From contig JAFTYU010000034.1 in assembly GCA_017461235.1 (NCBI GenBank), positions 1-64,000 on the forward strand: a DNA stretch of 64,000 nt, written 5' to 3'. This document shows positions 1 to 64,000 of the stretch, piece after piece. Within the stretch, counting starts at the first letter, position 1, and the number at the start of each line of letters is the position of its first letter. The notes under the pieces were generated by a model that saw only the letters and a list, made by a program, of their open reading frames with translations, was not told the origin of the DNA and did not search any database. Position numbers and translations under genes: made by a program. The stretch comes from Clostridia bacterium. Its GTDB lineage: Bacteria > Bacillota > Clostridia > Oscillospirales > Acutalibacteraceae.

Positions 1-7
1 AATGTAC

Positions 8-68
8 ACTCCTTCGTACTTTTTTGTTGCAGTTGGCAGACCGCAACTTCATTATATCACGAAGGAGT
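8..68. promoter_or_regulatory. Inverted repeat over a ribosome-binding site at the window edge
   Basis: Positions 8-17 and 59-68 are perfect 10-base inverted repeats (ACTCCTTCGT / ACGAAGGAGT) enclosing a smaller GTTGC/GCAAC hairpin. Read on the minus strand, the 8-17 arm is a strong Shine-Dalgarno (GAAGGAG), so a leftward gene may start at or just beyond base 1. Read on the plus strand, the repeat is followed by a T-rich run and could end an unseen gene. I cannot decide between these. Confidence 0.3.
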
Positions 69-106
69 TTTCTTTTTGGAATTGTTTCAGCTATATAATT
101 TAATTG

Positions 107-133
107 AACCACGCGTCTAACGCGTGGTTTTAC
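107..133. terminator. Hairpin terminator
   Basis: A 9-bp stem (107-115 with 121-129, AACCACGCG/CGCGTGGTT) with a 5-base loop is followed by TTTTACT. It lies between the left-edge element and the terminator of the alpha-glucosidase gene and is probably a factor-independent terminator. Confidence 0.6.
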
Positions 134-145
134 TATACAATGAAA

Positions 146-176
146 GCAACCAACCATTGAGGTCGGTTGCTTTTTT
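146..176. terminator. Bidirectional terminator of the alpha-glucosidase gene
   Basis: Arms 146-155 and 161-170 pair with one A/C mismatch around loop ATTGA. T tracts follow in the plus direction (TTTTTT) and, more weakly, in the minus direction. It lies directly after the stop codon of the minus-strand GH13 gene. Confidence 0.7.
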
Positions 177-178
177 GC

Positions 179-1846
179 TTAATCAAAAAGATAAACGCGT
201 GTTTCGTAAGGCTTTGTTGTAAAGCCGTTGTCGATAACGGGAGTGTCCTTGTAGTTTGAAAGAACACATTTTCCTTTTTCTAAATCAAATCCATTAGGTG
301 CCTTGAAATTAACGCCGTTTTCGGTGTAAGAGTTGATTACCAGTAATCGTTTGCCTTCGTAATTTCTTTCATATACGTAAAGGTCTTTGCTGTTTTTGTA
401 ATGCTCCTTATAATCACCGTAAATAACGATTTCGTTTTCTTTTCTGAATTTAAGAAGAGCACGGTAGAAATTGAGAATACTGTCGGGATCTTTTTCTGCA
501 GCTTCAACGTTGATTTCTTTGTAGTTGGGGTTAACAAAGAACCAGGGTTCGTCTGCGGTTGTGAAACCTGCATTCTTTTCGGCATTCCATTGTACGCAGG
601 TTCTTGCGTTATCACGTGAAGCGTAGTTGGCAAGGTTGAGAGCCTTTTCTGCACCAAGCAGCTTCTTTGCGACGCCGTAGTTGTTGATTGTGGAAACGTC
701 GGTGTATTGGTCTATGCTCTCAAAGGGATAGTTTACCATACCGATTTCCTGACCCTGATAAATAAAGGGTGTACCGCTCTGACAGATATATGTAACTGCA
801 AGCATTTTTGCGCTTTCTACTCTGTACTTGGTACTGCCGTAACGGTTGATTACACGGGGCTGATCGTGGTTTTCCATATAAAGGGCATTCCATGCCTTAC
901 CGTATAAATCGTTCTGCCATCTTGTGAAAACTTTTTTAAGCTTTTTGAGATTGAATTTTGTTTTAAACCAGCTGTAGAAAAGACAGTCTGCCGCCATGTG
1001 TTCAAAATGGAACATCATATTAAGGTGCTGGTTGGGACCCTCTGTGATGTGCTTCAAAGCGTTCTTTGTAGTCATCATAGGTGCTTCACCAACTGTCATA
1101 CAGTCATATTTTGAAAGAACATCATTTTTGAATTCAAGAAGATATTCATCAAGGTGAGGTCCATGCATGTATTTTTCAATACCGGTTGCAACGGGGAACC
1201 AGTAGGGGCTCGAAGGCAAGCCTTCTTTTTTGGATATGAATGTGATAACGTCTTCACGGAAGCCGTCAACACCCATATCAAGCCAGAACTTCATAATGTC
1301 TTTAACTTCCCGACGTACTTCGGGATTGTCCATATTAAGGTCAGGCTGCTCGATTGCAAAAAGATGAAGATAGTATTCATCAAGCTTTTCATTGTATTCC
1401 CATGCGGGACCGGCAAAGGTTGACATCCAGTTATTGGGACGGCGTTTGCCCTTACCTTTGTACCAATGGTAGTAGCTGTGATATTTGCTTGTAGGGTCTT
1501 CGATACTCTTTTTGAACCATTCGTGCTGGTCTGATGTGTGGTTTACAACAAGATCCATAATAACTTTGAGACCGCGTTCGTGAGCACCGTCAAGAACAAG
1601 CTTGAAATCTTCCATAGTGCCGTATTCAGGTTGAATGCTGCGGTAGTCGGCTATATCGTAGCCATAGTCCTTCTGGGGTGATTTGTAAAGGGGAGAGAAC
1701 CAGATCGCATCAACGCCAAGGCTTTTGATGTAGTCAAGCTTTGATAAAACACCCTTAAGGTCGCCTATACCGTCGCCGTTGCCGTCACAGAAGGAACGGG
1801 GCCAAACTTGATAGACGGACATTTCTTTGTACCAGGATTTTTGCAT
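179..1846 (-). CDS. malL: GH13 oligo-1,6-glucosidase / alpha-glucosidase
   Basis: A 555-residue GH13 enzyme colinear with MalL and oligo-1,6-glucosidases, which release glucose from the non-reducing ends of isomaltose-type oligosaccharides. The catalytic triad is visible: Asp199 (nucleophile, in GFREDV), Glu254 (VGEAP) and Asp328 (ENHDQPR). Val200 after the nucleophile is the residue associated in this family with alpha-1,6 rather than alpha-1,4 specificity, so isomalto-oligosaccharides are the likelier substrates. There is no signal peptide, so it acts in the cytoplasm on imported sugars. The ATG is preceded by AGAGAGGT. It stands alone, with no sugar transporter or regulator beside it, and a terminator follows. 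A trehalose-6-phosphate hydrolase is the main alternative. Confidence 0.9.
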   Translation of the reverse strand: MQKSWYKEMSVYQVWPRSFCDGNGDGIGDLKGVLSKLDYIKSLGVDAIWFSPLYKSPQKDYGYDIADYRSIQPEYGTMEDFKLVLDGAHERGLKVIMDLVVNHTSDQHEWFKKSIEDPTSKYHSYYHWYKGKGKRRPNNWMSTFAGPAWEYNEKLDEYYLHLFAIEQPDLNMDNPEVRREVKDIMKFWLDMGVDGFREDVITFISKKEGLPSSPYWFPVATGIEKYMHGPHLDEYLLEFKNDVLSKYDCMTVGEAPMMTTKNALKHITEGPNQHLNMMFHFEHMAADCLFYSWFKTKFNLKKLKKVFTRWQNDLYGKAWNALYMENHDQPRVINRYGSTKYRVESAKMLAVTYICQSGTPFIYQGQEIGMVNYPFESIDQYTDVSTINNYGVAKKLLGAEKALNLANYASRDNARTCVQWNAEKNAGFTTADEPWFFVNPNYKEINVEAAEKDPDSILNFYRALLKFRKENEIVIYGDYKEHYKNSKDLYVYERNYEGKRLLVINSYTENGVNFKAPNGFDLEKGKCVLSNYKDTPVIDNGFTTKPYETRVYLFD

Positions 1847-2044
1847 TTTAAAAACCTCTCTTATTTTTACTTTGCAGTAAGTTTAACATAAAGTTAATGA
1901 AAAAACAATATTTAATAATCATTCTCAACAAAAATAGCGTAATAATGCCAAAAATTCACGAATTAGTTAAAATTTAGTATGTACTTTTTAATATTTGTAT
2001 TGTATAATTAAGTGAAAATAAGTCACGTTACGTGAGGTATAATA

Positions 2045-3055
2045 ATGAAAAAAACAGCAATAATTATCATAGCTCTGGCGGTCGCCATAGTTCTGACCGC
2101 AGTAGTTTTGGTTGTGGGTCTTGTTGGTCCTAAGGTTCAGGAGCTTTTAAAAGGCGAGGATACTACATATAGTGTGTCGTATTATCTGCAACCGACAACG
2201 ACTCCTGTAATTCCCGAGGATACACAGTCCTGGGTTGACATCAATATGATAGCGGGTGACCTTGCCACAGCAACAGACTCAACCGAACCGTCTTCTGAGA
2301 CTTTAGCACCCATAGTTATAGGCACCGACACCAATAACCAGATGCTTACTACTATTATTTACATAGACCAGAACGGTAATATCGTAGATTTAAACAACAT
2401 TAATAACAACAAAACAACTACGCAGATTGATAATGACATCGCTTTTGATGATACCGTAGCCACTACGGATGAGGACAGTGCTTTCAGCGAGTATGAAATC
2501 AATTCATCGGGTGTTATAACAAACTATCTCGGCAGTAGCAAGGTTGTTATGATTCCTTCAAGAATTCAGGGCGTCACGGTTACAGGCATCGGCGCTAACT
2601 GCTTCGCTTCCAAGAAAATCACTTCTGTTCAGATTCCTGCTACAGTTAAATCCATCGGTGCGGCGGCTTTCAAGGATTGCAAAAACCTTGTTAACGTCAT
2701 TTTTGCCGACCAGTCCGTAAATGTTGAAATCGGTAACTCTGCATTCAAGGGCTGTTCAAGTCTGAAGAAAATCAACCTTCCCGTTACAAGCAGTATCGGT
2801 ATGTCCGCTTTCGAGAGTTGTTCATCCTTGAAGGAAATTGATATTAAAGCAGGTACCAAAAATATCGGTCAGTACTGTTTCGCTTTCTGCACAGCTCTGA
2901 CCAAGATTACAATACGTGATGAAGAAACTGTGTTTAACGGTGTCACCACTTTCCAGGATCACAATGATGAGCTCATTGTTTACTGTGTTCTTGATTCAAA
3001 TGTTGAGTTTACCTTAAAGAATTACGGTTTGAATACATCACCGATTACAGGTTGA
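2045..3055 (+). CDS. BspA-like leucine-rich-repeat surface protein
   Basis: A 336-residue exported protein. Residues 5-30 form a hydrophobic signal anchor with no lipobox cysteine. A long Thr/Asn/Asp-rich linker (about 40-160) leads to LRR_5 (BspA / Treponema-type) repeats from about 170 to 320, with repeated blocks such as GIGANCF, SIGAAAFKDC, IGNSAFKGCSSL and SIGMSAFESCSSL. Such repeats usually mediate adhesion or ligand binding. No LPXTG motif or C-terminal anchor is present, so the protein is probably held by its N-terminal helix with the repeats outside. The start follows GTGAGGT. It is a monocistronic gene with its own terminator. Ligand unknown. Confidence 0.8.
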   Translation: MKKTAIIIIALAVAIVLTAVVLVVGLVGPKVQELLKGEDTTYSVSYYLQPTTTPVIPEDTQSWVDINMIAGDLATATDSTEPSSETLAPIVIGTDTNNQMLTTIIYIDQNGNIVDLNNINNNKTTTQIDNDIAFDDTVATTDEDSAFSEYEINSSGVITNYLGSSKVVMIPSRIQGVTVTGIGANCFASKKITSVQIPATVKSIGAAAFKDCKNLVNVIFADQSVNVEIGNSAFKGCSSLKKINLPVTSSIGMSAFESCSSLKEIDIKAGTKNIGQYCFAFCTALTKITIRDEETVFNGVTTFQDHNDELIVYCVLDSNVEFTLKNYGLNTSPITG

Positions 3056-3070
3056 TTATGAAATGTTAGG

Positions 3071-3110
3071 GCGTTTTATCCTTGTTCAAGGGTAAAACGC
3101 TTTTTCTTTT
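3071..3110 (+). terminator. Terminator after the LRR protein gene
   Basis: Arms 3071-3081 (GCGTTTTATCC) and 3091-3100 (GGTAAAACGC) pair with one bulged base and are followed by TTTTTCTTTT. Confidence 0.85.
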
Positions 3111-3276
3111 AACAGACGGACAAATTGTGAATATACTGAAATTAGACAGATAACTTTTTAATAAGGGTTTTCTGTGATTTATATGACAGGCGTATAAAAA
3201 ATACAGGACCGTGTGATTATTTTTGCTTTAAGGCGGCAAAAATAAGGATGTAAATTTCATACGGGAGAGTGATTTC

Positions 3277-3624
3277 GTGAATATAAGACGAGGGGATATA
3301 TATTATGCCGATCTGAGTCCTGTTGTAGGTTCGGAGCAAGGTGGAATACGACCTGTACTTATAGTTCAAAACGATGTGGGTAATAAATACAGTCCCACGG
3401 TAATAGCTGCAGCTATTACAAGTCAACAGTTCAAAACTAAAATGCCTACACATATAAAGGTTGATGCAGCCGTGTGCGGACTATCAAAAGATTCTGTTGT
3501 TTTGCTTGAACAGATACGCACACTTGATAAAAAAAGACTACGTGAAAAGATGGGGAATCTTCCCGAAACGGATATGGACAGAATTAACAGCGCACTTTCA
3601 GTAAGTATGGGGCTTGACCGATGA
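3277..3624 (+). CDS. mazF: MazF/PemK-family endoribonuclease (EndoA-like), no antitoxin gene beside it
   Basis: A 115-residue protein matching Bacillus MazF/EndoA over its full length, a sequence-specific mRNA interferase. Arg25 (in [12 protein letters not shown]) and Thr48 (AAITSQ), the family's catalytic pair, are both present, so it should be active. The start is GTG at 3277 with GGGAGAG eight bases upstream. The 220 bases between the LRR stop and this start contain no credible MazE-like frame, so the toxin appears orphaned here. A terminator whose loop contains the mazF stop codon separates it from metK. In related Firmicutes MazF acts in stress responses; its role here is not shown. Confidence 0.9.
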
Positions 3625-3645
3625 CGGGTCGAGCCTCTTTTTTTT
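3611..3645 (+). terminator. Terminator overlapping the mazF stop codon
   Basis: Arms 3611-3619 (GGCTTGACC) and 3627-3635 (GGTCGAGCC) pair, followed by TCTTTTTTTTTG. The mazF stop TGA (3622-3624) sits in the loop, so the last codons of the gene form the stem. Confidence 0.85.
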
Positions 3646-3738
3646 GTCAAGTTGTTAATGTTTTGTTAGCGTTTGGTTTGTGTTATGTTAAACATTGTTT
3701 TTATAGAGCTTTCGTTCTTTTTTCGGTGTCGACATAAC

Positions 3739-3767
3739 TTGACAATGGACAGTTTCTGGTGTAATAT
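3739..3767 (+). promoter_or_regulatory. Sigma-A promoter of metK-radC
   Basis: TTGACA (3739-3744), a 17-base spacer, TAATAT (3762-3767). The predicted leader is only about 30 bases, too short for an S-box (SAM) riboswitch. Confidence 0.8.
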
Positions 3768-3804
3768 AACAATGTAATTTTATGTCTTCACGGAGGATGT
3801 TTTT

Positions 3805-4992
3805 ATGTTGAAAAGATTTTTTACATCAGAATCTGTAACAGAGGGTCATCCCGATAAAGTCTGTGACCAGGTTTCTGATGCAGTTCTTGATGCTATGCTT
3901 GAGCAGGACCCTATGTCACGTGTTGCATGTGAAACTGCTTGTACAACAGGTATGGTTATGGTAATGGGCGAGATCACCACAAAAGCACAGGTTGATATTC
4001 CCGCTATTATCCGTAAAACTGTTTGCGATATCGGTTTTGATAATCCCGAATGTGGTTTTGACGGCAACAGCTGCGCTGTTTTCACTACCCTTGACAAACA
4101 GTCACCGGATATAGCAATGGGTGTTGATAAATCATTTGAGCTCAAAGGTGGCGAAGATGATGCATACAACCTTCACGGTGCAGGTGACCAGGGTATGATG
4201 TTTGGCTTCGCCTGTAACGATACAGAGGAGCTTATGCCCTTGCCCATTTCACTCGCTCACAAGCTTTCTTATAAGCTTTCTCAGGTCAGAAAAGACGGTA
4301 CTCTTACATATCTTCGTCCCGACGGTAAAAGTCAGGTTACTATTGAATATGATGAAAATGATAAACCCGTCAGAGTTGATGCAGTTGTTGTTTCAACACA
4401 GCATGACCCAATGGATATGGAAGTTTTGAGAAAAGATATTATTGATTACGTTATCAAACCCGTAATTCCCGAAAAATATCTTGATGAAAACACAAAGTTC
4501 TACGTTAACCCCACAGGCAACTTTGTTGTTGGCGGTCCCGTAGGTGACAGCGGTCTTACAGGTCGTAAAATCATTGTTGATACATACGGCGGTTATTCTC
4601 GTCACGGTGGCGGTGCTTTCTCCGGTAAAGACCCCACAAAGGTTGACAGAAGTGCTGCTTATGCCGGCCGATATGTTGCAAAGAATATCGTTGCCGCAGG
4701 TCTTGCCGATAAATGCGAGGTTCAGCTTGCATATGCCATCGGCGTTGCGCGTCCGCTTTCCGTACGTGTTGATACTTTTGGAACAGGTAAAATTTCAGAT
4801 GCAAAGCTCGATGCTCTTGTTGATAAATTCTTTGACCTTCGTCCTGCTGCTATTATTGAAAAACTTCAGTTGAGAAAACCCCAATATAAAGCCCTTGCCG
4901 CGTATGGTCATATGGGTAGAATTGACTTGGATGTTGCTTGGGAAAAAACTGATATGGCTGATATTCTTAAAGAAGCAGCAGTTAACTTTTAA
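3805..4992 (+). CDS. metK: S-adenosylmethionine synthetase
   Basis: A 395-residue enzyme that makes S-adenosylmethionine from methionine and ATP. Hallmarks are [11 protein letters not shown] near the N-terminus (ATP binding), the GAGDQG(M)MFG signature near residue 125 and the [16 protein letters not shown] phosphate-binding segment near residue 265. Length and order are normal for MetK. The ATG is preceded by GGAGG. It is the first gene of a two-gene transcript, its stop overlapping the radC start by one base (TAATG). No SAM-sensing leader is seen, so control must be elsewhere. Confidence 0.97.
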
Positions 4993-5702
4993 TGGCAGAA
5001 AAATCAGATAAAAATAATATTCATTCGGGCCATCGCAAGCGCGTTAAGGCAAAGGTGGCTGAATACGGGTATTATCATCTTGAAGACCACAGACTTCTTG
5101 AATTGCTTTTGTTTTATTCTATTCCGCAAGCGGATACAAACGAAATTGCTCACAATCTCATAAACGAGTTCGGCTCATTGCAGGATGTTTTTAAAGCCGA
5201 TGTATCAAGACTTTGCAGGGTCAAGGGTGTTGGTGAAAATACTGCAATCCTTATAGGTGCAATAGGAGAAACGTTAAAACGCACATCGAAGAAAGCTGTT
5301 GATAAAAGGCGTTCTCTGAAAAGCTCGGATTCTCTTATGGAGATGGTTGCTTCCGGTTTCAAAGGTGAGACGAAGGAAAAAGTAATGCTTTTCTGTCTTG
5401 ATGGTGCGCATAGGCTCAAAAAGAGCGTTGTAGTCTGTGAAGGTACACAGAACGAGTCATTTATTGACGTTCGCAGGGCAGTGCAGGCGGCTATGGATTG
5501 TGATGCGGTATCTGCGTTTATAGCCCACAATCACCCTGAAAGTACTTGTGAGCCTTCTGCCAGCGATGTTGACTCAACCCGTGCGCTGTGCGTTATGTTC
5601 AGAAAACTCGGGTTCAGTCTTATTGACCATATTATAGTAGGTAGTGACGGCGGGACATATTCTATGAGAAGTGACCCTATGTTTACACAGATGTTTTATT
5701 GA
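4992..5702 (+). CDS. radC: RadC-family JAMM/MPN domain protein
   Basis: A 236-residue RadC (YeeS/UPF0758) protein. A helix-hairpin-helix region near residues 60-90 (RVKGVGENTA) precedes an MPN/JAMM metalloprotein domain whose zinc ligands are visible in HNHPESTCEPSASD (H-x-H, then S and D in the usual places), with an upstream Glu in ESFIDVRR. The family was once thought a DNA-repair factor; its molecular function remains unsettled. It starts on the A of the metK stop (TAATG), so translation is coupled to metK. Its 3' end overlaps the convergent spmB gene by seven bases. Confidence 0.92.
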   Translation: MAEKSDKNNIHSGHRKRVKAKVAEYGYYHLEDHRLLELLLFYSIPQADTNEIAHNLINEFGSLQDVFKADVSRLCRVKGVGENTAILIGAIGETLKRTSKKAVDKRRSLKSSDSLMEMVASGFKGETKEKVMLFCLDGAHRLKKSVVVCEGTQNESFIDVRRAVQAAMDCDAVSAFIAHNHPESTCEPSASDVDSTRALCVMFRKLGFSLIDHIIVGSDGGTYSMRSDPMFTQMFY

Positions 5703-6220
5703 TAAAAAAACAATTTAACAATTTTAGGCGAAAATATAAAACTCGCAAAATCGGCACACAATGCGCTCGGCAACGTGTGCCGTGTTTTTTTTACGCCTAC
5801 AGAGCCATAGTAAACAGTCATTGTATAAAATGTGGTTTCCGTGGACCCCATCATAACCGAAGCGCATCTGCCTATAAAGCTGTCGGGTCCGTGGTCTTTT
5901 AATATGCTTTCAAACATACCCAATGAACCGCTTCCCGATATCGGCGATAATATTGTAAGTGGCGTAACTTCTTCGGGGATACCTAAAAAACTGCTCACCG
6001 GGGACAATAAAGAGCAAACTGTTTCAAGAGCACCCGATACTTTGAGAAGCTCTATTGAAAAAATCAATGCAACAAGGGAAGGTAGAATATTAAGCACAAT
6101 TTTAAAACCATCCTTTGCACCGTCTGTGAATTCGGAAAAAACATTAACACCTTTAAATAGCCCGTGAACTATCATAATAATCACAATACAGGGGATTATA
6201 TAGTTGCTGATTTGAGTCAT
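5696..6220 (-). CDS. spmB: Spore maturation protein B
   Basis: A membrane protein of about 174 residues with nucleoside-transporter Gate-domain character: an LLSPVSSFLGIPEEVTPL segment followed by SPISGSGSLG and STETTFYTM. SpmA and SpmB are needed for spore core dehydration and heat resistance in Bacillus; they are made in the mother cell or forespore during sporulation. I chose the ATG at 6220 because it overlaps the spmA stop as ATGA and has AAGGTG upstream; an in-frame start 15 codons earlier lies inside spmA. It converges on radC. Confidence 0.92.
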   Translation of the reverse strand: MTQISNYIIPCIVIIMIVHGLFKGVNVFSEFTDGAKDGFKIVLNILPSLVALIFSIELLKVSGALETVCSLLSPVSSFLGIPEEVTPLTILSPISGSGSLGMFESILKDHGPDSFIGRCASVMMGSTETTFYTMTVYYGSVGVKKTRHTLPSALCADFASFIFSPKIVKLFFYQ

Positions 6221-6789
6221 TTGAACACCTTTTTTAGAACTGTTGTCATCAGAAGACCGCAACATAGACTTATGCCTGATGTCAACAGCGACGGGATTAT
6301 AATTTCGGCAGGGGCTTTGCTTAAATGCTCACTGCGCAGAATTGCTACGGTTGTGGATAAAATGTGAATTGATGCAGTGTTTATAACAACAAAACGCACC
6401 ATATTATCATCGGCTTTTTGTTTGTCGTCACTTATTTCGTTTAATCTTTTCATTGCTTTTAAACCCAAAGGTGTAGCTGCATTGTCAAGACCCAGAATGT
6501 TTGCGGTTATGTTCATGGAGATTGCCTGTTTTGCTTCTTGGTCCTTTAATTCAGGGAATAAAAGCTTAAGCACGGGTGAGAGCAGTTTGGCGAGAGACGC
6601 GGTTAAACCGCTTTTCTCTGCAACTTTTATGAGTCCGTTCCAAAGACAAATAATACCTAAAAGCTTTATGGCTAAAGCTACTGCATTTGTTCCGCTTTCA
6701 ATAACAGCGTTTGACATTGCATCCATGTTCCCGCTGAAAATTGCACATATAAACGAAAAGATTATCATTAAGGGCCAAATATAGTTCAT
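6217..6789 (-). CDS. spmA: Spore maturation protein A
   Basis: Roughly 190 residues, an integral membrane protein matching SpmA: SGNMDAMSNAVIESG, then LGIICLWNGLIKVAEKSGL, and the conserved NITANILGLDNAATPLG block. It pairs with SpmB, encoded immediately downstream with an ATGA overlap, and is expected to act in spore cortex maturation and dehydration. The start is uncertain among a GTG (6807) and two adjacent ATGs (6792, 6789); the second ATG sits best behind AAGGGA. The gene is divergent from the topoisomerase operon. Confidence 0.9.
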   Translation of the reverse strand: MNYIWPLMIIFSFICAIFSGNMDAMSNAVIESGTNAVALAIKLLGIICLWNGLIKVAEKSGLTASLAKLLSPVLKLLFPELKDQEAKQAISMNITANILGLDNAATPLGLKAMKRLNEISDDKQKADDNMVRFVVINTASIHILSTTVAILRSEHLSKAPAEIIIPSLLTSGISLCCGLLMTTVLKKVFK

Positions 6790-6837
6790 CATAGTCCCTT
6801 GAATCACCCCAAAAAGCCTTTGATGTCAAGATTTTAC

Positions 6838-6865
6838 TTGACTAAATCACAAGATATTGTATAAT
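6838..6865 (+). promoter_or_regulatory. Sigma-A promoter of the parE-parC pair
   Basis: TTGACT (6838-6843), a 16-base spacer, TATAAT (6860-6865), about 50 bases upstream of the topoisomerase B subunit. Confidence 0.75.
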
Positions 6866-6918
6866 ATATTAGATAAAATCCCTAAACTTGGTATTTTTCC
6901 GAAAGGATAGGTAATTAA

Positions 6919-8913
6919 ATGGCAAAAGCACAGACTTCCAAAGAATACGGCAATGACAGTATTAAAAAATTAAAGGGTGCCGATAGAGTCCGTAAACGTC
7001 CCGCGGTTATTTTCGGTTCGGACGGTCTTGAAGGTTGCGAACATTCTGTTTTTGAGATTATTTCCAACTCAATTGACGAAGCCCGTGAAGGTCACGGTAA
7101 AAAAATCATAGTCACACGCTTTCTTGATAAATCTGTTGAGGTTCAGGACTTCGGCAGGGGTATCCCCGTTGACTATAACAACCGTGAAAAATGCTACAAC
7201 TGGGAGCTTGTTTTCTGTGATTTGTACGCAGGCGGCAAATATGATACAAATGACGGCGGCAGTTATGAGTATTCATTAGGTCTCAACGGTCTTGGTTTGT
7301 GTGCTACTCAGTATGCATCGGAGTATATGGAAGCGGAAATCCATACAGGAGGATTCTGCTATGAGTTGAATTTTAAAGCCGGTAAAATAAACGGTGAAAT
7401 GAAAAAAACACCTTACGAGAAAAAGGATACCGGTTCGCGTATCAAGTGGCGTCCCGATATGAAGGTTTTCACTGATATCAACATACCTCTTGAGTTCTAT
7501 CAGGATATTCTTAAACGTCAGTCTGTGGTTAACTCGGGTATTAAGTTTATTCTTAAAAATCAACTTACCGAAACAAAGTTTGAAACCTTTGAGTATATGT
7601 ACGAAAACGGTATAGTTGACTATGTGAATGAATTTGTAGGCGAAGATGGCTTGACAAGTGTTCAGTTCTGGCAGGCTGACCGCAAAGGTCGTGACCGCGA
7701 AGATAAACCTGAGTATAAGCTGAAAATGAATATGGCTCTTTGCTTTTCAAATAAAAAGCAGCTTAAAGAGTATTATCATAACTCAAGCTTCCTTGAACAC
7801 GGCGGTGCGCCAGAAAAAGCGGCAAAAAGTGCTTTTGTTGCACAGATAGATGCGTACCTTAAACAAAACAGTAAGTATCTTAAAACCGATTCTAAAATCA
7901 GTTTCCAGGATGTTGAAGATTGTCTTGTTCTTGTTGTGTCTTCGTTTTCAACACAGACCTCCTACGAGAATCAGACTAAAAAGGCGATTACCAATAAGTT
8001 TATTCAGGAAGCAATGACTGATTTTATCAAACATCAGTTGGAGATTTACTTTATCGAGAATAAGCTTGATGCGGATAAACTCTGCGAACAGGTACTTATA
8101 AATATGCGTTCGCGTGTTAAGGCAGAAACTACAAGACTCAACCTTAAAAAGACTCTGGCTACATCTAATGATATGACAAGCAGAGTTGAAAAATTCGTTG
8201 ACTGCCGCAGTAAAGATAAAAACGAACGCGAAATATTCATTGTTGAGGGCGATTCAGCTCTTGGCGCCTGTAAACAGGCGAGAGACTCGGCTTTTCAGGC
8301 GGTTATCCCCGTAAGAGGTAAAATTCTCAACTGTCTTAAATGTGATTATAACCGTATTTTTAAACGCGATATTCTCGTTGACCTTATAAAGGTTCTCGGT
8401 TGCGGTGTTGAGGTTTCGTCGAAGTCGAATAAAGAATTATCATTGTTCAATCTCGATAACCTTCGTTGGAACAAGGTTATTATCTGTACCGACGCGGACG
8501 TTGACGGTTTCCATATAAGAACACTTATTCTTACTATGATTTACAGACTTATGCCCACACTTATTCACGAGGGTAAGGTCTTTATTGCAGAATCACCGCT
8601 TTATGAGATTACGTCAAAAGGGCAGACCTGGTTTGCATACACCGAAAAAGAAAAACTGGATGCCCTGGAAGAAATCGGTAATGCGAAATATACTATCCAA
8701 CGTTCCAAAGGTCTTGGTGAAAACGATGCGGATATGATGTGGTTAACCACCATGAATCCGAAAACACGCCGTCTTATTAAAGTTGAACCTGATGATATGG
8801 AAGATATTATCGCAGAAAAATTTGAACTGTTCTTGGGTGACAACCTTCAGGACAGAAAAGAATATATCGCAGAAAACGGTCATTTATATCTTGACCTTGC
8901 GGATATTTCATAA
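6919..8913 (+). CDS. parE: Type II topoisomerase subunit B (ParE/GyrB-like, divergent)
   Basis: A 664-residue ATPase subunit. The GHKL domain shows EIISNSIDEAREGH (Mg-binding Asn), QDFGRGIPVD and the ATP-lid loop LGLNGLG, where most enzymes have GLHGVG. A transducer domain follows, then TOPRIM with VEGDSALGACKQ and CTDADVDGFHIRTL, and the C-terminal RSKGLGE motif. Together with the next gene it should pass one DNA duplex through another in an ATP-dependent way. Several normally invariant positions differ, so this is a second, diverged enzyme rather than the housekeeping gyrase. The start follows GAAAGGATAGG. parC starts 12 bases after its stop. Confidence 0.88.
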   Translation: MAKAQTSKEYGNDSIKKLKGADRVRKRPAVIFGSDGLEGCEHSVFEIISNSIDEAREGHGKKIIVTRFLDKSVEVQDFGRGIPVDYNNREKCYNWELVFCDLYAGGKYDTNDGGSYEYSLGLNGLGLCATQYASEYMEAEIHTGGFCYELNFKAGKINGEMKKTPYEKKDTGSRIKWRPDMKVFTDINIPLEFYQDILKRQSVVNSGIKFILKNQLTETKFETFEYMYENGIVDYVNEFVGEDGLTSVQFWQADRKGRDREDKPEYKLKMNMALCFSNKKQLKEYYHNSSFLEHGGAPEKAAKSAFVAQIDAYLKQNSKYLKTDSKISFQDVEDCLVLVVSSFSTQTSYENQTKKAITNKFIQEAMTDFIKHQLEIYFIENKLDADKLCEQVLINMRSRVKAETTRLNLKKTLATSNDMTSRVEKFVDCRSKDKNEREIFIVEGDSALGACKQARDSAFQAVIPVRGKILNCLKCDYNRIFKRDILVDLIKVLGCGVEVSSKSNKELSLFNLDNLRWNKVIICTDADVDGFHIRTLILTMIYRLMPTLIHEGKVFIAESPLYEITSKGQTWFAYTEKEKLDALEEIGNAKYTIQRSKGLGENDADMMWLTTMNPKTRRLIKVEPDDMEDIIAEKFELFLGDNLQDRKEYIAENGHLYLDLADIS

Positions 8914-8925
8914 TAGGAGATAATT

Positions 8926-11163
8926 ATGGCAAGAAAGAAAAAAGAAAATCCTGCAATAATTAAAGAAGACGAAGTAAAAGCCAATATTATAGGCGCAGGT
9001 GAAGTTGTAACCCAACAGATAACGGGTACACTTGAAACCAACTTTATGCCCTATGCCATGAGCGTTATTGTTTCCCGAGCAATTCCTGAAATTGACGGAT
9101 TTAAGCCGTCCCACAGAAAATTGCTTTATACTATGTATAAAATGGGCCTTATTAACTCAGGCAGAATTAAATCTGCGAACATTGTGGGCAGAACAATGCA
9201 GCTTAACCCACACGGTGATGCCGCTATTTATGAAACAATGGTTCGTCTTTCTAAAGGTAACGAAACACTTTTGCATCCGTATGTAGACAGTAAGGGTAAC
9301 TTCGGTAAAGCCTATTCTAAAAATATGGTTTATGCCGCTGCCCGTTATACAGAAGCAAAGCTTGAGAGTATCTGTTCTGAGCTTTTTTCGGATATTGATA
9401 AGGATACGGTCGATTTTGTTGATAACTATGACAGCACAATGAAGGAGCCTACACTCCTTCCCGTGTCTTTCCCGAGTGTGCTTGTTAATATGAACAGCGG
9501 TATTGCCGTTGGTATGGCGAGTAATATATGCTCTTTTAATCTTCGCGAGCTTTGTGAAACAACTATCGGTCTTATTAAAAATCCCGATTACGATGTTTTT
9601 GAAACACTCAAAGCACCTGATTTTATCGGTGGCGGTCAGATAGTTTATGACCGTCAGGCTCTTGAAGAGGTTTATAACACAGGTAGGGGTTCAATTAAAA
9701 TAAGAGCAAAATACAGTTATGATAAATCAAATAACTGTATTGATATTACCGAGATTCCTGCAACTACTACCTGTGAAGCGATTATCGAAAAAATTATTGA
9801 AAAAGTCAAAGCAGGTTCACTTAAAGAAATCAGCGATATCCGTGACGAAACCGATAAGTCAGGTCTTAAAATTACAATTGATCTTAAACGCGGTACCGAT
9901 GCGGATAAATTAATGAAGCGCCTTTATAAAATGACACCCCTTGAAGATTCCTTCAGCGCTAACTTCAATATTCTTGTTGCAGGTGTACCGAAGGTTATGG
10001 GTGTGGCGGAAATTCTTAATGAATGGATCGCTTTCCGTACCGAATGCGTAAGAAGAAGAGTGTATTTTGATTTAAGTAAAGCGAAAGAAAAGCTTCATCT
10101 TCTCTTAGGTCTTAAGAAGATACTTCTTGATATTGATAAGGCTATCAAGATTGTCCGTGAAACTGAAGAAGAATCAGAAGTTGTTCCCAACTTGATGATT
10201 GGCTTCGGTATCGATGAAATCCAGGCGGAATACGTTGCCGAGATTAAACTGAGACACCTTAACCGTGAATATATTCTCAAGAGACTTTCCGATGTTGACG
10301 ATTTAAAGAAAAATATCGAAGATATGGAAGATATTCTCAGTAGTAAATCACGAATTAAGAAGATTATCGTTGATGAGCTTACCAAAATATCCGATAAATA
10401 CGGTAAAGACAGAAGGAGCGAAATCATCTATGACATCGACGAAGATGAGATTGTTGTAGAAGAAATTCCTGATTATGAGGTTAACCTGTTCTTTACACGT
10501 GACGGCTACTTTAAAAAGATAACACCTTTGTCATTGCGAATGGGCGGTGAGCAAAAGCTTAAAGAAGGCGATACTCTTGTATCATCTGTTAATTCAAGGA
10601 ATACAGCAGAGCTTCTTTTCTTCACTGACAGTTGTCAGGTTTATAAATCCAAAGCCGGGGAGTTCGATGATACAAAAGCCAGCGCACTGGGAGACTTTGT
10701 TCCTGCAAAACTAGGATTTGATAAGGATGAAAAACCCGTTTATATGGCGGTCACAAGTGATTACAAGGGTTATATGCTGTTCTTCTTTGAAAACGGCAAG
10801 GTTGCAAAGGTAAGTATGAGTTCTTATGCCACCAAAACCAATCGGAAAAAGCTGATTAAAGCGTATAGTGACAAATCACCTTTGGTTGCTGCACTTTATA
10901 TTGAAGATGAAACTGAGATTGTTATAACGTCAACTGCAGGCAGAAATCTACTTGTCAATACAGGTGCGATATCTGCTAAGACTACCAAAGATACTGCAGG
11001 CGTAAATGTTTTAACACTTAAGAAGTATCATAAGCTTCAGAGTGTAAGGCTTTATAAAGAAGGGGAGTTCGTGAAGCCACATCGTTACAGGACAAAAACC
11101 CTTCCGGCTGCGGGAGCACTACTGAGTGCGGATGATACTGCGGAACAACTTACTCTTGAATAA
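8926..11163 (+). CDS. parC: Type II topoisomerase subunit A (ParC/GyrA-like, divergent)
   Basis: A 745-residue DNA cleavage subunit, somewhat shorter than usual. The winged-helix domain contains PEIDGFKPSHRKLLY and the active-site tyrosine Tyr141 in ARYTEAKL; a tower and coiled coil follow (about 340-480), then a C-terminal beta-pinwheel (about 490-700) without a clear GyrA box, favouring decatenation over supercoiling. The quinolone-contact region reads LNPHGDAAIYE, with Ala where GyrA/ParC usually have Ser and Asn for the first His of YHPHGD. It is translated from ATG behind AGGAG, directly after parE. Confidence 0.88.
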   Translation: MARKKKENPAIIKEDEVKANIIGAGEVVTQQITGTLETNFMPYAMSVIVSRAIPEIDGFKPSHRKLLYTMYKMGLINSGRIKSANIVGRTMQLNPHGDAAIYETMVRLSKGNETLLHPYVDSKGNFGKAYSKNMVYAAARYTEAKLESICSELFSDIDKDTVDFVDNYDSTMKEPTLLPVSFPSVLVNMNSGIAVGMASNICSFNLRELCETTIGLIKNPDYDVFETLKAPDFIGGGQIVYDRQALEEVYNTGRGSIKIRAKYSYDKSNNCIDITEIPATTTCEAIIEKIIEKVKAGSLKEISDIRDETDKSGLKITIDLKRGTDADKLMKRLYKMTPLEDSFSANFNILVAGVPKVMGVAEILNEWIAFRTECVRRRVYFDLSKAKEKLHLLLGLKKILLDIDKAIKIVRETEEESEVVPNLMIGFGIDEIQAEYVAEIKLRHLNREYILKRLSDVDDLKKNIEDMEDILSSKSRIKKIIVDELTKISDKYGKDRRSEIIYDIDEDEIVVEEIPDYEVNLFFTRDGYFKKITPLSLRMGGEQKLKEGDTLVSSVNSRNTAELLFFTDSCQVYKSKAGEFDDTKASALGDFVPAKLGFDKDEKPVYMAVTSDYKGYMLFFFENGKVAKVSMSSYATKTNRKKLIKAYSDKSPLVAALYIEDETEIVITSTAGRNLLVNTGAISAKTTKDTAGVNVLTLKKYHKLQSVRLYKEGEFVKPHRYRTKTLPAAGALLSADDTAEQLTLE

Positions 11164-11170
11164 TAATAAA

Positions 11171-11194
11171 CGCCTGTTCAGAAATGAACAGGCG
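11171..11194 (+). terminator. Strong GAAA-loop hairpin after parC (no clear U-tract)
   Basis: A perfect 10-bp stem (11171-11180 with 11185-11194) closed by a GAAA tetraloop lies eight bases after the parC stop. The following bases are TAACGAAT, not a T run, so it may protect a 3' end rather than terminate by itself. The remaining 240 bases before secG hold only the secG promoter as far as I can see. Confidence 0.5.
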
Positions 11195-11356
11195 TAACGA
11201 ATAAACAAAGTATCTGAAAAGGCCATAGGGGCTGTTTAACACATATTCACGATACTTATGCAAACGCGATTTCAAGTTTATTCGCTGTTTATATAATACC
11301 CAAAAATCAGGTAAATAAACTTTTTAAAAAATTTTTTAAAAAAATGAAAAAAAGAC

Positions 11357-11385
11357 TTGCATTTTGTGTAACCTTGTGTTATTAT
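11357..11385 (+). promoter_or_regulatory. Sigma-A promoter of secG / tRNA-Lys
   Basis: TTGCAT (11357-11362), a 17-base spacer, TATTAT (11380-11385), followed by a leader of about 45 bases containing GAAAGGAAAG as the ribosome site. Confidence 0.7.
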
Positions 11386-11436
11386 AGTCGGGCGTTGTGA
11401 ATGTAACACTTCCCGAACGAAAGGAAAGTAATATAT

Positions 11437-11688
11437 ATGGAATGGTTTCATTATGTTATCGGCGGCGTACTTATTTTATCAGCAATAATTATCGTAGTTA
11501 CTGTTATGCTTCAGCAGAGTCAGCAACAGGGTCTTTCCGGTGCGATTGCCGGTGGCTCCGATACATTCTTTGATAAAAACAAAGGCCGCACAATTGAATC
11601 AAAAATTGCTTTGATCACAAAGATTGTTGCTATTATTTTCTTTGTAGTAGCTCTTGGTTCAGTTATTCTCTTTGCATTTATAAAATAA
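11437..11688 (+). CDS. secG: Preprotein translocase subunit SecG
   Basis: An 83-residue membrane protein with two hydrophobic helices (about 5-25 and 58-80) and the SecG-typical central LQQSQQQGLSGAIAGGSDTFF loop ahead of KNKGRT. SecG joins SecY and SecE in the plasma-membrane translocon and improves the efficiency of SecA-driven export. The ATG follows GAAAGGAAAG. A short hairpin lies over its stop codon and tRNA-Lys begins 22 bases later, so both may come from one transcript. Confidence 0.93.
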   Translation: MEWFHYVIGGVLILSAIIIVVTVMLQQSQQQGLSGAIAGGSDTFFDKNKGRTIESKIALITKIVAIIFFVVALGSVILFAFIK

Positions 11689-11708
11689 ACCCTGATTCAG
11701 GGTTTTAT
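11687..11708 (+). terminator. Weak hairpin between secG and tRNA-Lys
   Basis: A 7-bp stem AAACCCT/AGGGTTT (11687-11693, 11699-11705) with loop GATTC followed by TAT. The T tract is minimal, so partial read-through into the tRNA is likely. Confidence 0.4.
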
Positions 11709-11710
11709 AT

Positions 11711-11786
11711 GAGTTATTAGCTCAGTAGGCAGAGCACCTGCCTTTTAAGCAGGGTGTCCGGGGTTCGAATCCCCGATAACTCACCA
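11711..11786 (+). tRNA. tRNA-Lys (anticodon TTT)
   Basis: A complete 76-base cloverleaf: acceptor arms GAGTTAT (11711-11717) and ATAACTC, D stem GCTC/GAGC, anticodon stem CCTGC/GCAGG with loop CTTTTAA (anticodon TTT, lysine), T arm CGGGG-TTCGAAT-CCCCG, discriminator A and an encoded CCA (11784-11786). A terminator hairpin follows directly. The 3' part of the gene plus this terminator is repeated 147 bases downstream. Confidence 0.97.
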
Positions 11787-11787
11787 A

Positions 11788-11825
11788 AAGAACAACCATG
11801 CTTTTGTGTGGTTGTTCTTTTTTTG
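11788..11825 (+). terminator. Terminator of tRNA-Lys (copy 1)
   Basis: The stem AAGAACAACCA(T) pairs with (G)TGGTTGTTCTT around a short T-rich loop and is followed by TTTTTTT. The T at 11799 pairs as a wobble; the second copy has C there. Confidence 0.85.
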
Positions 11826-11840
11826 CCTGAATATTATTGG

Positions 11841-11922
11841 CGGGGATTCGAACCCCACTCGCCGAAGGCGAACATAATCGGGTGTTGCGTAGCAACGATG
11901 GGCAGCGCCCATCGAATCCCCG
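11841..11922. repeat. Hairpin-rich insert bounded by an 11-bp inverted repeat
   Basis: CGGGGATTCGA (11841-11851) and TCGAATCCCCG (11912-11922) are exact inverted repeats, both T-arm sequence. Between them are three perfect mini-hairpins each with a 3-base loop: 11859-11871 (TCGCC-GAA-GGCGA), 11884-11896 (GTTGC-GTA-GCAAC) and 11897-11913 (GATGGGC-AGC-GCCCATC). The whole could fold as a four-way, cloverleaf-like structure. No protein frame is credible here. Confidence 0.7.
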
Positions 11923-11934
11923 ATAACTCACCAA

Positions 11935-11970
11935 AAGAACAACCACGCTTTTGTGTGGTTGTTCTTTTTT
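11935..11970 (+). terminator. Terminator hairpin (copy 2)
   Basis: A second copy of the tRNA-Lys terminator: AAGAACAACCAC pairs with GTGGTTGTTCTT and is followed by TTTT. In minus orientation it may also end the convergent small membrane-protein gene. Confidence 0.7.
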
Positions 11971-11979
11971 GTCTGTGTA

Positions 11980-12252
11980 TTATTCACATTCGTTATTCAT
12001 TTTCGTTTTTTCTATATATCCGACTGCAAGCGTGCTTATAAAACCTACAAAAGTAAAGCTTCTTGCTAACTCTAATAAATCATCACTTATAGTCAGAAGG
12101 GTGTAATAGTTCGAGTTATCTGTTGCTGTGTAGGTATAAATCGCCGTCAGAATGGTACAGATTACCGTTATAAAAGATATCCTTATAACAAGCCGTGTGT
12201 TTGAACCCAGAGTTCTGTAAAACGCACGGATATTTTTTATGTCTTTAATCAT
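11980..12252 (-). CDS. Small membrane protein, unknown function
   Basis: A 90-residue protein not recognised as any named family. Two hydrophobic segments are visible (about 20-42 and 67-82), with a basic N-terminus (KDIKNIRAFYRTLGS) and a charged C-terminus (EKTKMNNECE), so it is probably a two-helix inner-membrane protein. I take it as real because a consensus promoter (12268-12296, minus strand) lies just upstream and GGTGAT precedes the ATG. It is divergent from nrdR and ends against the tRNA terminator repeat. Confidence 0.65.
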   Translation of the reverse strand: MIKDIKNIRAFYRTLGSNTRLVIRISFITVICTILTAIYTYTATDNSNYYTLLTISDDLLELARSFTFVGFISTLAVGYIEKTKMNNECE

Positions 12253-12267
12253 ATAATCACCGAGTAC

Positions 12268-12296
12268 ATATTAGCGTAAACACAACATTTTATCAA
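12268..12296 (-). promoter_or_regulatory. Sigma-A promoter of the small membrane protein gene
   Basis: On the minus strand: TTGATA (12296-12291), a 17-base spacer, TAATAT (12273-12268). Confidence 0.65.
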
Positions 12297-12331
12297 TGGT
12301 AATTGAAGCCATACAAAATATTGCAAATCTC

Positions 12332-12360
12332 TTGAATTGAATGGATATGTTTGTTATAAT
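12332..12360 (+). promoter_or_regulatory. Sigma-A promoter of the nrdR operon
   Basis: TTGAAT (12332-12337), a 17-base spacer, TATAAT (12355-12360), about 35 bases ahead of the nrdR start. Confidence 0.75.
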
Positions 12361-12393
12361 GAAGGCGCAATTTTAATGTTTGGGGTGCTTTTT

Positions 12394-12849
12394 ATGAAAT
12401 GTCCTTTTTGCAGTTTCGAAGAAAGTAAAGTTATTGACTCTAGACCCACCGATGAAGGCGAGCGCATACGCCGCCGCAGGGAGTGTATGAGTTGCGGTAA
12501 ACGCTTTACTACATATGAAATCATTGAAAGTGTGCCTATTGTTGTTGTAAAAAAAGATAAGTCACGCGAGGTTTTTGACAGAGATAAGCTCTTTAACGGT
12601 ATGATGCGTGCTTGTGAAAAACGCCCCGTTTCCGTTGATGTTATTGAAAAAGCAATTGATGAAATCGAGGCCGAGCTCCAGAATTCTCTCGACCGCGAAG
12701 TGACGTCTGTTAAAATCGGTGAGTATGTTATGGACAAACTTAAAGATATTGATGAAGTTGCCTATGTCCGTTTTGCCTCTGTTTACAGACAGTTTAAGGA
12801 TATAAATACATTTATGAGTGAACTTAAAAAACTTCTTATAGAGGAATAA
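12394..12849 (+). CDS. nrdR: Transcriptional repressor NrdR
   Basis: A 151-residue regulator of ribonucleotide reductase genes. The N-terminal zinc ribbon is visible (MKCPFC at 1-6 and CMSCGKRF about 28 residues later), followed by the RFTTYE linker and an ATP-cone domain that senses ATP/dATP ([19 protein letters not shown] onwards). I chose the ATG at 12394, which sits behind GGGGTG and makes the zinc ribbon N-terminal as in all family members; an upstream in-frame ATG adds an unrelated tail and overlaps the promoter. No NrdR box or nrd gene is near. Confidence 0.95.
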
Positions 12850-12852
12850 TAT

Positions 12853-12873
12853 AAGGCTGCCTTGTGCAGCCTT
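12853..12873 (+). terminator. Small hairpin between nrdR and rlmA
   Basis: AAGGCTGC pairs with GCAGCCTT around CTTGT, followed by only TAATG. It looks like a weak or partial terminator; rlmA begins 15 bases later. Confidence 0.35.
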
Positions 12874-12887
12874 TAATGGTTTATAAT

Positions 12888-13694
12888 ATGTCTTGTTTTA
12901 TTTGTCCCGTTTGCAGAAGTCTTTTGAATATCGACGGCAGGGCTTACCGTTGTGAGAACAATCATTCGTTTGATATTTCAAAGGATGGGTATGTAAATTT
13001 ATTAATGTCACAGCAGTCATCTGTCAAACGCCACGGCGATGATAAGCTTATGGTTCGTTCGCGTCGTGAGTTTCTTGAAAAAGGCTTTTACGGCAAACTG
13101 CAAAACGCTTTATGTAATGCGGTGAAAAGCAATATAGGATATGGGGCTCTGATTGCTGATATCGGTTGCGGTGAAGGATATTATACCGCCGCTGTCAGCA
13201 CTTGTGCAGATTATTCTGTGTCGGGTGTTGATATTTCAAAAGATGCCTTGAAATACGCAGCTAAAAGCCTTAAAAACTGCCGATTTGCCGTGGCAAGTGC
13301 ATTCTCTTTGCCATATGGCGACAGAAGTGTTGATTGTATTCTCAACGTTTTTGCTCCATCGGCTTACGAGGAGTTTTCGAGAGTATTGAAGGATGACGGT
13401 GTTCTTATAAAAGCAGTTCCGCTTTCGGAACATCTTTGGGAGCTTAAATGTGCAATTTACGACGAGCCTTATAAGAACAAACCTGAAATAAGGGATGACG
13501 AATTATTTAATCTCGTTAGCGTTGATGAATTGAAATATAAAATAAAACTACAAAGCAATGATGATATAATGAATCTTTTCAGGATGACACCGTATTATTA
13601 TAAAACGGGACGTAAAGAAACGCAGAAATTGCTTGAACTGAATGAACTTGAAACAACAGTTCATTTCGGGGTTGAAATATATGAAAAGAGGTAA
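12888..13694 (+). CDS. rlmA: 23S rRNA (guanine-N1)-methyltransferase, RlmA family
   Basis: A 268-residue SAM-dependent methyltransferase resembling RlmA(I)/(II), which methylates N1 of a guanine in 23S rRNA hairpin 35. It has the family's N-terminal zinc site (CPVC near residue 5, then C and H in YRCENNHSFD), the SAM-binding motif ADIGCGEGYYT near residue 88, and a FAPSAYEEFSRVLK motif. The ATG at 12888 places the zinc knuckle as in relatives, although its ribosome site is weak. In resistant actinomycetes related enzymes (TlrB) protect against tylosin; nothing here shows resistance. Its stop is five bases ahead of the fucosidase start. Confidence 0.88.
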   Translation: MSCFICPVCRSLLNIDGRAYRCENNHSFDISKDGYVNLLMSQQSSVKRHGDDKLMVRSRREFLEKGFYGKLQNALCNAVKSNIGYGALIADIGCGEGYYTAAVSTCADYSVSGVDISKDALKYAAKSLKNCRFAVASAFSLPYGDRSVDCILNVFAPSAYEEFSRVLKDDGVLIKAVPLSEHLWELKCAIYDEPYKNKPEIRDDELFNLVSVDELKYKIKLQSNDDIMNLFRMTPYYYKTGRKETQKLLELNELETTVHFGVEIYEKR

Positions 13695-13698
13695 AATT

Positions 13699-15006
13699 AT
13701 GTTTGAAAATAATTGGGAATCGTTAAATTCACGAAAAGTACCCGAGTGGTTCGGAAAAGCAAAATTCGGTATCTTTATCCATTGGGGTCTTTACAGCGTT
13801 CCTGCATATGCTCCACTAAGGGATTATGCAGAATGGTATGGCTACTCTTGTAACAAGGAAGTATGTGAAACTGAAGCTCAGGAAAAATATAAGGCATTCC
13901 ATAAAGAGCATTATAATTCAAGACCTTATTATGATTTTATTAATGATTTTACGGGTCATCGTTTTGATGCTGAAAAATGGGCAACTCTTTTTAAAAGAGC
14001 CGGTGCTAAATATGTGAATTTCGTTTCCAAACATCACGACGGCTATTGCCTTTACGAAACAAAATATGCTCCGGGTCTTAATTCTGTGGAGTGTGCTCCG
14101 AAACGCGACTTCCTTATGGAACTGAAAAACGCTTTGGAAGGCACGGGTGTTCGTTTCGGCGTATATCATTCTGTTTACGAGTGGTGGCATCCCTACTATC
14201 TTGAAGACCCCGAAAAGTATGCTCTCGAGCATCTTCATCCTATGTTAAAGGAGCTTGTTGAAAAATATCAGCCAAGCACACTTTTTACAGACGGCGAGTG
14301 GGAACAGACAAGTGACGTGTGGCATTCAACAGAATTTTTACAGTGGCTCTATAACGAATCATCTGTTAAAGATTTCATTGTGCCCAATGACCGTTGGGGT
14401 AAAGAAACCCGCGGCAGAAAAGGCGGAAACTTTACAACCGAATATGGTATTATTGACGTTTATCTCGGTACAGAAAGACGTATTGAAGATGTTGAGCTCG
14501 ACCGACCCTTTGAGGAGTGTCGCGGCATAGGTTGTTCTTTCGGTATTAATAAGGAAGAAGGTTGTGAAAACTATCTTTCCGTTAAAGAATTGCTCAATAC
14601 TCTTTGCAGTCTTGTTTCAAAAGGCGGCAACTTCCTTCTCAATATAGGGCCTGATGCAGACGGCACTATTCCGCCAATTATGGAAGAACGTCTTCTTGGT
14701 ATGGGTAAATGGCTTGAAGTCAACGGCGAAGCTATTTATGAAAGCGAAGTTTATACTAAAAAATCATCTGATGGCGTGTATTATACTCAGCGTGACGGTA
14801 ATATATACGCTATTACAAACCGTTTCCCGTCAAAGGAAACCGTGTTTACCGAAATTGAGTATTCGGACGGTTATAACGTGACGTTGTTGGGCAGCGATGC
14901 GGATGTTGAGCTTATCAACCGTGACGGTAAACTTGCACTCAGAGCCGATATATGTTCACCCGAAGATGTGAATTGCGAGCATCTTTACGTGTTCAGAATC
15001 AAGTGA
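13699..15006 (+). CDS. GH29 alpha-L-fucosidase
   Basis: A 435-residue glycosidase removing terminal alpha-L-fucose from glycans. The GH29 fold signatures are visible: FGIFIHWGLYSVPAYAP near residue 25, SKHHDGYCLY near 112, and the nucleophile Asp198 in LFTDGEW. The family's KGGNFLLNIGPDADGTI segment lies near residue 315. There is no signal peptide, so it works in the cytoplasm on imported fucosylated oligosaccharides such as those from mucin or milk glycans. The start at 13699 follows AAAAGAGGT. It is tightly linked to rlmA (4-base gap) and to the next gene. A plant-type 1,3/1,4-specific fucosidase cannot be excluded. Confidence 0.9.
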   Translation: MFENNWESLNSRKVPEWFGKAKFGIFIHWGLYSVPAYAPLRDYAEWYGYSCNKEVCETEAQEKYKAFHKEHYNSRPYYDFINDFTGHRFDAEKWATLFKRAGAKYVNFVSKHHDGYCLYETKYAPGLNSVECAPKRDFLMELKNALEGTGVRFGVYHSVYEWWHPYYLEDPEKYALEHLHPMLKELVEKYQPSTLFTDGEWEQTSDVWHSTEFLQWLYNESSVKDFIVPNDRWGKETRGRKGGNFTTEYGIIDVYLGTERRIEDVELDRPFEECRGIGCSFGINKEEGCENYLSVKELLNTLCSLVSKGGNFLLNIGPDADGTIPPIMEERLLGMGKWLEVNGEAIYESEVYTKKSSDGVYYTQRDGNIYAITNRFPSKETVFTEIEYSDGYNVTLLGSDADVELINRDGKLALRADICSPEDVNCEHLYVFRIK

Positions 15007-15007
15007 T

Positions 15008-15550
15008 ATGGCACATCCCGTAAAACATTTTATAACAATAACCAAACATCGTCACGCAGTTATTAAGCATTGCCGTAAGGCAGGCATTTTCTGGCAGGGC
15101 TTAAGGCACGATTTGTCAAAATATTCACCCACGGAATTTTTCCCCGGTGCTCATTATTATATCGGCACGCGCAGTCCTAACGAAGGCGAAAGGGAAGAAA
15201 ACGGCTATTCTCTTGCCTGGATTCACCATAAAGGGAGAAATAAACATCATTTTGAATACTGGACAGACTACAACATAAAAACAAAAGTTGTTGAGCCTGT
15301 AAAAATGCCTATGAGATATGTTGCTGAAATGTTCTGTGACAGAGTTGCAGCCAGTAAAATTTATAATAAAGAGAAATATACAGACCAATTTCCCCTTGAG
15401 TATTTTATGAGAGCTAAAGGCCGGAGAGTCATTCATCCCGAAACGTCGGATTTACTTGAAAGCTTGCTGACGGAGCTTGCCGAAAAAGGGGAGGACTACA
15501 CCTTCGCACACATAAGAAACCTTTTAAAAGAAGATAAAAATATGGATTAA
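15008..15550 (+). CDS. DUF5662-like histidine-rich protein
   Basis: A 180-residue protein of unknown function that I recognise as DUF5662-like. Conserved-looking blocks are KHCRKAGIFWQGLRHDLSKYSP near residue 20, WIHHKGRNKHHFEYW near 70 and PMRYVAEMFCDRVAAS near 100. The His/Asp pattern (HDLSKY, HHKGRNKHH) suggests an HD-type metal site, which is my inference. It starts one base after the fucosidase stop, so it is translated in the same transcript, though a functional link is not obvious. A terminator follows. Confidence 0.75.
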   Translation: MAHPVKHFITITKHRHAVIKHCRKAGIFWQGLRHDLSKYSPTEFFPGAHYYIGTRSPNEGEREENGYSLAWIHHKGRNKHHFEYWTDYNIKTKVVEPVKMPMRYVAEMFCDRVAASKIYNKEKYTDQFPLEYFMRAKGRRVIHPETSDLLESLLTELAEKGEDYTFAHIRNLLKEDKNMD

Positions 15551-15552
15551 AA

Positions 15553-15575
15553 AAACCGCACTTTGCGGTTTTTTT
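15553..15575 (+). terminator. Terminator of the nrdR operon
   Basis: AAACCGCA (15553-15560) pairs with TGCGGTTT (15564-15571) around CTT, followed by TTTT. Confidence 0.85.
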
Positions 15576-15615
15576 AATTATTTGTAAACATTCATTTACG
15601 GTTTGATGTATATGG

Positions 15616-15644
15616 TTGTTTTTTTTGAAATTATGTGATAAAAT
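15616..15644 (+). promoter_or_regulatory. Possible sigma-A promoter of the lipoprotein gene
   Basis: TTGTTT (15616-15621), a 17-base spacer, TAAAAT (15639-15644), 30 bases ahead of the ATG. The -35 box is weak. Confidence 0.4.
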
Positions 15645-15673
15645 CATTGTAAATTTCATAGTCGGAGGGCTTT

Positions 15674-16663
15674 ATGAAAAAGATTATATTATCAATGACA
15701 GCTATAACTGTCGCCTCACTTGTTTTTGTTCTCAGCGGTTGCGAGCTTTCTTTCAATACCAAGGGTGGCAACGACGAGGCAACGCAGTCACATACTGCAA
15801 TCATTGAAGTTACTGATGACGCAGGTAACATTATTGCTACCGAAGCGGTGACAATTTCTGATGAAGAGCTTCAACAGGGTGACAATTTCTTTGCAAAAGA
15901 TACCAACAAAACTACTGCGCCAAGCGGTGTTTCACCTGATCGTATTCAACAGGGCTTGAACAATGGCGGCACATCAACCGCCACCACTGCCGCACAGACG
16001 GATTCAACAGATAAAAAACCTTCAGATGATAAAAACAATTCATCAGATAAGAACGGATTTTTTGATAAAGATGAGGATGATTTGCCCGTTGTTCAGGATG
16101 ATTCACTTGTTCTCAAATCTTCTCAATATATGATTATCGGCAGAGTTGAATCAGGTGACGGTTCATCCGTTCCCTATAAGGTAGCTCGCAGCGGACAAAA
16201 GGTAGCTATGTACACCGAGTTTGAGGGCAAGCAGTTAGGCGTTATTATCCTTGAAGACAGAATATATCTTCTCTCCGCTGACGATAAAATGTATCTTGAG
16301 GTTTCCAAGGAACTTCTTAAAGAGAATGCAACGGATGAAGAAGTGCTCGCTATGATTAACGGTGATACGCTTGACAGAAATGCAAAGGTTGTTCAGACCA
16401 CTAATCAATCTGAAGACGGTGTTCTTTATAACGTTGTTATTTACGAAACAGGCGAGAAGGATTATTTCCTTGGAAATACCATTATTAAAACCGTAGCTCC
16501 TGATGGCGGCGTACTCTATTATGACACAGTTTCTGCAGTTGTTCCTTCAAGTGTTTTTGCACCGCCTGCAGACTATACAAAGCAGACTCTTAACGAGAGC
16601 AATGTTTCCGAGTTTGTTGATGTTATAGAAACTACCGCGGCTCATAACCATGACCATGAGTAA
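15674..16663 (+). CDS. Lipoprotein of unknown function
   Basis: A 329-residue exported lipoprotein. The signal peptide ends in a lipobox (VLSGC, Cys23). A Thr/Ser/Asp-rich, low-complexity linker (about 75-130) leads to a compact domain (about 145-300) that alternates strand-like segments (YMIIGRVESGDGSSVPYKVA, LGVIILEDRIYLLSADD) and looks like an outer-surface beta domain. The tail is His/Asp-rich (HNHDHE) and might bind metal. I do not recognise the family. The start follows GGAGGG. Its last codons overlap the start of the SDR gene. Confidence 0.75.
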   Translation: MKKIILSMTAITVASLVFVLSGCELSFNTKGGNDEATQSHTAIIEVTDDAGNIIATEAVTISDEELQQGDNFFAKDTNKTTAPSGVSPDRIQQGLNNGGTSTATTAAQTDSTDKKPSDDKNNSSDKNGFFDKDEDDLPVVQDDSLVLKSSQYMIIGRVESGDGSSVPYKVARSGQKVAMYTEFEGKQLGVIILEDRIYLLSADDKMYLEVSKELLKENATDEEVLAMINGDTLDRNAKVVQTTNQSEDGVLYNVVIYETGEKDYFLGNTIIKTVAPDGGVLYYDTVSAVVPSSVFAPPADYTKQTLNESNVSEFVDVIETTAAHNHDHE

Positions 16664-17393
16664 ACAAAAAACCGCCCTTGTAACAGGCGGCGCAAAGGGG
16701 ATAGGTGCGGCGATTTGTCGGTCTCTTGCCGGCGATGGCTATAATATCGCTTTAAACTATAATGTTTCTGAAACGGAAGCGTTGAAGCTTCAAAACGAGT
16801 TATCACATATTACAAATATTGAAATTTTTAAGGCGGATGTATCTGACTCATCTCAAGTCAATGTTATGTTCTGCAACATTGAGCAGGTTTTCGGTGGTGT
16901 TGATGTGCTTGTTAACAATGCAGGTATTGCCCAACAAGTGCTTTTTACCGATATAACTGACGAAATGTGGCAGAAAATGATAGGCGTAAATCTTACGGGT
17001 GCTTTCAATTGCTGTCGCAGAGCGTTACCGTATATGATAAATCGGAAACACGGCTCAATTATCAACATAGCATCTATGTGGGGTGAAGTTGGTGCATCAA
17101 TGGAAGTCCACTACTCTGCAGCAAAGGCAGGTTTAATAGGTCTTACTAAGGCTCTTGCAAAAGAAGAAGGCTTGTCCGGTATCACTGTCAATGCGGTTTC
17201 ACCGGGTGTAGTGCTTACTGATATGATGGCACAGTTTTCTGATGAAGATAAGCAGATTCTTGCTGACGAAACACCTTTAGGCAAACTTGGTGACAGTAGC
17301 GATATTGCAACTGCCGTAAGTTTTCTTGCTTCTGAAAAAGCAAGGTTTATTACAGGTCAGGTTCTGTCTGTGAACGGTGGGTTTGTAATTTAA
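16656..17393 (+). CDS. Short-chain dehydrogenase/reductase (FabG-like)
   Basis: A 245-residue classical SDR. The NAD(P)-binding motif is TGGAKGIG near residue 11, NNAG lies near 87, and the catalytic residues are Ser140, Tyr153 and Lys157 (YSAAKAG); the C-terminal VNGGFVI block is typical of 3-oxoacyl-ACP reductases and other secondary alcohol dehydrogenases. Substrate cannot be told from sequence; the absence of other fab genes argues against a dedicated fatty-acid role. The ATG at 16656 lies inside the lipoprotein gene (8-base overlap) with no good ribosome site, so translation is probably coupled. An ATG two codons earlier is equally possible. Confidence 0.85.
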   Translation: MSKQKTALVTGGAKGIGAAICRSLAGDGYNIALNYNVSETEALKLQNELSHITNIEIFKADVSDSSQVNVMFCNIEQVFGGVDVLVNNAGIAQQVLFTDITDEMWQKMIGVNLTGAFNCCRRALPYMINRKHGSIINIASMWGEVGASMEVHYSAAKAGLIGLTKALAKEEGLSGITVNAVSPGVVLTDMMAQFSDEDKQILADETPLGKLGDSSDIATAVSFLASEKARFITGQVLSVNGGFVI

Positions 17394-17405
17394 TATTTGA
17401 GATTT

Positions 17406-17445
17406 AATTCCTTTCCTGTTTCGGGGAAGGAATTATTTGTATTTT
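17406..17445 (+). terminator. Terminator after the SDR gene
   Basis: AATTCCTTTCC pairs with GGGGAAGGAATT (17406-17416 and 17423-17434), followed by an AT-rich tail ATTTGTATTTTAT. Confidence 0.65.
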
Positions 17446-17493
17446 ATATAATAAAATGCTTATATACATACGTTTCTTTGTATCTTTTTATGG

Positions 17494-17522
17494 TTGACAA
17501 TGTTAAAGGGGTATGTTATATT
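17494..17522 (+). promoter_or_regulatory. Sigma-A promoter of dapA-lysA
   Basis: TTGACA (17494-17499), a 17-base spacer, TATATT (17517-17522). Transcription would start at about 17529, just ahead of the riboswitch. Confidence 0.8.
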
Positions 17523-17532
17523 TATAACAACC

Positions 17533-17690
17533 GATAGAGGTGCATTATGCTATCAGTATCCGTGATGCGAAGGTTTACCACAACTGTTACGGTGAAAGGA
17601 GCAGGTGCCGAAGACGATTCACGGTAAAGGGTCGATCTGGCAACAGGGAATAATATCTGTGTTGTTGTCGCCATACGGCGGAGAGCTATC
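17533..17690 (+). ncRNA. Lysine riboswitch (L box) aptamer
   Basis: Conserved L-box segments appear in order: GATAGAGGTGC (17533), AGTA, GTGAAAGG, GGTGCCGAAG, GGGTCG...TCTGGC, GCCATACGGC and GGAGAGCTATC (to 17690). P1 is formed by GATAG (17533-17537) with CTATC (17686-17690). It precedes dapA and lysA, the lysine-pathway genes such riboswitches control, so high lysine should switch the operon off through the terminator at 17747-17778. Confidence 0.93.
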
Positions 17691-17746
17691 TTACATAACC
17701 TTGAATATCGCGGTGGTGTATTCCTTTGCGGTATTTATATGTGTAG

Positions 17747-17778
17747 ATAGTTGCTTTTCGGCAACTATTATTTTTTTG
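17747..17778 (+). terminator. Riboswitch-controlled terminator (expression platform)
   Basis: ATAGTTGC (17747-17754) pairs with GCAACTAT (17761-17768), followed by TATTTTTTTG. The 5' arm region (17740-17750) can instead pair with 17686-17697, which includes the 3' strand of P1, giving an antiterminator when lysine is absent. Confidence 0.85.
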
Positions 17779-17804
17779 CAATATGCAAAGCAGGGAGATT
17801 TACT

Positions 17805-18692
17805 ATGAAAAATACAGTATTTCAGGGCGTCGGAACAGCCCTCGTAACACCAATGAACGCTAACGGCGTTGATTACGAAACTTTTGAAAGACTCATCGAA
17901 TGGCAGATTGAAGAGGGCATTAACGCTCTCGTTATTGCCGGCACAAGTGGTGAAGGTTCAACACTTACTGATGAAGAACATAAAGAAGTTCTCCGTTTCG
18001 CAGTTGAAAAAGTTAACGGCAGAGTTCCTGTTGTAGCAGGTACAGGTTCTAACGATACAGCTTACGCTATTGCTCTTACAGAGTTTGCTTGCGAAGTCGG
18101 TTGCGATGCAATGCTTCTTGTTACACCTTACTATAACAAGGCAACACAGCGCGGTCTTATAGAGTCATTCAGAGCTATTGCTGATGCATCAACAAAGCCT
18201 TGTATTCTTTACAATGTGCCCTCAAGAACAGGTTGCAACTTAACACCTGCATCCTGCGCAATTCTTGCCGAGCATCCCAATATCGTGGGTATTAAAGAAG
18301 CAAGCGGCAATATTTCACAGATTGCAGAGATTGCGGCTCTTACAAAGGGTAATTTCGATATTTATTCAGGTAACGATGACCAGATTGTACCCCTTCTTTC
18401 ATTGGGTGGTAAAGGTGTTATCTCTGTTGTTTCAAACATTCTTCCTAAAAAGACTGTTGAAATCTGCGATAAATTCTTCGCAGGGGATGTTGAAGGTAGT
18501 CGTGATTTACAGCTTGAACTTCTTCCCTTGATAAATTCACTTTTCTGTGAAGTCAATCCCATCCCTGCCAAAGCCGCAGTAGCCGCTATGGGCTTCGGTG
18601 AAAATTACGTAAGACTTCCGCTTACAACTATGGAGCCTGAAAACGAGGCTAAAATGCGCGAACTTATGAGAGAACAGGGTCTTGATGTATGA
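17805..18692 (+). CDS. dapA: 4-hydroxy-tetrahydrodipicolinate synthase
   Basis: A 295-residue enzyme condensing pyruvate with aspartate semialdehyde at the entry to the lysine/diaminopimelate branch. The Schiff-base lysine is Lys164 (GIKEASGN) and the proton-relay tyrosine Tyr136 (LYNVPSRTG); GTSGEGSTL near residue 46 is the conserved pyruvate-carboxylate loop. The ATG at 17805 sits behind GGGAGA; a longer frame starting within the terminator hairpin is not credible. It is regulated by the upstream lysine riboswitch. Its stop overlaps the lysA start by four bases (ATGA). Confidence 0.97.
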   Translation: MKNTVFQGVGTALVTPMNANGVDYETFERLIEWQIEEGINALVIAGTSGEGSTLTDEEHKEVLRFAVEKVNGRVPVVAGTGSNDTAYAIALTEFACEVGCDAMLLVTPYYNKATQRGLIESFRAIADASTKPCILYNVPSRTGCNLTPASCAILAEHPNIVGIKEASGNISQIAEIAALTKGNFDIYSGNDDQIVPLLSLGGKGVISVVSNILPKKTVEICDKFFAGDVEGSRDLQLELLPLINSLFCEVNPIPAKAAVAAMGFGENYVRLPLTTMEPENEAKMRELMREQGLDV

Positions 18693-19984
18693 TTTGCAGT
18701 AACCTTGAAATAATAAACGGCGTTTTACATTTCGGCGGCAGAAATACCGTTGAGCTTGCTTCGAAGTACGGTTCACCCATATATGTAATGGATGAACAGA
18801 CCATCCGCAGAAATTGCCGTAAATACACTGTCGCTATGAAGAAATACTTCGGTGACAACGCAAAAGCATTTTATGCAAGCAAAGCATGCTGTTTTAAGAA
18901 AATATACAGTATTATCGAATCCGAAGGTGTTTGTGCGGATGTTGTTTCACCCGGTGAAATATATACAGCTAAAAGCGCAGGGTTCAATATGAATAACGTG
19001 TGCTTCCATTCTAACAGTAAAAATGATTTTGATATCAATTTTGCTATGGATAACGGCGTTGGCTGCTTTGCGGTTGATAATATTGAAGAACTTGAAGCCA
19101 TTAATGCATTCGCTGGGGAACGCGGCATAAAACAAAAAATTCTTTTTCGCGTTACGCCCGGTATTGATACCCATACTTACGAAGCGGTCAATACAGGTAA
19201 AGTTGATTCCAAATTCGGTTTCCCCATTGAAACAGGCGCGGCTATGGCAATAACCAAAACCGCACTTGCTATGGATAATATTGATTTGGCAGGCTTTCAT
19301 TGCCACGTGGGGTCACAGTTGTTCGATTCCGATGTTTTTGTACGCTCAGCAGAGATTATGCTTCAATTTATAGCTGATGTTAAAGCAGAAACAGGGTATG
19401 AAGCACGTGAACTTGATTTAGGTGGCGGTTATGGTGTAAGATATACCGAAAACGACCCCGAAATTGATATTGAAGATAATATACGACAGGTTGCAGAATA
19501 CGTTAAAAAGCTATGTAGAGAACTCAACCTTAATGAGCCTGCTATCCGTATGGAGCCGGGCAGAAGTATTGTTGCTGATGCAGGAATTACGCTTTATAAA
19601 GTGGGCAACGTTAAGCGTATTGATGGTTATAAAAACTATGTTGCTATTGATGGCGGTATGGGTGACAACCCGAGATACGCTTTGTATGAATCAGAATATA
19701 CGGTTGTTGCGGCAGATAAAGCAGATGAGCCCTGTGATTTCCTGTGTGACCTTGTAGGGCGTTTTTGCGAGAGTGGTGATATAATTCAACCGCGTATAAA
19801 ACTCCCCGAAACAGTTGCGAGAGGCGATCTTGTTGCGGTGCTTACAACAGGCGCTTACAACTACTCAATGGCTTCAAACTATAATCGTATTCCCAAGCTT
19901 CCCGTTGTTATGATAAACGGTGATGATGACTATATTGCCGTAAAGGGCGAAACTCTTGAAGATTTAATAAGAAATGACGTTTAA
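18689..19984 (+). CDS. lysA: Diaminopimelate decarboxylase
   Basis: A 431-residue PLP enzyme (fold type III) that decarboxylates meso-diaminopimelate to lysine, the last step of the pathway. Visible are the PLP lysine Lys65 (FYASKA), the substrate-loop HCHVGSQ near 210, the phosphate-binding GGGYG near 246, EPGRS near 290 and the active-site Cys in RFCESGD across the dimer interface. It overlaps dapA by ATGA, so both share the lysine riboswitch. A bidirectional terminator follows. Confidence 0.96.
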   Translation: MICSNLEIINGVLHFGGRNTVELASKYGSPIYVMDEQTIRRNCRKYTVAMKKYFGDNAKAFYASKACCFKKIYSIIESEGVCADVVSPGEIYTAKSAGFNMNNVCFHSNSKNDFDINFAMDNGVGCFAVDNIEELEAINAFAGERGIKQKILFRVTPGIDTHTYEAVNTGKVDSKFGFPIETGAAMAITKTALAMDNIDLAGFHCHVGSQLFDSDVFVRSAEIMLQFIADVKAETGYEARELDLGGGYGVRYTENDPEIDIEDNIRQVAEYVKKLCRELNLNEPAIRMEPGRSIVADAGITLYKVGNVKRIDGYKNYVAIDGGMGDNPRYALYESEYTVVAADKADEPCDFLCDLVGRFCESGDIIQPRIKLPETVARGDLVAVLTTGAYNYSMASNYNRIPKLPVVMINGDDDYIAVKGETLEDLIRNDV

Positions 19985-19988
19985 CATA

Positions 19989-20027
19989 AAAGCAATCAGG
20001 TCATATACAGAATGACCTGATTGCTTT
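19989..20027. terminator. Bidirectional terminator between lysA and the anSME gene
   Basis: A perfect 16-bp stem (19989-20004 with 20012-20027) with a 7-base loop; T-rich on the plus side (TTTAGTTTTATTT) and also usable on the minus side. Confidence 0.85.
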
Positions 20028-20031
20028 AGTT

Positions 20032-21126
20032 TTATTTCTTTTCTGCGATGAATGCCCTGAATAAAGGCAAACAAGCATCAAAGAAGCCTTTGTAGCTTTC
20101 GCAGTAATCTCTGTCTTGTCTGGAACGTTTGCAACCGCCGCTGCGGCAGAGCGGATAGTATCTGCAGTTTTTGCATTTATCGTCAATAGCAAGGCTTTCT
20201 CTTAAAAATTCTGTAGCCTTTTCCGAATGGGCGAGAGTATCAAAATTCTCATTTTGGTCATTAATATTGCCTAAAAGCCATTCATCCGTGCAATAAAAGT
20301 CGCAAGGATAAATGTTGCCGTTTCCTTCTGCAACAAATTGATGAGAGCAATGACCGCATATGCCGCATTGCTCTGTGGGATTGCCCAGATATAAATGTAC
20401 AATGTTGTCAAAATATCGTATGCTTGTATAGTTGTCGCGAACGTACTCTTTGACATAAAAGTTAAAAGCATGAATTAAAAAGTGCTTGTACTGTTCGGGC
20501 GTCATATATAATTCACATTCGCTTGTATCACCGAAAGGTCTAAGGCAGGGGATAAATTGAAGGTATCTGAAGCCGCGCTTTTTAAAGTGTTTTAATATAT
20601 CATCGATATTATCAGCACATTTGCCTGTTAACACCGTAAGAATATTAAAATCAACGTTGTGTTTCGTAAAGATATCCGCCGCTTTTATAATCTTGTAAAA
20701 AGCGTTGTTTCCTTTTTCGTCAATTCTGAAAGCATTGTTATTGAAATCTCCGTCAAGACTTAAGCCTATAAGGAAATTCCTTTGCTTAAAGAATTTTGCC
20801 CATCTTTCATCAATAAGAGTACCATTTGTCTGTAAGCCGTAATGAATAACGCTCCCTTTTACATTCAGTTCGTCAACTGTTTTACAAAAGAAGCGGAAGT
20901 AATCAATGCCTGCAATTGTCGGCTCACCGCCCTGAAAAGCGAAAGCAATACCTTCGCCGTCAGCAAACTCCAAGGCTTTTTTTATTAGGTTTTGTGTAGT
21001 TTCTTCATTCATTATACCGAAACTTTTTACATCCCTGTGGTCAGTAACATCGTGATAAAAGCAATATTTGCATCTCATATTACAAAGACTCGATGCAGGC
21101 TTTATCATTATAGATAACGGTGGCAA
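20032..21126 (-). CDS. Anaerobic sulfatase-maturating enzyme (radical SAM, SPASM)
   Basis: A 364-residue radical-SAM protein that converts the active-site Cys of a sulfatase to formylglycine without oxygen. The SAM cluster motif CNMRCKYC is near residue 15, followed by the family's GGEPT. The C-terminal SPASM domain holds two further Cys clusters (CGICGHC, YPCDFYC, CKNCRYYPLC). I chose a TTG start at 21126: it lies six bases behind AGAGGTG and gives the MPPLSIMIKPASS N-terminus shared with clostridial anSMEs, whereas the GTG at 21135 lies inside that ribosome site. Its client, a CSPAR sulfatase, is encoded directly upstream. Confidence 0.93.
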   Translation of the reverse strand: MPPLSIMIKPASSLCNMRCKYCFYHDVTDHRDVKSFGIMNEETTQNLIKKALEFADGEGIAFAFQGGEPTIAGIDYFRFFCKTVDELNVKGSVIHYGLQTNGTLIDERWAKFFKQRNFLIGLSLDGDFNNNAFRIDEKGNNAFYKIIKAADIFTKHNVDFNILTVLTGKCADNIDDILKHFKKRGFRYLQFIPCLRPFGDTSECELYMTPEQYKHFLIHAFNFYVKEYVRDNYTSIRYFDNIVHLYLGNPTEQCGICGHCSHQFVAEGNGNIYPCDFYCTDEWLLGNINDQNENFDTLAHSEKATEFLRESLAIDDKCKNCRYYPLCRSGGCKRSRQDRDYCESYKGFFDACLPLFRAFIAEKK

Positions 21127-21143
21127 AAATAACACCTCTTTTT

Positions 21144-21178
21144 AAAAACCCTCAACATCGAAAACTCGGCGTTGAGGG
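21144..21178 (-). terminator. Terminator between sulfatase and maturase
   Basis: CCCTCAAC and GTTGAGGG (21149-21156, 21171-21178) pair around a 14-base loop; on the minus strand the hairpin is followed by TTTTTAAAAAG. It lies after the sulfatase stop and only a few bases ahead of the anSME ribosome site, so the maturase depends on read-through. Confidence 0.7.
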
Positions 21179-21190
21179 GATTTTTGATTA

Positions 21191-23242
21191 TCAGTTGTCG
21201 TAATATTCGTCGTTAACGCCTCTGCGGTTATTCTTAAAATCTTTCATAATATCATTCATTTTTTGGTTCATCTCTTCCGCAACAGTAGGGTAAACGGATG
21301 AACGATTAAGATTTTCTCCTGCATCGTCGCTTAGAATATGTAACCAATTTTTTCTGTATTTATCAAAGAAAGCAGAGTTGTCATTCTGGATATTCTGAAA
21401 GTATTTAAAGGTTATGTACTTGTTTTCTGTAAGGACGGGGTAGGTGTAGTCTTTGTATTCATTTTTCTTTAAAATCTCCGACGTGGGGACTGTGTACTGA
21501 ATAGCCTTTAAGCTTTCGCGTTTCATATGAAGAATGGGATATTCTTCGGTGTGTATAACAGTGTCGTTTTTCAATAACGGAACAATTGAAACACCGTCAA
21601 TTTCTCTGTCAAAGGGAAGATAGTTCGTCTTTCCGCTGTCACCTGTGATGTTACAAAGCTCAACCAGAGTGGGGAACATATCAACAAGTGTTGCGCTCTG
21701 TGACCTTGTTTCACCGGCTTTCCAAAGGTTATCGTTGTTGCCCCAACGTATCATAAAAGGTACCTTCTGACCTGCTTCGTAAGCGGTGTATTTGCCGCCT
21801 CTCAGTTCGCCTGCGGAGCCTTCAAGGGCAGGACCATTATCGCTTGTGAAAACAATAATGGTATCATCCATAACACCCAGCTCTTCAAGCGTGTTGAATA
21901 ACTCACCTAAATAATAGTCGAATTCGGTTATACAGTCGGCATATGTACCCATACCTGTTTTCCCGTCAAATTCGTCACCTACAAAAAGCGGAGCGTGAGG
22001 CCAGGGAGTTGCATAGTATGCAAAGAAGGGCTCGTTACTCTCGGTAACTTGTTCGGTAATCCAATCGGTGATTTCTTCGTGTATCCACGTTGTCATTTCG
22101 CCCTGGTCTTTTTTGCCGTTTTCGTCGTGTAAATCATCGGTGCCTTTTACAATCTCGTATTCACCGTTTTCTTCCTGAACGTGGTAGAAGGGTGTCATAT
22201 CGTTAACATGATGGCTACCATAAAAATAGTCGAAGCCTTGATTAGTTGGTAAATATTCACCGTAGTCGCCAAGGTGCCATTTACCGAAAGCACCCGTGTT
22301 ATATCCTGCATTTTTGAAAACTTCCGCAACAGTAATTTCGTCGCCGAGCATACCGTCACAGTTGTTACCCATCTCGATTGAATTGAAAATTCTGGTTTGA
22401 GCGAAGGGCGAAAGCGTGTCAACTGTGGGATAAATAACGTTATCAGCATAACCTCTGAAAGGATATCTGCCCGTCATTAATGCAAATCTTGCAGGAGAGC
22501 ATACGGAATAGCTGGAATAGAAGTTGTCAAAATTGAGACCTTCCTCACCGATTCTGTCCATATTAGGCGTGTCATAAATTGCACCGTTGAGAGAAGTGTC
22601 ACCGTAACCCATATCATCCATAAGTATGAAAAGCACATTGGGACTGCATGATTTAGCTTTATCCACACCGTCAAGATAATCATCGTGACCTTCTTGAAGA
22701 CGAACAACATTCGGGTCTGAGCGTAAATTCATTGTCAAAACATAAAGGACTGTAGTTCCTGCGAGCGCGATACTTAAAAGAGATGTAAAAATGCGCTGCA
22801 AAGCAACCTTAGCGTTAAGCTTCTTGACAGTTACAACAAGTAAAATAACTGCGATAATGCAAGGCAAAAGCAAAAGAAGACCGCCTGCAAGACGTGTAAG
22901 AAAATTACCTTCACCTGCAAACAACGGATTGTCGGCGCTTGTCCAACCTGCTTTGCCGCTTGAAAAAGCGCCAAAGCCTGCATCTGCACCCCATATAAGG
23001 TAATAAATAAATATACCAATCGCTGATGCACCGTAACCGACTAAAAACCAATTATAGAGTTTTTTACAAAAAATAACACCGATAAATATGCACGCCGAAA
23101 CTATGCACATAAAGGCCACGTTCACAACTGAAAGAAGGTTAAGTCGGGCGATATTGAGTGCCAGAGCAAGAGCAATGCCGAGTATTGCAATTATAATAGG
23201 GAAGGGCTTTTTCGAGTTTTCCAATAAAGTTTTGTTTTTCAA
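21191..23242 (-). CDS. Membrane-anchored Cys-type sulfatase
   Basis: A 683-residue protein. Residues 12-172 contain about five hydrophobic helices; from about 200 a type I sulfatase domain follows, with metal-binding Asp209-Asp210 (LFILMDDMGYGD) and the formylglycine motif C248-S-P-A-R in YSVCSPARFALMTGRYP. GELRGGKYTAYEAGQKVP and FTSDNGP are also family-typical. Cys rather than Ser at the modified position demands an anSME-type maturase, encoded next door. The catalytic domain should face outside and could desulfate host glycans or mucin, which is inference. The start is TTG behind GAGGT. The gene lies 17 bases after mgtC. Confidence 0.9.
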   Translation of the reverse strand: MKNKTLLENSKKPFPIIIAILGIALALALNIARLNLLSVVNVAFMCIVSACIFIGVIFCKKLYNWFLVGYGASAIGIFIYYLIWGADAGFGAFSSGKAGWTSADNPLFAGEGNFLTRLAGGLLLLLPCIIAVILLVVTVKKLNAKVALQRIFTSLLSIALAGTTVLYVLTMNLRSDPNVVRLQEGHDDYLDGVDKAKSCSPNVLFILMDDMGYGDTSLNGAIYDTPNMDRIGEEGLNFDNFYSSYSVCSPARFALMTGRYPFRGYADNVIYPTVDTLSPFAQTRIFNSIEMGNNCDGMLGDEITVAEVFKNAGYNTGAFGKWHLGDYGEYLPTNQGFDYFYGSHHVNDMTPFYHVQEENGEYEIVKGTDDLHDENGKKDQGEMTTWIHEEITDWITEQVTESNEPFFAYYATPWPHAPLFVGDEFDGKTGMGTYADCITEFDYYLGELFNTLEELGVMDDTIIVFTSDNGPALEGSAGELRGGKYTAYEAGQKVPFMIRWGNNDNLWKAGETRSQSATLVDMFPTLVELCNITGDSGKTNYLPFDREIDGVSIVPLLKNDTVIHTEEYPILHMKRESLKAIQYTVPTSEILKKNEYKDYTYPVLTENKYITFKYFQNIQNDNSAFFDKYRKNWLHILSDDAGENLNRSSVYPTVAEEMNQKMNDIMKDFKNNRRGVNDEYYDN

Positions 23243-23259
23243 TTTTAAAACCTCGCTTG

Positions 23260-23981
23260 TTAAACGGATACAGATATAACGTATTCGTTACCGCTGAATA
23301 AGTTTGTGATTTCGTCAGGATTAATGTGACTTTTAGCTCTTATTGTGAAAAGACAAGCATATTTTTCATTTCTTCTTTCAACGGAGTTTGAAAGTATTGT
23401 GTAGCCGTTTTCTTTAAATATGTTTGTAACAATCTCTACGGCTTCCGCATCGTCAATGAGCTTCATTGTAACGGATGCGGTGCTTGTGTTTTCAACGGGC
23501 AGAAGCTTGTGGATAACAATCTGAACGATGAGAAGTATAAGCGTTGCATAAACTGCAATACCATACATACCTGCACCTGCAGCCAGACCTATACCTGCCG
23601 TTGTCCATACACCTGCGGCAGTAGTAAGACCTTTAACAGTACCTTTATAAACAATGATACCTGCGCCCAAAAAGCTGATACCTGTAACAACCTGAGCGGC
23701 AAGCCTTGCACCGTCAAGATTAACGTGGTCAGCAAGACCGATGATATCAAAAAATCCGTATTTACTTACAATCATTATAAGGGCGGAACCCAGAGCAACA
23801 ATAATATGTGTTCTTATACCGGCCTCCTTTTGGCGCAGAGTTCTCTCAACACCGATGGCGGCACCGCAGATAACTGCAGTGACAAGACCCAAAGGTAGGG
23901 AAGAAAGCTTTCTAATCTGAATGTGTCCAAAAATGTTTTAAAGACTTCTGAAAATTCGTAAACAGGTGCATTTAGTAACAC
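23260..23981 (-). CDS. MgtC/SapB-family membrane protein, apparent one-base frameshift
   Basis: The visible 210-residue frame from a TTG at 23892 contains the MgtC core (AVICGAAIGVER, RQKEAGIRTH, ALGSALIM, GISFLGAGII) and an ACT-like tail, but lacks the family's first helix. That helix is encoded upstream in another frame: GTG at 23981, behind AAGGGAGT, reads VYEFSEVFKTFLDTFRLES. Adding one base, most simply a T in the TTT at 23891-23893, joins both into about 240 residues with a smooth ...FLPYLLGLVTAV... junction. A consensus promoter supports the upstream start. MgtC proteins act in Mg/acid homeostasis and ATP-synthase control in some bacteria. Sequencing error, pseudogene or slippage are all possible. 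Confidence 0.8.
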
Positions 23982-24020
23982 GTAATATGACTCCCTTATC
24001 TGTAGTTTATATATCTATAT

Positions 24021-24049
24021 ATAATAACATAGGTTGACTTTTATGTCAA
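24021..24049 (-). promoter_or_regulatory. Sigma-A promoter of mgtC-sulfatase-anSME
   Basis: On the minus strand: TTGACA (24049-24044), a 17-base spacer, TATTAT (24026-24021), about 40 bases ahead of the GTG at 23981. Confidence 0.8.
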
Positions 24050-24062
24050 ATTGTAATGCTTC

Positions 24063-24092
24063 GTCATAAAACTCGTCTTTAGCACATAACTA
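24063..24092 (+). promoter_or_regulatory. Possible sigma-E promoter of spoIVA
   Basis: GTCATAAA (24063-24070), a 14-base spacer, CATAACTA (24085-24092) resembles the mother-cell sigma-E consensus (GTCATATT, CATACAAT). SpoIVA is sigma-E dependent in Bacillus, which supports the reading; no sigma-A boxes fit here. Confidence 0.5.
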
Positions 24093-24134
24093 TTGTTGAA
24101 AGAATGTGTTAAGGCATTTATTGGAGGTAGATTT

Positions 24135-25613
24135 ATGACAGAAACAAATATTTACAAGGATATTCAAGCAAGGACGGGGGGCGATATTTATATAGGTGTT
24201 GTGGGGCCTGTGCGTACGGGCAAATCATCGTTTATAAAACGTTTTATGGATACGCTTGTTATACCCAATATCGATAGTGAATATAAACGCGGCAGGGCAC
24301 AGGATGAGTTACCGCAATCAGCTGCGGGCAGAACCATTATGACGACCGAGCCTAAATTTATTCCCGAAGAGGCCGTTAAAATTGATTTGCCGGATAACGC
24401 ATCCTTAAACGTCCGACTGATTGATTGTGTAGGCTATATTGTACCAAGCTCTTTAGGTTATGTTGAAGAAGAAAAGCCGCGAATGGTAAAAACTCCGTGG
24501 TACGAGCACGAGATACCATTTAATATGGCTGCGGAAATAGGCACACAGAAGGTCATTACAGAACACTCAACAATAGGTCTTCTTGTTACGACTGACGGTT
24601 CTATAAGTGATATTCCGCGAGAGGAGTATGAAGAAGCGGAAGAGCGTGTTGTTGATGAACTGAAAGCTATTAATAAGCCATTTGTTATGTTGTTGAATGC
24701 TACCGATCCCCATAGCGAAAATGTAGTGAAATTATCAGGAAAACTAAGCGAGAAATACTCTGTGCCTGTTATTCCCGTTAATTGTCTTGATATGGATGAA
24801 AATCTTATTAAAGAGGTTCTCTCTGCTATTCTTTACCGTTTTCCGGTTCGCGAAATCGGCATCAGTCTGCCTGAGTGGGTTATGAGCCTTGACAGGGAGC
24901 ATTGGTTGAGAGCATCCGTCTGTGCAAGTGTCAAAGAATCAGCTACCGGTATTTCCTGTATCGGGGATATCGGATGCATGTTAAGCGGTATCGGCGATAA
25001 TGATAACGTATTAAATGCAGAAATATCCAATCTCGACTTAGGCAAGGGTTGTGCAGAAATCAAAGCAACTCTCTCGGGAGATCTTATATATAAAATTATT
25101 GAAGAAAAAACAAGTCTTAATATAACAAATGAAGAAGAACTGATGGAAAATCTTCAGATGCTTGCCGATGTTAAAAAGAAATATGACCGCATCAAAAATG
25201 CACTTGATGAAGTTGAAGCAACAGGCTACGGTATTGTGATGCCCGATATTGATGAACTTACTCTTAAAGAGCCTGAAATTGTAAAACAAGGCGGCAGATA
25301 CGGTGTAAGGCTTTCTGCATCTGCACCGTCAATACATATGATGAAAACCTGTATTGAAACGGAAGTAGCACCTGTTGTAGGTACCGAAAGTCAGTCGGAA
25401 GAACTGCTGAAATACCTTCTCGATGGGTTTGAAGAAGACCCCCATAAAATATGGGAGTCTGATATCTTCGGTAAATCCTTGAATGAGCTTGTAAATGAAG
25501 GTCTCAGAAGTAAGCTGTGTCATATGCCCGTGGATGCTCGCGGCAAAATTCAGGAAACGCTTGAACGTATTATAAATGACGGTTGCAGCGGTCTGATTTG
25601 TATAATTCTTTAG
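24135..25613 (+). CDS. spoIVA: Stage IV sporulation protein A (spore coat morphogenetic ATPase)
   Basis: A 492-residue protein, exactly the Bacillus SpoIVA length. SpoIVA hydrolyses ATP to polymerise on the forespore surface, forming the basement layer on which the coat assembles. The Walker A motif is GPVRTGKSS with Lys30 at the same number as in B. subtilis; DCVGY follows as the Walker-B-like element, and LVTTDGSISDIPREEY is conserved. The C-terminus (NDGCSGLICIIL) is the forespore-targeting tail. I chose the ATG at 24135, behind GGAGGTAG. A sigma-E-like promoter lies upstream. Its end overlaps the convergent CDF gene by four bases. Confidence 0.96.
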   Translation: MTETNIYKDIQARTGGDIYIGVVGPVRTGKSSFIKRFMDTLVIPNIDSEYKRGRAQDELPQSAAGRTIMTTEPKFIPEEAVKIDLPDNASLNVRLIDCVGYIVPSSLGYVEEEKPRMVKTPWYEHEIPFNMAAEIGTQKVITEHSTIGLLVTTDGSISDIPREEYEEAEERVVDELKAINKPFVMLLNATDPHSENVVKLSGKLSEKYSVPVIPVNCLDMDENLIKEVLSAILYRFPVREIGISLPEWVMSLDREHWLRASVCASVKESATGISCIGDIGCMLSGIGDNDNVLNAEISNLDLGKGCAEIKATLSGDLIYKIIEEKTSLNITNEEELMENLQMLADVKKKYDRIKNALDEVEATGYGIVMPDIDELTLKEPEIVKQGGRYGVRLSASAPSIHMMKTCIETEVAPVVGTESQSEELLKYLLDGFEEDPHKIWESDIFGKSLNELVNEGLRSKLCHMPVDARGKIQETLERIINDGCSGLICIIL

Positions 25614-26797
25614 TCGTTCTCGCTTTTTAAAACACCGTAACTTCTGTCAACTACTATAACTGCGTAAAGGTTGCCGTTACCGGCTTCATTTACGCGGTTT
25701 TTTATTATTGTCTTAATTTCTTTATCCGTGTATTTATAACTCGGGGGTACAACAATATCAAAAAGAACGTTTTTAGCTTTATCGCCAACAACAACCCTGA
25801 AATCATGGAAGGTTATAACGGGGTCAATATCATAAAGTATCTTACGTACAACTTCCTTGAGCTCGTTTGTTTCTTCACAATCGAGAACCGTCGGGTCAAG
25901 ATGAACAACAAGGTGGATATTCATTTGTTTTGCAAAATCACGCTCGATTTTATCCATAATGTCATGACAAACAAGCACGTCTATTTTTGCATCCATTTCA
26001 ATATGTGCAGACGCAAAGTAACTGCCGGGACCGTAGCTGTGTACCAATAAATCGTGAACACCTAAAACGTTTTCATACGATAATATTTTCTGCTCAATTT
26101 TCTCATACATTTCCTTTGATGGTGCCTGTCCGAGCAGGGGACCGACAGTTTCTTTAACAAGGCTTATGCCTGAAATTAATATAAATACAGCAACGCCTAC
26201 ACCCATATATCCGTCAAGGTTAAAGCCTGTGAAATACGAGATTATAGCGGCAATGAGAACTGCGCCTGTTGAGATACAGTCGTTTCTGCTGTCTGCGGCA
26301 GTAGCGTCGAGAGCGGTTGATTTAATAAGCTTGCCTAAAGCTTTGTTGAATCTGCTTAACCACAGTTTAAAGAGAATTGAAACAGAAAGTATCAACGCAG
26401 TAACCCAGTTGAAGACGCTTTCTTCGGGAGTGATGATTTTACCTAATGATGTTTTAAAGATTTCAAAACCGATAAGCAGAATAAGAAAAGAAATTATAAG
26501 ACCTGTTATGTATTCAATTCGCGCGTGACCGTAAGGGTGGTCTTCATCCGCGGGCTTTTCGGACAATCTGAAGCCGATGAGTGTTATTATTGATGAACCT
26601 GCATCTGCAATATTGTTTGTAGCATCTGCGGTTATGGAAACGCTGTGTGTCAGGAAACCCAGAACAAATTTAAGTCCGCTTAAAAGCAAGTTGCAAATTA
26701 TACCCACTATACCTGCAATTTTGCCGTAACTTTCTCTGCCGCCGGATGTCTCGGGATTTTTGTTTTTCAAAAACAGTTTAATAATAAGCTTTGTCAT
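25610..26797 (-). CDS. Cation diffusion facilitator, probable Mn2+ exporter
   Basis: A 395-residue CDF transporter with six membrane helices (about 25-220) and a cytoplasmic ferredoxin-like dimerisation domain, longer than usual at the C-terminus. The helix-2 site reads TNNIAD (Asn-x3-Asp) and the helix-5 site DSRND (Asp-x3-Asp). Zinc CDFs such as YiiP have His in helix 5; the Asn/Asp/Asp/Asp set matches manganese exporters of the MntE type, so Mn2+ (or Fe2+) efflux is the likely role. The ATG follows AAAGGTC. It is divergent from the nucleotidyltransferase and has its own promoter. Confidence 0.88.
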   Translation of the reverse strand: MTKLIIKLFLKNKNPETSGGRESYGKIAGIVGIICNLLLSGLKFVLGFLTHSVSITADATNNIADAGSSIITLIGFRLSEKPADEDHPYGHARIEYITGLIISFLILLIGFEIFKTSLGKIITPEESVFNWVTALILSVSILFKLWLSRFNKALGKLIKSTALDATAADSRNDCISTGAVLIAAIISYFTGFNLDGYMGVGVAVFILISGISLVKETVGPLLGQAPSKEMYEKIEQKILSYENVLGVHDLLVHSYGPGSYFASAHIEMDAKIDVLVCHDIMDKIERDFAKQMNIHLVVHLDPTVLDCEETNELKEVVRKILYDIDPVITFHDFRVVVGDKAKNVLFDIVVPPSYKYTDKEIKTIIKNRVNEAGNGNLYAVIVVDRSYGVLKSEND

Positions 26798-26835
26798 ATA
26801 TTTAAGACCTTTCAGTATTTATACATTTTCCTTCA

Positions 26836-26863
26836 ATTATAAGGCTAAATAATAAAAAGTCAA
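26836..26863 (-). promoter_or_regulatory. Sigma-A promoter of the CDF exporter gene
   Basis: On the minus strand: TTGACT (26863-26858), a 16-base spacer, TATAAT (26841-26836). Its -35 box lies only seven bases from the -35 box of the divergent promoter, so the two may compete for polymerase. Confidence 0.75.
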
Positions 26864-26870
26864 CTTTGAG

Positions 26871-26899
26871 TAGACAAAAAAATTTTTATATGCTATTAT
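26871..26899 (+). promoter_or_regulatory. Sigma-A promoter of the nucleotidyltransferase gene
   Basis: TAGACA (26871-26876), a 17-base spacer, TATTAT (26894-26899). The predicted mRNA begins near 26906 with an 8-bp hairpin (ACAAATT with AATTTGT) that could protect the 5' end. Confidence 0.7.
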
Positions 26900-26953
26900 G
26901 TTATGAGACAAATTTATGTGAATTTGTTGTCTACATTTGAAAGGTAGGTTATT

Positions 26954-27868
26954 ATGAATAAAACATTAGTTATTCTCGCCGCAGGCATGGGTAGCCGTTA
27001 CGGCGGACTTAAACAGATTGACCCCGTTGGTCCCGACAATTCAATTATTATTGACTATTCAATTTTTGATGCGTTAAAAAGCGGCTTCAACAAAGTTGTC
27101 TTCATTATAAAGAAAGAGAACGAGCAGCTTTTCAAAGAGGTTATCGGTGATAAGGTTTCAAAACATATTAAGGTAGAGTATGTTTTCCAGAGTCTTGATA
27201 AGCTTCCCGAAGGCTATACAGTACCTGCTGACAGAGTTAAGCCCTGGGGTACAGCTCACGCTATTTATTGCTGTAAGGGCGTTGTTAACGAGCCTTTTGC
27301 AGTTATTAACTCCGATGACTTTTACGGCAGAGGTGCTTATGCATCAGTTTCAGATTGGATTGAGTCAACTGATTTTTCAGGTGACAAATTCAAAATCGCA
27401 ATGGCAGGCTATCTTCTTAAAAATACTCTTACAGACAATGGCTCTGTTTCACGTGGTGTTTGTGAGGTTGACGAAAACAATCAGCTTCTTGACGTTATCG
27501 AGAGAACGAAAATTCAGCGCGTTGACGGCAAAATTTCTTACACCGAAGACGGCGAAAGCTGGAACGAGCTTCCCGAAGATGCATATGCTTCAATGAACTT
27601 CTGGTGCTATCCGCCTGAAATTATTGACGAAATTGAAAGCTATCTTATTAAATTCCTTGATAATGAAGTTCCTGCAAATCCCCTTAAATCCGAGTTTTTC
27701 CTTCCTTTCCTTGTTCGTGATTTGCTTAAGGAAGAAAAGTGTACTGTAGATGTTCTTGAAACAAAGGATCGTTGGTTCGGCGTTACATATAAAGAAGATA
27801 AACCCGATGTTGTAAAATCTGTTCAGGACCTTGTTGACAACGGCGTATATCCCGAAAAGCTTTGGTAA
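26954..27868 (+). CDS. Nucleotidyltransferase (NTP transferase fold)
   Basis: A 304-residue member of the sugar-1-phosphate / choline-phosphate nucleotidyltransferase superfamily. The nucleotide-binding signature LAAGMGSRYGGLKQ lies at residues 8-21, and the metal-binding Asp pair appears in VINSDDFYG near 118. The remainder (KPWGTAHAIYCCK, RGVCEVDEN, PLKSEFFLP) matches an unnamed clostridial and Bacteroides group annotated only as nucleotidyltransferase. The transferred group is unknown; a sugar phosphate or a cell-wall decoration precursor is likely. The ATG follows AAAGGTAGG. It is co-transcribed with a small lipoprotein. Confidence 0.8.
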   Translation: MNKTLVILAAGMGSRYGGLKQIDPVGPDNSIIIDYSIFDALKSGFNKVVFIIKKENEQLFKEVIGDKVSKHIKVEYVFQSLDKLPEGYTVPADRVKPWGTAHAIYCCKGVVNEPFAVINSDDFYGRGAYASVSDWIESTDFSGDKFKIAMAGYLLKNTLTDNGSVSRGVCEVDENNQLLDVIERTKIQRVDGKISYTEDGESWNELPEDAYASMNFWCYPPEIIDEIESYLIKFLDNEVPANPLKSEFFLPFLVRDLLKEEKCTVDVLETKDRWFGVTYKEDKPDVVKSVQDLVDNGVYPEKLW

Positions 27869-27873
27869 GAACT

Positions 27874-28428
27874 ATGAAAAAAATCGCATTAGTTTTATCT
27901 GTTGTTTTAGTTTTATCTTTGTTTTCGGCTTGCGGTAACAATGAAACTGACCAGGAAACCACAACCGAGGTCACAGAGACAGAAGTTCAGAACGTTGTTA
28001 TAAGCGTAAACAAAGATATCGTTGCCGATGAAACATCTTTTCTGACGTTTGTCAGTGAATTTGAAGGTTTAACTTCAACCGTTGACGAAAAGTTTTACAC
28101 CCTTACAATGCCGCAGGAAACGTATGCTGACCTTCTTAAAGCAAAAGCACAGGAAGTTTATGATGCGTATGATAACTTAATCGCACAGGGTGGCTTTATT
28201 AAAGACGTTGAATACGGTGCCGATTTCAGAACGGTTACCGTTTCGGTTGACCGCGAAGGTTTTGATGCTCTCGATGCAGGCACAAAACAGTTGCAACTTA
28301 TCACAATAGGCGCCTATGCAATGAGTTATCAGATGTTCCTGACGGAAGGGCAGAGCACTCTGGTTATCGCAGAGTACGCCGATTCCGCCGAAGAAGCAAT
28401 GAGATTATCATTACCCATCAAAATGTAA
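27874..28428 (+). CDS. Small lipoprotein of unknown function
   Basis: A 184-residue exported protein. The signal peptide ends in a lipobox (LFSAC, Cys20), then a short Thr/Glu-rich spacer (DQETTTEVTETEVQN) precedes an alpha/beta domain of about 130 residues. I do not recognise the family; the domain is reminiscent of small antigen-like lipoproteins rather than a transporter-binding protein. It starts five bases after the nucleotidyltransferase stop with only a weak ribosome site, so coupling is likely. A bidirectional terminator follows. Confidence 0.7.
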   Translation: MKKIALVLSVVLVLSLFSACGNNETDQETTTEVTETEVQNVVISVNKDIVADETSFLTFVSEFEGLTSTVDEKFYTLTMPQETYADLLKAKAQEVYDAYDNLIAQGGFIKDVEYGADFRTVTVSVDREGFDALDAGTKQLQLITIGAYAMSYQMFLTEGQSTLVIAEYADSAEEAMRLSLPIKM

Positions 28429-28448
28429 AATTAATTTTTTAAAATTAA

Positions 28449-28487
28449 ATGCCACGTTTGTTTGCATAAAACAGACGTGGCATTTTT
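28449..28487. terminator. Bidirectional terminator
   Basis: TGCCACGT (28450-28457) pairs with ACGTGGCA (28475-28482), extended inward by TGTTT/AAACA, with TTTTTGTTT on the plus side and an AT-rich tail on the minus side. It serves the lipoprotein gene and the convergent phosphoesterase. Confidence 0.8.
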
Positions 28488-28492
28488 GTTTA

Positions 28493-29899
28493 TTAAAAGG
28501 TGATAAAGTAATTATTGTTATCGAGAGGGCCTCCCGTCATAAGCTCGGGTGCGGCATTTTTGAGATGTGTGAGTTTATCTGTAAGCCCTTCGTTCTTGAT
28601 ATTCAGTTTTTTAACAAAACGCAAGGGGAAGGCAAGTGCCTGGGTGAAAACAATATAATATGCAGAGCCTTCTTCGTGTTTGACTAAAGAGCCGTCAAGA
28701 ATGGAATGGAAGGTTGAGAAAATAAAGTCAGTGACTTTAACATCAGCAATTTCTTCAGCGGCTTTCTTGTCGATTGCCGTGCCGAAGGAGATAAAATTTA
28801 AAATTCTCGCCGCTTTTTTAATGGTGAGCTTGTCAACCCATTTCAATAAGGGTTTTGCAACTATCCACATTTTATTTGCCTTTTTCTCGGATATGCCCAA
28901 GCAGGCTATAAGTGCAGAAAAACGCTCCTTTTCATTTTCTCTTGCGGCGGTAAAAACCTTCGTAAACATAGCCGTAGCGTGTTCTTTAAGGTAATCGTTT
29001 GTATAAACTTCACCGTTATATGTAAAGGACTTAAGATGGTCTGTTTTTAAATCAACCCCGTCTTTTGTTGCTTCACAGTAAACAATCGGGGCAGGATAAC
29101 CGCTGATTGAACCTACGTTAACCTCGTAAAAGGGATTGCCCTTGTCGGAGTCGATTCTTCTTATGTGTTGCATATGGGAGTGACCTGTGAACATTAATGG
29201 AAAACCAATATCAGCGAATTTTTTGCAGAGCTTTTCCCTGTATTCAACGGAGCCTTTGCCGTTAATAACACGGTCGAATTCGGTTAAATGAAGATGATGG
29301 TGCTGCATACCGAGAACAATGTCGCCGCGTTTTTTTGCTTCAATTGTCTGCTCAGTAATCCATTCAAAATGCTCATCGGAATAACCCGAACCGCCTTCAC
29401 CATTCTGGTCATCATCAAGACAGAATACAGTTAAACCTTCGCAAGGTCTTACGACATATGATACCTTGTCCTGATGTGTGTGGAATTCCGAGATAGCCTC
29501 GTTCAAACCAAAATCACGGTAAAATTCGTGAAGCTCCTCAGGCGGGATAGTGTCAACGTCATTGTAAACCTCGTCACCTTCAAAACGACGCGGATTACCG
29601 TCACAGCACCAGTCATGAGTGGCGGTTATAACGTATACGGGCTTGCTCTTTTTGAATTCATAAAGTATCTCGCGCATTTCTTCGTGGGAGCAACGCTCTC
29701 CGTCATTGGAAAGGTCACCTGCAATCATAAGAAATTCGGCGTCGGATTTTTTGATTTCTTCAAGTGCGGCGCAAACGGTACCTTTGCTTTTAACAAGCAT
29801 TTTCTGGTCTGATGCTTCACGTCTTTCGTAGGCTTTGCCGCAACAACCTAATTTTTCAGAATAATAGTGCGGATCGGCAATTATTGCAAATTTACTCAT
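28493..29899 (-). CDS. Calcineurin-like metallophosphoesterase
   Basis: A 468-residue cytoplasmic phosphoesterase. Four of the five metal motifs are normal: DPH (residues 9-11), GDLSNDGE, GMQHHH and FTGHSH. The middle one, usually GNHD/E, reads ATHDW, with Thr replacing the bridging Asn ligand. The C-terminal 200 residues are helical and specific to this group. Substrate is unknown; relatives act on cyclic nucleotides or phosphodiesters. It is the second gene behind the DUF4474 lipoprotein (15-base gap) and uses that promoter. The N-terminus MSKFAIIADPH is normal for the fold. Confidence 0.82.
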   Translation of the reverse strand: MSKFAIIADPHYYSEKLGCCGKAYERREASDQKMLVKSKGTVCAALEEIKKSDAEFLMIAGDLSNDGERCSHEEMREILYEFKKSKPVYVITATHDWCCDGNPRRFEGDEVYNDVDTIPPEELHEFYRDFGLNEAISEFHTHQDKVSYVVRPCEGLTVFCLDDDQNGEGGSGYSDEHFEWITEQTIEAKKRGDIVLGMQHHHLHLTEFDRVINGKGSVEYREKLCKKFADIGFPLMFTGHSHMQHIRRIDSDKGNPFYEVNVGSISGYPAPIVYCEATKDGVDLKTDHLKSFTYNGEVYTNDYLKEHATAMFTKVFTAARENEKERFSALIACLGISEKKANKMWIVAKPLLKWVDKLTIKKAARILNFISFGTAIDKKAAEEIADVKVTDFIFSTFHSILDGSLVKHEEGSAYYIVFTQALAFPLRFVKKLNIKNEGLTDKLTHLKNAAPELMTGGPLDNNNYFITF

Positions 29900-29914
29900 T
29901 CGTATCTGTCCTTA

Positions 29915-30901
29915 TTACCATTTGATGCGTACGGTAGAACCTTCTACCTTATAAGTCATAGGGTCTACAAGTGAAGAGCCCGCAGTCTTTTTTAGGCTCT
30001 TTACGAATGCCTGTGCCATTTGTTTATCTGTAAACTTTAATGTCATATCAAGGTCAATGAGCGTGGGTACACCTGCGTGGAGAACCTTGAAGCCGGTGAG
30101 CCACCAGTGCTTTTCAGGGCCTCTTGAGAATACAAATTCATTCATATTATAAAAATCAAACTGCATTTCAATGAGGTCTTCATCGTCTGCGCAGTCATAT
30201 TGGAAGTTTCTTTCGGGATCTCTGTTATAAAGACCGATTTCAGCACCTGAGGTTATACCGTACTGACCCTTCCATATCTGTATCATCCATTCGCGTCCGT
30301 CATATTCAAATTCAATTCTCTTGGTATCGTAAATCATGCCGGCAACGGGAGCCGCCATATCGTAAACAAGGTTGAAACCGAATTTTCGCTGAAGGGGATT
30401 CATCTGTGAGTAATAAATACCTTGCTCCTCGTCATACTCGAAACCTGCAATTTCAAGAATTTTACCTGCGGTGTTGGGGTCTTCTGTTGCAAAAAGCATA
30501 TCCTGAACTTCTTTTACGGGAAGGTCTTTAAGTTCTTCCTCCGAAATGGGTTCATCAGGATTAACGACAGGCGTGTTCTGTGTAGTAGTTGTTGTCTGAG
30601 AGAATTGAGTTGTGTTGTTATTGGGTTTTGTAGCGTTGTTGTTTGATGTAGCATTGTTTGTTACGGGGGTGTGAGTCTGAGCTTGTGTTGAAGGGGGGAC
30701 AACATTGGCACTATCTGTAACATTCTGGTTATCGCCTGTTACATCACCCTGTACCTGTGAGTTACCTATATTGGCGGAAACATCAGTATTTTCTTTGTGG
30801 AAAATTGACCTTGTGAAGTCAACTATCCCGCAACCCGAAAAACTCATTAAAATTACAAGGATAAGCGCAATGGCCGAAATGGGTCTTGCGTATTTTTTCA
30901 T
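29915..30901 (-). CDS. DUF4474 lipoprotein
   Basis: A 328-residue lipoprotein. The signal peptide ends in FSGC (Cys26). A long Asn/Thr/Gln-rich linker (about 40-115) spans the wall, then a DUF4474 domain starts near residue 145, recognisable from AGFEYDEEQGIYYS, RKFGFNLVYDMAAP and the strongly conserved WKGQYGITSGAEIGLY block. The function of DUF4474 is unknown to me. It is exported by a start behind GGAGTG and transcribed from a consensus promoter together with the metallophosphoesterase. Confidence 0.85.
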   Translation of the reverse strand: MKKYARPISAIALILVILMSFSGCGIVDFTRSIFHKENTDVSANIGNSQVQGDVTGDNQNVTDSANVVPPSTQAQTHTPVTNNATSNNNATKPNNNTTQFSQTTTTTQNTPVVNPDEPISEEELKDLPVKEVQDMLFATEDPNTAGKILEIAGFEYDEEQGIYYSQMNPLQRKFGFNLVYDMAAPVAGMIYDTKRIEFEYDGREWMIQIWKGQYGITSGAEIGLYNRDPERNFQYDCADDEDLIEMQFDFYNMNEFVFSRGPEKHWWLTGFKVLHAGVPTLIDLDMTLKFTDKQMAQAFVKSLKKTAGSSLVDPMTYKVEGSTVRIKW

Positions 30902-30927
30902 ATTTAATCACTCCTTAATCACTATAT

Positions 30928-30956
30928 ACTATACCATACAAAAGACCAAATGTCAC
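30928..30956 (-). promoter_or_regulatory. Sigma-A promoter of the DUF4474-phosphoesterase pair
   Basis: On the minus strand: GTGACA (30956-30951), a 17-base spacer, TATAGT (30933-30928). Confidence 0.65.
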
Positions 30957-30991
30957 CATATTTTTACTAATTTAATAACTATTTAACAACA

Positions 30992-31020
30992 TTGACAAAT
31001 CTTTACCGTAAATATATAAT
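30992..31020 (+). promoter_or_regulatory. Sigma-A promoter of araD-dnaE
   Basis: TTGACA (30992-30997), a 17-base spacer, TATAAT (31015-31020): a perfect consensus match, so this transcript should be strong and constitutive. Confidence 0.9.
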
Positions 31021-31041
31021 TTGGGTATATGAGGTGATTTT

Positions 31042-31740
31042 ATGTACAGTAAGTTAAAAGATACGGTTTGCAAAGCCAATATTGAGCTTCATGCTTTAGG
31101 TCTTGCTCCGTTTACCTGGGGTAATGTTTCGCAGGTTGACCGTGATAAAGGCGTTTTTGCTATTAAGCCGTCGGGCGTTCCTTATTCGGATTTAACTCCC
31201 GAAAAGATTGTTGTTGTTTCTTTGAATGATGGCAGTGTTGTGGACGGGGATTATAACCCTTCGTCTGATACACCAACTCACTACATTCTTTATAAGGCGT
31301 TTGAAAATCTTAATGCTGTTGTTCACACTCATTCCGTTAACGCATCCGCTTTTGCTCAGGCAGGCAGAAGTGTGCCTGCATACGGTACAACTCACGCGGA
31401 TTTCTCATATACTGCGGTGCCTTGCACACGTGCGCTCACGCAGAATGAAGTTGATAGTGAGTATGAACTTAATACAGGTAAAGTAATAGTCGACCACTTT
31501 GTGTCAAATAATCTTGATATTGAATCTACTCCTGCAGTGCTTGTGCGTTCACACGCGCCTTTTACTTTCGGTAAAAACGCAAGTGATGCGGTACATAATG
31601 CGGCGGTGCTTGAGATAGTTGCTGAAATGGCTCTCAAAACCGAAATTATCGGCAAAGATGTACCCGAAATTGATAAATATCTTTCAGATAAGCATTATTT
31701 CAGAAAACATGGTAAGGATGCCTACTACGGGCAAAAATAA
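31042..31740 (+). CDS. araD: L-ribulose-5-phosphate 4-epimerase
   Basis: A 232-residue class II aldolase-family epimerase interconverting L-ribulose 5-phosphate and D-xylulose 5-phosphate. The zinc ligands are seen in VVHTHS (His-x-His) and a later HAPF segment; FTWGNVSQ near residue 25 and KPSGVPY near 45 form the phosphate pocket, and the GTTHADF block is AraD-like rather than fuculose aldolase-like. The ATG follows GAGGTG. Other arabinose genes are absent; it instead leads directly into dnaE with a 5-base gap, so they share a promoter. A related sugar epimerase (UlaF/SgbE) is possible. Confidence 0.88.
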   Translation: MYSKLKDTVCKANIELHALGLAPFTWGNVSQVDRDKGVFAIKPSGVPYSDLTPEKIVVVSLNDGSVVDGDYNPSSDTPTHYILYKAFENLNAVVHTHSVNASAFAQAGRSVPAYGTTHADFSYTAVPCTRALTQNEVDSEYELNTGKVIVDHFVSNNLDIESTPAVLVRSHAPFTFGKNASDAVHNAAVLEIVAEMALKTEIIGKDVPEIDKYLSDKHYFRKHGKDAYYGQK

Positions 31741-31745
31741 TTATT

Positions 31746-34700
31746 ATGACTGATTTTACACATTTGCATCTTCATACCGAATATAGCCTTCTCGACGGCG
31801 CTTGCCGTGTCGGGGAGGTAGTTTCGCTTGCAAAAAAACTCGGTCAGAAAAGTATTGCCGTAACCGATCACGGCGTGTTATACGGTGCGGTGGCATTTTA
31901 TAAGGCCTGTAAAGCCGAGGGCATAAAGCCCATTATAGGCTGCGAGGTTTATGTTGCTCCGCGTTCTCGTTTTGATAAAGTCCATGGTATTGACAGCGCC
32001 AGGTATCACCTTATTCTGTTGTGTAAAAATGAAACGGGATACAAAAATCTTCTGAAACTTGTTTCTGCCGCATGGGTTGACGGCTTTTACACAAAACCCC
32101 GTGTTGACAGAGAGCTTCTTGAAAAATATCATGAAGGGTTAGTTGCACTTTCGGGTTGCCTTTTCGGTGAAGTTGCGCAGAAGATTGTTCAGAGAAATCC
32201 GGATGAAGCAGAAGCCGCAGCTGTATGGTACAGCAAGGTCTTTGGCGAAGGTAACTATTACCTTGAAGTCCAGAATCACGGAATGATTGAAGAAAGAGAA
32301 GTTCTTGAAGGCGTGGTTGACATCAGCCGTAAACACGATATTCCTATCGTTGCCACTAATGACGTTCACTATTGTTATAAAAGTGATGCAGATATACAGC
32401 GTGTTCTTATTGCTATTCAGACTAACAAAGTCGTAGGTGAACAGAATGCACTCGAATTTAGTAATGATGAGTTTTATCTTAAAAGCGGCGATGAAATGGC
32501 GGAGACATTCGCCGATTATCCCGAAGCAATAGCCAATACACAGACTATTGCGGATAAATGTAATTTTGATTTTGAATTTGGTGTTACAAAACTTCCGCTT
32601 TTCGATGCGCCGGTTGATAATCATCAGTTGTATCTCAAAAGTGAATGCATCAAAGGTCTCGAAGATATTATGGGCACCATACCCGAAAGCTATCATAAAA
32701 GGCTTGATTATGAGCTTTCGGTAATAAATGAGATGGGGTTCAATGACTATTTTCTCATTGTTGCCGATTTTATAAGATTCGCAAAAAGTAAAGATATTCC
32801 CGTTGGTCCGGGCAGAGGCTCTGCCGCAGGCTCTCTTGCGGCGTACGCTTTGGGAATAACGGGTATCGACCCAATTGAAAATAAACTCCTTTTTGAGCGT
32901 TTTCTTAACCCTGAAAGGGTCAGTATGCCCGATATTGATATTGATTTCTGCTATGAACGCAGGGGCGAAGTTATTGATTATGTTACTGAAAAATACGGCA
33001 CAGACAGGGTAGCACAGATTGTTACCTTTGGTACGTTGCAGGCTAAAGCCGCAGTAAGGGATGTTGCAAGGGCATTGGGCTTACCGTACAGTACGGGTGA
33101 TATTGTAGCGAAGCAGATTTCGCGTGATTACCATGATATAAACGATGCTCTCGCCAAAAATAATGATCTTAAAAATCTCTACGATTCCGACGAGAATATT
33201 AAGAAAATTATAGATACCGCTGCACGGCTTGAAGGAATGCCACGTCACGCTTCTACTCACGCGGCAGGTGTGGTTATCACCCGTGAAGAAGTATCTTCTT
33301 ATGTACCGCTTGCCAAAAACGGCGACCAGACTGTAACTCAGTTTACGATGACGGAAATTGAGCAATTAGGTCTTCTTAAAATGGACTTTCTCGGCTTGCG
33401 TACGTTGACGGTGATTAACGATACTGTGGAAGAAGTGCGCAAAACAGAGCCCCGTTTTGATATTTCACGCATACCCCTTGATTATAAAGATGTGTTTACA
33501 CAGATGTCTGCTGGAAATACCGTTGGTGTTTTTCAGTGTGAATCTGCAGGTATGACGAACTTAATCGTCAATATGAAGCCTGAAAGGTTTTCGGATATTG
33601 CGGCGGCGATAGCGTTGTACCGTCCGGGCCCGATGTTCTTTATTGATACCTATCTCGATAATCGCAAAAATTCAGACCACATAACCTACAGAACGCCGCT
33701 TCTCAAGGATATCCTTGATGAAACCAACGGTTGTATGGTGTATCAGGAACAGGTTATGCAGGTTTTCAGAACCTTGGCAGGTTACTCGTACGGCAGGGCA
33801 GATGTTGTACGGCGCGCTATGAGTAAGAAAAAACGCGATGTGATGGAGAGCGAACGAAATATCTTCATCCACGGCTTGACGGACGAGAAAGGGAATATAA
33901 TTATTGAGGGTGCTGTCCGTAAAGGTATAGATGAAAAAACAGCCAATGACGTTTTTTCGGATATGATATCCTTCGCTTCTTACGGCTTCAATAAAAGTCA
34001 TACTGCTGCGTACGGCTTGGTTGCGTACAGGACGGCGTACCTTAAAGTTAAATATCCCTGTGCGTTTATGGCGGCGCTCCTTACGAGTGTTATAGGTGAT
34101 GTTTCCAAAACCGTTATCTATATAAATGAGTGTGCAAGACTTTCAATAAACGTGCTTTCGCCACACGTTAACCGAAGCGGTAACAGATTTTCCGTTGAAG
34201 GTAAAGATATTGTTTTTCCGCTTTTGGGTATTAAGAATCTCGGCAGAGCGTTAATAGATAAAATAGTTGCAGAACGGAAAAACGGCGGTAATTTTAAGAG
34301 TTATTGGGATTTTTGCAAAAGAATAAGCGGTACGGAGCTTAACCGACGCGCCCTTGAATGTCTTATTAAAGCAGGCGCTCTTGACGGTTTGGGTATGAAT
34401 CGTTGTGAAATGTTGCGAAACCTTGATTTGGCAATGGAGAGTGCCGCTAAAGAGAGCGCAATGTATGCAGGCGGTCAGCTTGATATGTTCTCGGTATTCG
34501 GTGGTGACGATTATTCATCTGAACCTGTATTCACAAAGTGTGATGAGCTTCCGAAAAATGAACTCCTGAATTTTGAAAAGGATGTTGCAGGGTTGTATTT
34601 TTCAGGTCATCCCCTTGAAGAATACAGGAGTGTTTCGGAAAGTCTCAAATGCCCCAAAACTTCCGAGCTTTATGATTATCTTGAAAGCGGCAGGGAAGGT

Positions 34701-35249
34701 GCAATTGATAACCGTAAGGTTCAGTTTATCGGTATAATTAATTCTGTAAAAAAGAAAGTCACGAAGCGCGATGACATAATGGCGTTCTGCGGTGTTGAAG
34801 ATTTGTACGGAGATATGGAAATGATAATTTTCCCAAAGGTGCTTACAGAGTTTGCACCTGTATTGACAGTGGGGAGAATTGTTCTTATTGAAGGTAGAAT
34901 ATCCGTCAAAGATGATGAAATCAAGATTCTTGCCGAAAAAATATCAGAAGCCCCGAAAACAGCAGATAATATTATTCCTGTTACACCTAAAGAGAAAACA
35001 AATGTTAACGAAAATTCCAAACAACGTAAAGGTCTGTTTTTAAGGTTGAGCACAAAGGATGAAACCTTGCTGACTCAGATTCAGAATCTTGTGTCCATTT
35101 TTGAAGGTGGCACACCTGTTTACCTTTATTATGAAGACCTTAAACAGTACGAATTTTTAGGAAAAGAGTTTCTCACAAGCGTCAATGAACCTATGCTTTG
35201 CGAATTAAAACGCAAAATAGGGGATAAAAACGTTGTTTTAAGACAATGA
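31746..35249 (+). CDS. dnaE: DNA polymerase III alpha subunit DnaE
   Basis: An 1167-residue replicative polymerase. The N-terminal PHP domain begins THLHLHTEYSLLDG and keeps all nine metal ligands (HLH, LLD, TDHG, GCE, YH, SGC, NDVH). The polymerase active site shows GPGRGSAAGS and PDIDIDFCYERR. A helix-hairpin-helix region, the clamp-binding motif QLDMF near residue 917 and a C-terminal OB fold follow. In two-polymerase Firmicutes, DnaE extends primers and PolC does bulk synthesis. The start follows the araD stop closely, without a strong ribosome site. pfkA is next, with its own promoter. Confidence 0.96.
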   Translation: MTDFTHLHLHTEYSLLDGACRVGEVVSLAKKLGQKSIAVTDHGVLYGAVAFYKACKAEGIKPIIGCEVYVAPRSRFDKVHGIDSARYHLILLCKNETGYKNLLKLVSAAWVDGFYTKPRVDRELLEKYHEGLVALSGCLFGEVAQKIVQRNPDEAEAAAVWYSKVFGEGNYYLEVQNHGMIEEREVLEGVVDISRKHDIPIVATNDVHYCYKSDADIQRVLIAIQTNKVVGEQNALEFSNDEFYLKSGDEMAETFADYPEAIANTQTIADKCNFDFEFGVTKLPLFDAPVDNHQLYLKSECIKGLEDIMGTIPESYHKRLDYELSVINEMGFNDYFLIVADFIRFAKSKDIPVGPGRGSAAGSLAAYALGITGIDPIENKLLFERFLNPERVSMPDIDIDFCYERRGEVIDYVTEKYGTDRVAQIVTFGTLQAKAAVRDVARALGLPYSTGDIVAKQISRDYHDINDALAKNNDLKNLYDSDENIKKIIDTAARLEGMPRHASTHAAGVVITREEVSSYVPLAKNGDQTVTQFTMTEIEQLGLLKMDFLGLRTLTVINDTVEEVRKTEPRFDISRIPLDYKDVFTQMSAGNTVGVFQCESAGMTNLIVNMKPERFSDIAAAIALYRPGPMFFIDTYLDNRKNSDHITYRTPLLKDILDETNGCMVYQEQVMQVFRTLAGYSYGRADVVRRAMSKKKRDVMESERNIFIHGLTDEKGNIIIEGAVRKGIDEKTANDVFSDMISFASYGFNKSHTAAYGLVAYRTAYLKVKYPCAFMAALLTSVIGDVSKTVIYINECARLSINVLSPHVNRSGNRFSVEGKDIVFPLLGIKNLGRALIDKIVAERKNGGNFKSYWDFCKRISGTELNRRALECLIKAGALDGLGMNRCEMLRNLDLAMESAAKESAMYAGGQLDMFSVFGGDDYSSEPVFTKCDELPKNELLNFEKDVAGLYFSGHPLEEYRSVSESLKCPKTSELYDYLESGREGAIDNRKVQFIGIINSVKKKVTKRDDIMAFCGVEDLYGDMEMIIFPKVLTEFAPVLTVGRIVLIEGRISVKDDEIKILAEKISEAPKTADNIIPVTPKEKTNVNENSKQRKGLFLRLSTKDETLLTQIQNLVSIFEGGTPVYLYYEDLKQYEFLGKEFLTSVNEPMLCELKRKIGDKNVVLRQ

Positions 35250-35273
35250 ATTTACAATTTTTGACTTTTACTC

Positions 35274-35302
35274 TTGTTAAATCAGTTTTTGTGTGATATA
35301 AT
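35274..35302 (+). promoter_or_regulatory. Sigma-A promoter of pfkA
   Basis: TTGTTA (35274-35279), a 17-base spacer, TATAAT (35297-35302). Confidence 0.7.
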
Positions 35303-35346
35303 CCATAAGATTTATTATCACATAATGTGTTATGGAGGTACTGAAA

Positions 35347-36315
35347 TTGAAAACTATTGGTGTTCTTACAAGCGGCGGAGATGCTCCCGGTATGAATGCT
35401 GCCATTCGTGCAGTTGTCAGAACCGGTTGTGAAAGCGGTATGCGCGTTATGGGTATCCGTCGCGGATATAAAGGTCTTATTGAAGGCGATATGTTTGAAA
35501 TGAATCTTCGCTCTGTATCTGATATTATTCATCGCGGCGGTACAATGCTCTATTCTGCACGTTGTACAGAATTTGCTGAGCCCGAAGTTCAGGATAAAGC
35601 AGTGAAAGTATGTAAGGAATTCGGTCTTGACGGTATTGTTACAATCGGCGGTGACGGTACTTTTAAGGGTGCTCGCGCACTTACACTTAAAGGTATTCCC
35701 TGTATAGGTATCCCCGGTACAATCGACAATGATATTGCATCCTGTGACTATACAATAGGTTATGATACTGCTTTGAATACAGTTATGGATATGGTTGACA
35801 GAATCCGTGACACAACAGAATCTCACGACAGATGCTCAATCGTTGAGGTTATGGGCAGAAATGCAGGTTATCTTGCTCTTAACGCAGGTATTGCAGTCGG
35901 TGCTACTTGTATTCTTATTCCTGAAATTGATTACGATATCGATTCCTACATAATCGAAAGAATGAAACGTACCCAGAAAACAGGTAAAGAACACTTTGTT
36001 ATCGTTGTTGCTGAAGGTGTTAAGGGTATTGATGTTAACTCTCTTGCAAAATACATCGAGCAGAAAACAGGCGTTGAAAGCCGTGCTACAGTTCTTGGCC
36101 ATGTTCAACGCGGCGGTTCTCCTTCTGTTCGTGACAGAGTTCTTGCAAGTCAGATGGGCTTCTATGCCGTTCAGTTACTTAAAGAAGACATCGGCAACAG
36201 AGTTGTTGTTGTTAAGAATGACAAAATTGTTGACTATGATATAATTGAAGCTCTTAATATGAAAAAGTCAATTGACCCCGAGCTTTACAGAATCGCAAAC
36301 GAAATTTCTATCTGA
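35347..36315 (+). CDS. pfkA: ATP-dependent 6-phosphofructokinase
   Basis: A 322-residue glycolytic enzyme phosphorylating fructose 6-phosphate. The ATP site GVLTSGGDAPGMNAA is at residues 4-18, the catalytic block PGTIDNDI with the general base Asp lies near 125, and VEVMGRNAGYLAL and HVQRGGSPS match bacterial allosteric PfkA; a Gly-Gly-Asp (GGDGT) near 102 indicates ATP rather than PPi dependence. I chose a TTG start at 35347, eight bases behind GGAGG; the ATG at 35332 overlaps that ribosome site. It follows dnaE as in many Firmicutes but has its own promoter and terminator. Confidence 0.96.
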   Translation: MKTIGVLTSGGDAPGMNAAIRAVVRTGCESGMRVMGIRRGYKGLIEGDMFEMNLRSVSDIIHRGGTMLYSARCTEFAEPEVQDKAVKVCKEFGLDGIVTIGGDGTFKGARALTLKGIPCIGIPGTIDNDIASCDYTIGYDTALNTVMDMVDRIRDTTESHDRCSIVEVMGRNAGYLALNAGIAVGATCILIPEIDYDIDSYIIERMKRTQKTGKEHFVIVVAEGVKGIDVNSLAKYIEQKTGVESRATVLGHVQRGGSPSVRDRVLASQMGFYAVQLLKEDIGNRVVVVKNDKIVDYDIIEALNMKKSIDPELYRIANEISI

Positions 36316-36330
36316 GTTTTGTATAATGAG

Positions 36331-36362
36331 GCAACCTTGCATCGCAGGGTTGCTTTTTTTAT
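36331..36362 (+). terminator. Terminator of pfkA
   Basis: GCAACC (36331-36336) pairs with GGTTGC (36348-36353), with an inner TGC/GCA pairing, followed by TTTTTTTATTTTT. Confidence 0.85.
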
Positions 36363-36436
36363 TTTTGATTAATTTAACATTTTTATTTTTTTTATCTCTG
36401 CACAAATTAATTCTGTGAGTGCGGAGGTATGAAAAA

Positions 36437-37588
36437 ATGAATAAAAAGAAAGCGTTTTTATCCTTTCTTTCCGTTTTTTTGAGTGGTGTTTTGTTATTTG
36501 GTGTGTTTTCTGCATCAAGTTTTAAAAATACCGCTTTTGCAGACGCAAAGCTTTCGGGTGTCAGCGGTCGTTTACAAAAATTCGGAGAGAATATTTTTGA
36601 AGTCATAAATTTTGACAAAGAACAAAATATTACCGAAGAAAAGGAAAATATTACACAGGAAAAAGTTTATCTCGGTGGTTATCCCGTTGGGCTTAAATTG
36701 TATGCAGACGGTGTTGTGGTTGTTGGTACAGAATCGGTTGATACATCAACGGGCGATGTGAATCCTGCTGAAGTTGCAGGCCTTCAGATAGGGGATATCA
36801 TAAAAAAAGTGAACGGAACTGAAGTTAATACAAACTATCAGGTGTCATCTTTTATTGAGAAAAGCAATGGCGAAGAGCTGTTATTTGAAGTTTTACGGGG
36901 CGAACATATGTTGAATGTAAACTTTAAGGGTGCGTTTTCCGTAAGTGAAAGTAAATATAAAGCAGGTATATGGATCAGGGACAGTTCCGCCGGAATAGGT
37001 ACAGTTACATTCTCTACATCGAACGGTTATTTTGCATCTTTGGGGCATGCAGTTTGTGATATTGATACAAAGGAAGTTTTACCAATTTGTCAGGGTGAAT
37101 GTACTGGCGTGAACATTACGGGTATTCAGAAGGGTAACAGCGGTGCTACAGGTGAGCTTTGCGGTGTTCTTGAGAATGATGAAACGGGTTCGGTTTTATA
37201 TAATGGTGATTTAGGCGTTTATGGCAGGTTCGACAGAATCAATGAATGCAATATGTACCCGATAGCAGAGCCTGATGAGATAAAAACAGGAACAGCAACA
37301 ATTTTTACTACGCTTGAAAACGGTGTTATAGGTGAATATGAAATTGAGATAATCAGTATTGACATCAATTCTCAAGAAAATAAAAACCTTGTGTTAAAAG
37401 TCAGGGATAATAATCTTATTCAGAAGACGGGCGGCATTGTACAAGGGATGAGCGGGTCGCCTATAATACAAAACAACAAGATAGTCGGTGCGGTTACACA
37501 CGTGTTTTTGAATGACCCTACAGGCGGTTACGGAATATTTGCAAAAACAATGCTTAATACATTGGAGACAGTCTCTGTACAGCAATAA
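36437..37588 (+). CDS. spoIVB: SpoIVB serine peptidase (S55)
   Basis: A 383-residue sporulation protease. After an N-terminal signal/anchor (about 5-36) comes a PDZ domain (about 75-165, LQIGDIIKKVNGTEV) and the S55 peptidase domain with His204 (SLGHAVCD) and Ser339 (GMSGSP) visible. In Bacillus it is secreted from the forespore and cuts SpoIVFA, releasing SpoIVFB to activate sigma-K. I chose the ATG at 36437, eight bases behind GCGGAGG; the GTG at 36419 overlaps that site. spo0A is not immediately next, as it usually is: a xylulokinase gene intervenes. Confidence 0.94.
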   Translation: MNKKKAFLSFLSVFLSGVLLFGVFSASSFKNTAFADAKLSGVSGRLQKFGENIFEVINFDKEQNITEEKENITQEKVYLGGYPVGLKLYADGVVVVGTESVDTSTGDVNPAEVAGLQIGDIIKKVNGTEVNTNYQVSSFIEKSNGEELLFEVLRGEHMLNVNFKGAFSVSESKYKAGIWIRDSSAGIGTVTFSTSNGYFASLGHAVCDIDTKEVLPICQGECTGVNITGIQKGNSGATGELCGVLENDETGSVLYNGDLGVYGRFDRINECNMYPIAEPDEIKTGTATIFTTLENGVIGEYEIEIISIDINSQENKNLVLKVRDNNLIQKTGGIVQGMSGSPIIQNNKIVGAVTHVFLNDPTGGYGIFAKTMLNTLETVSVQQ

Positions 37589-37590
37589 TT

Positions 37591-37626
37591 AAAAGCGAAT
37601 CTGATTTTTCAGGTTTGCTTTTTCTT
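37591..37626 (+). terminator. Terminator of spoIVB
   Basis: Arms 37591-37604 and 37609-37622 pair over 13-14 positions including G-T wobbles, closed by TTTT and followed by a T-rich tail. Confidence 0.75.
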
Positions 37627-37653
37627 GCATTATTATGCAACTTAATCTATAAT
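37625..37653 (+). promoter_or_regulatory. Sigma-A promoter of xylB
   Basis: TTGCAT (37625-37630), a 17-base spacer, TATAAT (37648-37653). Confidence 0.75.
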
Positions 37654-37682
37654 GTTACCATATCCCTTTTTCGGAGGTTTTT

Positions 37683-39161
37683 ATGAAATATTATATCGGT
37701 GCTGATTTAGGCACATCAGCATTAAAACTGTTGCTTGTCGATACTGACGGAAATATTATAAATACTGTTTCAGAGTCTTATGACGTCAGCTTTCCCAATC
37801 CCGGGTGGAGTGAGCAGAATCCCGAAGTCTGGTGGTCAGCTTTAGTTGACGGTATTAAAAAATTAACCGTAGGTATTGATGTTTCTCTTATTTCCGGTAT
37901 TGGTGCCGGTGGTCAGATGCACGGTCTTGTTATACTTGATGAGAACGATAATGTTATACGTCCTGCAATACTCTGGAATGACGGCAGAACCTTTAAGGAA
38001 ACAGAGTATCTTAATACCGTTATCGGTAAAGAAAAGCTTGCAGAGCTTACGGGTAATATTGCTTTTGCAGGCTTTACTGCTCCTAAAATTATGTGGCTTA
38101 AAGAAAATGAGCCGGAGAATTTCGGGAAAATTTCAAAAATTATGCTTCCCAAGGATTACATAAATTTTCGACTGACAGGTGTTCATTCAATTGATTTTTC
38201 CGATGCATCGGGAACACTTATGCTTGATGTTGAAAATAAAAAATGGTCATCCGAAATGCTTGAAATATGCGGCGTCAATGAAAAACAACTTCCCGACCTT
38301 TTCGAGAGCTTTGAAAAGACCGGCACGGTTTTACCCGATATTCTTGAAGAATTAGGGTTAAAAGGTGATGTGAGTGTGGTTGCAGGCGCAGGGGATAACG
38401 CCGCGGCAGCAATTGGTACGGGAACGGTAATTGACGGTAAGTGCAATATTTCATTAGGCACGTCGGGGACGTTCTTTGTTTCGTCAAAGGATTATGCTTT
38501 GCTTGATAATAACGCTATTCATTCCTTCTGTCACGCGAATGCAGAGTATCATATTATGGGGTGCATACTTTCTGCGGCATCCTGCAATAAATGGCTTTGT
38601 GAAGACATTCTTAAAACTAGTGATTATGCGTCGGAGCAGTTAAACATTACTGATGATAAGCTTGGCAGAAATGATGTGTATTTCTTGCCTTATCTTATGG
38701 GTGAGCGCAGTCCTGTAAACGATACGGACGCAAGAGGTGTATTCATTGGTATGCGCCTTGATACAAAGCGAGAAGATATTGTTCAAGCGGTTCTTGAAGG
38801 TGTGGCTTTTGCAGTCAGGGATAATTTTGAAATAGCAAAAGAAGCCGGTGTCAATATTTTGCGAAGCACACTTTGCGGCGGTGGTGCAAAATCACCCCTT
38901 TGGCGCAAGATAATGGCTGATGTACTCAACATTCCTATTGATATTCCCTCTGCGGAAGAAGGCCCGGGCTACGGTGGTGCTGTGCTTGCTATGGTAGGTG
39001 ACGGCATATATGACAGCGTTTCTCAATGTGCCGAGAAGTTTGTGAGTATTAAAGGTACCGTTGAACCCGACCCCGAAATCGTTGAAAGATATAACGAACG
39101 ATATAAGAAATTCAAAGAGATTTATCCTGCTGTGAAGGATGTTTTTAAACTGATAAAATAA
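37683..39161 (+). CDS. xylB: Xylulokinase (FGGY carbohydrate kinase)
   Basis: A 492-residue FGGY kinase phosphorylating D-xylulose to xylulose 5-phosphate. ADLGTSALKLLL near residue 6 is the phosphate-1 motif, GAGGQMHGLVILD near 78 and WNDGRT near 99 bind sugar, and GAGDNAAAAIGTG near 238 and GGGAKSPLWRKI near 400 form the ATP site; Asp239 would be the catalytic base. The MHG motif is typical of XylB. The ATG is preceded by CGGAGG. It is monocistronic with its own promoter and terminator, sits between spoIVB and spo0A, and has no xylA partner nearby. Confidence 0.92.
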   Translation: MKYYIGADLGTSALKLLLVDTDGNIINTVSESYDVSFPNPGWSEQNPEVWWSALVDGIKKLTVGIDVSLISGIGAGGQMHGLVILDENDNVIRPAILWNDGRTFKETEYLNTVIGKEKLAELTGNIAFAGFTAPKIMWLKENEPENFGKISKIMLPKDYINFRLTGVHSIDFSDASGTLMLDVENKKWSSEMLEICGVNEKQLPDLFESFEKTGTVLPDILEELGLKGDVSVVAGAGDNAAAAIGTGTVIDGKCNISLGTSGTFFVSSKDYALLDNNAIHSFCHANAEYHIMGCILSAASCNKWLCEDILKTSDYASEQLNITDDKLGRNDVYFLPYLMGERSPVNDTDARGVFIGMRLDTKREDIVQAVLEGVAFAVRDNFEIAKEAGVNILRSTLCGGGAKSPLWRKIMADVLNIPIDIPSAEEGPGYGGAVLAMVGDGIYDSVSQCAEKFVSIKGTVEPDPEIVERYNERYKKFKEIYPAVKDVFKLIK

Positions 39162-39164
39162 ATT

Positions 39165-39206
39165 AACGGCACTGCCTGCAAAAAATGGTAGTGCCGTTGT
39201 TTTTTT
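39165..39206 (+). terminator. Terminator of xylB
   Basis: AACGGCACTGCC (39165-39176) pairs with GGTAGTGCCGTT (39187-39198) with one mismatch, followed by GTTTTTTTATTT. Confidence 0.85.
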
Positions 39207-39402
39207 ATTTGAGGTGTTTATAACTTTGCATAGCGTTGATTTGCACAAAACGAACGTATGGATTTTGTGCATTGCTCCAAAAAACGAAAAAATATTAAAA
39301 AAATGTGTGATTTTTTAAAAATATTGTCATTAATAAGTGAACCCGAATTTTTAAGTGGAGGTGGTACATATGGTTTAAATATGAAAGTCAGAACGGAATA
39401 TG

Positions 39403-39461
39403 TTCGAAAAACAAATTATCCTGATATCAATTTCGACAAAACATTTGACGCTTTTCGACAA
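39403..39461 (+). promoter_or_regulatory. 0A boxes in the spo0A upstream region
   Basis: The gene-free stretch 39207-39599 carries two perfect Spo0A boxes in reverse orientation (TTCGACAA at 39432-39439 and 39454-39461), 22 bases apart, about two helical turns, on the same face. A one-mismatch box (TTCGAAAA) lies at 39403-39410. The perfect pair is about 80-110 bases upstream of the -35 box. Autoregulation by phosphorylated Spo0A is the likely meaning. A dyad GTGTAC-N9-GTACAC at 39487-39507 is a possible site for another regulator. I see no credible gene in this stretch. Confidence 0.7.
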
Positions 39462-39541
39462 AATGGGCTTTAAACCTACTTTTTTAGTGTACTGTCTTGT
39501 GGTACACATTTGTTGAAAGTAACGATATTTGTTGAACTGTC

Positions 39542-39570
39542 TTGATAATGAGTACCATTGATGTTAAAAT
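39542..39570 (+). promoter_or_regulatory. Sigma-A promoter of spo0A
   Basis: TTGATA (39542-39547), a 17-base spacer, TAAAAT (39565-39570), 30 bases ahead of the spo0A ATG. Confidence 0.7.
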
Positions 39571-39599
39571 TATTTTACTTTTTAGGAGGTGTTTACGGA

Positions 39600-40364
39600 A
39601 TGGTTAGCAACTTATCTGTTTTATTGACTGATGAAAAGGATGATGCTACTCTTAAGCTTGCAACAGTTCTTCGCAGCAATAAAATGGATGTGAGGATGTG
39701 TGCAAAGAACGGGGCAGAACTTTTAAAATTATATGAGGAATATCACCCCGATGTTATTATTATGGATGCCTTTTTACAGCATATTGATGCAATGGGGGTT
39801 TTAGCAAGAATTAATATGAAATCCCCGGTGAAAAGACCGTTGATAATCGTTATGTCAGGTATTGACAACCCGAATTTTGAACGTGAAATTACCAAATGCG
39901 GTGTGGATTATTATTTCCTGAAGCCCATTGAACCGCAAACAATGGCTGAGCGTATTGTTCAGATTTCCAGTTGGAAAGGCGTGGGTGTTACTGCTCATTA
40001 CGAGGCGCAGGAGGATTTAACGGTTGTTATTACCGAAATTCTTCATCAGATTGGTGTGCCTGCACATATTAAGGGTTATCAATATGTAAGAGAAGCTATA
40101 AAACTTACTGTAGAAAATCCCGAAATGTTAAATTCAGTTACCAAAATTCTTTATCCCACAGTGGCAAAGAATTTTAAAAGTACATCATCACGTGTTGAAA
40201 GAGCAATCCGACACGCAATTGAGGTTGCTTGGGACAGGGGTGATGTAGAAGTTCTGAACTCCTACTTCGGCTACACAATACAAAGCCAACGCGGCAAACC
40301 CACAAACTCTGAGTTTGTAGCTATGATTTCCGATAAAATAAGGCTTAAGAGACACGTTTCTTAA
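39600..40364 (+). CDS. spo0A: Sporulation master regulator Spo0A (atypical receiver)
   Basis: A 254-residue response regulator that on phosphorylation switches cells into sporulation. The receiver domain has the phosphoacceptor Asp56 (VIIMDAF) at the Bacillus position, Ser in the Thr/Ser switch place (IVMSG) and Lys in LKPIE. The acidic pair that holds Mg is incomplete: Thr10-Asp11-Glu12 instead of Asp-Asp. The C-terminal DNA-binding domain keeps the recognition helix (SSRVERAIRHAIEVAW). I chose the ATG at 39600, behind AGGAGGTG; a longer in-frame start overlaps the promoter. Upstream are 0A boxes; a terminator follows. Confidence 0.93.
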   Translation: MVSNLSVLLTDEKDDATLKLATVLRSNKMDVRMCAKNGAELLKLYEEYHPDVIIMDAFLQHIDAMGVLARINMKSPVKRPLIIVMSGIDNPNFEREITKCGVDYYFLKPIEPQTMAERIVQISSWKGVGVTAHYEAQEDLTVVITEILHQIGVPAHIKGYQYVREAIKLTVENPEMLNSVTKILYPTVAKNFKSTSSRVERAIRHAIEVAWDRGDVEVLNSYFGYTIQSQRGKPTNSEFVAMISDKIRLKRHVS

Positions 40365-40368
40365 AAAC

Positions 40369-40405
40369 AACAGTCGGCATACTTTTTGCCGACTGTTATT
40401 TTGTT
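40369..40405 (+). terminator. Terminator of spo0A
   Basis: AACAGTCGGCA (40369-40379) pairs with TGCCGACTGTT (40387-40397), followed by ATTTTGTTG. Confidence 0.8.
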
Positions 40406-40451
40406 GTGTATTTTAAATATAAATAATCGGTTAATTTTAGTTATTTAACTA

Positions 40452-40480
40452 TTTACAACAGATTACATTTATTGTAAAAT
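40452..40480 (+). promoter_or_regulatory. Sigma-A promoter of the pyrH-polC operon
   Basis: TTTACA (40452-40457), a 17-base spacer, TAAAAT (40475-40480), about 50 bases ahead of pyrH. No further clear promoter is seen up to polC. Confidence 0.7.
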
Positions 40481-40529
40481 AATAAGGTAAAAAATTATGC
40501 CGTATTTTACGGTCGAAAGGGGATATTAT

Positions 40530-41234
40530 ATGGAACCCGTTTATAAAAGACTGCTGTTAAAACTCAGCGGTGAAGTTCTTGCCGGTGAAGCAGGTCATGG
40601 TTTCGATTTTAATATTATTAATGAGGTCTGCAACGCAGTTAAAAAAGTTACGGATAAGGGCGTTCAGGTAGGTATCGTTGTCGGTGGTGGCAATTTCTGG
40701 CGCGGTCGTTCAAGCGGCGATATGGACAGAACAAGAGCCGACAGCATCGGTATGTTGGCAACTGTTATGAATTCTCTTGCTTTACAACAGGGTTTTCTTG
40801 ATGTCGGCGTTGATGCAAGAGTTATGTCTGCAGTTCAGATTGTAGGCGTTGTTGAAACCTTTGTTCGTGATGAAGCAGTAAGACATCTTGAAAATGGCAG
40901 AGTTGTAATTTTCGCAGGTGGTACAGGCAATCCGTTCTTCTCAACAGATTCAGGTGCCGCACTCAGAGCCGCACAAATAAATGCTGACGTTTATTTTAAG
41001 GCAACTAACGTTGACGGCATTTATGACAAAGACCCCAACAAATTCAGTGACGCGGTTAAATTTGATAAGATTTCTCACGATGAACTTCTTGCAAGAAATC
41101 TTCAGGTTATGGATACCGCAGCAGCTGCAATTTGTCGTGAAAACAAGATTCCGATTCTTGTTTTCAATCTTAATGACACAGAAAATATTAACAGAGCTGT
41201 TTGCGGTGAGAATGCCGGTACAGTAGTTTCTTAA
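40530..41234 (+). CDS. pyrH: Uridylate kinase
   Basis: A 234-residue amino-acid-kinase-fold UMP kinase making UDP for RNA, DNA and wall precursors. LKLSGEVLAG at residues 8-17 is the nucleotide P-loop equivalent, GIVVGGGNFWRG near 50 is the acceptor site, and AGGTGNPFFSTDSGAALRA and TNVDGIYDKDP match bacterial PyrH throughout. The ATG at 40530 lies behind GAAAGGGG; an in-frame ATG 11 codons earlier lacks a ribosome site. It opens the conserved pyrH-frr-uppS-cdsA-dxr-rseP run, here without the rpsB-tsf genes that usually precede it. Confidence 0.97.
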   Translation: MEPVYKRLLLKLSGEVLAGEAGHGFDFNIINEVCNAVKKVTDKGVQVGIVVGGGNFWRGRSSGDMDRTRADSIGMLATVMNSLALQQGFLDVGVDARVMSAVQIVGVVETFVRDEAVRHLENGRVVIFAGGTGNPFFSTDSGAALRAAQINADVYFKATNVDGIYDKDPNKFSDAVKFDKISHDELLARNLQVMDTAAAAICRENKIPILVFNLNDTENINRAVCGENAGTVVS

Positions 41235-41252
41235 TTAACGGAGGATATTTTT

Positions 41253-41807
41253 ATGGAATCAGTATTTAACAGAGCAAACGAAAAAATGGAGAAAACAATT
41301 TCTTCACTTAAGTACGAGTATAACTCAATCAGAGCCGGCAGAGCAAATGCTGCGGTTCTTGACAGAATACAGGTTGACTATTACGGTTGTCCTACACCAA
41401 TTAATCAGATGGCTGCTATCTCTGTTCCCGAAGCAAGAGTTCTTGCAATCCAGCCTTGGGATATGTCTGCATTAAGTCTTATTGAAAAGGCTATTCTTGC
41501 TTCTGATTTAGGTATCAATCCTTCAAATGACGGCAGAATTATAAGACTTGTTTTCCCTGCTCTTACCGAAGAACGCAGAAAACAGCTTTCAAAAGACGTT
41601 GCAGGTCTTGGTGAAGATGCTAAAGTTGCAGTTCGTCAGATAAGACGTGATTGTATCGAAAAAATCAAAGGTATGAAAAAGAATTCTGAAATTACTGAAG
41701 ATGATCAGAAATTCGGTGAAGAAAAAATCCAGAAAATTACTGATGATTTTATTAAAAAGATTGATGAGATTGCAGCAGCAAAAACTAAAGAAATAATGGA
41801 AATTTAA
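41253..41807 (+). CDS. frr: Ribosome recycling factor
   Basis: A 184-residue RRF, which with EF-G splits the post-termination ribosome. Family blocks are visible: IRAGRANAAVLDRIQVDYYG near residue 25, NPSNDGRIIRLVFPALTEER near 90 and VRQIRRDC near 130. The ATG follows GGAGGAT, 18 bases after pyrH, and uppS begins two bases after its stop. Length and composition are normal and essential for growth in all bacteria studied. Confidence 0.98.
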   Translation: MESVFNRANEKMEKTISSLKYEYNSIRAGRANAAVLDRIQVDYYGCPTPINQMAAISVPEARVLAIQPWDMSALSLIEKAILASDLGINPSNDGRIIRLVFPALTEERRKQLSKDVAGLGEDAKVAVRQIRRDCIEKIKGMKKNSEITEDDQKFGEEKIQKITDDFIKKIDEIAAAKTKEIMEI

Positions 41808-41809
41808 TT

Positions 41810-42541
41810 ATGTACAAGAATATTCCTGAATTTGAAGTTTTACCCCAACATGTCGGCTTTATTATGGACGGTAACGGGCGATGGGCAAAAAATCGCGGTC
41901 TCGAGCGTAGTGCAGGTCACAAAGAGGGCGCTAAAACCTTCCGTAGAATTTGCGAGTATTGTGCCGATGTGGGTATAAAACATATGACATTTTATGCGTT
42001 TTCTACCGAAAACTGGAGCAGACCCGAAAAAGAAGTCGGTGCTCTTATGAAGCTTTTTAAAGAGTACTTGCTTGAAGGGGAAGAAAGAACTGCGGAAAAT
42101 GATATTCGTCAGATGCGCCTGAAGTTTATCGGTGAAAAGGAAGGGCTTCCCAAAGACCTTTTAAAATTGATAGAAAAGGCTGAAAAGAAAACTGCTAAAT
42201 ATTCGAAGATTACCATTAATATTGCCCTGAACTACGGTGGCAGAGCTGAAATTACCCACGCCGTTAAAAGCATTGCCGCTAAAGTGGCTGACGGTGAAAT
42301 ATCCGTTGATGATATTAATGAAAATTTAGTTAGTGATAATATTTATACCGCAGGGCAGCCTGACCCTGACATAATTGTGCGTCCCAGCGGTGAATTCCGT
42401 TTATCCAACTTTCTTACGTGGCAGTCGGCTTATTCCGAGTTCTGGTTTTCCGATGTTCTTTGGCCTGACTTTACGGAAGAGAATGTAAACGAAATTCTTT
42501 CAGACTTTCAAAAACGAAATCGCCGTTTCGGTGGTGTATAA
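41810..42541 (+). CDS. uppS: Undecaprenyl diphosphate synthase
   Basis: A 243-residue cis-prenyltransferase making the C55 lipid carrier for peptidoglycan and wall polymers from FPP and IPP. The catalytic Asp is in IMDGNGRWAKNRG near residue 22; HKEGAK near 38, FYAFSTENWSRP near 66, and IRPSGEFRLSNFLTWQ-type segment (here VRPSGE) near 200 bind substrate. It starts two bases after frr, so coupling is expected. The next gene is cdsA after about 80 bases. Confidence 0.97.
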   Translation: MYKNIPEFEVLPQHVGFIMDGNGRWAKNRGLERSAGHKEGAKTFRRICEYCADVGIKHMTFYAFSTENWSRPEKEVGALMKLFKEYLLEGEERTAENDIRQMRLKFIGEKEGLPKDLLKLIEKAEKKTAKYSKITINIALNYGGRAEITHAVKSIAAKVADGEISVDDINENLVSDNIYTAGQPDPDIIVRPSGEFRLSNFLTWQSAYSEFWFSDVLWPDFTEENVNEILSDFQKRNRRFGGV

Positions 42542-42619
42542 AATTTTGCCAAAAAATCCGTCTGCTTTATGCTTTCGGATTTTAATGGCTTTTTAAGTAA
42601 TAATCGTGAGAGTGATTTT

Positions 42620-43456
42620 ATGAAACAAAGAGTAATAACGGGGGCGTTGTTTGCAATAATATTTATTGGTGCAATGATTTTGATGAATACCTTGGTTTTC
42701 CCCGTATTTATTGCGGTATTGTCTGCGATTGCCGTGGGGGAAATTGAGAAAGCAGTTGGGGTTAAAAACCGTCTGATAATGGCATCAAGCATTACACTTG
42801 CCGCAATTATACCGTTTCTTTTCCATTTCAGAATTTCGATTCCTTTTGCCGTAGCGGGCGGTATTTACGTTGTGGCAATTCTCATAATGATGCTGCTTCA
42901 GTTTGAGAAAACTCGTTTTATAGATGCGGTTATAGCGATTTTTGCATCTGTTTGCGTGCCATATGCTTTTTCTGTAATGATTATTTTCAGAGACATTGAG
43001 TTTTATATCAAAGGATATAAACAGATTGACGGTATTTATCTTCTTATATTCGCTTTCTTTGCTTCATGGATGACAGATATTTTTGCGTACTTTGTCGGCA
43101 GTAAATTCGGCAAGCATAAGCTCTGTCCCAAAATCAGTCCGAAAAAATCCGTTGAAGGTGCAATAGGCGGTATAGCAGGAGCGGTTTTACTTAATGTGTT
43201 ACTTCTCGTTGTATTTCAGAAGGTTTTCGGTGGCGGAGCAGGCTTTAATTACGTAGTTGTAATTGTCTTAAGCATTATTCTTTCGGTTGTAAGTATGTTC
43301 GGTGACCTTGCCGCATCTACAATCAAGCGTAATTTCGGTATCAAGGACTTCGGAAAGCTTCTTCCGGGTCACGGTGGAATTATGGATAGATTTGATAGTG
43401 CGTTGTTCGTTATGCCGGTTCTTTATTCGGCAATCTACATAGTGAGTAAATTTTGA
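42620..43456 (+). CDS. cdsA: Phosphatidate cytidylyltransferase
   Basis: A 278-residue integral membrane enzyme with about seven hydrophobic helices that makes CDP-diacylglycerol from phosphatidate and CTP. The C-terminal signature [25 protein letters not shown], split here across residues 230-255, is visible as SxxKRxxGIKDFG and [11 protein letters not shown] chose the ATG at 42620, behind GAGAGTG and matching the usual N-terminus; a frame 17 codons longer has no support. Its stop is directly followed by dxr. Confidence 0.95.
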
Positions 43457-43465
43457 GTGATGTTT

Positions 43466-44617
43466 ATGAAAAAGATTAATTTATTGGGCTCTACAGGGTC
43501 TATTGGTGTTCAGACACTTGATGTAGCAAGAGCAAGAGGCTATAAGGTTGAGTCACTTGCGGCATTTTCAAACGTTGATGTTATCGAAAAACAAATAAGA
43601 GAATTTAAACCTGCTTATGCGGCGCTTGTTGATGAAAAGGCGGCCGCTGACCTTAAGGTAAGGGTAGCAGATTTGCCGGTAAAGGTTTACAGCGGTTTAG
43701 AAGGTGTTTCTTTCTGCGGTGCCGAGGCAGACGGTGAGATAACACTCAACTCCGTTGTAGGTATGGCAGGTCTTAAACCCACTCTTGATGCGGTAAATGC
43801 AGGTAAAATCATTGCGCTTGCTAACAAAGAGACTCTCGTTGCAGGCGGTAAACTCGTTACTGATGCCGTTAAAAAGAATAATGTTGCGTTGCTTCCTGTT
43901 GATAGTGAACATTCCGCAATCTTTCAGTGTCTTTTAGGTGCGCCCCGCAACTCAGCCTTAAAGAGAATTATACTTACCGCATCGGGTGGCCCTTTCTTCG
44001 GAAAAACCCGTGAAGAGCTCGAAAAGGTTACTCTTGCGGATGCTCTTAAGCATCCAAGCTGGAGTATGGGGCAAAAAATCACCATCGACAGCGCCACAAT
44101 GTTTAATAAAGGTCTCGAGCTTATTGAAGCGGTGTGGTTGTTTGATGTGAGCCCCGATATGATTGATATCGTGGTTCACCGCGAAAGCATAGTTCATTCA
44201 CTTGTTGAGTATGACGATAACTCCGTTATTGCTCAGCTGGGTCATCCTGATATGCGATTGCCCATCCAGTTTGCCATTACTTATCCCGACCGTTTTGAGT
44301 CACCTGAAAGACAGTTGGATTTGTGGGAAGTCGGCAATCTTTCGTTCTATAAACCTGATTATGAAAATTTCCCCTGTATGGATATTTGTCGTAACGCAAT
44401 AAAGAAGGGCGGTTTGATTCCTGCCGCAGTTAACTGTGCCAATGAAGAAGCAAATCTTCTTTTCCGTCAGGGTAAAATATCTTTCCTTGCAATTCCTGAG
44501 CTTATCTCCAAGGCGGCAGAATTTGCACCTGATAAGCCTGATTACTCCTTGCAGGATGTTCTCGATACAGATAGCCTTATGCGTGAAAAAGTGCGCGAAT
44601 TGGCATCTGTAATATAA
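43466..44617 (+). CDS. dxr: 1-deoxy-D-xylulose 5-phosphate reductoisomerase
   Basis: A 383-residue enzyme producing MEP from DXP with NADPH, the committed step of non-mevalonate isoprenoid synthesis. The NADPH-binding GSTGSIGVQTLDV lies at residues 6-18; ALANKETLVAGG near 112, PVDSEHSAIFQ near 135, and the flexible-loop HPSWSMGQKITID near 195 are conserved. I chose the ATG at 43466, which has GAGTGA upstream; GTG/ATG at 43457/43460 are alternatives. Its product feeds ispG, encoded two genes on, and uppS, so the operon groups isoprenoid steps. Confidence 0.97.
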   Translation: MKKINLLGSTGSIGVQTLDVARARGYKVESLAAFSNVDVIEKQIREFKPAYAALVDEKAAADLKVRVADLPVKVYSGLEGVSFCGAEADGEITLNSVVGMAGLKPTLDAVNAGKIIALANKETLVAGGKLVTDAVKKNNVALLPVDSEHSAIFQCLLGAPRNSALKRIILTASGGPFFGKTREELEKVTLADALKHPSWSMGQKITIDSATMFNKGLELIEAVWLFDVSPDMIDIVVHRESIVHSLVEYDDNSVIAQLGHPDMRLPIQFAITYPDRFESPERQLDLWEVGNLSFYKPDYENFPCMDICRNAIKKGGLIPAAVNCANEEANLLFRQGKISFLAIPELISKAAEFAPDKPDYSLQDVLDTDSLMREKVRELASVI

Positions 44618-44622
44618 CGGAG

Positions 44623-45699
44623 GTGTTTTTTATCAATCTCGATATCGGCGCTATATGGACTAATGTTTGGCCCTATTTGTTAGCGATTTTTCTTTTCGGT
44701 GTGATTATTGGCATTCATGAATTCGGTCATTTTTTCTTCGCGAAGCTCTTTAAGGTTAAGGTTAATGAGTTCGCTTTGGGTATGGGACCGAAAATTATAA
44801 AAAAACAAATAGGTGAAACATTGTATTCCTTAAGGCTTTTCCCAATTGGGGGCTTTGTCAGTATGGAAGGGGAAGATGAGGAAAGTGACAACGAACGTGC
44901 TTTCGGCAAAAAGCCTGCATGGCAAAGATTCATTATTATTGCCGCAGGTGCCGTGCTGAACCTTGTTTTAGGTGTCGTAGTTGTAGGGATTTGTCTTTCT
45001 TGCAATGATCTTGTCGGAACAAAAACAATCGATAGTTTTATGTCGGGCTCCATAAGCCAGAACAGCGGTCTTCAGGCAGGGGATGAGATTGTTAAAATCA
45101 ATAATACCTATGTTTATTCATATAAAGGTATCGCCTTTAATTTAGTTCGTGACACAGATAACAAGATAGACATTACTGTTAAACGCGGCGGCGAAAAAGT
45201 TGAATTAAAAGATGTTGAATTTAAACAGTTCGAATACGATGGTAAGAAATATATCCAGCAGGATTTTTATATAGTTGGCGAACATCCTACGATTAAAAAC
45301 GTTATAGTCAATTCTGTTCTGGATTCTGCATCCATTGTGCAGATGGTTAGACTGAGCCTGGTTGATTTAGTAACAGGTAAATACGGTATGCAGGAAGTAT
45401 CAGGACCTATCGGTACCATTTCCGCCATTGCAGAGACTACTGCGGAGCCTGCTGCCTTCAGTGACAAAATACTGACGGCATTGACGTTCCTGTCGATGAT
45501 TACCATTAATGTAGGTGTTTTCAACCTTCTTCCCATACCTGCTCTTGACGGCGGCAGACTGTTCTTTATTTTCATAGAAATGATTCGCAGAAAACCTATT
45601 CCTGCAAAGCGTGAGGGTATAGTACACACGGTAGGTCTTGTTCTTCTGTTATTATTTATGGCGGTTATTTCCGTCAGTGATGTTATAAAATTATTTTAG
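44623..45699 (+). CDS. rseP: RseP/RasP-type site-2 zinc metalloprotease
   Basis: A membrane protease of about 355 residues that cuts transmembrane anti-sigma factors and signal peptides. The zinc motif HEFGH lies near residue 30 in helix 1, a PDZ domain spans about 125-195 (SGLQAGDEIVKINN), and the second active-site motif LLPIPALDGGRLFF is near 295. The start is unclear: GTG at 44623 falls within the GGAGGTG ribosome site, while the codon at ideal spacing (44632) is ATC; the next in-frame ATG is beyond HEFGH. I give the GTG. It lies between dxr and ispG, its usual position in Firmicutes. Confidence 0.93.
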   Translation: MFFINLDIGAIWTNVWPYLLAIFLFGVIIGIHEFGHFFFAKLFKVKVNEFALGMGPKIIKKQIGETLYSLRLFPIGGFVSMEGEDEESDNERAFGKKPAWQRFIIIAAGAVLNLVLGVVVVGICLSCNDLVGTKTIDSFMSGSISQNSGLQAGDEIVKINNTYVYSYKGIAFNLVRDTDNKIDITVKRGGEKVELKDVEFKQFEYDGKKYIQQDFYIVGEHPTIKNVIVNSVLDSASIVQMVRLSLVDLVTGKYGMQEVSGPIGTISAIAETTAEPAAFSDKILTALTFLSMITINVGVFNLLPIPALDGGRLFFIFIEMIRRKPIPAKREGIVHTVGLVLLLLFMAVISVSDVIKLF

Positions 45700-45789
45700 T
45701 ATATCAAGACAAAAAATATAAAAGGTGCGTGAAATCGGACATTTAAGGCATATTTGGTTCGAAAACACTCACTATAGCGGTGGTTTATT

Positions 45790-46839
45790 ATGATTAGACG
45801 TATTTCAAGACAAGTAAAGGTAGGCAATATTAAAATCGGCGGAGATGCACCTATCGCAATCCAGTCAATGCTCAATGCACTCGCATCTGATTATGAAGCA
45901 AATCTTGCTCAGTTAAAGGCTCTTGAAGATGCAGGTTGCGAAATAGTGAGAATGGCTGTTCCCGATATGGAAGCGGTAAAGGTGCTGGCTAAACTTAAAG
46001 AACAGGCAAAAGTACCACTTGTTGCAGATATCCATTTTGATTATAAGCTTGCTCTTGAAAGCCTTGAGGCAGGCGTTGATAAAATTCGTATCAATCCCGG
46101 CAATATCGGCTCTGCGGAGCGTGTTGCCGCTGTTGCGGATGCCTGCGCGTTAAAAGGTGTTCCCATCCGTATCGGTGTAAACTCAGGCTCGGTTGAGAAG
46201 GATTTACTTGAAAAATTCGGCGGGGCAACTCCCGAAGCAATGGTTGAAAGTGCATTCAGACATGTCAAACTCCTTGAAGATTGCGGATTTTACGATACGG
46301 TTATTTCAATAAAATCATCCGATGTTGAAAATATGGTTGCGGCGTACAGTCTTGTTGCCGAGCGTTGCGATTATCCTTTGCATCTGGGTGTTACAGAAGC
46401 AGGAACTGAACGCAGCTCACTTGTTAAATCATCGGTCGGTATCGGAGCACTTCTTCTTAAAGGTATCGGTGATACTTTAAGAGTATCTATAACAGATTCT
46501 CCCGTTAAGGAAATTTATGCCGCACGAGATATTCTTAACGCGGTCAATCTCAGAGTCGAAACACCGAGAATTGTTGCTTGTCCTACTTGCGGCAGAACAA
46601 AAATTGACCTTGTTTCTTTAGCGAATCAGGTTGAAAATGCAGTAAAAGATATTAAAAAGCCCGTTAAAATTGCAGTTATGGGTTGCGTTGTAAACGGACC
46701 CGGCGAAGCACGCGAAGCCGATATCGGTATTGCCGGCGGTGACGGTTGTGCGGTGCTTTTCAAAAAAGGTGAAATATTAAGAAAGGTATCCGAAAAGGAT
46801 ATTGTCAAAGAATTACTTGACGAATTAGAAAAAATATGA
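45790..46839 (+). CDS. ispG: 4-hydroxy-3-methylbut-2-en-1-yl diphosphate synthase
   Basis: A 349-residue [4Fe-4S] enzyme reducing MEcPP to HMBPP in the MEP pathway. The TIM-barrel domain begins RISRQVKVGNIKIGGDAPIA; cluster ligands appear in CPTCGR near residue 263 and GCVVNGPGEA near 297 with the C-terminal Glu. Length is that of the short bacterial form. The ATG follows GCGGTGG about 90 bases after rseP. Its stop overlaps the polC start by four bases (ATGA). Confidence 0.97.
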   Translation: MIRRISRQVKVGNIKIGGDAPIAIQSMLNALASDYEANLAQLKALEDAGCEIVRMAVPDMEAVKVLAKLKEQAKVPLVADIHFDYKLALESLEAGVDKIRINPGNIGSAERVAAVADACALKGVPIRIGVNSGSVEKDLLEKFGGATPEAMVESAFRHVKLLEDCGFYDTVISIKSSDVENMVAAYSLVAERCDYPLHLGVTEAGTERSSLVKSSVGIGALLLKGIGDTLRVSITDSPVKEIYAARDILNAVNLRVETPRIVACPTCGRTKIDLVSLANQVENAVKDIKKPVKIAVMGCVVNGPGEAREADIGIAGGDGCAVLFKKGEILRKVSEKDIVKELLDELEKI

Positions 46840-49800
46840 AATTGTATAATTTCCTTGAAATTTTCGGTGAATACATATCAACTGAAAAATATCGCAGTAT
46901 GTTGAAAAATACTTTGTTCACCGATTTGCATATAAATAAAGACGAACACTCGTTATCTGCTTTACTTCATATTGATATTTTTGATAATATTATGTGTCTT
47001 AAGGCGGTTGCCGGTGAGATAAAGTCGTCGCTTTCACTTAAAAAAGTTGAATTCGATTATATTTTGCCCCCCGAAGCATTAAAAACAGAGTGTTTTCCTA
47101 TGCTTTTAAGGGTTGTTAAAAAGAGTGTACCTCAGGCTAACGGATTTCTTGACCAGATAGAAACAAGTTTTGTTGACGATGTTTTTACGGTTAAGTTTCT
47201 CAAACACGGCAGGGATATCTGCGAAAATGCCAAAGCGGACAAGTTTCTTGAAGAATACGTCCTTCAGCATTTCGAACGCAAGATAACTGTTGTATTTGAA
47301 GGTGAAGACAGTAACGTTGAAGATTTTTTAAAAAAACAACGTGAAATTGACAGGGCGAATCAACCTGTAAAACCGCCCGAGGTTAACCCGAATTTTGATG
47401 ACGTACCATTAGATTTTAATACTGTTCAGTCTATTTTTGGTAGTTTCAAATACGCAAAACCGAAACCTATGAGCGAAGTTACGTTCGATGACGGTGAAGT
47501 GCTTGTCTGGGGCGATGTTTTTAAGTATGAAAAACGCGAGACCAAAGACGGTAAACGTTACATAATTGAATTTAATATTACCGATAATACAGGGTCCTTC
47601 GGTTGCAAGTTTTTTGAGGTCAAAGAACAGTTAGAGTATCTTGATTCCAAAATCAAAGACGGTGTAACGGTCATTGTTCGCGGACCGCTCCTTTATGATG
47701 AGTACAAAAAAGATTACATAATTAAACCGTCTTCTGTAGCAACCATTACAAAAATTGAGCCTACAGATGAGGCTGAAGAAAAACGTATAGAACTTCATCT
47801 TCATACAAATATGTCTGCAATGGATGCTATGAGTAGCGCGAAATCCATTGTCAAGACTGCTATGAAATGGGGACACAAAGCTATTGCTATCACCGACCAC
47901 GGTTGTGTACAGGCTTTCCCGGAGGCTTGCAATACCGCTCGCGGAACTGACTTTAAGATAATTTACGGTTGCGAAGCGTACCTGGTAAATGACATTAACA
48001 GTGACGGTTCCAAAAAGAGTAAAGAAGAGATATTTGCTGATAATTACTATCACTGTATCCTTCTTGTTAAAAATAAAGTTGGTCTTAAAAATCTTTATAA
48101 ATTGATTTCACGCTCCAACATTGATTATTTCCATAAAAAACCCAGAATGCCAAAAAGTCTTATTGCTGAAATGCGCGAAGGTCTTATTATAGGCAGCGCG
48201 TGTTCGGAAGGTGAACTTTATGATGCATTTGTTAATAAAGAGAGTCACGAAAAGTTAGTTGAAATTGCTTCTTTCTACGATTATCTCGAAATTCAACCTG
48301 TCGGAAATAATGAGTATATGTTGCGAAAAGAAACAATGAAAGACTCAACTAAAGAGAAGTTTGCCGACATTAACTCCTACGATGACATAAGAGCAATTAA
48401 CCGTGCAATTATAGCGTTGGGTGACGAGTTGGGCAAAAAGACCGTTGCAACAGGTGACGTGCATTTCCTTAAAAAGAACGATGCAAAATTCCGTGCCATT
48501 CTTCAGGCGGGTCAAGGCTTCAAGGATGCGGATTATCAACCGCCGCTGTACCTTAAAACCACCGCAGAAATGCTTGAGGAATTCTCTTATCTTGGTGAGG
48601 ATACAGCGAAGGAAGTTGTTGTAACAAATACAAATCTTATTGCAGATATGATAGAGCCGGGCATTTTACCCATTCCCGACGGAACATTCAACCCCGTTAT
48701 TCCCGGTGCTGAAGAAGATTTGACAAAGCATTGTTGGGACAGAGCGAAAGAATGGTATGGAGACCCTGTTCCCAAAATCGTTGCAGACAGACTTGAAAAA
48801 GAGCTTAAATCTATTATTGAAAACGGCTTCGCAGGACTTTATATGATAGCCCGTCTTCTTGTTAAACATTCAGAAGAATGTGGTTATTACGTCGGTTCTC
48901 GTGGTTCGGTTGGTTCCTCTTTTGTTGCTATAATGGCGGGTATTTCCGAGGTTAACCCCTTGCAACCGCACTACCGTTGTCCCAAGTGCCGATATTCGGA
49001 GTTTTTCCTTCACAATGAAGTTGGTTCAGGCTTCGATTTGCCGCCTAAAGATTGTCCGGATTGCGGCACACCATTAGTGCGTGACGGCCACGAAATTCCT
49101 TTTGAAACATTCCTTGGCTTCTTTGGTGATAAATCACCCGATATAGATCTTAACTTTGCTGGTGAATACCAGGCACAGTCTCATAAATATACCGAAGAAT
49201 TATTCGGCAAAGCCTACGTTTTCAAGGCAGGCACAATTTCCGGTGTTGCGGATAAAACTGCTTACGGATTTGTTAAAAAGTATATTGATGAACGTGGTCT
49301 GACTATGACAAAGGCGGAAATTGATCGTCTTACAATCGGTTGTACAGGTGTTAAAAGAACAACAGGACAGCACCCCGGTGGTATGGTTGTTGTTCCCAAT
49401 ACTTACGATGTAGAAGATTTTACACCTGTTCAGAGACCTGCCGATGATGCTACAAAAGATATTATTACAACTCACTTTGACTTCAACTCTATGCACGACA
49501 CATTGTTGAAGCTTGATGAGTTGGGCCATGATGTTCCCACGATTTATAAGCATTTAACTGATTTAACAGGTATCGATGTTCTTGATATTGATATCAGTGA
49601 CCGTAAGCTTTATGATATCTGTACTTCGCCCGAACCGTTAGGAGTTACGGAAGAAGAATTAGGTTGGCCTACAGGCACGCTTTCCATTCCTGAAATGGGA
49701 ACTGACTTTACAAAGGGGATGCTTCTTGAAGCAAGACCAAAAACCTTTGCTGACCTTATACAGATTGCAGGCCTTTCACATGGTACTGCCGTGTGGCTCG

Positions 49801-50567
49801 GTAATGCACAGGACCTTATCAAAGAAGGTATTTGCACAATTTCAGAAGTTATTGGAACACGTGACAGTATAATGGTTTATCTTTTGCATAAAGGTCTTGA
49901 ACCTAAACATGCTTTCGATATTATGGAAGACGTACGTAAGAAAAACAAACAGTTAAAACCCGAACAGGAAGCAATGATGCGTGAACATGGTGTTCCCGAG
50001 TGGTACATTGATTCCTGTAAAAAAATTCAGTATATGTTCCCCAAAGCACATGCCGCCGCATATATCATTGCCTCATTAAGACTGGCGTGGTTTAAAATTT
50101 ATAAACCTCTTGAGTATTATTGTGCTTACCTTACCGTACGTGGTGATGATGTTGATGCTGAAGCGATGTCTAAGGGTAAAGGCGCAGTTAAGGCGTTGTT
50201 GCAGATGATAAAAGCCAAGGGTAAAGAAGCATCTGCCGCAGAGAAATCCAAAGAAACAATTATGATGATTGTTTACGAGGCTATGGTTCGTGGAATAGAG
50301 TTCCTGCCAATTGATGTTTATAAATCGACAGCAAGCTCGTATGTACCTGAAGACGGCAAAATACGTATGCCTTTTTCGGCACTTGCAGGTGTTGGTGAGA
50401 ACGCTGCCGCTCAGCTTGCTAACGCAAGAAATGACGGTGGTCCGGAATTTTCATCAATTGAAGATTTTGAAGTTCGTTCCGGCGCAGGCAGTTCCACAAT
50501 AGCTGTTCTTAAGGCTTGCGGTGCATTCGGCGACCTTCCGGATAGTGACCAGATGTCATTGTTTTAA
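46836..50567 (+). CDS. polC: DNA polymerase III PolC, lacking the DEDD exonuclease domain
   Basis: A 1243-residue Gram-positive replicase, about 200 shorter than Bacillus PolC. The N-terminal domain, OB fold (about 215-320) and PHP domain (HLHTNMSAMDA near 332) are in order, but where other PolCs insert the 3'-5' exonuclease between the two halves of PHP there is only a short linker: YGCEAYLV runs through NDINSDGSKKSK straight into NYYHCILLVKN. No FDVETTG-type motif occurs anywhere. All nine PHP metal ligands are kept. The polymerase core (VGSRGSVGSS, SPDIDLNF, a Cys4 zinc site CPKC/CPDC) is intact, and the C-terminus ends in the clamp-binding QMSLF. It overlaps ispG by ATGA. Confidence 0.96.
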   Translation: MKLYNFLEIFGEYISTEKYRSMLKNTLFTDLHINKDEHSLSALLHIDIFDNIMCLKAVAGEIKSSLSLKKVEFDYILPPEALKTECFPMLLRVVKKSVPQANGFLDQIETSFVDDVFTVKFLKHGRDICENAKADKFLEEYVLQHFERKITVVFEGEDSNVEDFLKKQREIDRANQPVKPPEVNPNFDDVPLDFNTVQSIFGSFKYAKPKPMSEVTFDDGEVLVWGDVFKYEKRETKDGKRYIIEFNITDNTGSFGCKFFEVKEQLEYLDSKIKDGVTVIVRGPLLYDEYKKDYIIKPSSVATITKIEPTDEAEEKRIELHLHTNMSAMDAMSSAKSIVKTAMKWGHKAIAITDHGCVQAFPEACNTARGTDFKIIYGCEAYLVNDINSDGSKKSKEEIFADNYYHCILLVKNKVGLKNLYKLISRSNIDYFHKKPRMPKSLIAEMREGLIIGSACSEGELYDAFVNKESHEKLVEIASFYDYLEIQPVGNNEYMLRKETMKDSTKEKFADINSYDDIRAINRAIIALGDELGKKTVATGDVHFLKKNDAKFRAILQAGQGFKDADYQPPLYLKTTAEMLEEFSYLGEDTAKEVVVTNTNLIADMIEPGILPIPDGTFNPVIPGAEEDLTKHCWDRAKEWYGDPVPKIVADRLEKELKSIIENGFAGLYMIARLLVKHSEECGYYVGSRGSVGSSFVAIMAGISEVNPLQPHYRCPKCRYSEFFLHNEVGSGFDLPPKDCPDCGTPLVRDGHEIPFETFLGFFGDKSPDIDLNFAGEYQAQSHKYTEELFGKAYVFKAGTISGVADKTAYGFVKKYIDERGLTMTKAEIDRLTIGCTGVKRTTGQHPGGMVVVPNTYDVEDFTPVQRPADDATKDIITTHFDFNSMHDTLLKLDELGHDVPTIYKHLTDLTGIDVLDIDISDRKLYDICTSPEPLGVTEEELGWPTGTLSIPEMGTDFTKGMLLEARPKTFADLIQIAGLSHGTAVWLGNAQDLIKEGICTISEVIGTRDSIMVYLLHKGLEPKHAFDIMEDVRKKNKQLKPEQEAMMREHGVPEWYIDSCKKIQYMFPKAHAAAYIIASLRLAWFKIYKPLEYYCAYLTVRGDDVDAEAMSKGKGAVKALLQMIKAKGKEASAAEKSKETIMMIVYEAMVRGIEFLPIDVYKSTASSYVPEDGKIRMPFSALAGVGENAAAQLANARNDGGPEFSSIEDFEVRSGAGSSTIAVLKACGAFGDLPDSDQMSLF

Positions 50568-50606
50568 CTGATTTAAATTAGTATTGTATTTACAGGAGTG
50601 ATAAAT

Positions 50607-52100
50607 ATGAAAAAAGCGACAAAATACGTTTTAGCAGGCGTAGGTGCTGCAGCAGCTGCAGGTGTGGGTGTGAGTATGGTTCGTGCCGCAACGACATACA
50701 AAGCAAAACCTGTAGCAAAAGGCGAAGTCTTACCTGCGGAGAATGTGGATTTGGAAAGATATATTAATAATCTTTCAAAGGCTATTCAGATTCCTACAAT
50801 TTCCAACAGAGATGAAAGTCTTGTTGATTGGTCAAAATTTGATGAGTTTCACGCTTTTCTCAAAGAGGCATATCCTCTTATTCACGAGAAACTTGAGTTG
50901 CAGATAATCTCAACCCGAAGCCTTATGTACCATTGGAAAAGTGCGCATCCGGAAAAGGAACCGATTGCTTTGCTTGCTCATCAGGATGTTGTTCCCGTTT
51001 CACCGGGAACAGAAGATGACTGGGAGCATGCACCCTTCGGCGGTGAAGTTGCAGACGGTTATATCTGGGGCAGAGGTGCTATTGATATTAAAAACCACCT
51101 TATAGGCGTTATGGAAGCCGTTGAGACCTTACTTCAGGAAGGTTATGTTCCTGAAAGAGACGTTTATCTTTGTTTCGGACATAATGAAGAAGTTATGGCT
51201 GAAGGAGATGAATGCGGCGCAACTTGTATGATGAAATGGTTCAAAGAACGCGGCATTAAACTCGATAGTGTAATAGATGAAGGCGGAGCAATTCTTTCGG
51301 TAAAGGTTGATAAAGTTATCGACGGACATCTTGCAGGTGTCGGTATTGCTGAAAAAGGTCACGTTGATTTTGAAATTTCAGTTAATGCAAAGGGCGGACA
51401 TTCATCACAACCTCCCAAACACAGCGCATTAGGTGAACTTTCAAAAATAGTTTGCAATCTTGAAAATCATCAGTTCAAGGCAGAGCTAACACCACAGCTT
51501 TACTCTCTTTTTAACGAAATTGGTAAAAATACAACATATCCCGTAAGATGTGTTATGAGTAATCTTCCTGTTCTTAAACCCCTTGTGACAAAGGTTTGCT
51601 CAGAAATTCCCGCTGTTGCATCTATGATGAGAACAACTACTGCAATTACTATGGCTAACGGTAGCCCTGCACCGAACGTTCTTCCGCAGAAGGCATCGGT
51701 TATTGCGAACTTCCGCATTATGCCCGGTCAGACTGTTCAGGATGTTGAAGCACATATCAGAAAATATGCCGGACCAAAAGCAGAGGTTAAACTTGTAGGG
51801 GGTAAAAATCCTTCAAAGATTTCACCTACAGATTCAAGAGCATTTAAAGTTATTTCTGATATATGTAAGTCAATGGATCCCAAGGCGATTGTTGCACCTT
51901 ACCTTGTCATGGGTGGTACTGATGCTCGTCAGTATGAGGATGTGTGTGATAATATTTACCGTTATTCACCCTTCCTTATGGATACACCTCTTCTTCTTAC
52001 TACTCACGGAACAAATGAGAGAATCCCCGTAAGTTCATTGGAGGATGGCGTGGCATTCTTTAAGAGATATATACGCGCTCTCACTAAAGATTTAGAATAA
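50607..52100 (+). CDS. M20-family metallopeptidase
   Basis: A 497-residue M20 (CPG2/PM20D1-like) peptidase. A hydrophobic, Ala/Gly-rich N-terminal segment (7-28) may anchor it to the membrane or export it. Di-zinc site motifs are LLAHQDVVP near 125 and GRGAIDIKNH near 157, with the catalytic Glu-Glu in GHNEEV near 193; a dimerisation/lid domain follows (KGHVDFEISVNAKGGHSSQP). Family members cleave dipeptides or N-acyl amino acids; the exact substrate is unknown. The ATG at 50607 follows ACAGGAGTG. It ends at a bidirectional terminator shared with the minus-strand cluster. Confidence 0.88.
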   Translation: MKKATKYVLAGVGAAAAAGVGVSMVRAATTYKAKPVAKGEVLPAENVDLERYINNLSKAIQIPTISNRDESLVDWSKFDEFHAFLKEAYPLIHEKLELQIISTRSLMYHWKSAHPEKEPIALLAHQDVVPVSPGTEDDWEHAPFGGEVADGYIWGRGAIDIKNHLIGVMEAVETLLQEGYVPERDVYLCFGHNEEVMAEGDECGATCMMKWFKERGIKLDSVIDEGGAILSVKVDKVIDGHLAGVGIAEKGHVDFEISVNAKGGHSSQPPKHSALGELSKIVCNLENHQFKAELTPQLYSLFNEIGKNTTYPVRCVMSNLPVLKPLVTKVCSEIPAVASMMRTTTAITMANGSPAPNVLPQKASVIANFRIMPGQTVQDVEAHIRKYAGPKAEVKLVGGKNPSKISPTDSRAFKVISDICKSMDPKAIVAPYLVMGGTDARQYEDVCDNIYRYSPFLMDTPLLLTTHGTNERIPVSSLEDGVAFFKRYIRALTKDLE

Positions 52101-52104
52101 TAAA

Positions 52105-52142
52105 TAAAAATGTCAGTAAACGAAGGTTTACTGACATTTTTT
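52105..52142. terminator. Bidirectional terminator at the end of the iol-accessory operon
   Basis: A perfect 16-17 bp stem (AAAAATGTCAGTAAAC with its complement) closed by GAAG, with T runs on both sides. It ends the M20 peptidase transcript and the long minus-strand operon that begins beyond 64 kb. Confidence 0.9.
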
Positions 52143-53523
52143 ATATCGATTCAATTGATTTTTTAAATTCTGTAAAGAATTCTTCAAGAAGATTTTTGTC
52201 TTTTTCATTCCCGCGCAAGCACATTGAGACTTTTAACACACCATTGATGCTCAAGGCGGTCATAACTGCGCAGGGCTTGTTTTTTGCGGCACCTGCAACG
52301 AAGGCGGAAAATGGTGGATTGCCGGCCATTGAAAAGCTAACCGTATCGATTGCGCCAACGTTACTCACCGAAAGGGTAGGGTTATTATAAAATAACTTAA
52401 CGACTGTTTCCGCTTGCAAATACACCATAGTTTTATACGCTATATTCAAAAGCGGTAAACCGTGAAGACCTATGTAAGGGTCTTTCTTTAATTCTTTTGT
52501 TTTAGCAGAAACGTTTTTTATTGTTTCGCGTATGTTTTCGCCTTTTTTCTTAATGTTGCAGTGTATAAACGAAACGTGATTTGTGTAGCCGATAGAAGAA
52601 GGGTCTTTTATATGTCGCCTTAAATCGGTTGCACAGGATACGTTAATGCCTTCGTCTGCGTTCATTCCCGTCACTTTACCAAAAGCATCTATGTAAGCAG
52701 CTACAATTACGTCATTGACGGTAGCACCGACGTTTTTTGCATAGGATGTGGCTTTTGAAAAATTGTATTCATCAATTTCACGTGCAACGATTACGACATT
52801 GTCAATTTTTTCGTTGCTTTCAAAAGGCAGTGTGTGATTGTCACGGGGAGAGATGTTTGCAAATTGCTTTTTAGCGCCTTTTGCAAAAGTCTTATCCATA
52901 TCTTTGTAGATATCCGTGTATTTCCTTGAGCCTGTGGAAAAGTTGACGGGGGATATGCCTTTGAGAACGTAATCGGAATAATTTTTGCAAAAATCACTCC
53001 AAAAGGATTTATATCCGCCACCGTCAAAACACATATGATTCCATATAAAGCAAACGTAAGATTTACCTTTACAATAGAATAAACCGATATTCATTTGCAC
53101 ATTGCACGATAAGGGAATTGATTTTGAAAAAAAATCTTCACGAGCCAAATCAATATCGTCAACTGTTTTTGCAACAACCATATCATTGATGTTATAATCA
53201 GACACCTTCCAATAAGGCGATAAAGGACTGTTTATAACCTGTGAATGCATAAAGGGAGCACATTCAAGCCAGCAAATTGCAACGTTTTTGAAGGCTTCTT
53301 CATCAATAATAAAGTCGTAATCCACTTCAAAGCGCGCCATTCTGTCCATATAGTTACGGCACATCAGGTTGACTTTATCGTACATTTCGCACTTGATTTT
53401 TTTGTTTAAAAGATGTGGGTTTTGTGATTTAAGTTTTATTAAATCCTTTATAACTTTATCGTCCGTAAGCCCTTTTCTTTTTAAGGAAAAGGTTTCATTT
53501 TCTGTATTAATAGCAATTGACAT
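52141..53523 (-). CDS. Condensation-type acyltransferase (HxxxDG), stand-alone
   Basis: A 460-residue protein of the chloramphenicol-acetyltransferase / NRPS-condensation superfamily. The catalytic motif is H163-M-C-F-D167-G168, followed by GGGYKSF; a DLRRH segment near residue 296 and a SNVGAID-type block near 390 match wax-ester/alcohol-acyltransferase and PapA-like members. No carrier, adenylation or thioesterase domain is fused. The enzyme would join an acyl donor to an amine or alcohol. It is the last gene of the operon, 10 bases after the GH3 gene, whose acyl-adenylate or amide could supply its substrate. Product unknown. Confidence 0.8.
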   Translation of the reverse strand: MSIAINTENETFSLKRKGLTDDKVIKDLIKLKSQNPHLLNKKIKCEMYDKVNLMCRNYMDRMARFEVDYDFIIDEEAFKNVAICWLECAPFMHSQVINSPLSPYWKVSDYNINDMVVAKTVDDIDLAREDFFSKSIPLSCNVQMNIGLFYCKGKSYVCFIWNHMCFDGGGYKSFWSDFCKNYSDYVLKGISPVNFSTGSRKYTDIYKDMDKTFAKGAKKQFANISPRDNHTLPFESNEKIDNVVIVAREIDEYNFSKATSYAKNVGATVNDVIVAAYIDAFGKVTGMNADEGINVSCATDLRRHIKDPSSIGYTNHVSFIHCNIKKKGENIRETIKNVSAKTKELKKDPYIGLHGLPLLNIAYKTMVYLQAETVVKLFYNNPTLSVSNVGAIDTVSFSMAGNPPFSAFVAGAAKNKPCAVMTALSINGVLKVSMCLRGNEKDKNLLEEFFTEFKKSIESI

Positions 53524-53533
53524 AAATTTTACC

Positions 53534-55222
53534 TTAAATTACATGTGAGAAGAAGAAATCTCTTTTCTCATCGGTATCTATTACTTTGATAGGTTTAACT
53601 TGATTAAGGTTTGCCCCTCTTGCACGTAAAACTTCGCGGTAATCGTCATAGGTGCCGTGTCGAAGGAATTTAACCTCACAATGTCCGAGCGCACCGCTTT
53701 TTATAAGGGGTTCAACGCTTACGTTACCGTTGCAAAGCATTTCTTCAAAAGCATCATTATACATATCCTTTTTCTCATCGCTGACAGGCTCAGCGGTTTC
53801 AACGAATAACACATAGTGACCCGGAGACGTGCTTCTGTCGGGATATATACTGTAACCGATATACAAATCATTCATTTTTTCAGAAAGGTTAGCAACAATT
53901 TCGTCAAAAGCAAGGGAGCTTACCTTTTCGCCACTGATATTTGCAATCTGGTTAAGTCTGTAACAGAATGTGATTTTCGGACTCTGATTATAATAACCCG
54001 TTACTTTAATAACATCTTCTATACGGTAGCGATAAAAACCACTCATATTTGTTAATATTATTTCGTATTCCTTGCCGACTTCAAGGTCTTTTATAGTTAA
54101 AAGATTATCGTAACTGTCGCAGTCAATTGGTCTGAATTCATAAAAACCGTTTTGCGGAAGAAGAACGTATTCATAAGAATTAAGTTCAATGGGTACAGCC
54201 ATAAATGCTTCTGTTGCAGTATAACCAAGGTAGTGCATGGGTATATCTTCACCAATATAACGCCTTAATTTCTTTGCATAAAAGGATAAAGCACCTGTAC
54301 CCATACCGTACATCCACTCAACTTTAGGCCATATACGTGGGATAATAGGCGAACAATCAAACCCTTTGCGGAATTCTTCGCGGAGTTCTGCCGCTCTTTT
54401 AGGGTTGGGTTTGAGTTTTTTGTTATATTTTTTTCGGAGCTCTTCAGGCATTTTGATGCTGTCATTAATAATACCTTTTTCAATGTCGTCACAGAGCATT
54501 TCCCAGTTTTCTTCCATATAGAAAAACATTGATTCGAGCGTTGTGATGAACACTGTGCCCAGATAACTTGTTTTTTTGTTAGGTAAAGCAAAACGTAGCT
54601 TCAGATAGTGCATATCCATATCTGAACCCTGTTTTGGAAAAAGCACTTCTTTAGGTGATGTAGCAAAAAAAGGTACAAGCGGACGCAGGTTAAGAAGGGG
54701 AATTGAGGATAAACAGCTTATTGTACCGCCCTTAACCTTTCTTCGTCCTGTTTCTGCAGTAAGAAGACCTTTCTGCGGCGGAATACGTCTGCCTTGTTTT
54801 TTAAACCATTTTACAGCACAGCCTACGGGCGCACTGAAGCTGAAACATTGGCAAACCCATTCTGCCCAATAAGACAATGGCACAAGCTTTTGTTTTCCTG
54901 TACTTCCTGAAGATTCGGTGAAACGTCTGACAAACATATTGGTAATAAGGCCTTTTTCACCGTTAGCCATTCTCCACACATATTCATCATAATCTGCGTA
55001 TGTAGAAAGCGGAACTATCCGCTGATAATCTTCAATGGATTTTACATCTTTAAAGTTATTTAATTTACCGTAAACCGTTGATTTGTTTTTACGAATAAGA
55101 CGCTTGATGCAGGTTTCTTGCATTTTGTTAGCACGGCGTGAGTAAATATTTAATTTTATATGCTCGCAGGTGCCTAAGAAACCACCGAATTCTGCAAGAA
55201 TGTGACCTTTTATGTCAATCAT
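53534..55222 (-). CDS. GH3-family acyl-adenylating / amido synthetase
   Basis: A 562-residue member of the GH3 (auxin-responsive) branch of the ANL superfamily. Plant relatives activate carboxylic acids such as indole-acetate or jasmonate with ATP and couple them to amino acids without a carrier protein. The three nucleotide motifs are visible: FTESSGSTGKQK near residue 103, GYTATEA near 340, and FYRYRIEDVIKV near 400. It is part of the four-gene accessory set, 19 bases after the reductase, with GGGAGA before its ATG. Bacterial GH3 proteins are poorly studied; the acid and acceptor cannot be inferred from sequence. Confidence 0.85.
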   Translation of the reverse strand: MIDIKGHILAEFGGFLGTCEHIKLNIYSRRANKMQETCIKRLIRKNKSTVYGKLNNFKDVKSIEDYQRIVPLSTYADYDEYVWRMANGEKGLITNMFVRRFTESSGSTGKQKLVPLSYWAEWVCQCFSFSAPVGCAVKWFKKQGRRIPPQKGLLTAETGRRKVKGGTISCLSSIPLLNLRPLVPFFATSPKEVLFPKQGSDMDMHYLKLRFALPNKKTSYLGTVFITTLESMFFYMEENWEMLCDDIEKGIINDSIKMPEELRKKYNKKLKPNPKRAAELREEFRKGFDCSPIIPRIWPKVEWMYGMGTGALSFYAKKLRRYIGEDIPMHYLGYTATEAFMAVPIELNSYEYVLLPQNGFYEFRPIDCDSYDNLLTIKDLEVGKEYEIILTNMSGFYRYRIEDVIKVTGYYNQSPKITFCYRLNQIANISGEKVSSLAFDEIVANLSEKMNDLYIGYSIYPDRSTSPGHYVLFVETAEPVSDEKKDMYNDAFEEMLCNGNVSVEPLIKSGALGHCEVKFLRHGTYDDYREVLRARGANLNQVKPIKVIDTDEKRDFFFSHVI

Positions 55223-55241
55223 AGTATATCTCCCTGAAAAG

Positions 55242-56444
55242 TTAATTTATTACTAAAGTCATATCACTCATAGGGAATGAGCAACATGGGTGAATAATAC
55301 CGTGGCTGGAATCCGCCAAACGTCGCATATCAATACCCGATGGGATAAAGACGTTACCTTTAAGCAATTTTGCACGGCAAAAACCACATTCACCTGAACG
55401 GCAAAGTGAGGGAGTCTCAATGCCTTCGCGTTCAAGTGCAACAAGCAAGGATTCCGTGGAGCTGCAAGGCACGGTCTTTGAAAATTTGCCGTTTTTAATG
55501 ACCTTACAAAGGAAGGTTTTTCCTATTGCTTCAGGGGGGAAGTCGCTTAAATTTTCGGGATTATCAATCTGACCGTTCAAGCCGAAGCGAATAAACTTAT
55601 TTTCTAATTTCAATTCTGCAATTTGCGGAATGATTCTGTTATATAAAGTATTTGAACCGCAGACAAAGAGACTGTATTTTGAAATAGGTGCATATTTTTC
55701 AATAAGACTCTTTGTAACAAAACCCCGCTCGCATTTAAAGACGTGCTCGTCACTGAAAACGTAAATTACGCGGAAGTTTGCAGTAGTTTCTGCCAGCTCA
55801 TCAAGTCTTTGCGACATAATTGCTTCATTCTGTTTTCGTGCAGAATAAATCAAGGTTAAGTCTGCGTTCAAGGTTTTATCGGCAATTGATTCTGCCATTG
55901 ATAAAAATGCAGATATACCTTGATAATCGCAAACTGCTACAATGCTTTTTGAATCGCGTAAAGGTTGATAATGAAAATTACCGAAAGGTGCAGATGCAGT
56001 GATTTCAGTACCTTTACGCCAGTTATTAACAATAAATTGTGATGCAAACCCATCAGGCTTTTTGCTGACAATTATCATATATTCATCATCAACGGAGCGT
56101 AATGGGGATGAGCATAAGGTATAAGGTCTTGTAACAATTGCATTTCCGACCTGCAAGGTAATACTTATACATTGCCCCGGTCTGAAATAGGCAAGCTTAG
56201 CAGTACCACGCGCTGTATTCGGTTCAAAAATATAAGCTCTTGTGTTGCGGTTAATTTCGGCAACTTGCTTTATTTTTAAATATTGAACAGAAGGATGCAG
56301 AAAATTTGCGGTAGAGTTAACGGCAAAGTTACCGTTGACAGGCGTTTCGGGTGCTTCTTCAATAACACCCTTGCGCAATTCGGGTATATTGGTGAAATTT
56401 CGAATATCTTTAAGAGTGGAACGAACAACAACCTTATGCTTCAT
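55242..56444 (-). CDS. FAD/NAD(P) oxidoreductase with plant-type 2Fe-2S domain
   Basis: A 400-residue electron-transfer flavoprotein. An N-terminal extension (about 60) precedes a ferredoxin-reductase FAD domain (RPYTLCSSP near residue 100), an NAD(P) domain (SLFVCGSNTLYNRI near 265), and a C-terminal [2Fe-2S] domain with C-x4-C-x2-C (LCRSGECGFC) and a fourth Cys in HPCCSFP. It resembles phenol-hydroxylase-type or NQR-type reductases and probably feeds electrons to the CrtI-like protein encoded just upstream. The ATG at 56444 lies inside the preceding gene, behind AAAGGAG, an 11-base overlap. Confidence 0.85.
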   Translation of the reverse strand: MKHKVVVRSTLKDIRNFTNIPELRKGVIEEAPETPVNGNFAVNSTANFLHPSVQYLKIKQVAEINRNTRAYIFEPNTARGTAKLAYFRPGQCISITLQVGNAIVTRPYTLCSSPLRSVDDEYMIIVSKKPDGFASQFIVNNWRKGTEITASAPFGNFHYQPLRDSKSIVAVCDYQGISAFLSMAESIADKTLNADLTLIYSARKQNEAIMSQRLDELAETTANFRVIYVFSDEHVFKCERGFVTKSLIEKYAPISKYSLFVCGSNTLYNRIIPQIAELKLENKFIRFGLNGQIDNPENLSDFPPEAIGKTFLCKVIKNGKFSKTVPCSSTESLLVALEREGIETPSLCRSGECGFCRAKLLKGNVFIPSGIDMRRLADSSHGIIHPCCSFPMSDMTLVIN

Positions 56445-58005
56445 TTTGCGCGCTCCTTTCATTTTCAATGTCTCCTAAAGTTGCATAAGCGGCATTTCTG
56501 CCGGAAGCGACAGCGGAATTGATACCTGACAGCTGTGTACCCCAACCACCGCAAAAACGCAGACCTTTTGTATCGCAATCAAGAGCTTCTGTCATAAATC
56601 GCGGTACAACGCTATCCCAATCATCTCCGAGATAGCCGTAAATACAGCCTTGCGGGGTGTTGGTATATCTTGCAAATGTCACGGGTGTCGCAACTTCGAT
56701 TTCTTCAATATACTTGTGAATTGTTATACCTGTTGCTTCCTCGAATTTTGCAATAAGGCGTGCAGCAAGCATATCTTTTTCATCAAAGTAACCTTCGGGT
56801 GTTACGTCAGCCCAACAATTATCTGTATAGAGTGTAGTCATACACATTATGGTCGTGCCTTCAGGAGAGCAGTCAGGATTTGCTATATTTAAACAAACAG
56901 TTGCCTGAGAGCTGTTTGTATCTATCGTTTTCATAAGTGCAAATTGTGATGCAGAGTCTGCGGTATCGGTAATAAAGAATGAATAATCTTTAATTCCGAG
57001 TTCTTCGGGTGAACGGTTTAAACCAAGATAAACACAGGCACCTCTTGCACCGAATGTACGTGCGTTGGTTCTTTTAACAGCCGAAAGAGGAACATCGGAT
57101 TTTTTCATCATCTTTGAATAAACGGTTGTAGGTGAACAGTTACAAATTATGTGATTACAATCGATTTTTTCTCCGTTTTTCATAACAACACCGCAGGCTT
57201 CGCCGTCTTTAAAAAGAATTCGTGAAACGTGGGAATTGTATCTTATTTCGCCGTTGTAATCTTCCAAAGCACCTGCAAGAGCCATACTCATTTCGTGGCT
57301 TCTGTAAGTGGGAATAACCGAACCGAGTCGGATATAAGAATTAACCATACAAATGTAATGAGTAAAACTTAATCTGTCACAATCAATGCCAAGATACCAC
57401 CAGTAAGCATTAAAAATTTCGCGTGCTTTCTGTGGAACTTTAAGGGCATCAAGAACTTCATTAACAGAGTAGGGTGCAGTTTTAACAAAGTTCCCGTATT
57501 TTTTCATTATGTTATGAATTTCTTTTAGAGAAATTTTTATTTCATTTGAAGCAAAGTATTCAATTGCGGCTTCAATTTCGTCACCAAGCATAAAAAGTCT
57601 CGTCATAGATTCTTTACTGCCGGGAACGTATTCTTCCATTGTGTTTATGAAATTATCTTGTCCGAAGGGCATAGTTACATCAATGGGGGAGCCATCATAA
57701 GATTTACTTAACAAGCGGAAAGCATCGGGTACGGGTGACCATTTGATTTTGTCACTAATGCCCATAAAATCAAAAATCTGACGCAACTCACCAAGCCCTG
57801 CTTCGGTTGAGAATCTGCAGAGTTCGTGTAAGGATGTCTCAAATTCAAATCTTCCCCTGACAAAACTTGTTGAAAAACCGCCGGGGGTATTATGGCGTTC
57901 AAGTAAAAGTACTTTTTTTCCTTCTTTAGCAGCACAAACTGCGGCGGATAAACCGCCGCAACCTGCACCAATAACTATAATATCATAGTTGTTTTTGTGA
58001 GTCAT
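56434..58005 (-). CDS. CrtI/phytoene-desaturase-like FAD oxidoreductase
   Basis: A 523-residue flavoprotein of the phytoene desaturase / retinol saturase / amine oxidase superfamily. The Rossmann FAD motif VIGAGCGGLSAA at residues 11-22 with the following LLERHNTPGG, and the C-terminal FCGGWGTQLSGINSAVASGRNAA, define it. Members reduce, desaturate or isomerise hydrophobic C=C substrates. No other carotenoid genes (crtB, crtE) occur here, so a non-carotenoid substrate is more likely. It starts 15 bases after iolG, with AGAGGT overlapping the iolG stop region, and opens the accessory set. Confidence 0.85.
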   Translation of the reverse strand: MTHKNNYDIIVIGAGCGGLSAAVCAAKEGKKVLLLERHNTPGGFSTSFVRGRFEFETSLHELCRFSTEAGLGELRQIFDFMGISDKIKWSPVPDAFRLLSKSYDGSPIDVTMPFGQDNFINTMEEYVPGSKESMTRLFMLGDEIEAAIEYFASNEIKISLKEIHNIMKKYGNFVKTAPYSVNEVLDALKVPQKAREIFNAYWWYLGIDCDRLSFTHYICMVNSYIRLGSVIPTYRSHEMSMALAGALEDYNGEIRYNSHVSRILFKDGEACGVVMKNGEKIDCNHIICNCSPTTVYSKMMKKSDVPLSAVKRTNARTFGARGACVYLGLNRSPEELGIKDYSFFITDTADSASQFALMKTIDTNSSQATVCLNIANPDCSPEGTTIMCMTTLYTDNCWADVTPEGYFDEKDMLAARLIAKFEEATGITIHKYIEEIEVATPVTFARYTNTPQGCIYGYLGDDWDSVVPRFMTEALDCDTKGLRFCGGWGTQLSGINSAVASGRNAAYATLGDIENERSAQNEA

Positions 58006-58020
58006 TTATATTAGACCTCT

Positions 58021-59028
58021 TTAGTTGATTTCAGAAAGCTTAACAGGTCTGCCTTCGTTAGCAGATTTTTCAGCAGCAAGTGCAATTTTAACCGACTGAA
58101 GACCGGCGTGGATACCAACAGGTGTTTCTTTATTATTTATACAGCAGTCAACAAACTGTCTTACTTCTTCAGAGAATGAACCCATATATCTCTCAAGGAA
58201 GAAATAGAGAGGCTTTTCACCTGTAACACCGTTAGCGTCCGCAATAACTGCGGTTGAAAGTGTGTCGTTAGCAGTAGCAACCATACCTTTTGAACCGAAA
58301 AGTTCAGCTCTCTGATCGTAGCCGTACATAGCCTGACGTGAATTGTCGATAACTGCAAGAGCACCGTTTTCCATTTTCATTGAAATGATAGCTGTGTCAA
58401 AATCACCGTATTCACGGATACCGGGATTGATAAGAGCATCAGCATATACATAAAGTTCTTCAACATCGCTGTTGGTAAGGAAGCAAGCCATATCAAAATC
58501 ATGAATCGTCATATCAAGGAAGATGCTTGCAGCACAGTAGCCAACCGGTGGTGCCTGAGGGTCTCTGGAAGTGATTTTAAGGATTTGTGCATCACCAATT
58601 TTGCCTTCATCATAAGCTTTTCTTACAGCAGCAAAGTTGTGGTCGAATCTACGGTTGAAGCCAACCTGGAATTTTACTTCAGGATGAGCCTTGAGAGCTT
58701 CTGCAATTTCGAGAATTTTATCAACTGTATTTGCAAGAGGCTTTTCACAGAAAACGTGTTTGCCTGCTTCAATAGCCTCGATGGAAATAGGGGCGTGAGT
58801 GTCTGTTGAAGAGCAGACAAGAACTGCATCAATTGTTTCGTCCTCAATGATTTTCTTGTAATCAGTATAGATTTTTTCAACGCCGAAACCTTCGCAGAAA
58901 GCTTTTGTTTCATCATTCATAAAAGGATCAGCAATAGCAGTAACAACTGCATTTTTTACGTGATATGAAATTGATTCCAGGTGTACTTTACCTATACGGC
59001 CTGCACCGATAATACCGATATTAAGCAT
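58021..59028 (-). CDS. iolG: myo-Inositol 2-dehydrogenase
   Basis: A 335-residue Gfo/Idh/MocA enzyme oxidising myo-inositol to 2-keto-myo-inositol with NAD. IGAGRIGKVH at residues 6-15 binds NAD, CEKPLA near 94 carries the catalytic Lys, and DMTIHDFDM near 172 holds the Asp/His pair of IolG. It follows iolA on the minus strand with a 30-base gap and AAAGGAT ribosome site. It is the last recognisable iol gene; the CrtI-like gene begins 15 bases beyond its stop with no terminator. A scyllo-inositol dehydrogenase is the chief alternative. Confidence 0.9.
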   Translation of the reverse strand: MLNIGIIGAGRIGKVHLESISYHVKNAVVTAIADPFMNDETKAFCEGFGVEKIYTDYKKIIEDETIDAVLVCSSTDTHAPISIEAIEAGKHVFCEKPLANTVDKILEIAEALKAHPEVKFQVGFNRRFDHNFAAVRKAYDEGKIGDAQILKITSRDPQAPPVGYCAASIFLDMTIHDFDMACFLTNSDVEELYVYADALINPGIREYGDFDTAIISMKMENGALAVIDNSRQAMYGYDQRAELFGSKGMVATANDTLSTAVIADANGVTGEKPLYFFLERYMGSFSEEVRQFVDCCINNKETPVGIHAGLQSVKIALAAEKSANEGRPVKLSEIN

Positions 59029-59058
59029 ATTTATTATATCCTTTCACAATGTTTTTAT

Positions 59059-60570
59059 TTAGATAGTTCCGTCCCATGTGGAAACTTCTGTTTTCTTTAT
59101 TTCGTCTTCGTCGAACCAACGTGTTGTAACACATTTGCTCTCTGTAAAGAAACGGTAAGAATCTTTACCGAGACAGTGAAGATCACCAAAGAAGGAATCC
59201 TTATGACCTGAGAAGGGGAAGAAACCGATCGGAACGGGGATACCAACGTTAACACCAACCATACCACCGTGTGTATGACGAGTGAATTCTCTCGCATAGT
59301 GACCGTTCTGGGTAAAGATAACCGAACCATTTGCATAGGGGTTAGCGTTCATAACTTTAAGACCTTCGTGGAAATCTTTAACACGTTTGATGCAAAGAAC
59401 AGGTCCGAATACTTCGTCTCTGCCGATTGTCATATCTTCTGTAACGTTATCAAAGATTGTGGGGCCGACAAAGTAACCGTCTTTGAGCTCATCGGGAAGC
59501 TCAGGGTTTCTGCCGTCAAGAACAAGTGTTGCACCTTCTTTAACGCCCTTTTCAATATCAGCCACAACTTCGTCGTAATGTTTTTTGTATGTAAGCGGTC
59601 CGAGCTTGGATGTCTTATCAATTGATTTGCCGACTTTTATACCCATAGCTTGCTTTTTGAGTTCTGCAACGAATTTGTCTGCAATTGATTCCTGTACTAC
59701 GCAGCAGGAAAGAGCCATACAACGCTGACCTGCACAACCATATGCGGAGTTGATAATACCTGCAACAGTGCGCTCGATAGGTGTATCTTCAAGAACAAGA
59801 GCATGGTTTTTAGCCTGACAAAGAGCCTGAACACGTTTGCCTGCCTTAGCAGCTCTTTCGTAAATAAGTTTTCCGACAGGTGTTGAACCGACAAAAGTGA
59901 TACCTTTGATGTCGGGGTGGTCAAGAAGTGTGTTGATTTCATTTCTTGAACATGTAACAACATTAACAACACCATCAGGCATACCGGCTTCTTTATAAAG
60001 CTGAGCAATTCTCAATGCCGTTTTAGGAGTGAGCGACGCCGCTTTAAGCACGATAGTATTACCGCAAGCAACGCATACGGGAACCATCCAGCCGAAAGGA
60101 ATCATAGCAGGGAAGTTAACCGGAACAATACCTGCAAAAACACCCATTGATTCACGGTATAAAACGGTATCAAAGCCTTTTGAAGCATCCATAAGGCTTT
60201 CACCCATCATAAGAGAAGTAACCTGAATGGCAAGTTCAGTACCTTCCTTTGCTTTAAGAACGTCGCCCTCTGCCTCTGACCATACCTTACCGTTTTCTTC
60301 AGCAACAAGAGTTGTAAGCTCTTCCATATGTTCAATAAGAAGGTTGCGTACATTGTAAAGAATCTGTGATCTCTTGATTGCAGGAGTTGCGCTCCAAGCA
60401 GGGTAAGCGGCTTTTGCAGCTTCTACAGCCTGAAGAACTTCGTCGTTTGTGCAACAGGGTGCATAACCTGTTACTTCACCTGTGCTGGGATTGTGAAGGT
60501 CATACCAAACGTCTGTTTTTGATTCAACGTATTCGCCGTTGCAAAAGTATTTAATTTTTTCTGCTGACAT
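59059..60570 (-). CDS. iolA: Methylmalonate-semialdehyde dehydrogenase (CoA-acylating)
   Basis: A 503-residue aldehyde dehydrogenase of the MmsA/IolA type, which converts malonate semialdehyde to acetyl-CoA in inositol breakdown. The catalytic Cys lies in YGCAGQRCMAL near residue 280, the NAD-binding FVGSTPVGKLIY near 225, and EEVFGPVLCIK-type sequence (DEVFGPVLC) near 390. The N-terminal Arg/Pro-rich CoA site region is normal. It lies between iolE and iolG in the same operon. Full length and start (behind GGAAAGG) are as in relatives. Confidence 0.94.
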   Translation of the reverse strand: MSAEKIKYFCNGEYVESKTDVWYDLHNPSTGEVTGYAPCCTNDEVLQAVEAAKAAYPAWSATPAIKRSQILYNVRNLLIEHMEELTTLVAEENGKVWSEAEGDVLKAKEGTELAIQVTSLMMGESLMDASKGFDTVLYRESMGVFAGIVPVNFPAMIPFGWMVPVCVACGNTIVLKAASLTPKTALRIAQLYKEAGMPDGVVNVVTCSRNEINTLLDHPDIKGITFVGSTPVGKLIYERAAKAGKRVQALCQAKNHALVLEDTPIERTVAGIINSAYGCAGQRCMALSCCVVQESIADKFVAELKKQAMGIKVGKSIDKTSKLGPLTYKKHYDEVVADIEKGVKEGATLVLDGRNPELPDELKDGYFVGPTIFDNVTEDMTIGRDEVFGPVLCIKRVKDFHEGLKVMNANPYANGSVIFTQNGHYAREFTRHTHGGMVGVNVGIPVPIGFFPFSGHKDSFFGDLHCLGKDSYRFFTESKCVTTRWFDEDEIKKTEVSTWDGTI

Positions 60571-60591
60571 TTTTTTTCCTTTCCCGGTTTA

Positions 60592-61485
60592 TTATAAACC
60601 TGCTTTTTCTGCTATATATTTTCTTGCTTTAACTGCATACTCGAAGGGGTTTGCTATTGCAGGGTCTTGCTCTGCTTCAACAAGCACGTAACCTTCGTAA
60701 TCATTTTCTGCAAGAACATCAAAAATAGGTGCGAAATCAATTACGCCGTCACCGGGTACTGTAAATGTACCTTTTCTGACACCCTGAAGAAAGCTTTCTT
60801 TGTTAGCTTTAACATCTGCAATAACGTCGGGGCGAATGTCTTTAAGATGAACGTGCTTAATACGTTTGATGTACTTTTTAAGTACGCTCATATAATCTTC
60901 GCCGCAATATGCAAGGTGACCTGAGTCAAAAAGAAGATTGAAGAGCTCCGGGTCGGTGTTTTCCATAAGTCTGTCAATTTCAGCTTCTGTCTGAACAACG
61001 GTACCCATATGATGATGGAATGTAAGGGTGATGCCCATGTCTTTTGCAACCTTGCCGAGCTTGTTGAGACCTGTGCAGAGCATATCCCATTCTTCATCAT
61101 TCATAACGTATTTGTCATCAAAAATTGAAAGGTCTGTACCTTGAATTGAATGACCCTGTTCCGAAACACCTACAACCTTTGCACCCATTTCCTTAAGGAA
61201 TGTTATGTGCTCGATAAAATCTTTTTCGGTTTCTTCATAAGGCTTTGTTGTAAGGAAGGTTGAGAACCAAGCGTTGCAAATCTGCATACCGCGCAGCTCA
61301 AGAGCCTTTTTGAGTACAGCTGTATCTTTAGGATACTTGTTGCCGATTTCACAACCTGTGAATCCTGCAAGAGCCATTTCAGATATACATTGTTCAAACG
61401 TGTTTTCTGCTCCAAGGTCGGGCATATCGTCATTGGTCCAGGCGATAGGAGCGATGCCGAGTTTTACTTTGTTTTTATCAAGCAT
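60592..61485 (-). CDS. iolE: myo-Inosose-2 dehydratase
   Basis: A 297-residue TIM-barrel sugar epimerase-like enzyme that dehydrates 2-keto-myo-inositol, the second step of the pathway. Metal-binding residues are visible: TFHHHMGT near 152, [10 protein letters not shown] near 190 and [10 protein letters not shown] near 220, with EAEQD near 270 as the last ligand. The WTNDD start is characteristic of IolE. Its ATG shares a base with the iolD stop (TAATG), so it is translationally coupled to iolD. Confidence 0.94.
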
Positions 61486-63398
61486 TAGAATTTCCTCGCT
61501 TTTCTGAGATTTTCTTCTTTATTTTCAAAAGCGGCGTTGACCGCTTCTTTTGATGAAGTGGATGCGATACCGACGTGCCACCATGCGCCGTAACCGTCAG
61601 TCATAGATTTTGGCAATACCTTGATGTCAATAAGTGTTGAAACTTCCTGTTTTTTACTGTCTTCAAGAGCCGCTTTAAGTTCCTCAAGCGTTTTTGCCGT
61701 GTAAGTCTTAACACCGTAGCCGGAAGCACTTTTTGCAAAATCAATGGGGAAAAGCTCGCCTAAAAGGTTACCGTTTTCGTCACGTTTACGGAACTCTGTA
61801 GCAAGATTGCCGATACCGTTTGACATCTGAAGGTTGTTAATACAACCGAAACCTGAATTGTCAAACAAAAGAACGTTGATTTTTTTGTTTTCCTGAATAG
61901 ATGTAACAAGTTCACTGTGGAGCATAAGGTAACTTCCGTCACCACAGAACGCATAAACTTCTTTTTCGGGTTCTGCGAATTTTGAACCGAGAGCGCCTGC
62001 AATTTCATAACCCATACAGGAATATCCGTACTCCATATTGTAGGAATATAAGCTGTCTGTGGTCCACATTCTTTGCATACAACCGGGGAGAGAGCCTGCC
62101 GCCGCAACTGCAATAGCATCGTCATCAATAGTTTCTCTGATAAGTGCGAGAGCAGCAGTCTGTGTTATTGTTCCGCCGATTTTTTCTACAAATTCAGGAA
62201 TTGTATCCTCGTATCTTGCTTTAATGATGGGCTCAAAATCTTCAGAATATTTATAATCTGAAAGCTTCAGCATTTCTTCATTCCAAGCGTTTTTAGCATC
62301 TGCTATTTCGGTTGTGTATCCGGTTTTATATTCACCGATAGCCGCATCAAGAGCGTTAATTGCAAGCTTGGCATCGCAAACAGCTTTGGTTGCACCGAGT
62401 TTATATGCATCAAATCTGTCGGTATTGATTGTCACGAATTTCGCATCATCTCTGAACAAGGATTTTGAAGCGGTTGTGAAGTCGGAGAAACGTGTACCTA
62501 CGCCGATAATTACGTCTGCGTCTTTAGCAATCAGGTTAGCAGAAAGATTACCTGTAACACCTACACCGCCAACATTAAGGTGGTGTGATGAAAGAACAGC
62601 AGACTTGCCGTTTTGTGTTTCAGCAAACGGAATGTTATGCTTTTCGCAGAAGCTCTGAACCGTATCACCGCATTCTGAATATCTAACACCGCCGCCGGCG
62701 ATAACAAGGGGTTTCTCAGCAGATTTTAAAATCTCTGCAATATCGTCTATTTCATCCTGTGCAGGAGCAATTCTGGTGATTTTGTGCACTCTCTTTTTGA
62801 AGAATTCCTCGGGATAGTCGTAACTTTCACCTTCAACATCCTGACAAAGGGCAATACAAACGGCACCTGTGTTAGCAGTATCGGTAAGGACGCGCATTGC
62901 ATTAATCATTGCAGACATAAGTTGCTCGGGACGAACAATTCTGTCCCAATATCTGCAAACAGGCTTGTATGCATCATTAGTTGTAACCGCGAGTGAATAG
63001 GGTTGTTCAAACTGTTGAAGCACCGGGTCGGGCTGACGGCAGGCAAATGTATCTGCAGGGAAAAGCAAAAGGGGAATATTATTAACTGTTGCAGTAGCCG
63101 CCGCAGTAATCATATTAGCGGCACCGGGGCCGATAGAGGAAGAACAAGCGATAATTTTGCGTCTGTTATTCTGTTTGGCAAAACTTGCAGCAACGTGTGC
63201 CATACCTTGCTCGTTTTTACCCTGATAGACTCTTAAAGAGCCGGGGTTTTCATCAAGCGCCTGACCAAGCCCGCAAACAATACCGTGACCAAAAACAGTA
63301 AAAATACCGTCAACAAATTTGGTTTCCTTGCCGTCAAAGGACACATATTGATTATCAAGGAATTTAACAAGTGCTTGACCCATTGTCATAATAGGCAT
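61485..63398 (-). CDS. iolD: 3D-(3,5/4)-trihydroxycyclohexane-1,2-dione acylhydrolase
   Basis: A 637-residue ThDP-dependent enzyme that opens the inositol ring, giving 5-deoxy-glucuronate. The catalytic-Glu region [11 protein letters not shown] is near residue 60, and the ThDP/Mg motif [11 protein letters not shown]...NNSGFG, here [10 protein letters not shown], lies near 480-510. Length and the acetolactate-synthase-like three-domain order match IolD. The ATG follows TTAGGAGTG. It lies 23 bases after iolB and overlaps iolE by one base. Confidence 0.95.
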
Positions 63399-63421
63399 TT
63401 ATATCACTCCTAAAGAATAAT

Positions 63422-64000
63422 TTATTTTGTTAACCACTGATGTTCTTCTGAAACAAAACGTGTGGTTTTAAGCCAAGGGTCGTCTTCGAGATGACGAACC
63501 ATCCAGATGTAACACATTTCATATCCGGGGGCAACAACTTGCTCATGATCTTTGCCATCGGGTATATAAACTGCACTTCCCTGAACGCTTTTGAAAACAT
63601 CGTCACCCACAAAGGCGGCACCGAACCCCTGAGGTTTATCAAACTGATAATAATAAACTTCGGGTTGGGGATGGTGATGCGGGGGATAACTTGACCATCT
63701 GCCGGGTTGATTATAAACTTCACCAAGAACCATATTTGAATAGGGTGCGTTATCGTGGTCAAAAACTGTAGAAACTATTCTGTAGCCTGCGCCGTCCCAT
63801 TGGTCTTTGCCAAAGTGTTGATAAAGTATCATATCGGGCGTGTAAAAAACAGGTGTGAAAATAATATCGTTATCTGTCTGTTGGATAAGAATTTCAGTAT
63901 CGGCATTTGCTTTCACTGAGACTTCAGTCTGTTTAGGAACGTGTAAGCAATAAGATGACTTAACAAAGGGATTTTCTCTGAACATTTTCTGTGTTTCGCC
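63422..64000 (-). CDS. iolB: 5-deoxy-glucuronate isomerase, 5' end beyond window
   Basis: The C-terminal part (about 192 residues) of a bicupin isomerase that converts 5-deoxy-glucuronate to 5-dehydro-2-deoxy-gluconate. The PPHHHPQPEVYYY segment is the cupin metal site and GKDHEQVVAPGY the following strand. The frame stays open to the right edge, where GETQKMFRENP continues upstream; IolB is normally about 270 residues, so some 75-80 lie outside. Other iol genes (iolC, iolJ) and the promoter probably also lie beyond 64 kb. Confidence 0.93.
   Translation of the reverse strand, partial: GETQKMFRENPFVKSSYCLHVPKQTEVSVKANADTEILIQQTDNDIIFTPVFYTPDMILYQHFGKDQWDGAGYRIVSTVFDHDNAPYSNMVLGEVYNQPGRWSSYPPHHHPQPEVYYYQFDKPQGFGAAFVGDDVFKSVQGSAVYIPDGKDHEQVVAPGYEMCYIWMVRHLEDDPWLKTTRFVSEEHQWLTK

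Follow-up and report, generated by a model that had tools for sequence, protein, structure and literature searches.

Two enzyme pairs at the end of a clostridial inositol operon: a CrtI-like flavoprotein with its reductase and a GH3 ligase with an HxxxDG acyltransferase

The window analyzed here is a stretch of 64,000 nucleotides from a gut Clostridia bacterium of the family Acutalibacteraceae (contig JAFTYU010000034.1), in which an inositol (iol) operon is followed by four further minus-strand genes (Table 1). The iolA, iolE, iolD and iolG products pass their NCBIfam cut-offs. Upstream of the window the same contig carries homologs of DUF218, iolC and iolJ and then a divergent YhhN gene; iolC and iolJ were assigned from a PfkB protein and a class-II aldolase in a relative. 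A preliminary description placed the four genes after iolG with gaps of 15, -11, 19 and 10 bases and without any hairpin, and both statements agree with the open reading frame coordinates and the terminator search. Between iolG and the HxxxDG gene there are two terminator-like sites on this strand, weak (5 pairs each) and inside the CrtI-like gene, and the only strong hairpin follows the HxxxDG gene. The promoter scan returned 20 sites against 21.0 in shuffled sequence and is thus uninformative. The reductase start is an ATG at 56444 with ribosome-site-like sequence upstream, and an in-frame TTG lies at 56468. The same description listed no transporter gene in the window; a cation-efflux transporter is encoded at 25610-26797. 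The acyl-carrier scan of the window covered 42 chosen open reading frames in its first 44 kb, with 25 of 53 families among the matches listed.

Table 1. Genes and features at the end of the iol operon and beside it.
Feature	Position	Strand	Remarks
M20-like peptidase gene (named by eye)	50598..52100	+	convergent to HxxxDG gene
Intrinsic-terminator-like hairpin	52106..52141	-	16 pairs; directly 3' of HxxxDG gene stop
HxxxDG acyltransferase	52141..53523	-	460 aa; NHMCFDGG; second gene of module B
GH3 acyl-amido synthetase	53534..55222	-	562 aa; motif SSGSTGKQK; first gene of module B
NAD(P)H/FAD/2Fe-2S reductase, PaaE/benzoate-dioxygenase-reductase type	55242..56444	-	second gene of module A
CrtI/carotenoid-isomerase-like FAD flavoprotein	56434..58005	-	523 aa; first gene of module A
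iolG, inositol 2-dehydrogenase	58021..59028	-	TIGR04380, 428 bits, cut-off 355; precedes module A
iolA, methylmalonate-semialdehyde dehydrogenase type	59059..60570	-	TIGR01722, above cut-off
iolE	60592..61485	-	TIGR04379, above cut-off
iolD	61485..63398	-	TIGR04377, above cut-off
iolB	63422..64000	-	truncated by window edge; under NCBIfam cut-off

Do these four genes belong together? Across 22 genomes of the genus (drafts of 76-98% completeness) they are two separate modules, the CrtI-like gene with the reductase gene (hereafter module A) and the GH3 gene with the HxxxDG gene (module B). Thirty of the 32 reductase places in these genomes adjoin a CrtI place (the remaining two are incomplete matches, of which one lies at the edge of a contig), and the flavoprotein and the 2Fe-2S reductase therefore hold up as the partners they had been proposed to be. 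GH3 and HxxxDG likewise stand as a pair, adjoining in all 17 readable genomes of the 18 with GH3, in several different surroundings. Module B adjoins module A, with all four genes contiguous, in just 3/22. The preliminary description had regarded the four as a system that joint occurrence in relatives would support and its lack would refute; both pairs proved real, while the single conserved four-gene system, in part refuted by this criterion, is set aside on this count.

The CrtI tree places the three genomes with the contiguous arrangement in a single clade (100/100), so they probably reflect one joining event. It is quite unlikely that the genes act as one route, under shared control with inositol use and possibly fed by an inositol-derived block, in which GH3 and HxxxDG would build an amide or ester on a chain modified by the CrtI-like enzyme and its reductase. 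Their close, uninterrupted spacing in that clade's three species, and the lack of a convincing internal terminator in the window, are what such a route would lead one to expect. However, module A occurs without GH3 (G120, G122, G139), GH3 occurs without a CrtI orthologue (G121, G131, G137), and in the other relatives read module B is located away from iol; in several of these it is flanked by the M20-like peptidase gene and polC, with no iol genes at those places. Homologs of GH3 and CrtI occur together in 9 of 120 sampled family genomes, against 1.8 expected (hypergeometric p 1.3e-6), and with the window's own genus removed in 7 against 1.4 (p 3e-5), both figures being uncorrected for relatedness. 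This co-occurrence favors a looser link between the modules, and it also speaks for a single route.

The attachment of module A to the iol operon holds across the genus: it lies directly after iolG in all 13 genomes with a readable iolG 3' end. Five further genomes, which yielded no iolG and no iolD, retain module A behind DUF218 and beside the divergent YhhN gene, with GH3 elsewhere in each; they form one clade (100/100) inside the iol-linked rows of the CrtI tree. Since this clade keeps module A, an inositol-derived building block for the product, as earlier suggested, is unlikely, and the persistence of both modules there also counts against a single four-gene route. The fixed position behind iolA and iolG could alternatively mean that module A is a redox sink of the operon which, with little selectivity for its substrate, spends NADH from these two dehydrogenases on an unsaturated compound from outside. 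Such a role is very unlikely, given the five genomes that keep the module without found iol genes and a second CrtI-reductase pair (44/40% identical) away from iol in the window's own genome.

The CrtI-like protein matches Pfam Amino_oxidase/NAD_binding_8 and other FAD models; a regular expression for its FAD motif matched only 23 of 44 sequences and was discarded. In NCBIfam it scores best against carotenoid isomerase (97.6 bits, cut-off 586.9), CrtD and CrtI phytoene desaturase (TIGR02734, 77.9 bits, cut-off 238.1), and its best solved relative is the gamma-carotene desaturase 4rep (56.8 bits). These matches would suit a role in carotenoid or isoprenoid metabolism, with the protein a relative of phytoene desaturase or carotenoid isomerase and the reductase its electron partner, and diet-derived carotenoids or polyprenyl chains are conceivable substrates. 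But all scores lie far under the cut-offs, and phytoene/squalene synthase (SQS_PSY) was found in 0 of the 22 draft genus genomes, with 7 of 14 controls positive; carotenoid biosynthesis is set aside on this ground, and the wider carotenoid or isoprenoid reading is rather improbable. The reductase has FAD_binding_6, NAD_binding_1 and Fer2 domains together with the four cluster cysteines of PaaE/BenC-type reductases, and the four-cysteine 2Fe-2S pattern is kept in 40/40 distinct relatives that reach the C-terminus.

Elsewhere in the family, inspection by eye of the neighbors of CrtI-reductase pairs revealed no repeated partner apart from an isomerase and one small protein family, and these neighborhoods were rejected as a general functional clue. 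The small proteins stand beside two loci, L038 and L039. The isomerase is a homolog of 2b9w, which we take to be the linoleate isomerase PAI and which the PDB listing titles a putative aminooxidase; the G098 protein matches it at 463 bits (E 7e-138). In G043, G098 and G208 it lies 69-112 bases (between match ends) ahead of CrtI-reductase, with a divergent AMP-ligase gene at these loci, and a search of 245 genomes from the isomerase side gave two matches, both with CrtI-reductase behind. The presence of a related pair behind the isomerase homolog at all three loci where the latter was found makes an unsaturated fatty acid a plausible substrate. The isomerase-linked pairs have the same gene order as the window pair, but their CrtI proteins are 34-36% identical to the window protein and form a separate clade, and their reductases are 32-33% identical. 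One CrtI inside the isomerase-linked clade (G047, L047) has no adjoining isomerase, and in the window genome, unlike those three, no 2b9w-type isomerase was found at E<=1e-60. With this identity, the separate clade and the G047 case, the substrate need not carry over to the window protein.

In module B, the GH3 protein matches all three Pfam domains, GH3 (238.2 bits), GH3_M (85.8) and GH3_C (57.3), against cut-offs of 23.6, and by eye its nucleotide motif I (SSGTS-like) reads SSGSTGKQK with the conserved serine present. Among 45 distinct relatives the narrow motif I pattern matches 38, motif II 31 and motif III 26, some of those that fail being possibly partial or divergent. Its only NCBIfam match is OlsH (NF052613), at 64.7 bits against a curated cut-off of 620, and it is not assigned as OlsH. 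Membership of an amide-synthetase family with a functional precedent in OlsH is consistent with the carrier-free amide formation earlier proposed for it. No model of Pfam or NCBIfam matches the HxxxDG protein at 1e-3, and it scores 14.3 bits against Condensation (PF00668; gathering cut-off 30.6). In its family alignment, 20 of 22 members match Condensation at E<=1 (best 2.2e-11), nine match PapA_C, and the motif residues N162, H163, D167, G168 and G169 are invariant in all 22 rows; by sequence it is a member of the condensation/PapA/WS-DGAT superfamily. In the family sample an HxxxDG relative was not seen beside GH3 in 10 of 13 GH3-bearing genomes, the best GH3 lying near a contig end in G014 and G060, and a branch of the HxxxDG family occurs without GH3 in 7/120.

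Plant GH3 enzymes act on non-fatty acids and conjugate hormones. GH3-HxxxDG might similarly modify a small acid for signaling or detoxification, not a membrane lipid, with the HxxxDG enzyme acylating a separate substrate; the match to solved JAR1 is almost full length (178 bits over residues 27-545) and exceeds the score against the OlsH model. The lasting partner of GH3, however, belongs to the PapA/WS/condensation superfamily, and at other loci GH3 has AMP-ligases, Condensation proteins, a lipase-like protein and weak matches to alpha/beta-hydrolase and ceramidase among its neighbors, so that a small-acid role appears unlikely.

The reading preferred here, to which we give a probability of about one half, is that the operon tail comprises two enzyme pairs, independent of each other, that act on hydrophobic acyl compounds: module A as an NADH-driven electron chain and module B in lipid synthesis. 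The order, families and pairing of the genes are observed, whereas each reaction, the way the electrons flow and every substrate are inferred. Against this reading stand the distance of the isomerase-linked CrtI from the window protein, the low OlsH score, the non-fatty substrates of plant GH3 enzymes, the HxxxDG branch without GH3 and the ten family genomes with no HxxxDG relative seen beside GH3. The reductase would pass electrons from NAD(P)H through its FAD and 2Fe-2S cluster to the CrtI-like enzyme. With these electrons on its own FAD, the CrtI-like enzyme would reduce a C=C bond in a hydrophobic chain, or isomerize it via reduced flavin, most plausibly in an unsaturated fatty acid. The GH3 enzyme would adenylate a free fatty acid and link it to an amine, probably of an amino acid, giving an amide without a carrier, and the HxxxDG enzyme would move a second acyl group onto a hydroxyl to form an ester. 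The one-gene CrtI tree suggests that module A was placed behind the iol genes when the genus arose and that module B joined it once, in the ancestor of the three sampled species.

A bolder extension, which we consider doubtful, is that module A is the first recognized case of a widespread NADH-driven enzyme that reduces unsaturated or conjugated fatty acids under anaerobic conditions, a gut-clostridial biohydrogenation enzyme of carotenoid-desaturase fold. It would be linked to iol because plant phosphatidylinositol yields inositol and polyunsaturated fatty acid together. Module B would cap the freed fatty acid and so make an acyl-amide/ester lipid without a carrier, by a second and convergent version of the OlsH/OlsI route. 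To judge by the title of Fukuda 2007, as cited in PMC4478896, a Butyrivibrio gene for conjugated linoleic acid reductase has already been published, so module A would be a further such enzyme and not the first. Literature searches returned no publication linking phytoene desaturase, myo-inositol, operon and Clostridia, and none that treats a gene encoding CLA reductase together with rumen biohydrogenation. As far as their available text goes, the matches listed (including the best 12 of 39 and the best 12 of 720) contained nothing on the CrtI-reductase pair, which is a two-gene candidate for unsaturated fatty acid reduction in herbivore-gut clostridia. If the proposal for module B is true, it points to unrecorded clostridial lipids, and a second GH3 lineage, in gut clostridia and with an unrelated O-acyltransferase, would mean more than one origin for acyl-amide lipids made without a carrier.

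How do the modules compare with known systems? The CrtI-like protein shares the FAD-binding family of CrtI, carotenoid isomerase and CrtD, its best profile matches, but stays under all their cut-offs in a genus where no carotenoid synthase was found. The window GH3 resembles the plant enzymes JAR1 and GH3.12 in its three domains, motif I and nearly full-length similarity to JAR1, and differs from them in sharing an operon with an acyltransferase. Gut clostridial fatty-acid amide clusters (OaaA/OaaACP/OaaC), as described in the available text, require an ACP and an A-domain, and the condensation protein forms the amide (PMC13142362). Clostridial acyl amides, here a predicted product, and a free-standing condensation-superfamily protein are common to both, whereas in module B GH3 would form the amide with no carrier. 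Among the matches listed, OlsH is the sole worked bacterial GH3 example, and one paper connects the GH3 family with bacterial lipids and N-acyl amino acids. In the available account of this planctomycete system, OlsH is a GH3 enzyme that forms the amide of an ornithine lipid in a carrier-free, ATP-dependent reaction, OlsI is an alpha/beta hydrolase acyltransferase, and the OlsG methyltransferase gene lies between their genes (PMC12493201). Module B is alike in pairing GH3 with a second acyltransferase gene and would follow the same ornithine-lipid logic with an unrelated O-acyltransferase; set against that account, its partner is of the condensation/PapA superfamily and not of the OlsI type, and no OlsG-type gene lies between the two.

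The preliminary description gave the four genes and their spacing correctly, and its partner and family inferences hold. The CrtI-like protein matches Amino_oxidase, NAD_binding_8 and further FAD-binding models. Its top NCBIfam matches are carotenoid isomerase (97.6 bits, cut-off 586.9), CrtD and CrtI (77.9 bits, cut-off 238.1), and because the scores fall below the cut-offs it is a relative, not a member, of these families. The reductase carries FAD_binding_6, NAD_binding_1 and Fer2 domains. All three GH3 domains are present in the GH3 protein, which aligns with plant JAR1 across residues 27-545 (178 bits). The HxxxDG protein of the window has no family match at 1e-3 in Pfam or NCBIfam. N-H-x-x-x-D-G-G is kept in 22/22 rows of an alignment of its family, members match Pfam Condensation (20/22), PapA_C (9/22) and WS_DGAT_C (8/22) at E<=1, and a PDB search with the family profile hits NRPS entries, including a heterocyclisation domain (best E 1.4e-5). 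Given this invariant motif and these matches, it is, as judged from sequence, a divergent acyltransferase-like member of the condensation/PapA/WS superfamily.

Coordinates of the four genes and of related or neighbouring loci
Feature	Position	Description
Four genes	52141-58005, minus strand	3' of iolG
5' part of the operon	G000:C17:63500-70000 (L104)	Beyond the window; iolJ and iolC homologues and a DUF218 gene ahead of iolB
Second CrtI-reductase pair, own genome	G000:C19:19201-21906 (L035:7199-9943)	Identity 44% and about 40%; not near iol or GH3
Second-type CrtI gene, genome G131	G131:C14:14070-15602 (L084)	Broken by an in-frame stop
Sulfatase-domain protein	20032-23242 of the window	683 aa; adjoins a radical SAM/SPASM protein

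The view that these genes form one four-gene set stands in part. Across 22 genomes of the genus all four genes are contiguous only in the window's own genome (G000), G128 and G134, where the reductase-to-GH3 gap is 18-22 bases (between match ends, stop codon counted). The set is thus two modules, CrtI-like protein with reductase (module A) and GH3 with HxxxDG protein (module B), which were probably joined once. CrtI homologues lie at 33 places in the genus and reductase homologues at 32, of which 30 adjoin a CrtI place; the two unpaired reductase places are both partial (G139:C136, at a contig edge, and G137:C11). A CrtI orthologue (at least 49% identity) occurs in 18/22 genus genomes. In a family sample of 120 genomes drawn evenly, own genus included, the reductase adjoins CrtI in 15/20 loci; one of the other five is cut by a contig end (L038) and four are without a reductase by ORF calling.

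The GH3 protein is likewise present in 18/22 genus genomes, and the HxxxDG gene is its 3' neighbour in all 17 where the contig continues (G128, G134, G135, G137 and G130, whose loci were assigned to their genomes via contig position; G057; ten others; and the window; G133, with a cut contig, was left out). The settings of the pair vary, with adjoining M20-like peptidase and polC but no iol genes, PEP-carboxykinase-like and DapA-like genes, or ClpC-like and histidine genes (names assigned by eye, polC by homology to the window gene). A set of 24 GH3 loci, which overlaps the genus genomes and is not independent of the 17, has the pair in 21; the three others have GH3s 43-44% identical. Of the 13 GH3-bearing genomes in the family sample, 10 showed no HxxxDG relative next to GH3; among these, the best GH3 of G014 and of G060 is close to the end of a contig, and G056 has a Condensation protein beside its GH3. 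HxxxDG relatives were found in 12 family genomes, three beside GH3, seven in a GH3-less branch and two as distant matches. Members of this branch (L107-L113) are about 430 aa long and each gene lies 3' of an overlapping gene for about 270 aa (287 in L107), the overlap being 16 bases in six loci and 50, by the called start, in L107; two of two ~270-aa proteins scanned had no Pfam match. The substrate of an HxxxDG protein therefore does not have to come from GH3. By eye, the N-terminal part of the ~270-aa protein is like the N-terminal extension of the window HxxxDG protein.

The modules also occur apart. Module A occurs without GH3 in G120, G122 and G139; G121 has GH3 but yielded no CrtI at the chosen thresholds, and in G131 and G137 GH3 is accompanied by second-type CrtI only. 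In the family sample GH3 (E<=1e-30) occurs in 13 genomes, CrtI (E<=1e-60) in 17 and both in nine (expected 1.8, hypergeometric p 1.3e-6), or in seven without the own genus (expected 1.4, p 3e-5). This co-occurrence is a lead only, as the p values ignore kinship and the CrtI set includes paralogues.

Gene spacing favours a predicted single transcript in the window. A 16-pair hairpin lies 3' of the last gene's stop on the minus strand; the three other minus-strand terminator-like matches in 52000-60700 have 5-6 pairs and all fall within coding sequence. A divergent YhhN-family gene is located 382 bases from iolJ (match ends; L104, own contig). Across the genus, iolG occurs in 15/22 genomes and CrtI is 3' of it in 13/13 with a readable iolG 3' end (G122 taken on contig C154, which holds a second part of iolG; G121 and G137, cut, left out). 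Neither iolG (E<=1e-80) nor iolD (E<=1e-60) was found in 6/22. Five of these (G057, G124, G125, G129, G133) have the order divergent YhhN, DUF218, CrtI, reductase, which is the frame of the iol genomes minus both iol blocks; it was read through in 5/5, of which only G057 is >90% complete. In the sixth, G132 (81% complete, about 460 contigs), the only CrtI is of the second type. Four iol genomes (G000, G128, G135, G136) have a YhhN match, 37-41% identical to that of G057, next to the operon; in the others the fetched stretch or the contig ended short of its position. The inositol link is thus with module A, which five iol-less genomes keep, and the inositol-derived product proposed in the preliminary description is disfavoured.

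A maximum-likelihood tree built from 38 CrtI proteins groups all 18 orthologues of the genus (support 96/98). It places the five iol-less rows as one clade (100/100) nested in iol-linked rows, and the three whose loci adjoin GH3 as another (100/100). The simplest history would be that module A was attached to iol once at the base of the genus, iol was lost once and module B joined once; it draws on the tree of a single gene, with a root placed for display and a G139 row of unusual composition.

What might module A do? A carotenoid desaturase of the bacterium's own pathway is unlikely, because a phytoene/squalene synthase family gene was found in 0/22 genus genomes (control genomes positive, 7/14). 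The family of the operon's neighbour, YhhN, is presumably lysoplasmalogenase-like and so hints at lipids. A 462-aa flavoprotein is directly followed by a CrtI-reductase pair (34-35% identical to the window's CrtI) in G043 and G098, the flavoprotein of G098 matching PDB 2b9w (463 bits), which we take to be the polyunsaturated fatty acid isomerase PAI of Propionibacterium (Cutibacterium) acnes. The available passages of PMC13365329 refer to PAI and to the 2006 paper on its structure; the PDB code does not occur in them. A search with the 462-aa flavoprotein across 245 genomes of the order gave two matches, G098 and G208 (another family), both adjoined by CrtI-reductase; G043 came via the CrtI search and is not an independent draw for this linkage. 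A divergent AMP-ligase gene is present in 3/3 isomerase loci. G047 (L047) has a CrtI-reductase pair inside the isomerase-linked clade, yet its upstream genes are a LysR-like one and one other, and no isomerase adjoins it. Since a double-bond-conjugating isomerase precedes CrtI-reductase at the G043, G098 and G208 loci, the order suggests that an NADH-fed flavoenzyme pair there reduces a conjugated acid; for the window's CrtI clade the same reaction would be an extrapolation across 34-36% identity. Isomerase homologue, CrtI-like protein and reductase stand in a row in L045, L046 and L101, which may be a cluster for conjugating and reducing fatty acids that occurs in two families.

For module B, acyl-lipid chemistry is the best guess, based on the OlsH precedent, the HxxxDG partner and lipid-type neighbours of GH3s. 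Near other GH3s are a lipase-like protein (L017), an AMP-ligase (L015) and a Condensation protein (L057), with weak matches to alpha/beta-hydrolase (L023) and ceramidase (L015). GH3 relatives (43-48%) in L023, L025 and L051 lie beside large alpha/beta-hydrolase-like proteins with signal-like N-termini; only L023 was scanned, with a weak Pfam match. Two-component-system-like genes (by eye) are downstream of GH3-HxxxDG in L016 and L017. The outcome is two small enzyme systems open to testing.

In the available passages of PMC12493201, the planctomycete GH3 OlsH joins free fatty acids and ornithine with ATP and Mg, without ACP or CoA, its motif-I Ser115 is essential, and OlsI adds a second acyl group. 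For further bacterial GH3s the authors anticipate amino acids other than ornithine, and they bring up N-acyl amino acids from gut Clostridia. The window GH3 has, by eye, a serine at the place of Ser115 (motif I, SSGSTGKQK), but scores 64.7 bits with the OlsH model (cut-off 620), and the constant partner of GH3 in the genus is a condensation-superfamily protein, not OlsI. Directly 5' of GH3-HxxxDG in L016-L018 are an AMP-ligase and a Condensation-type protein (that of L016, the only one scanned, scoring 131 bits), an arrangement that recalls the clostridial fatty-acid amide clusters described in the available part of PMC13142362.
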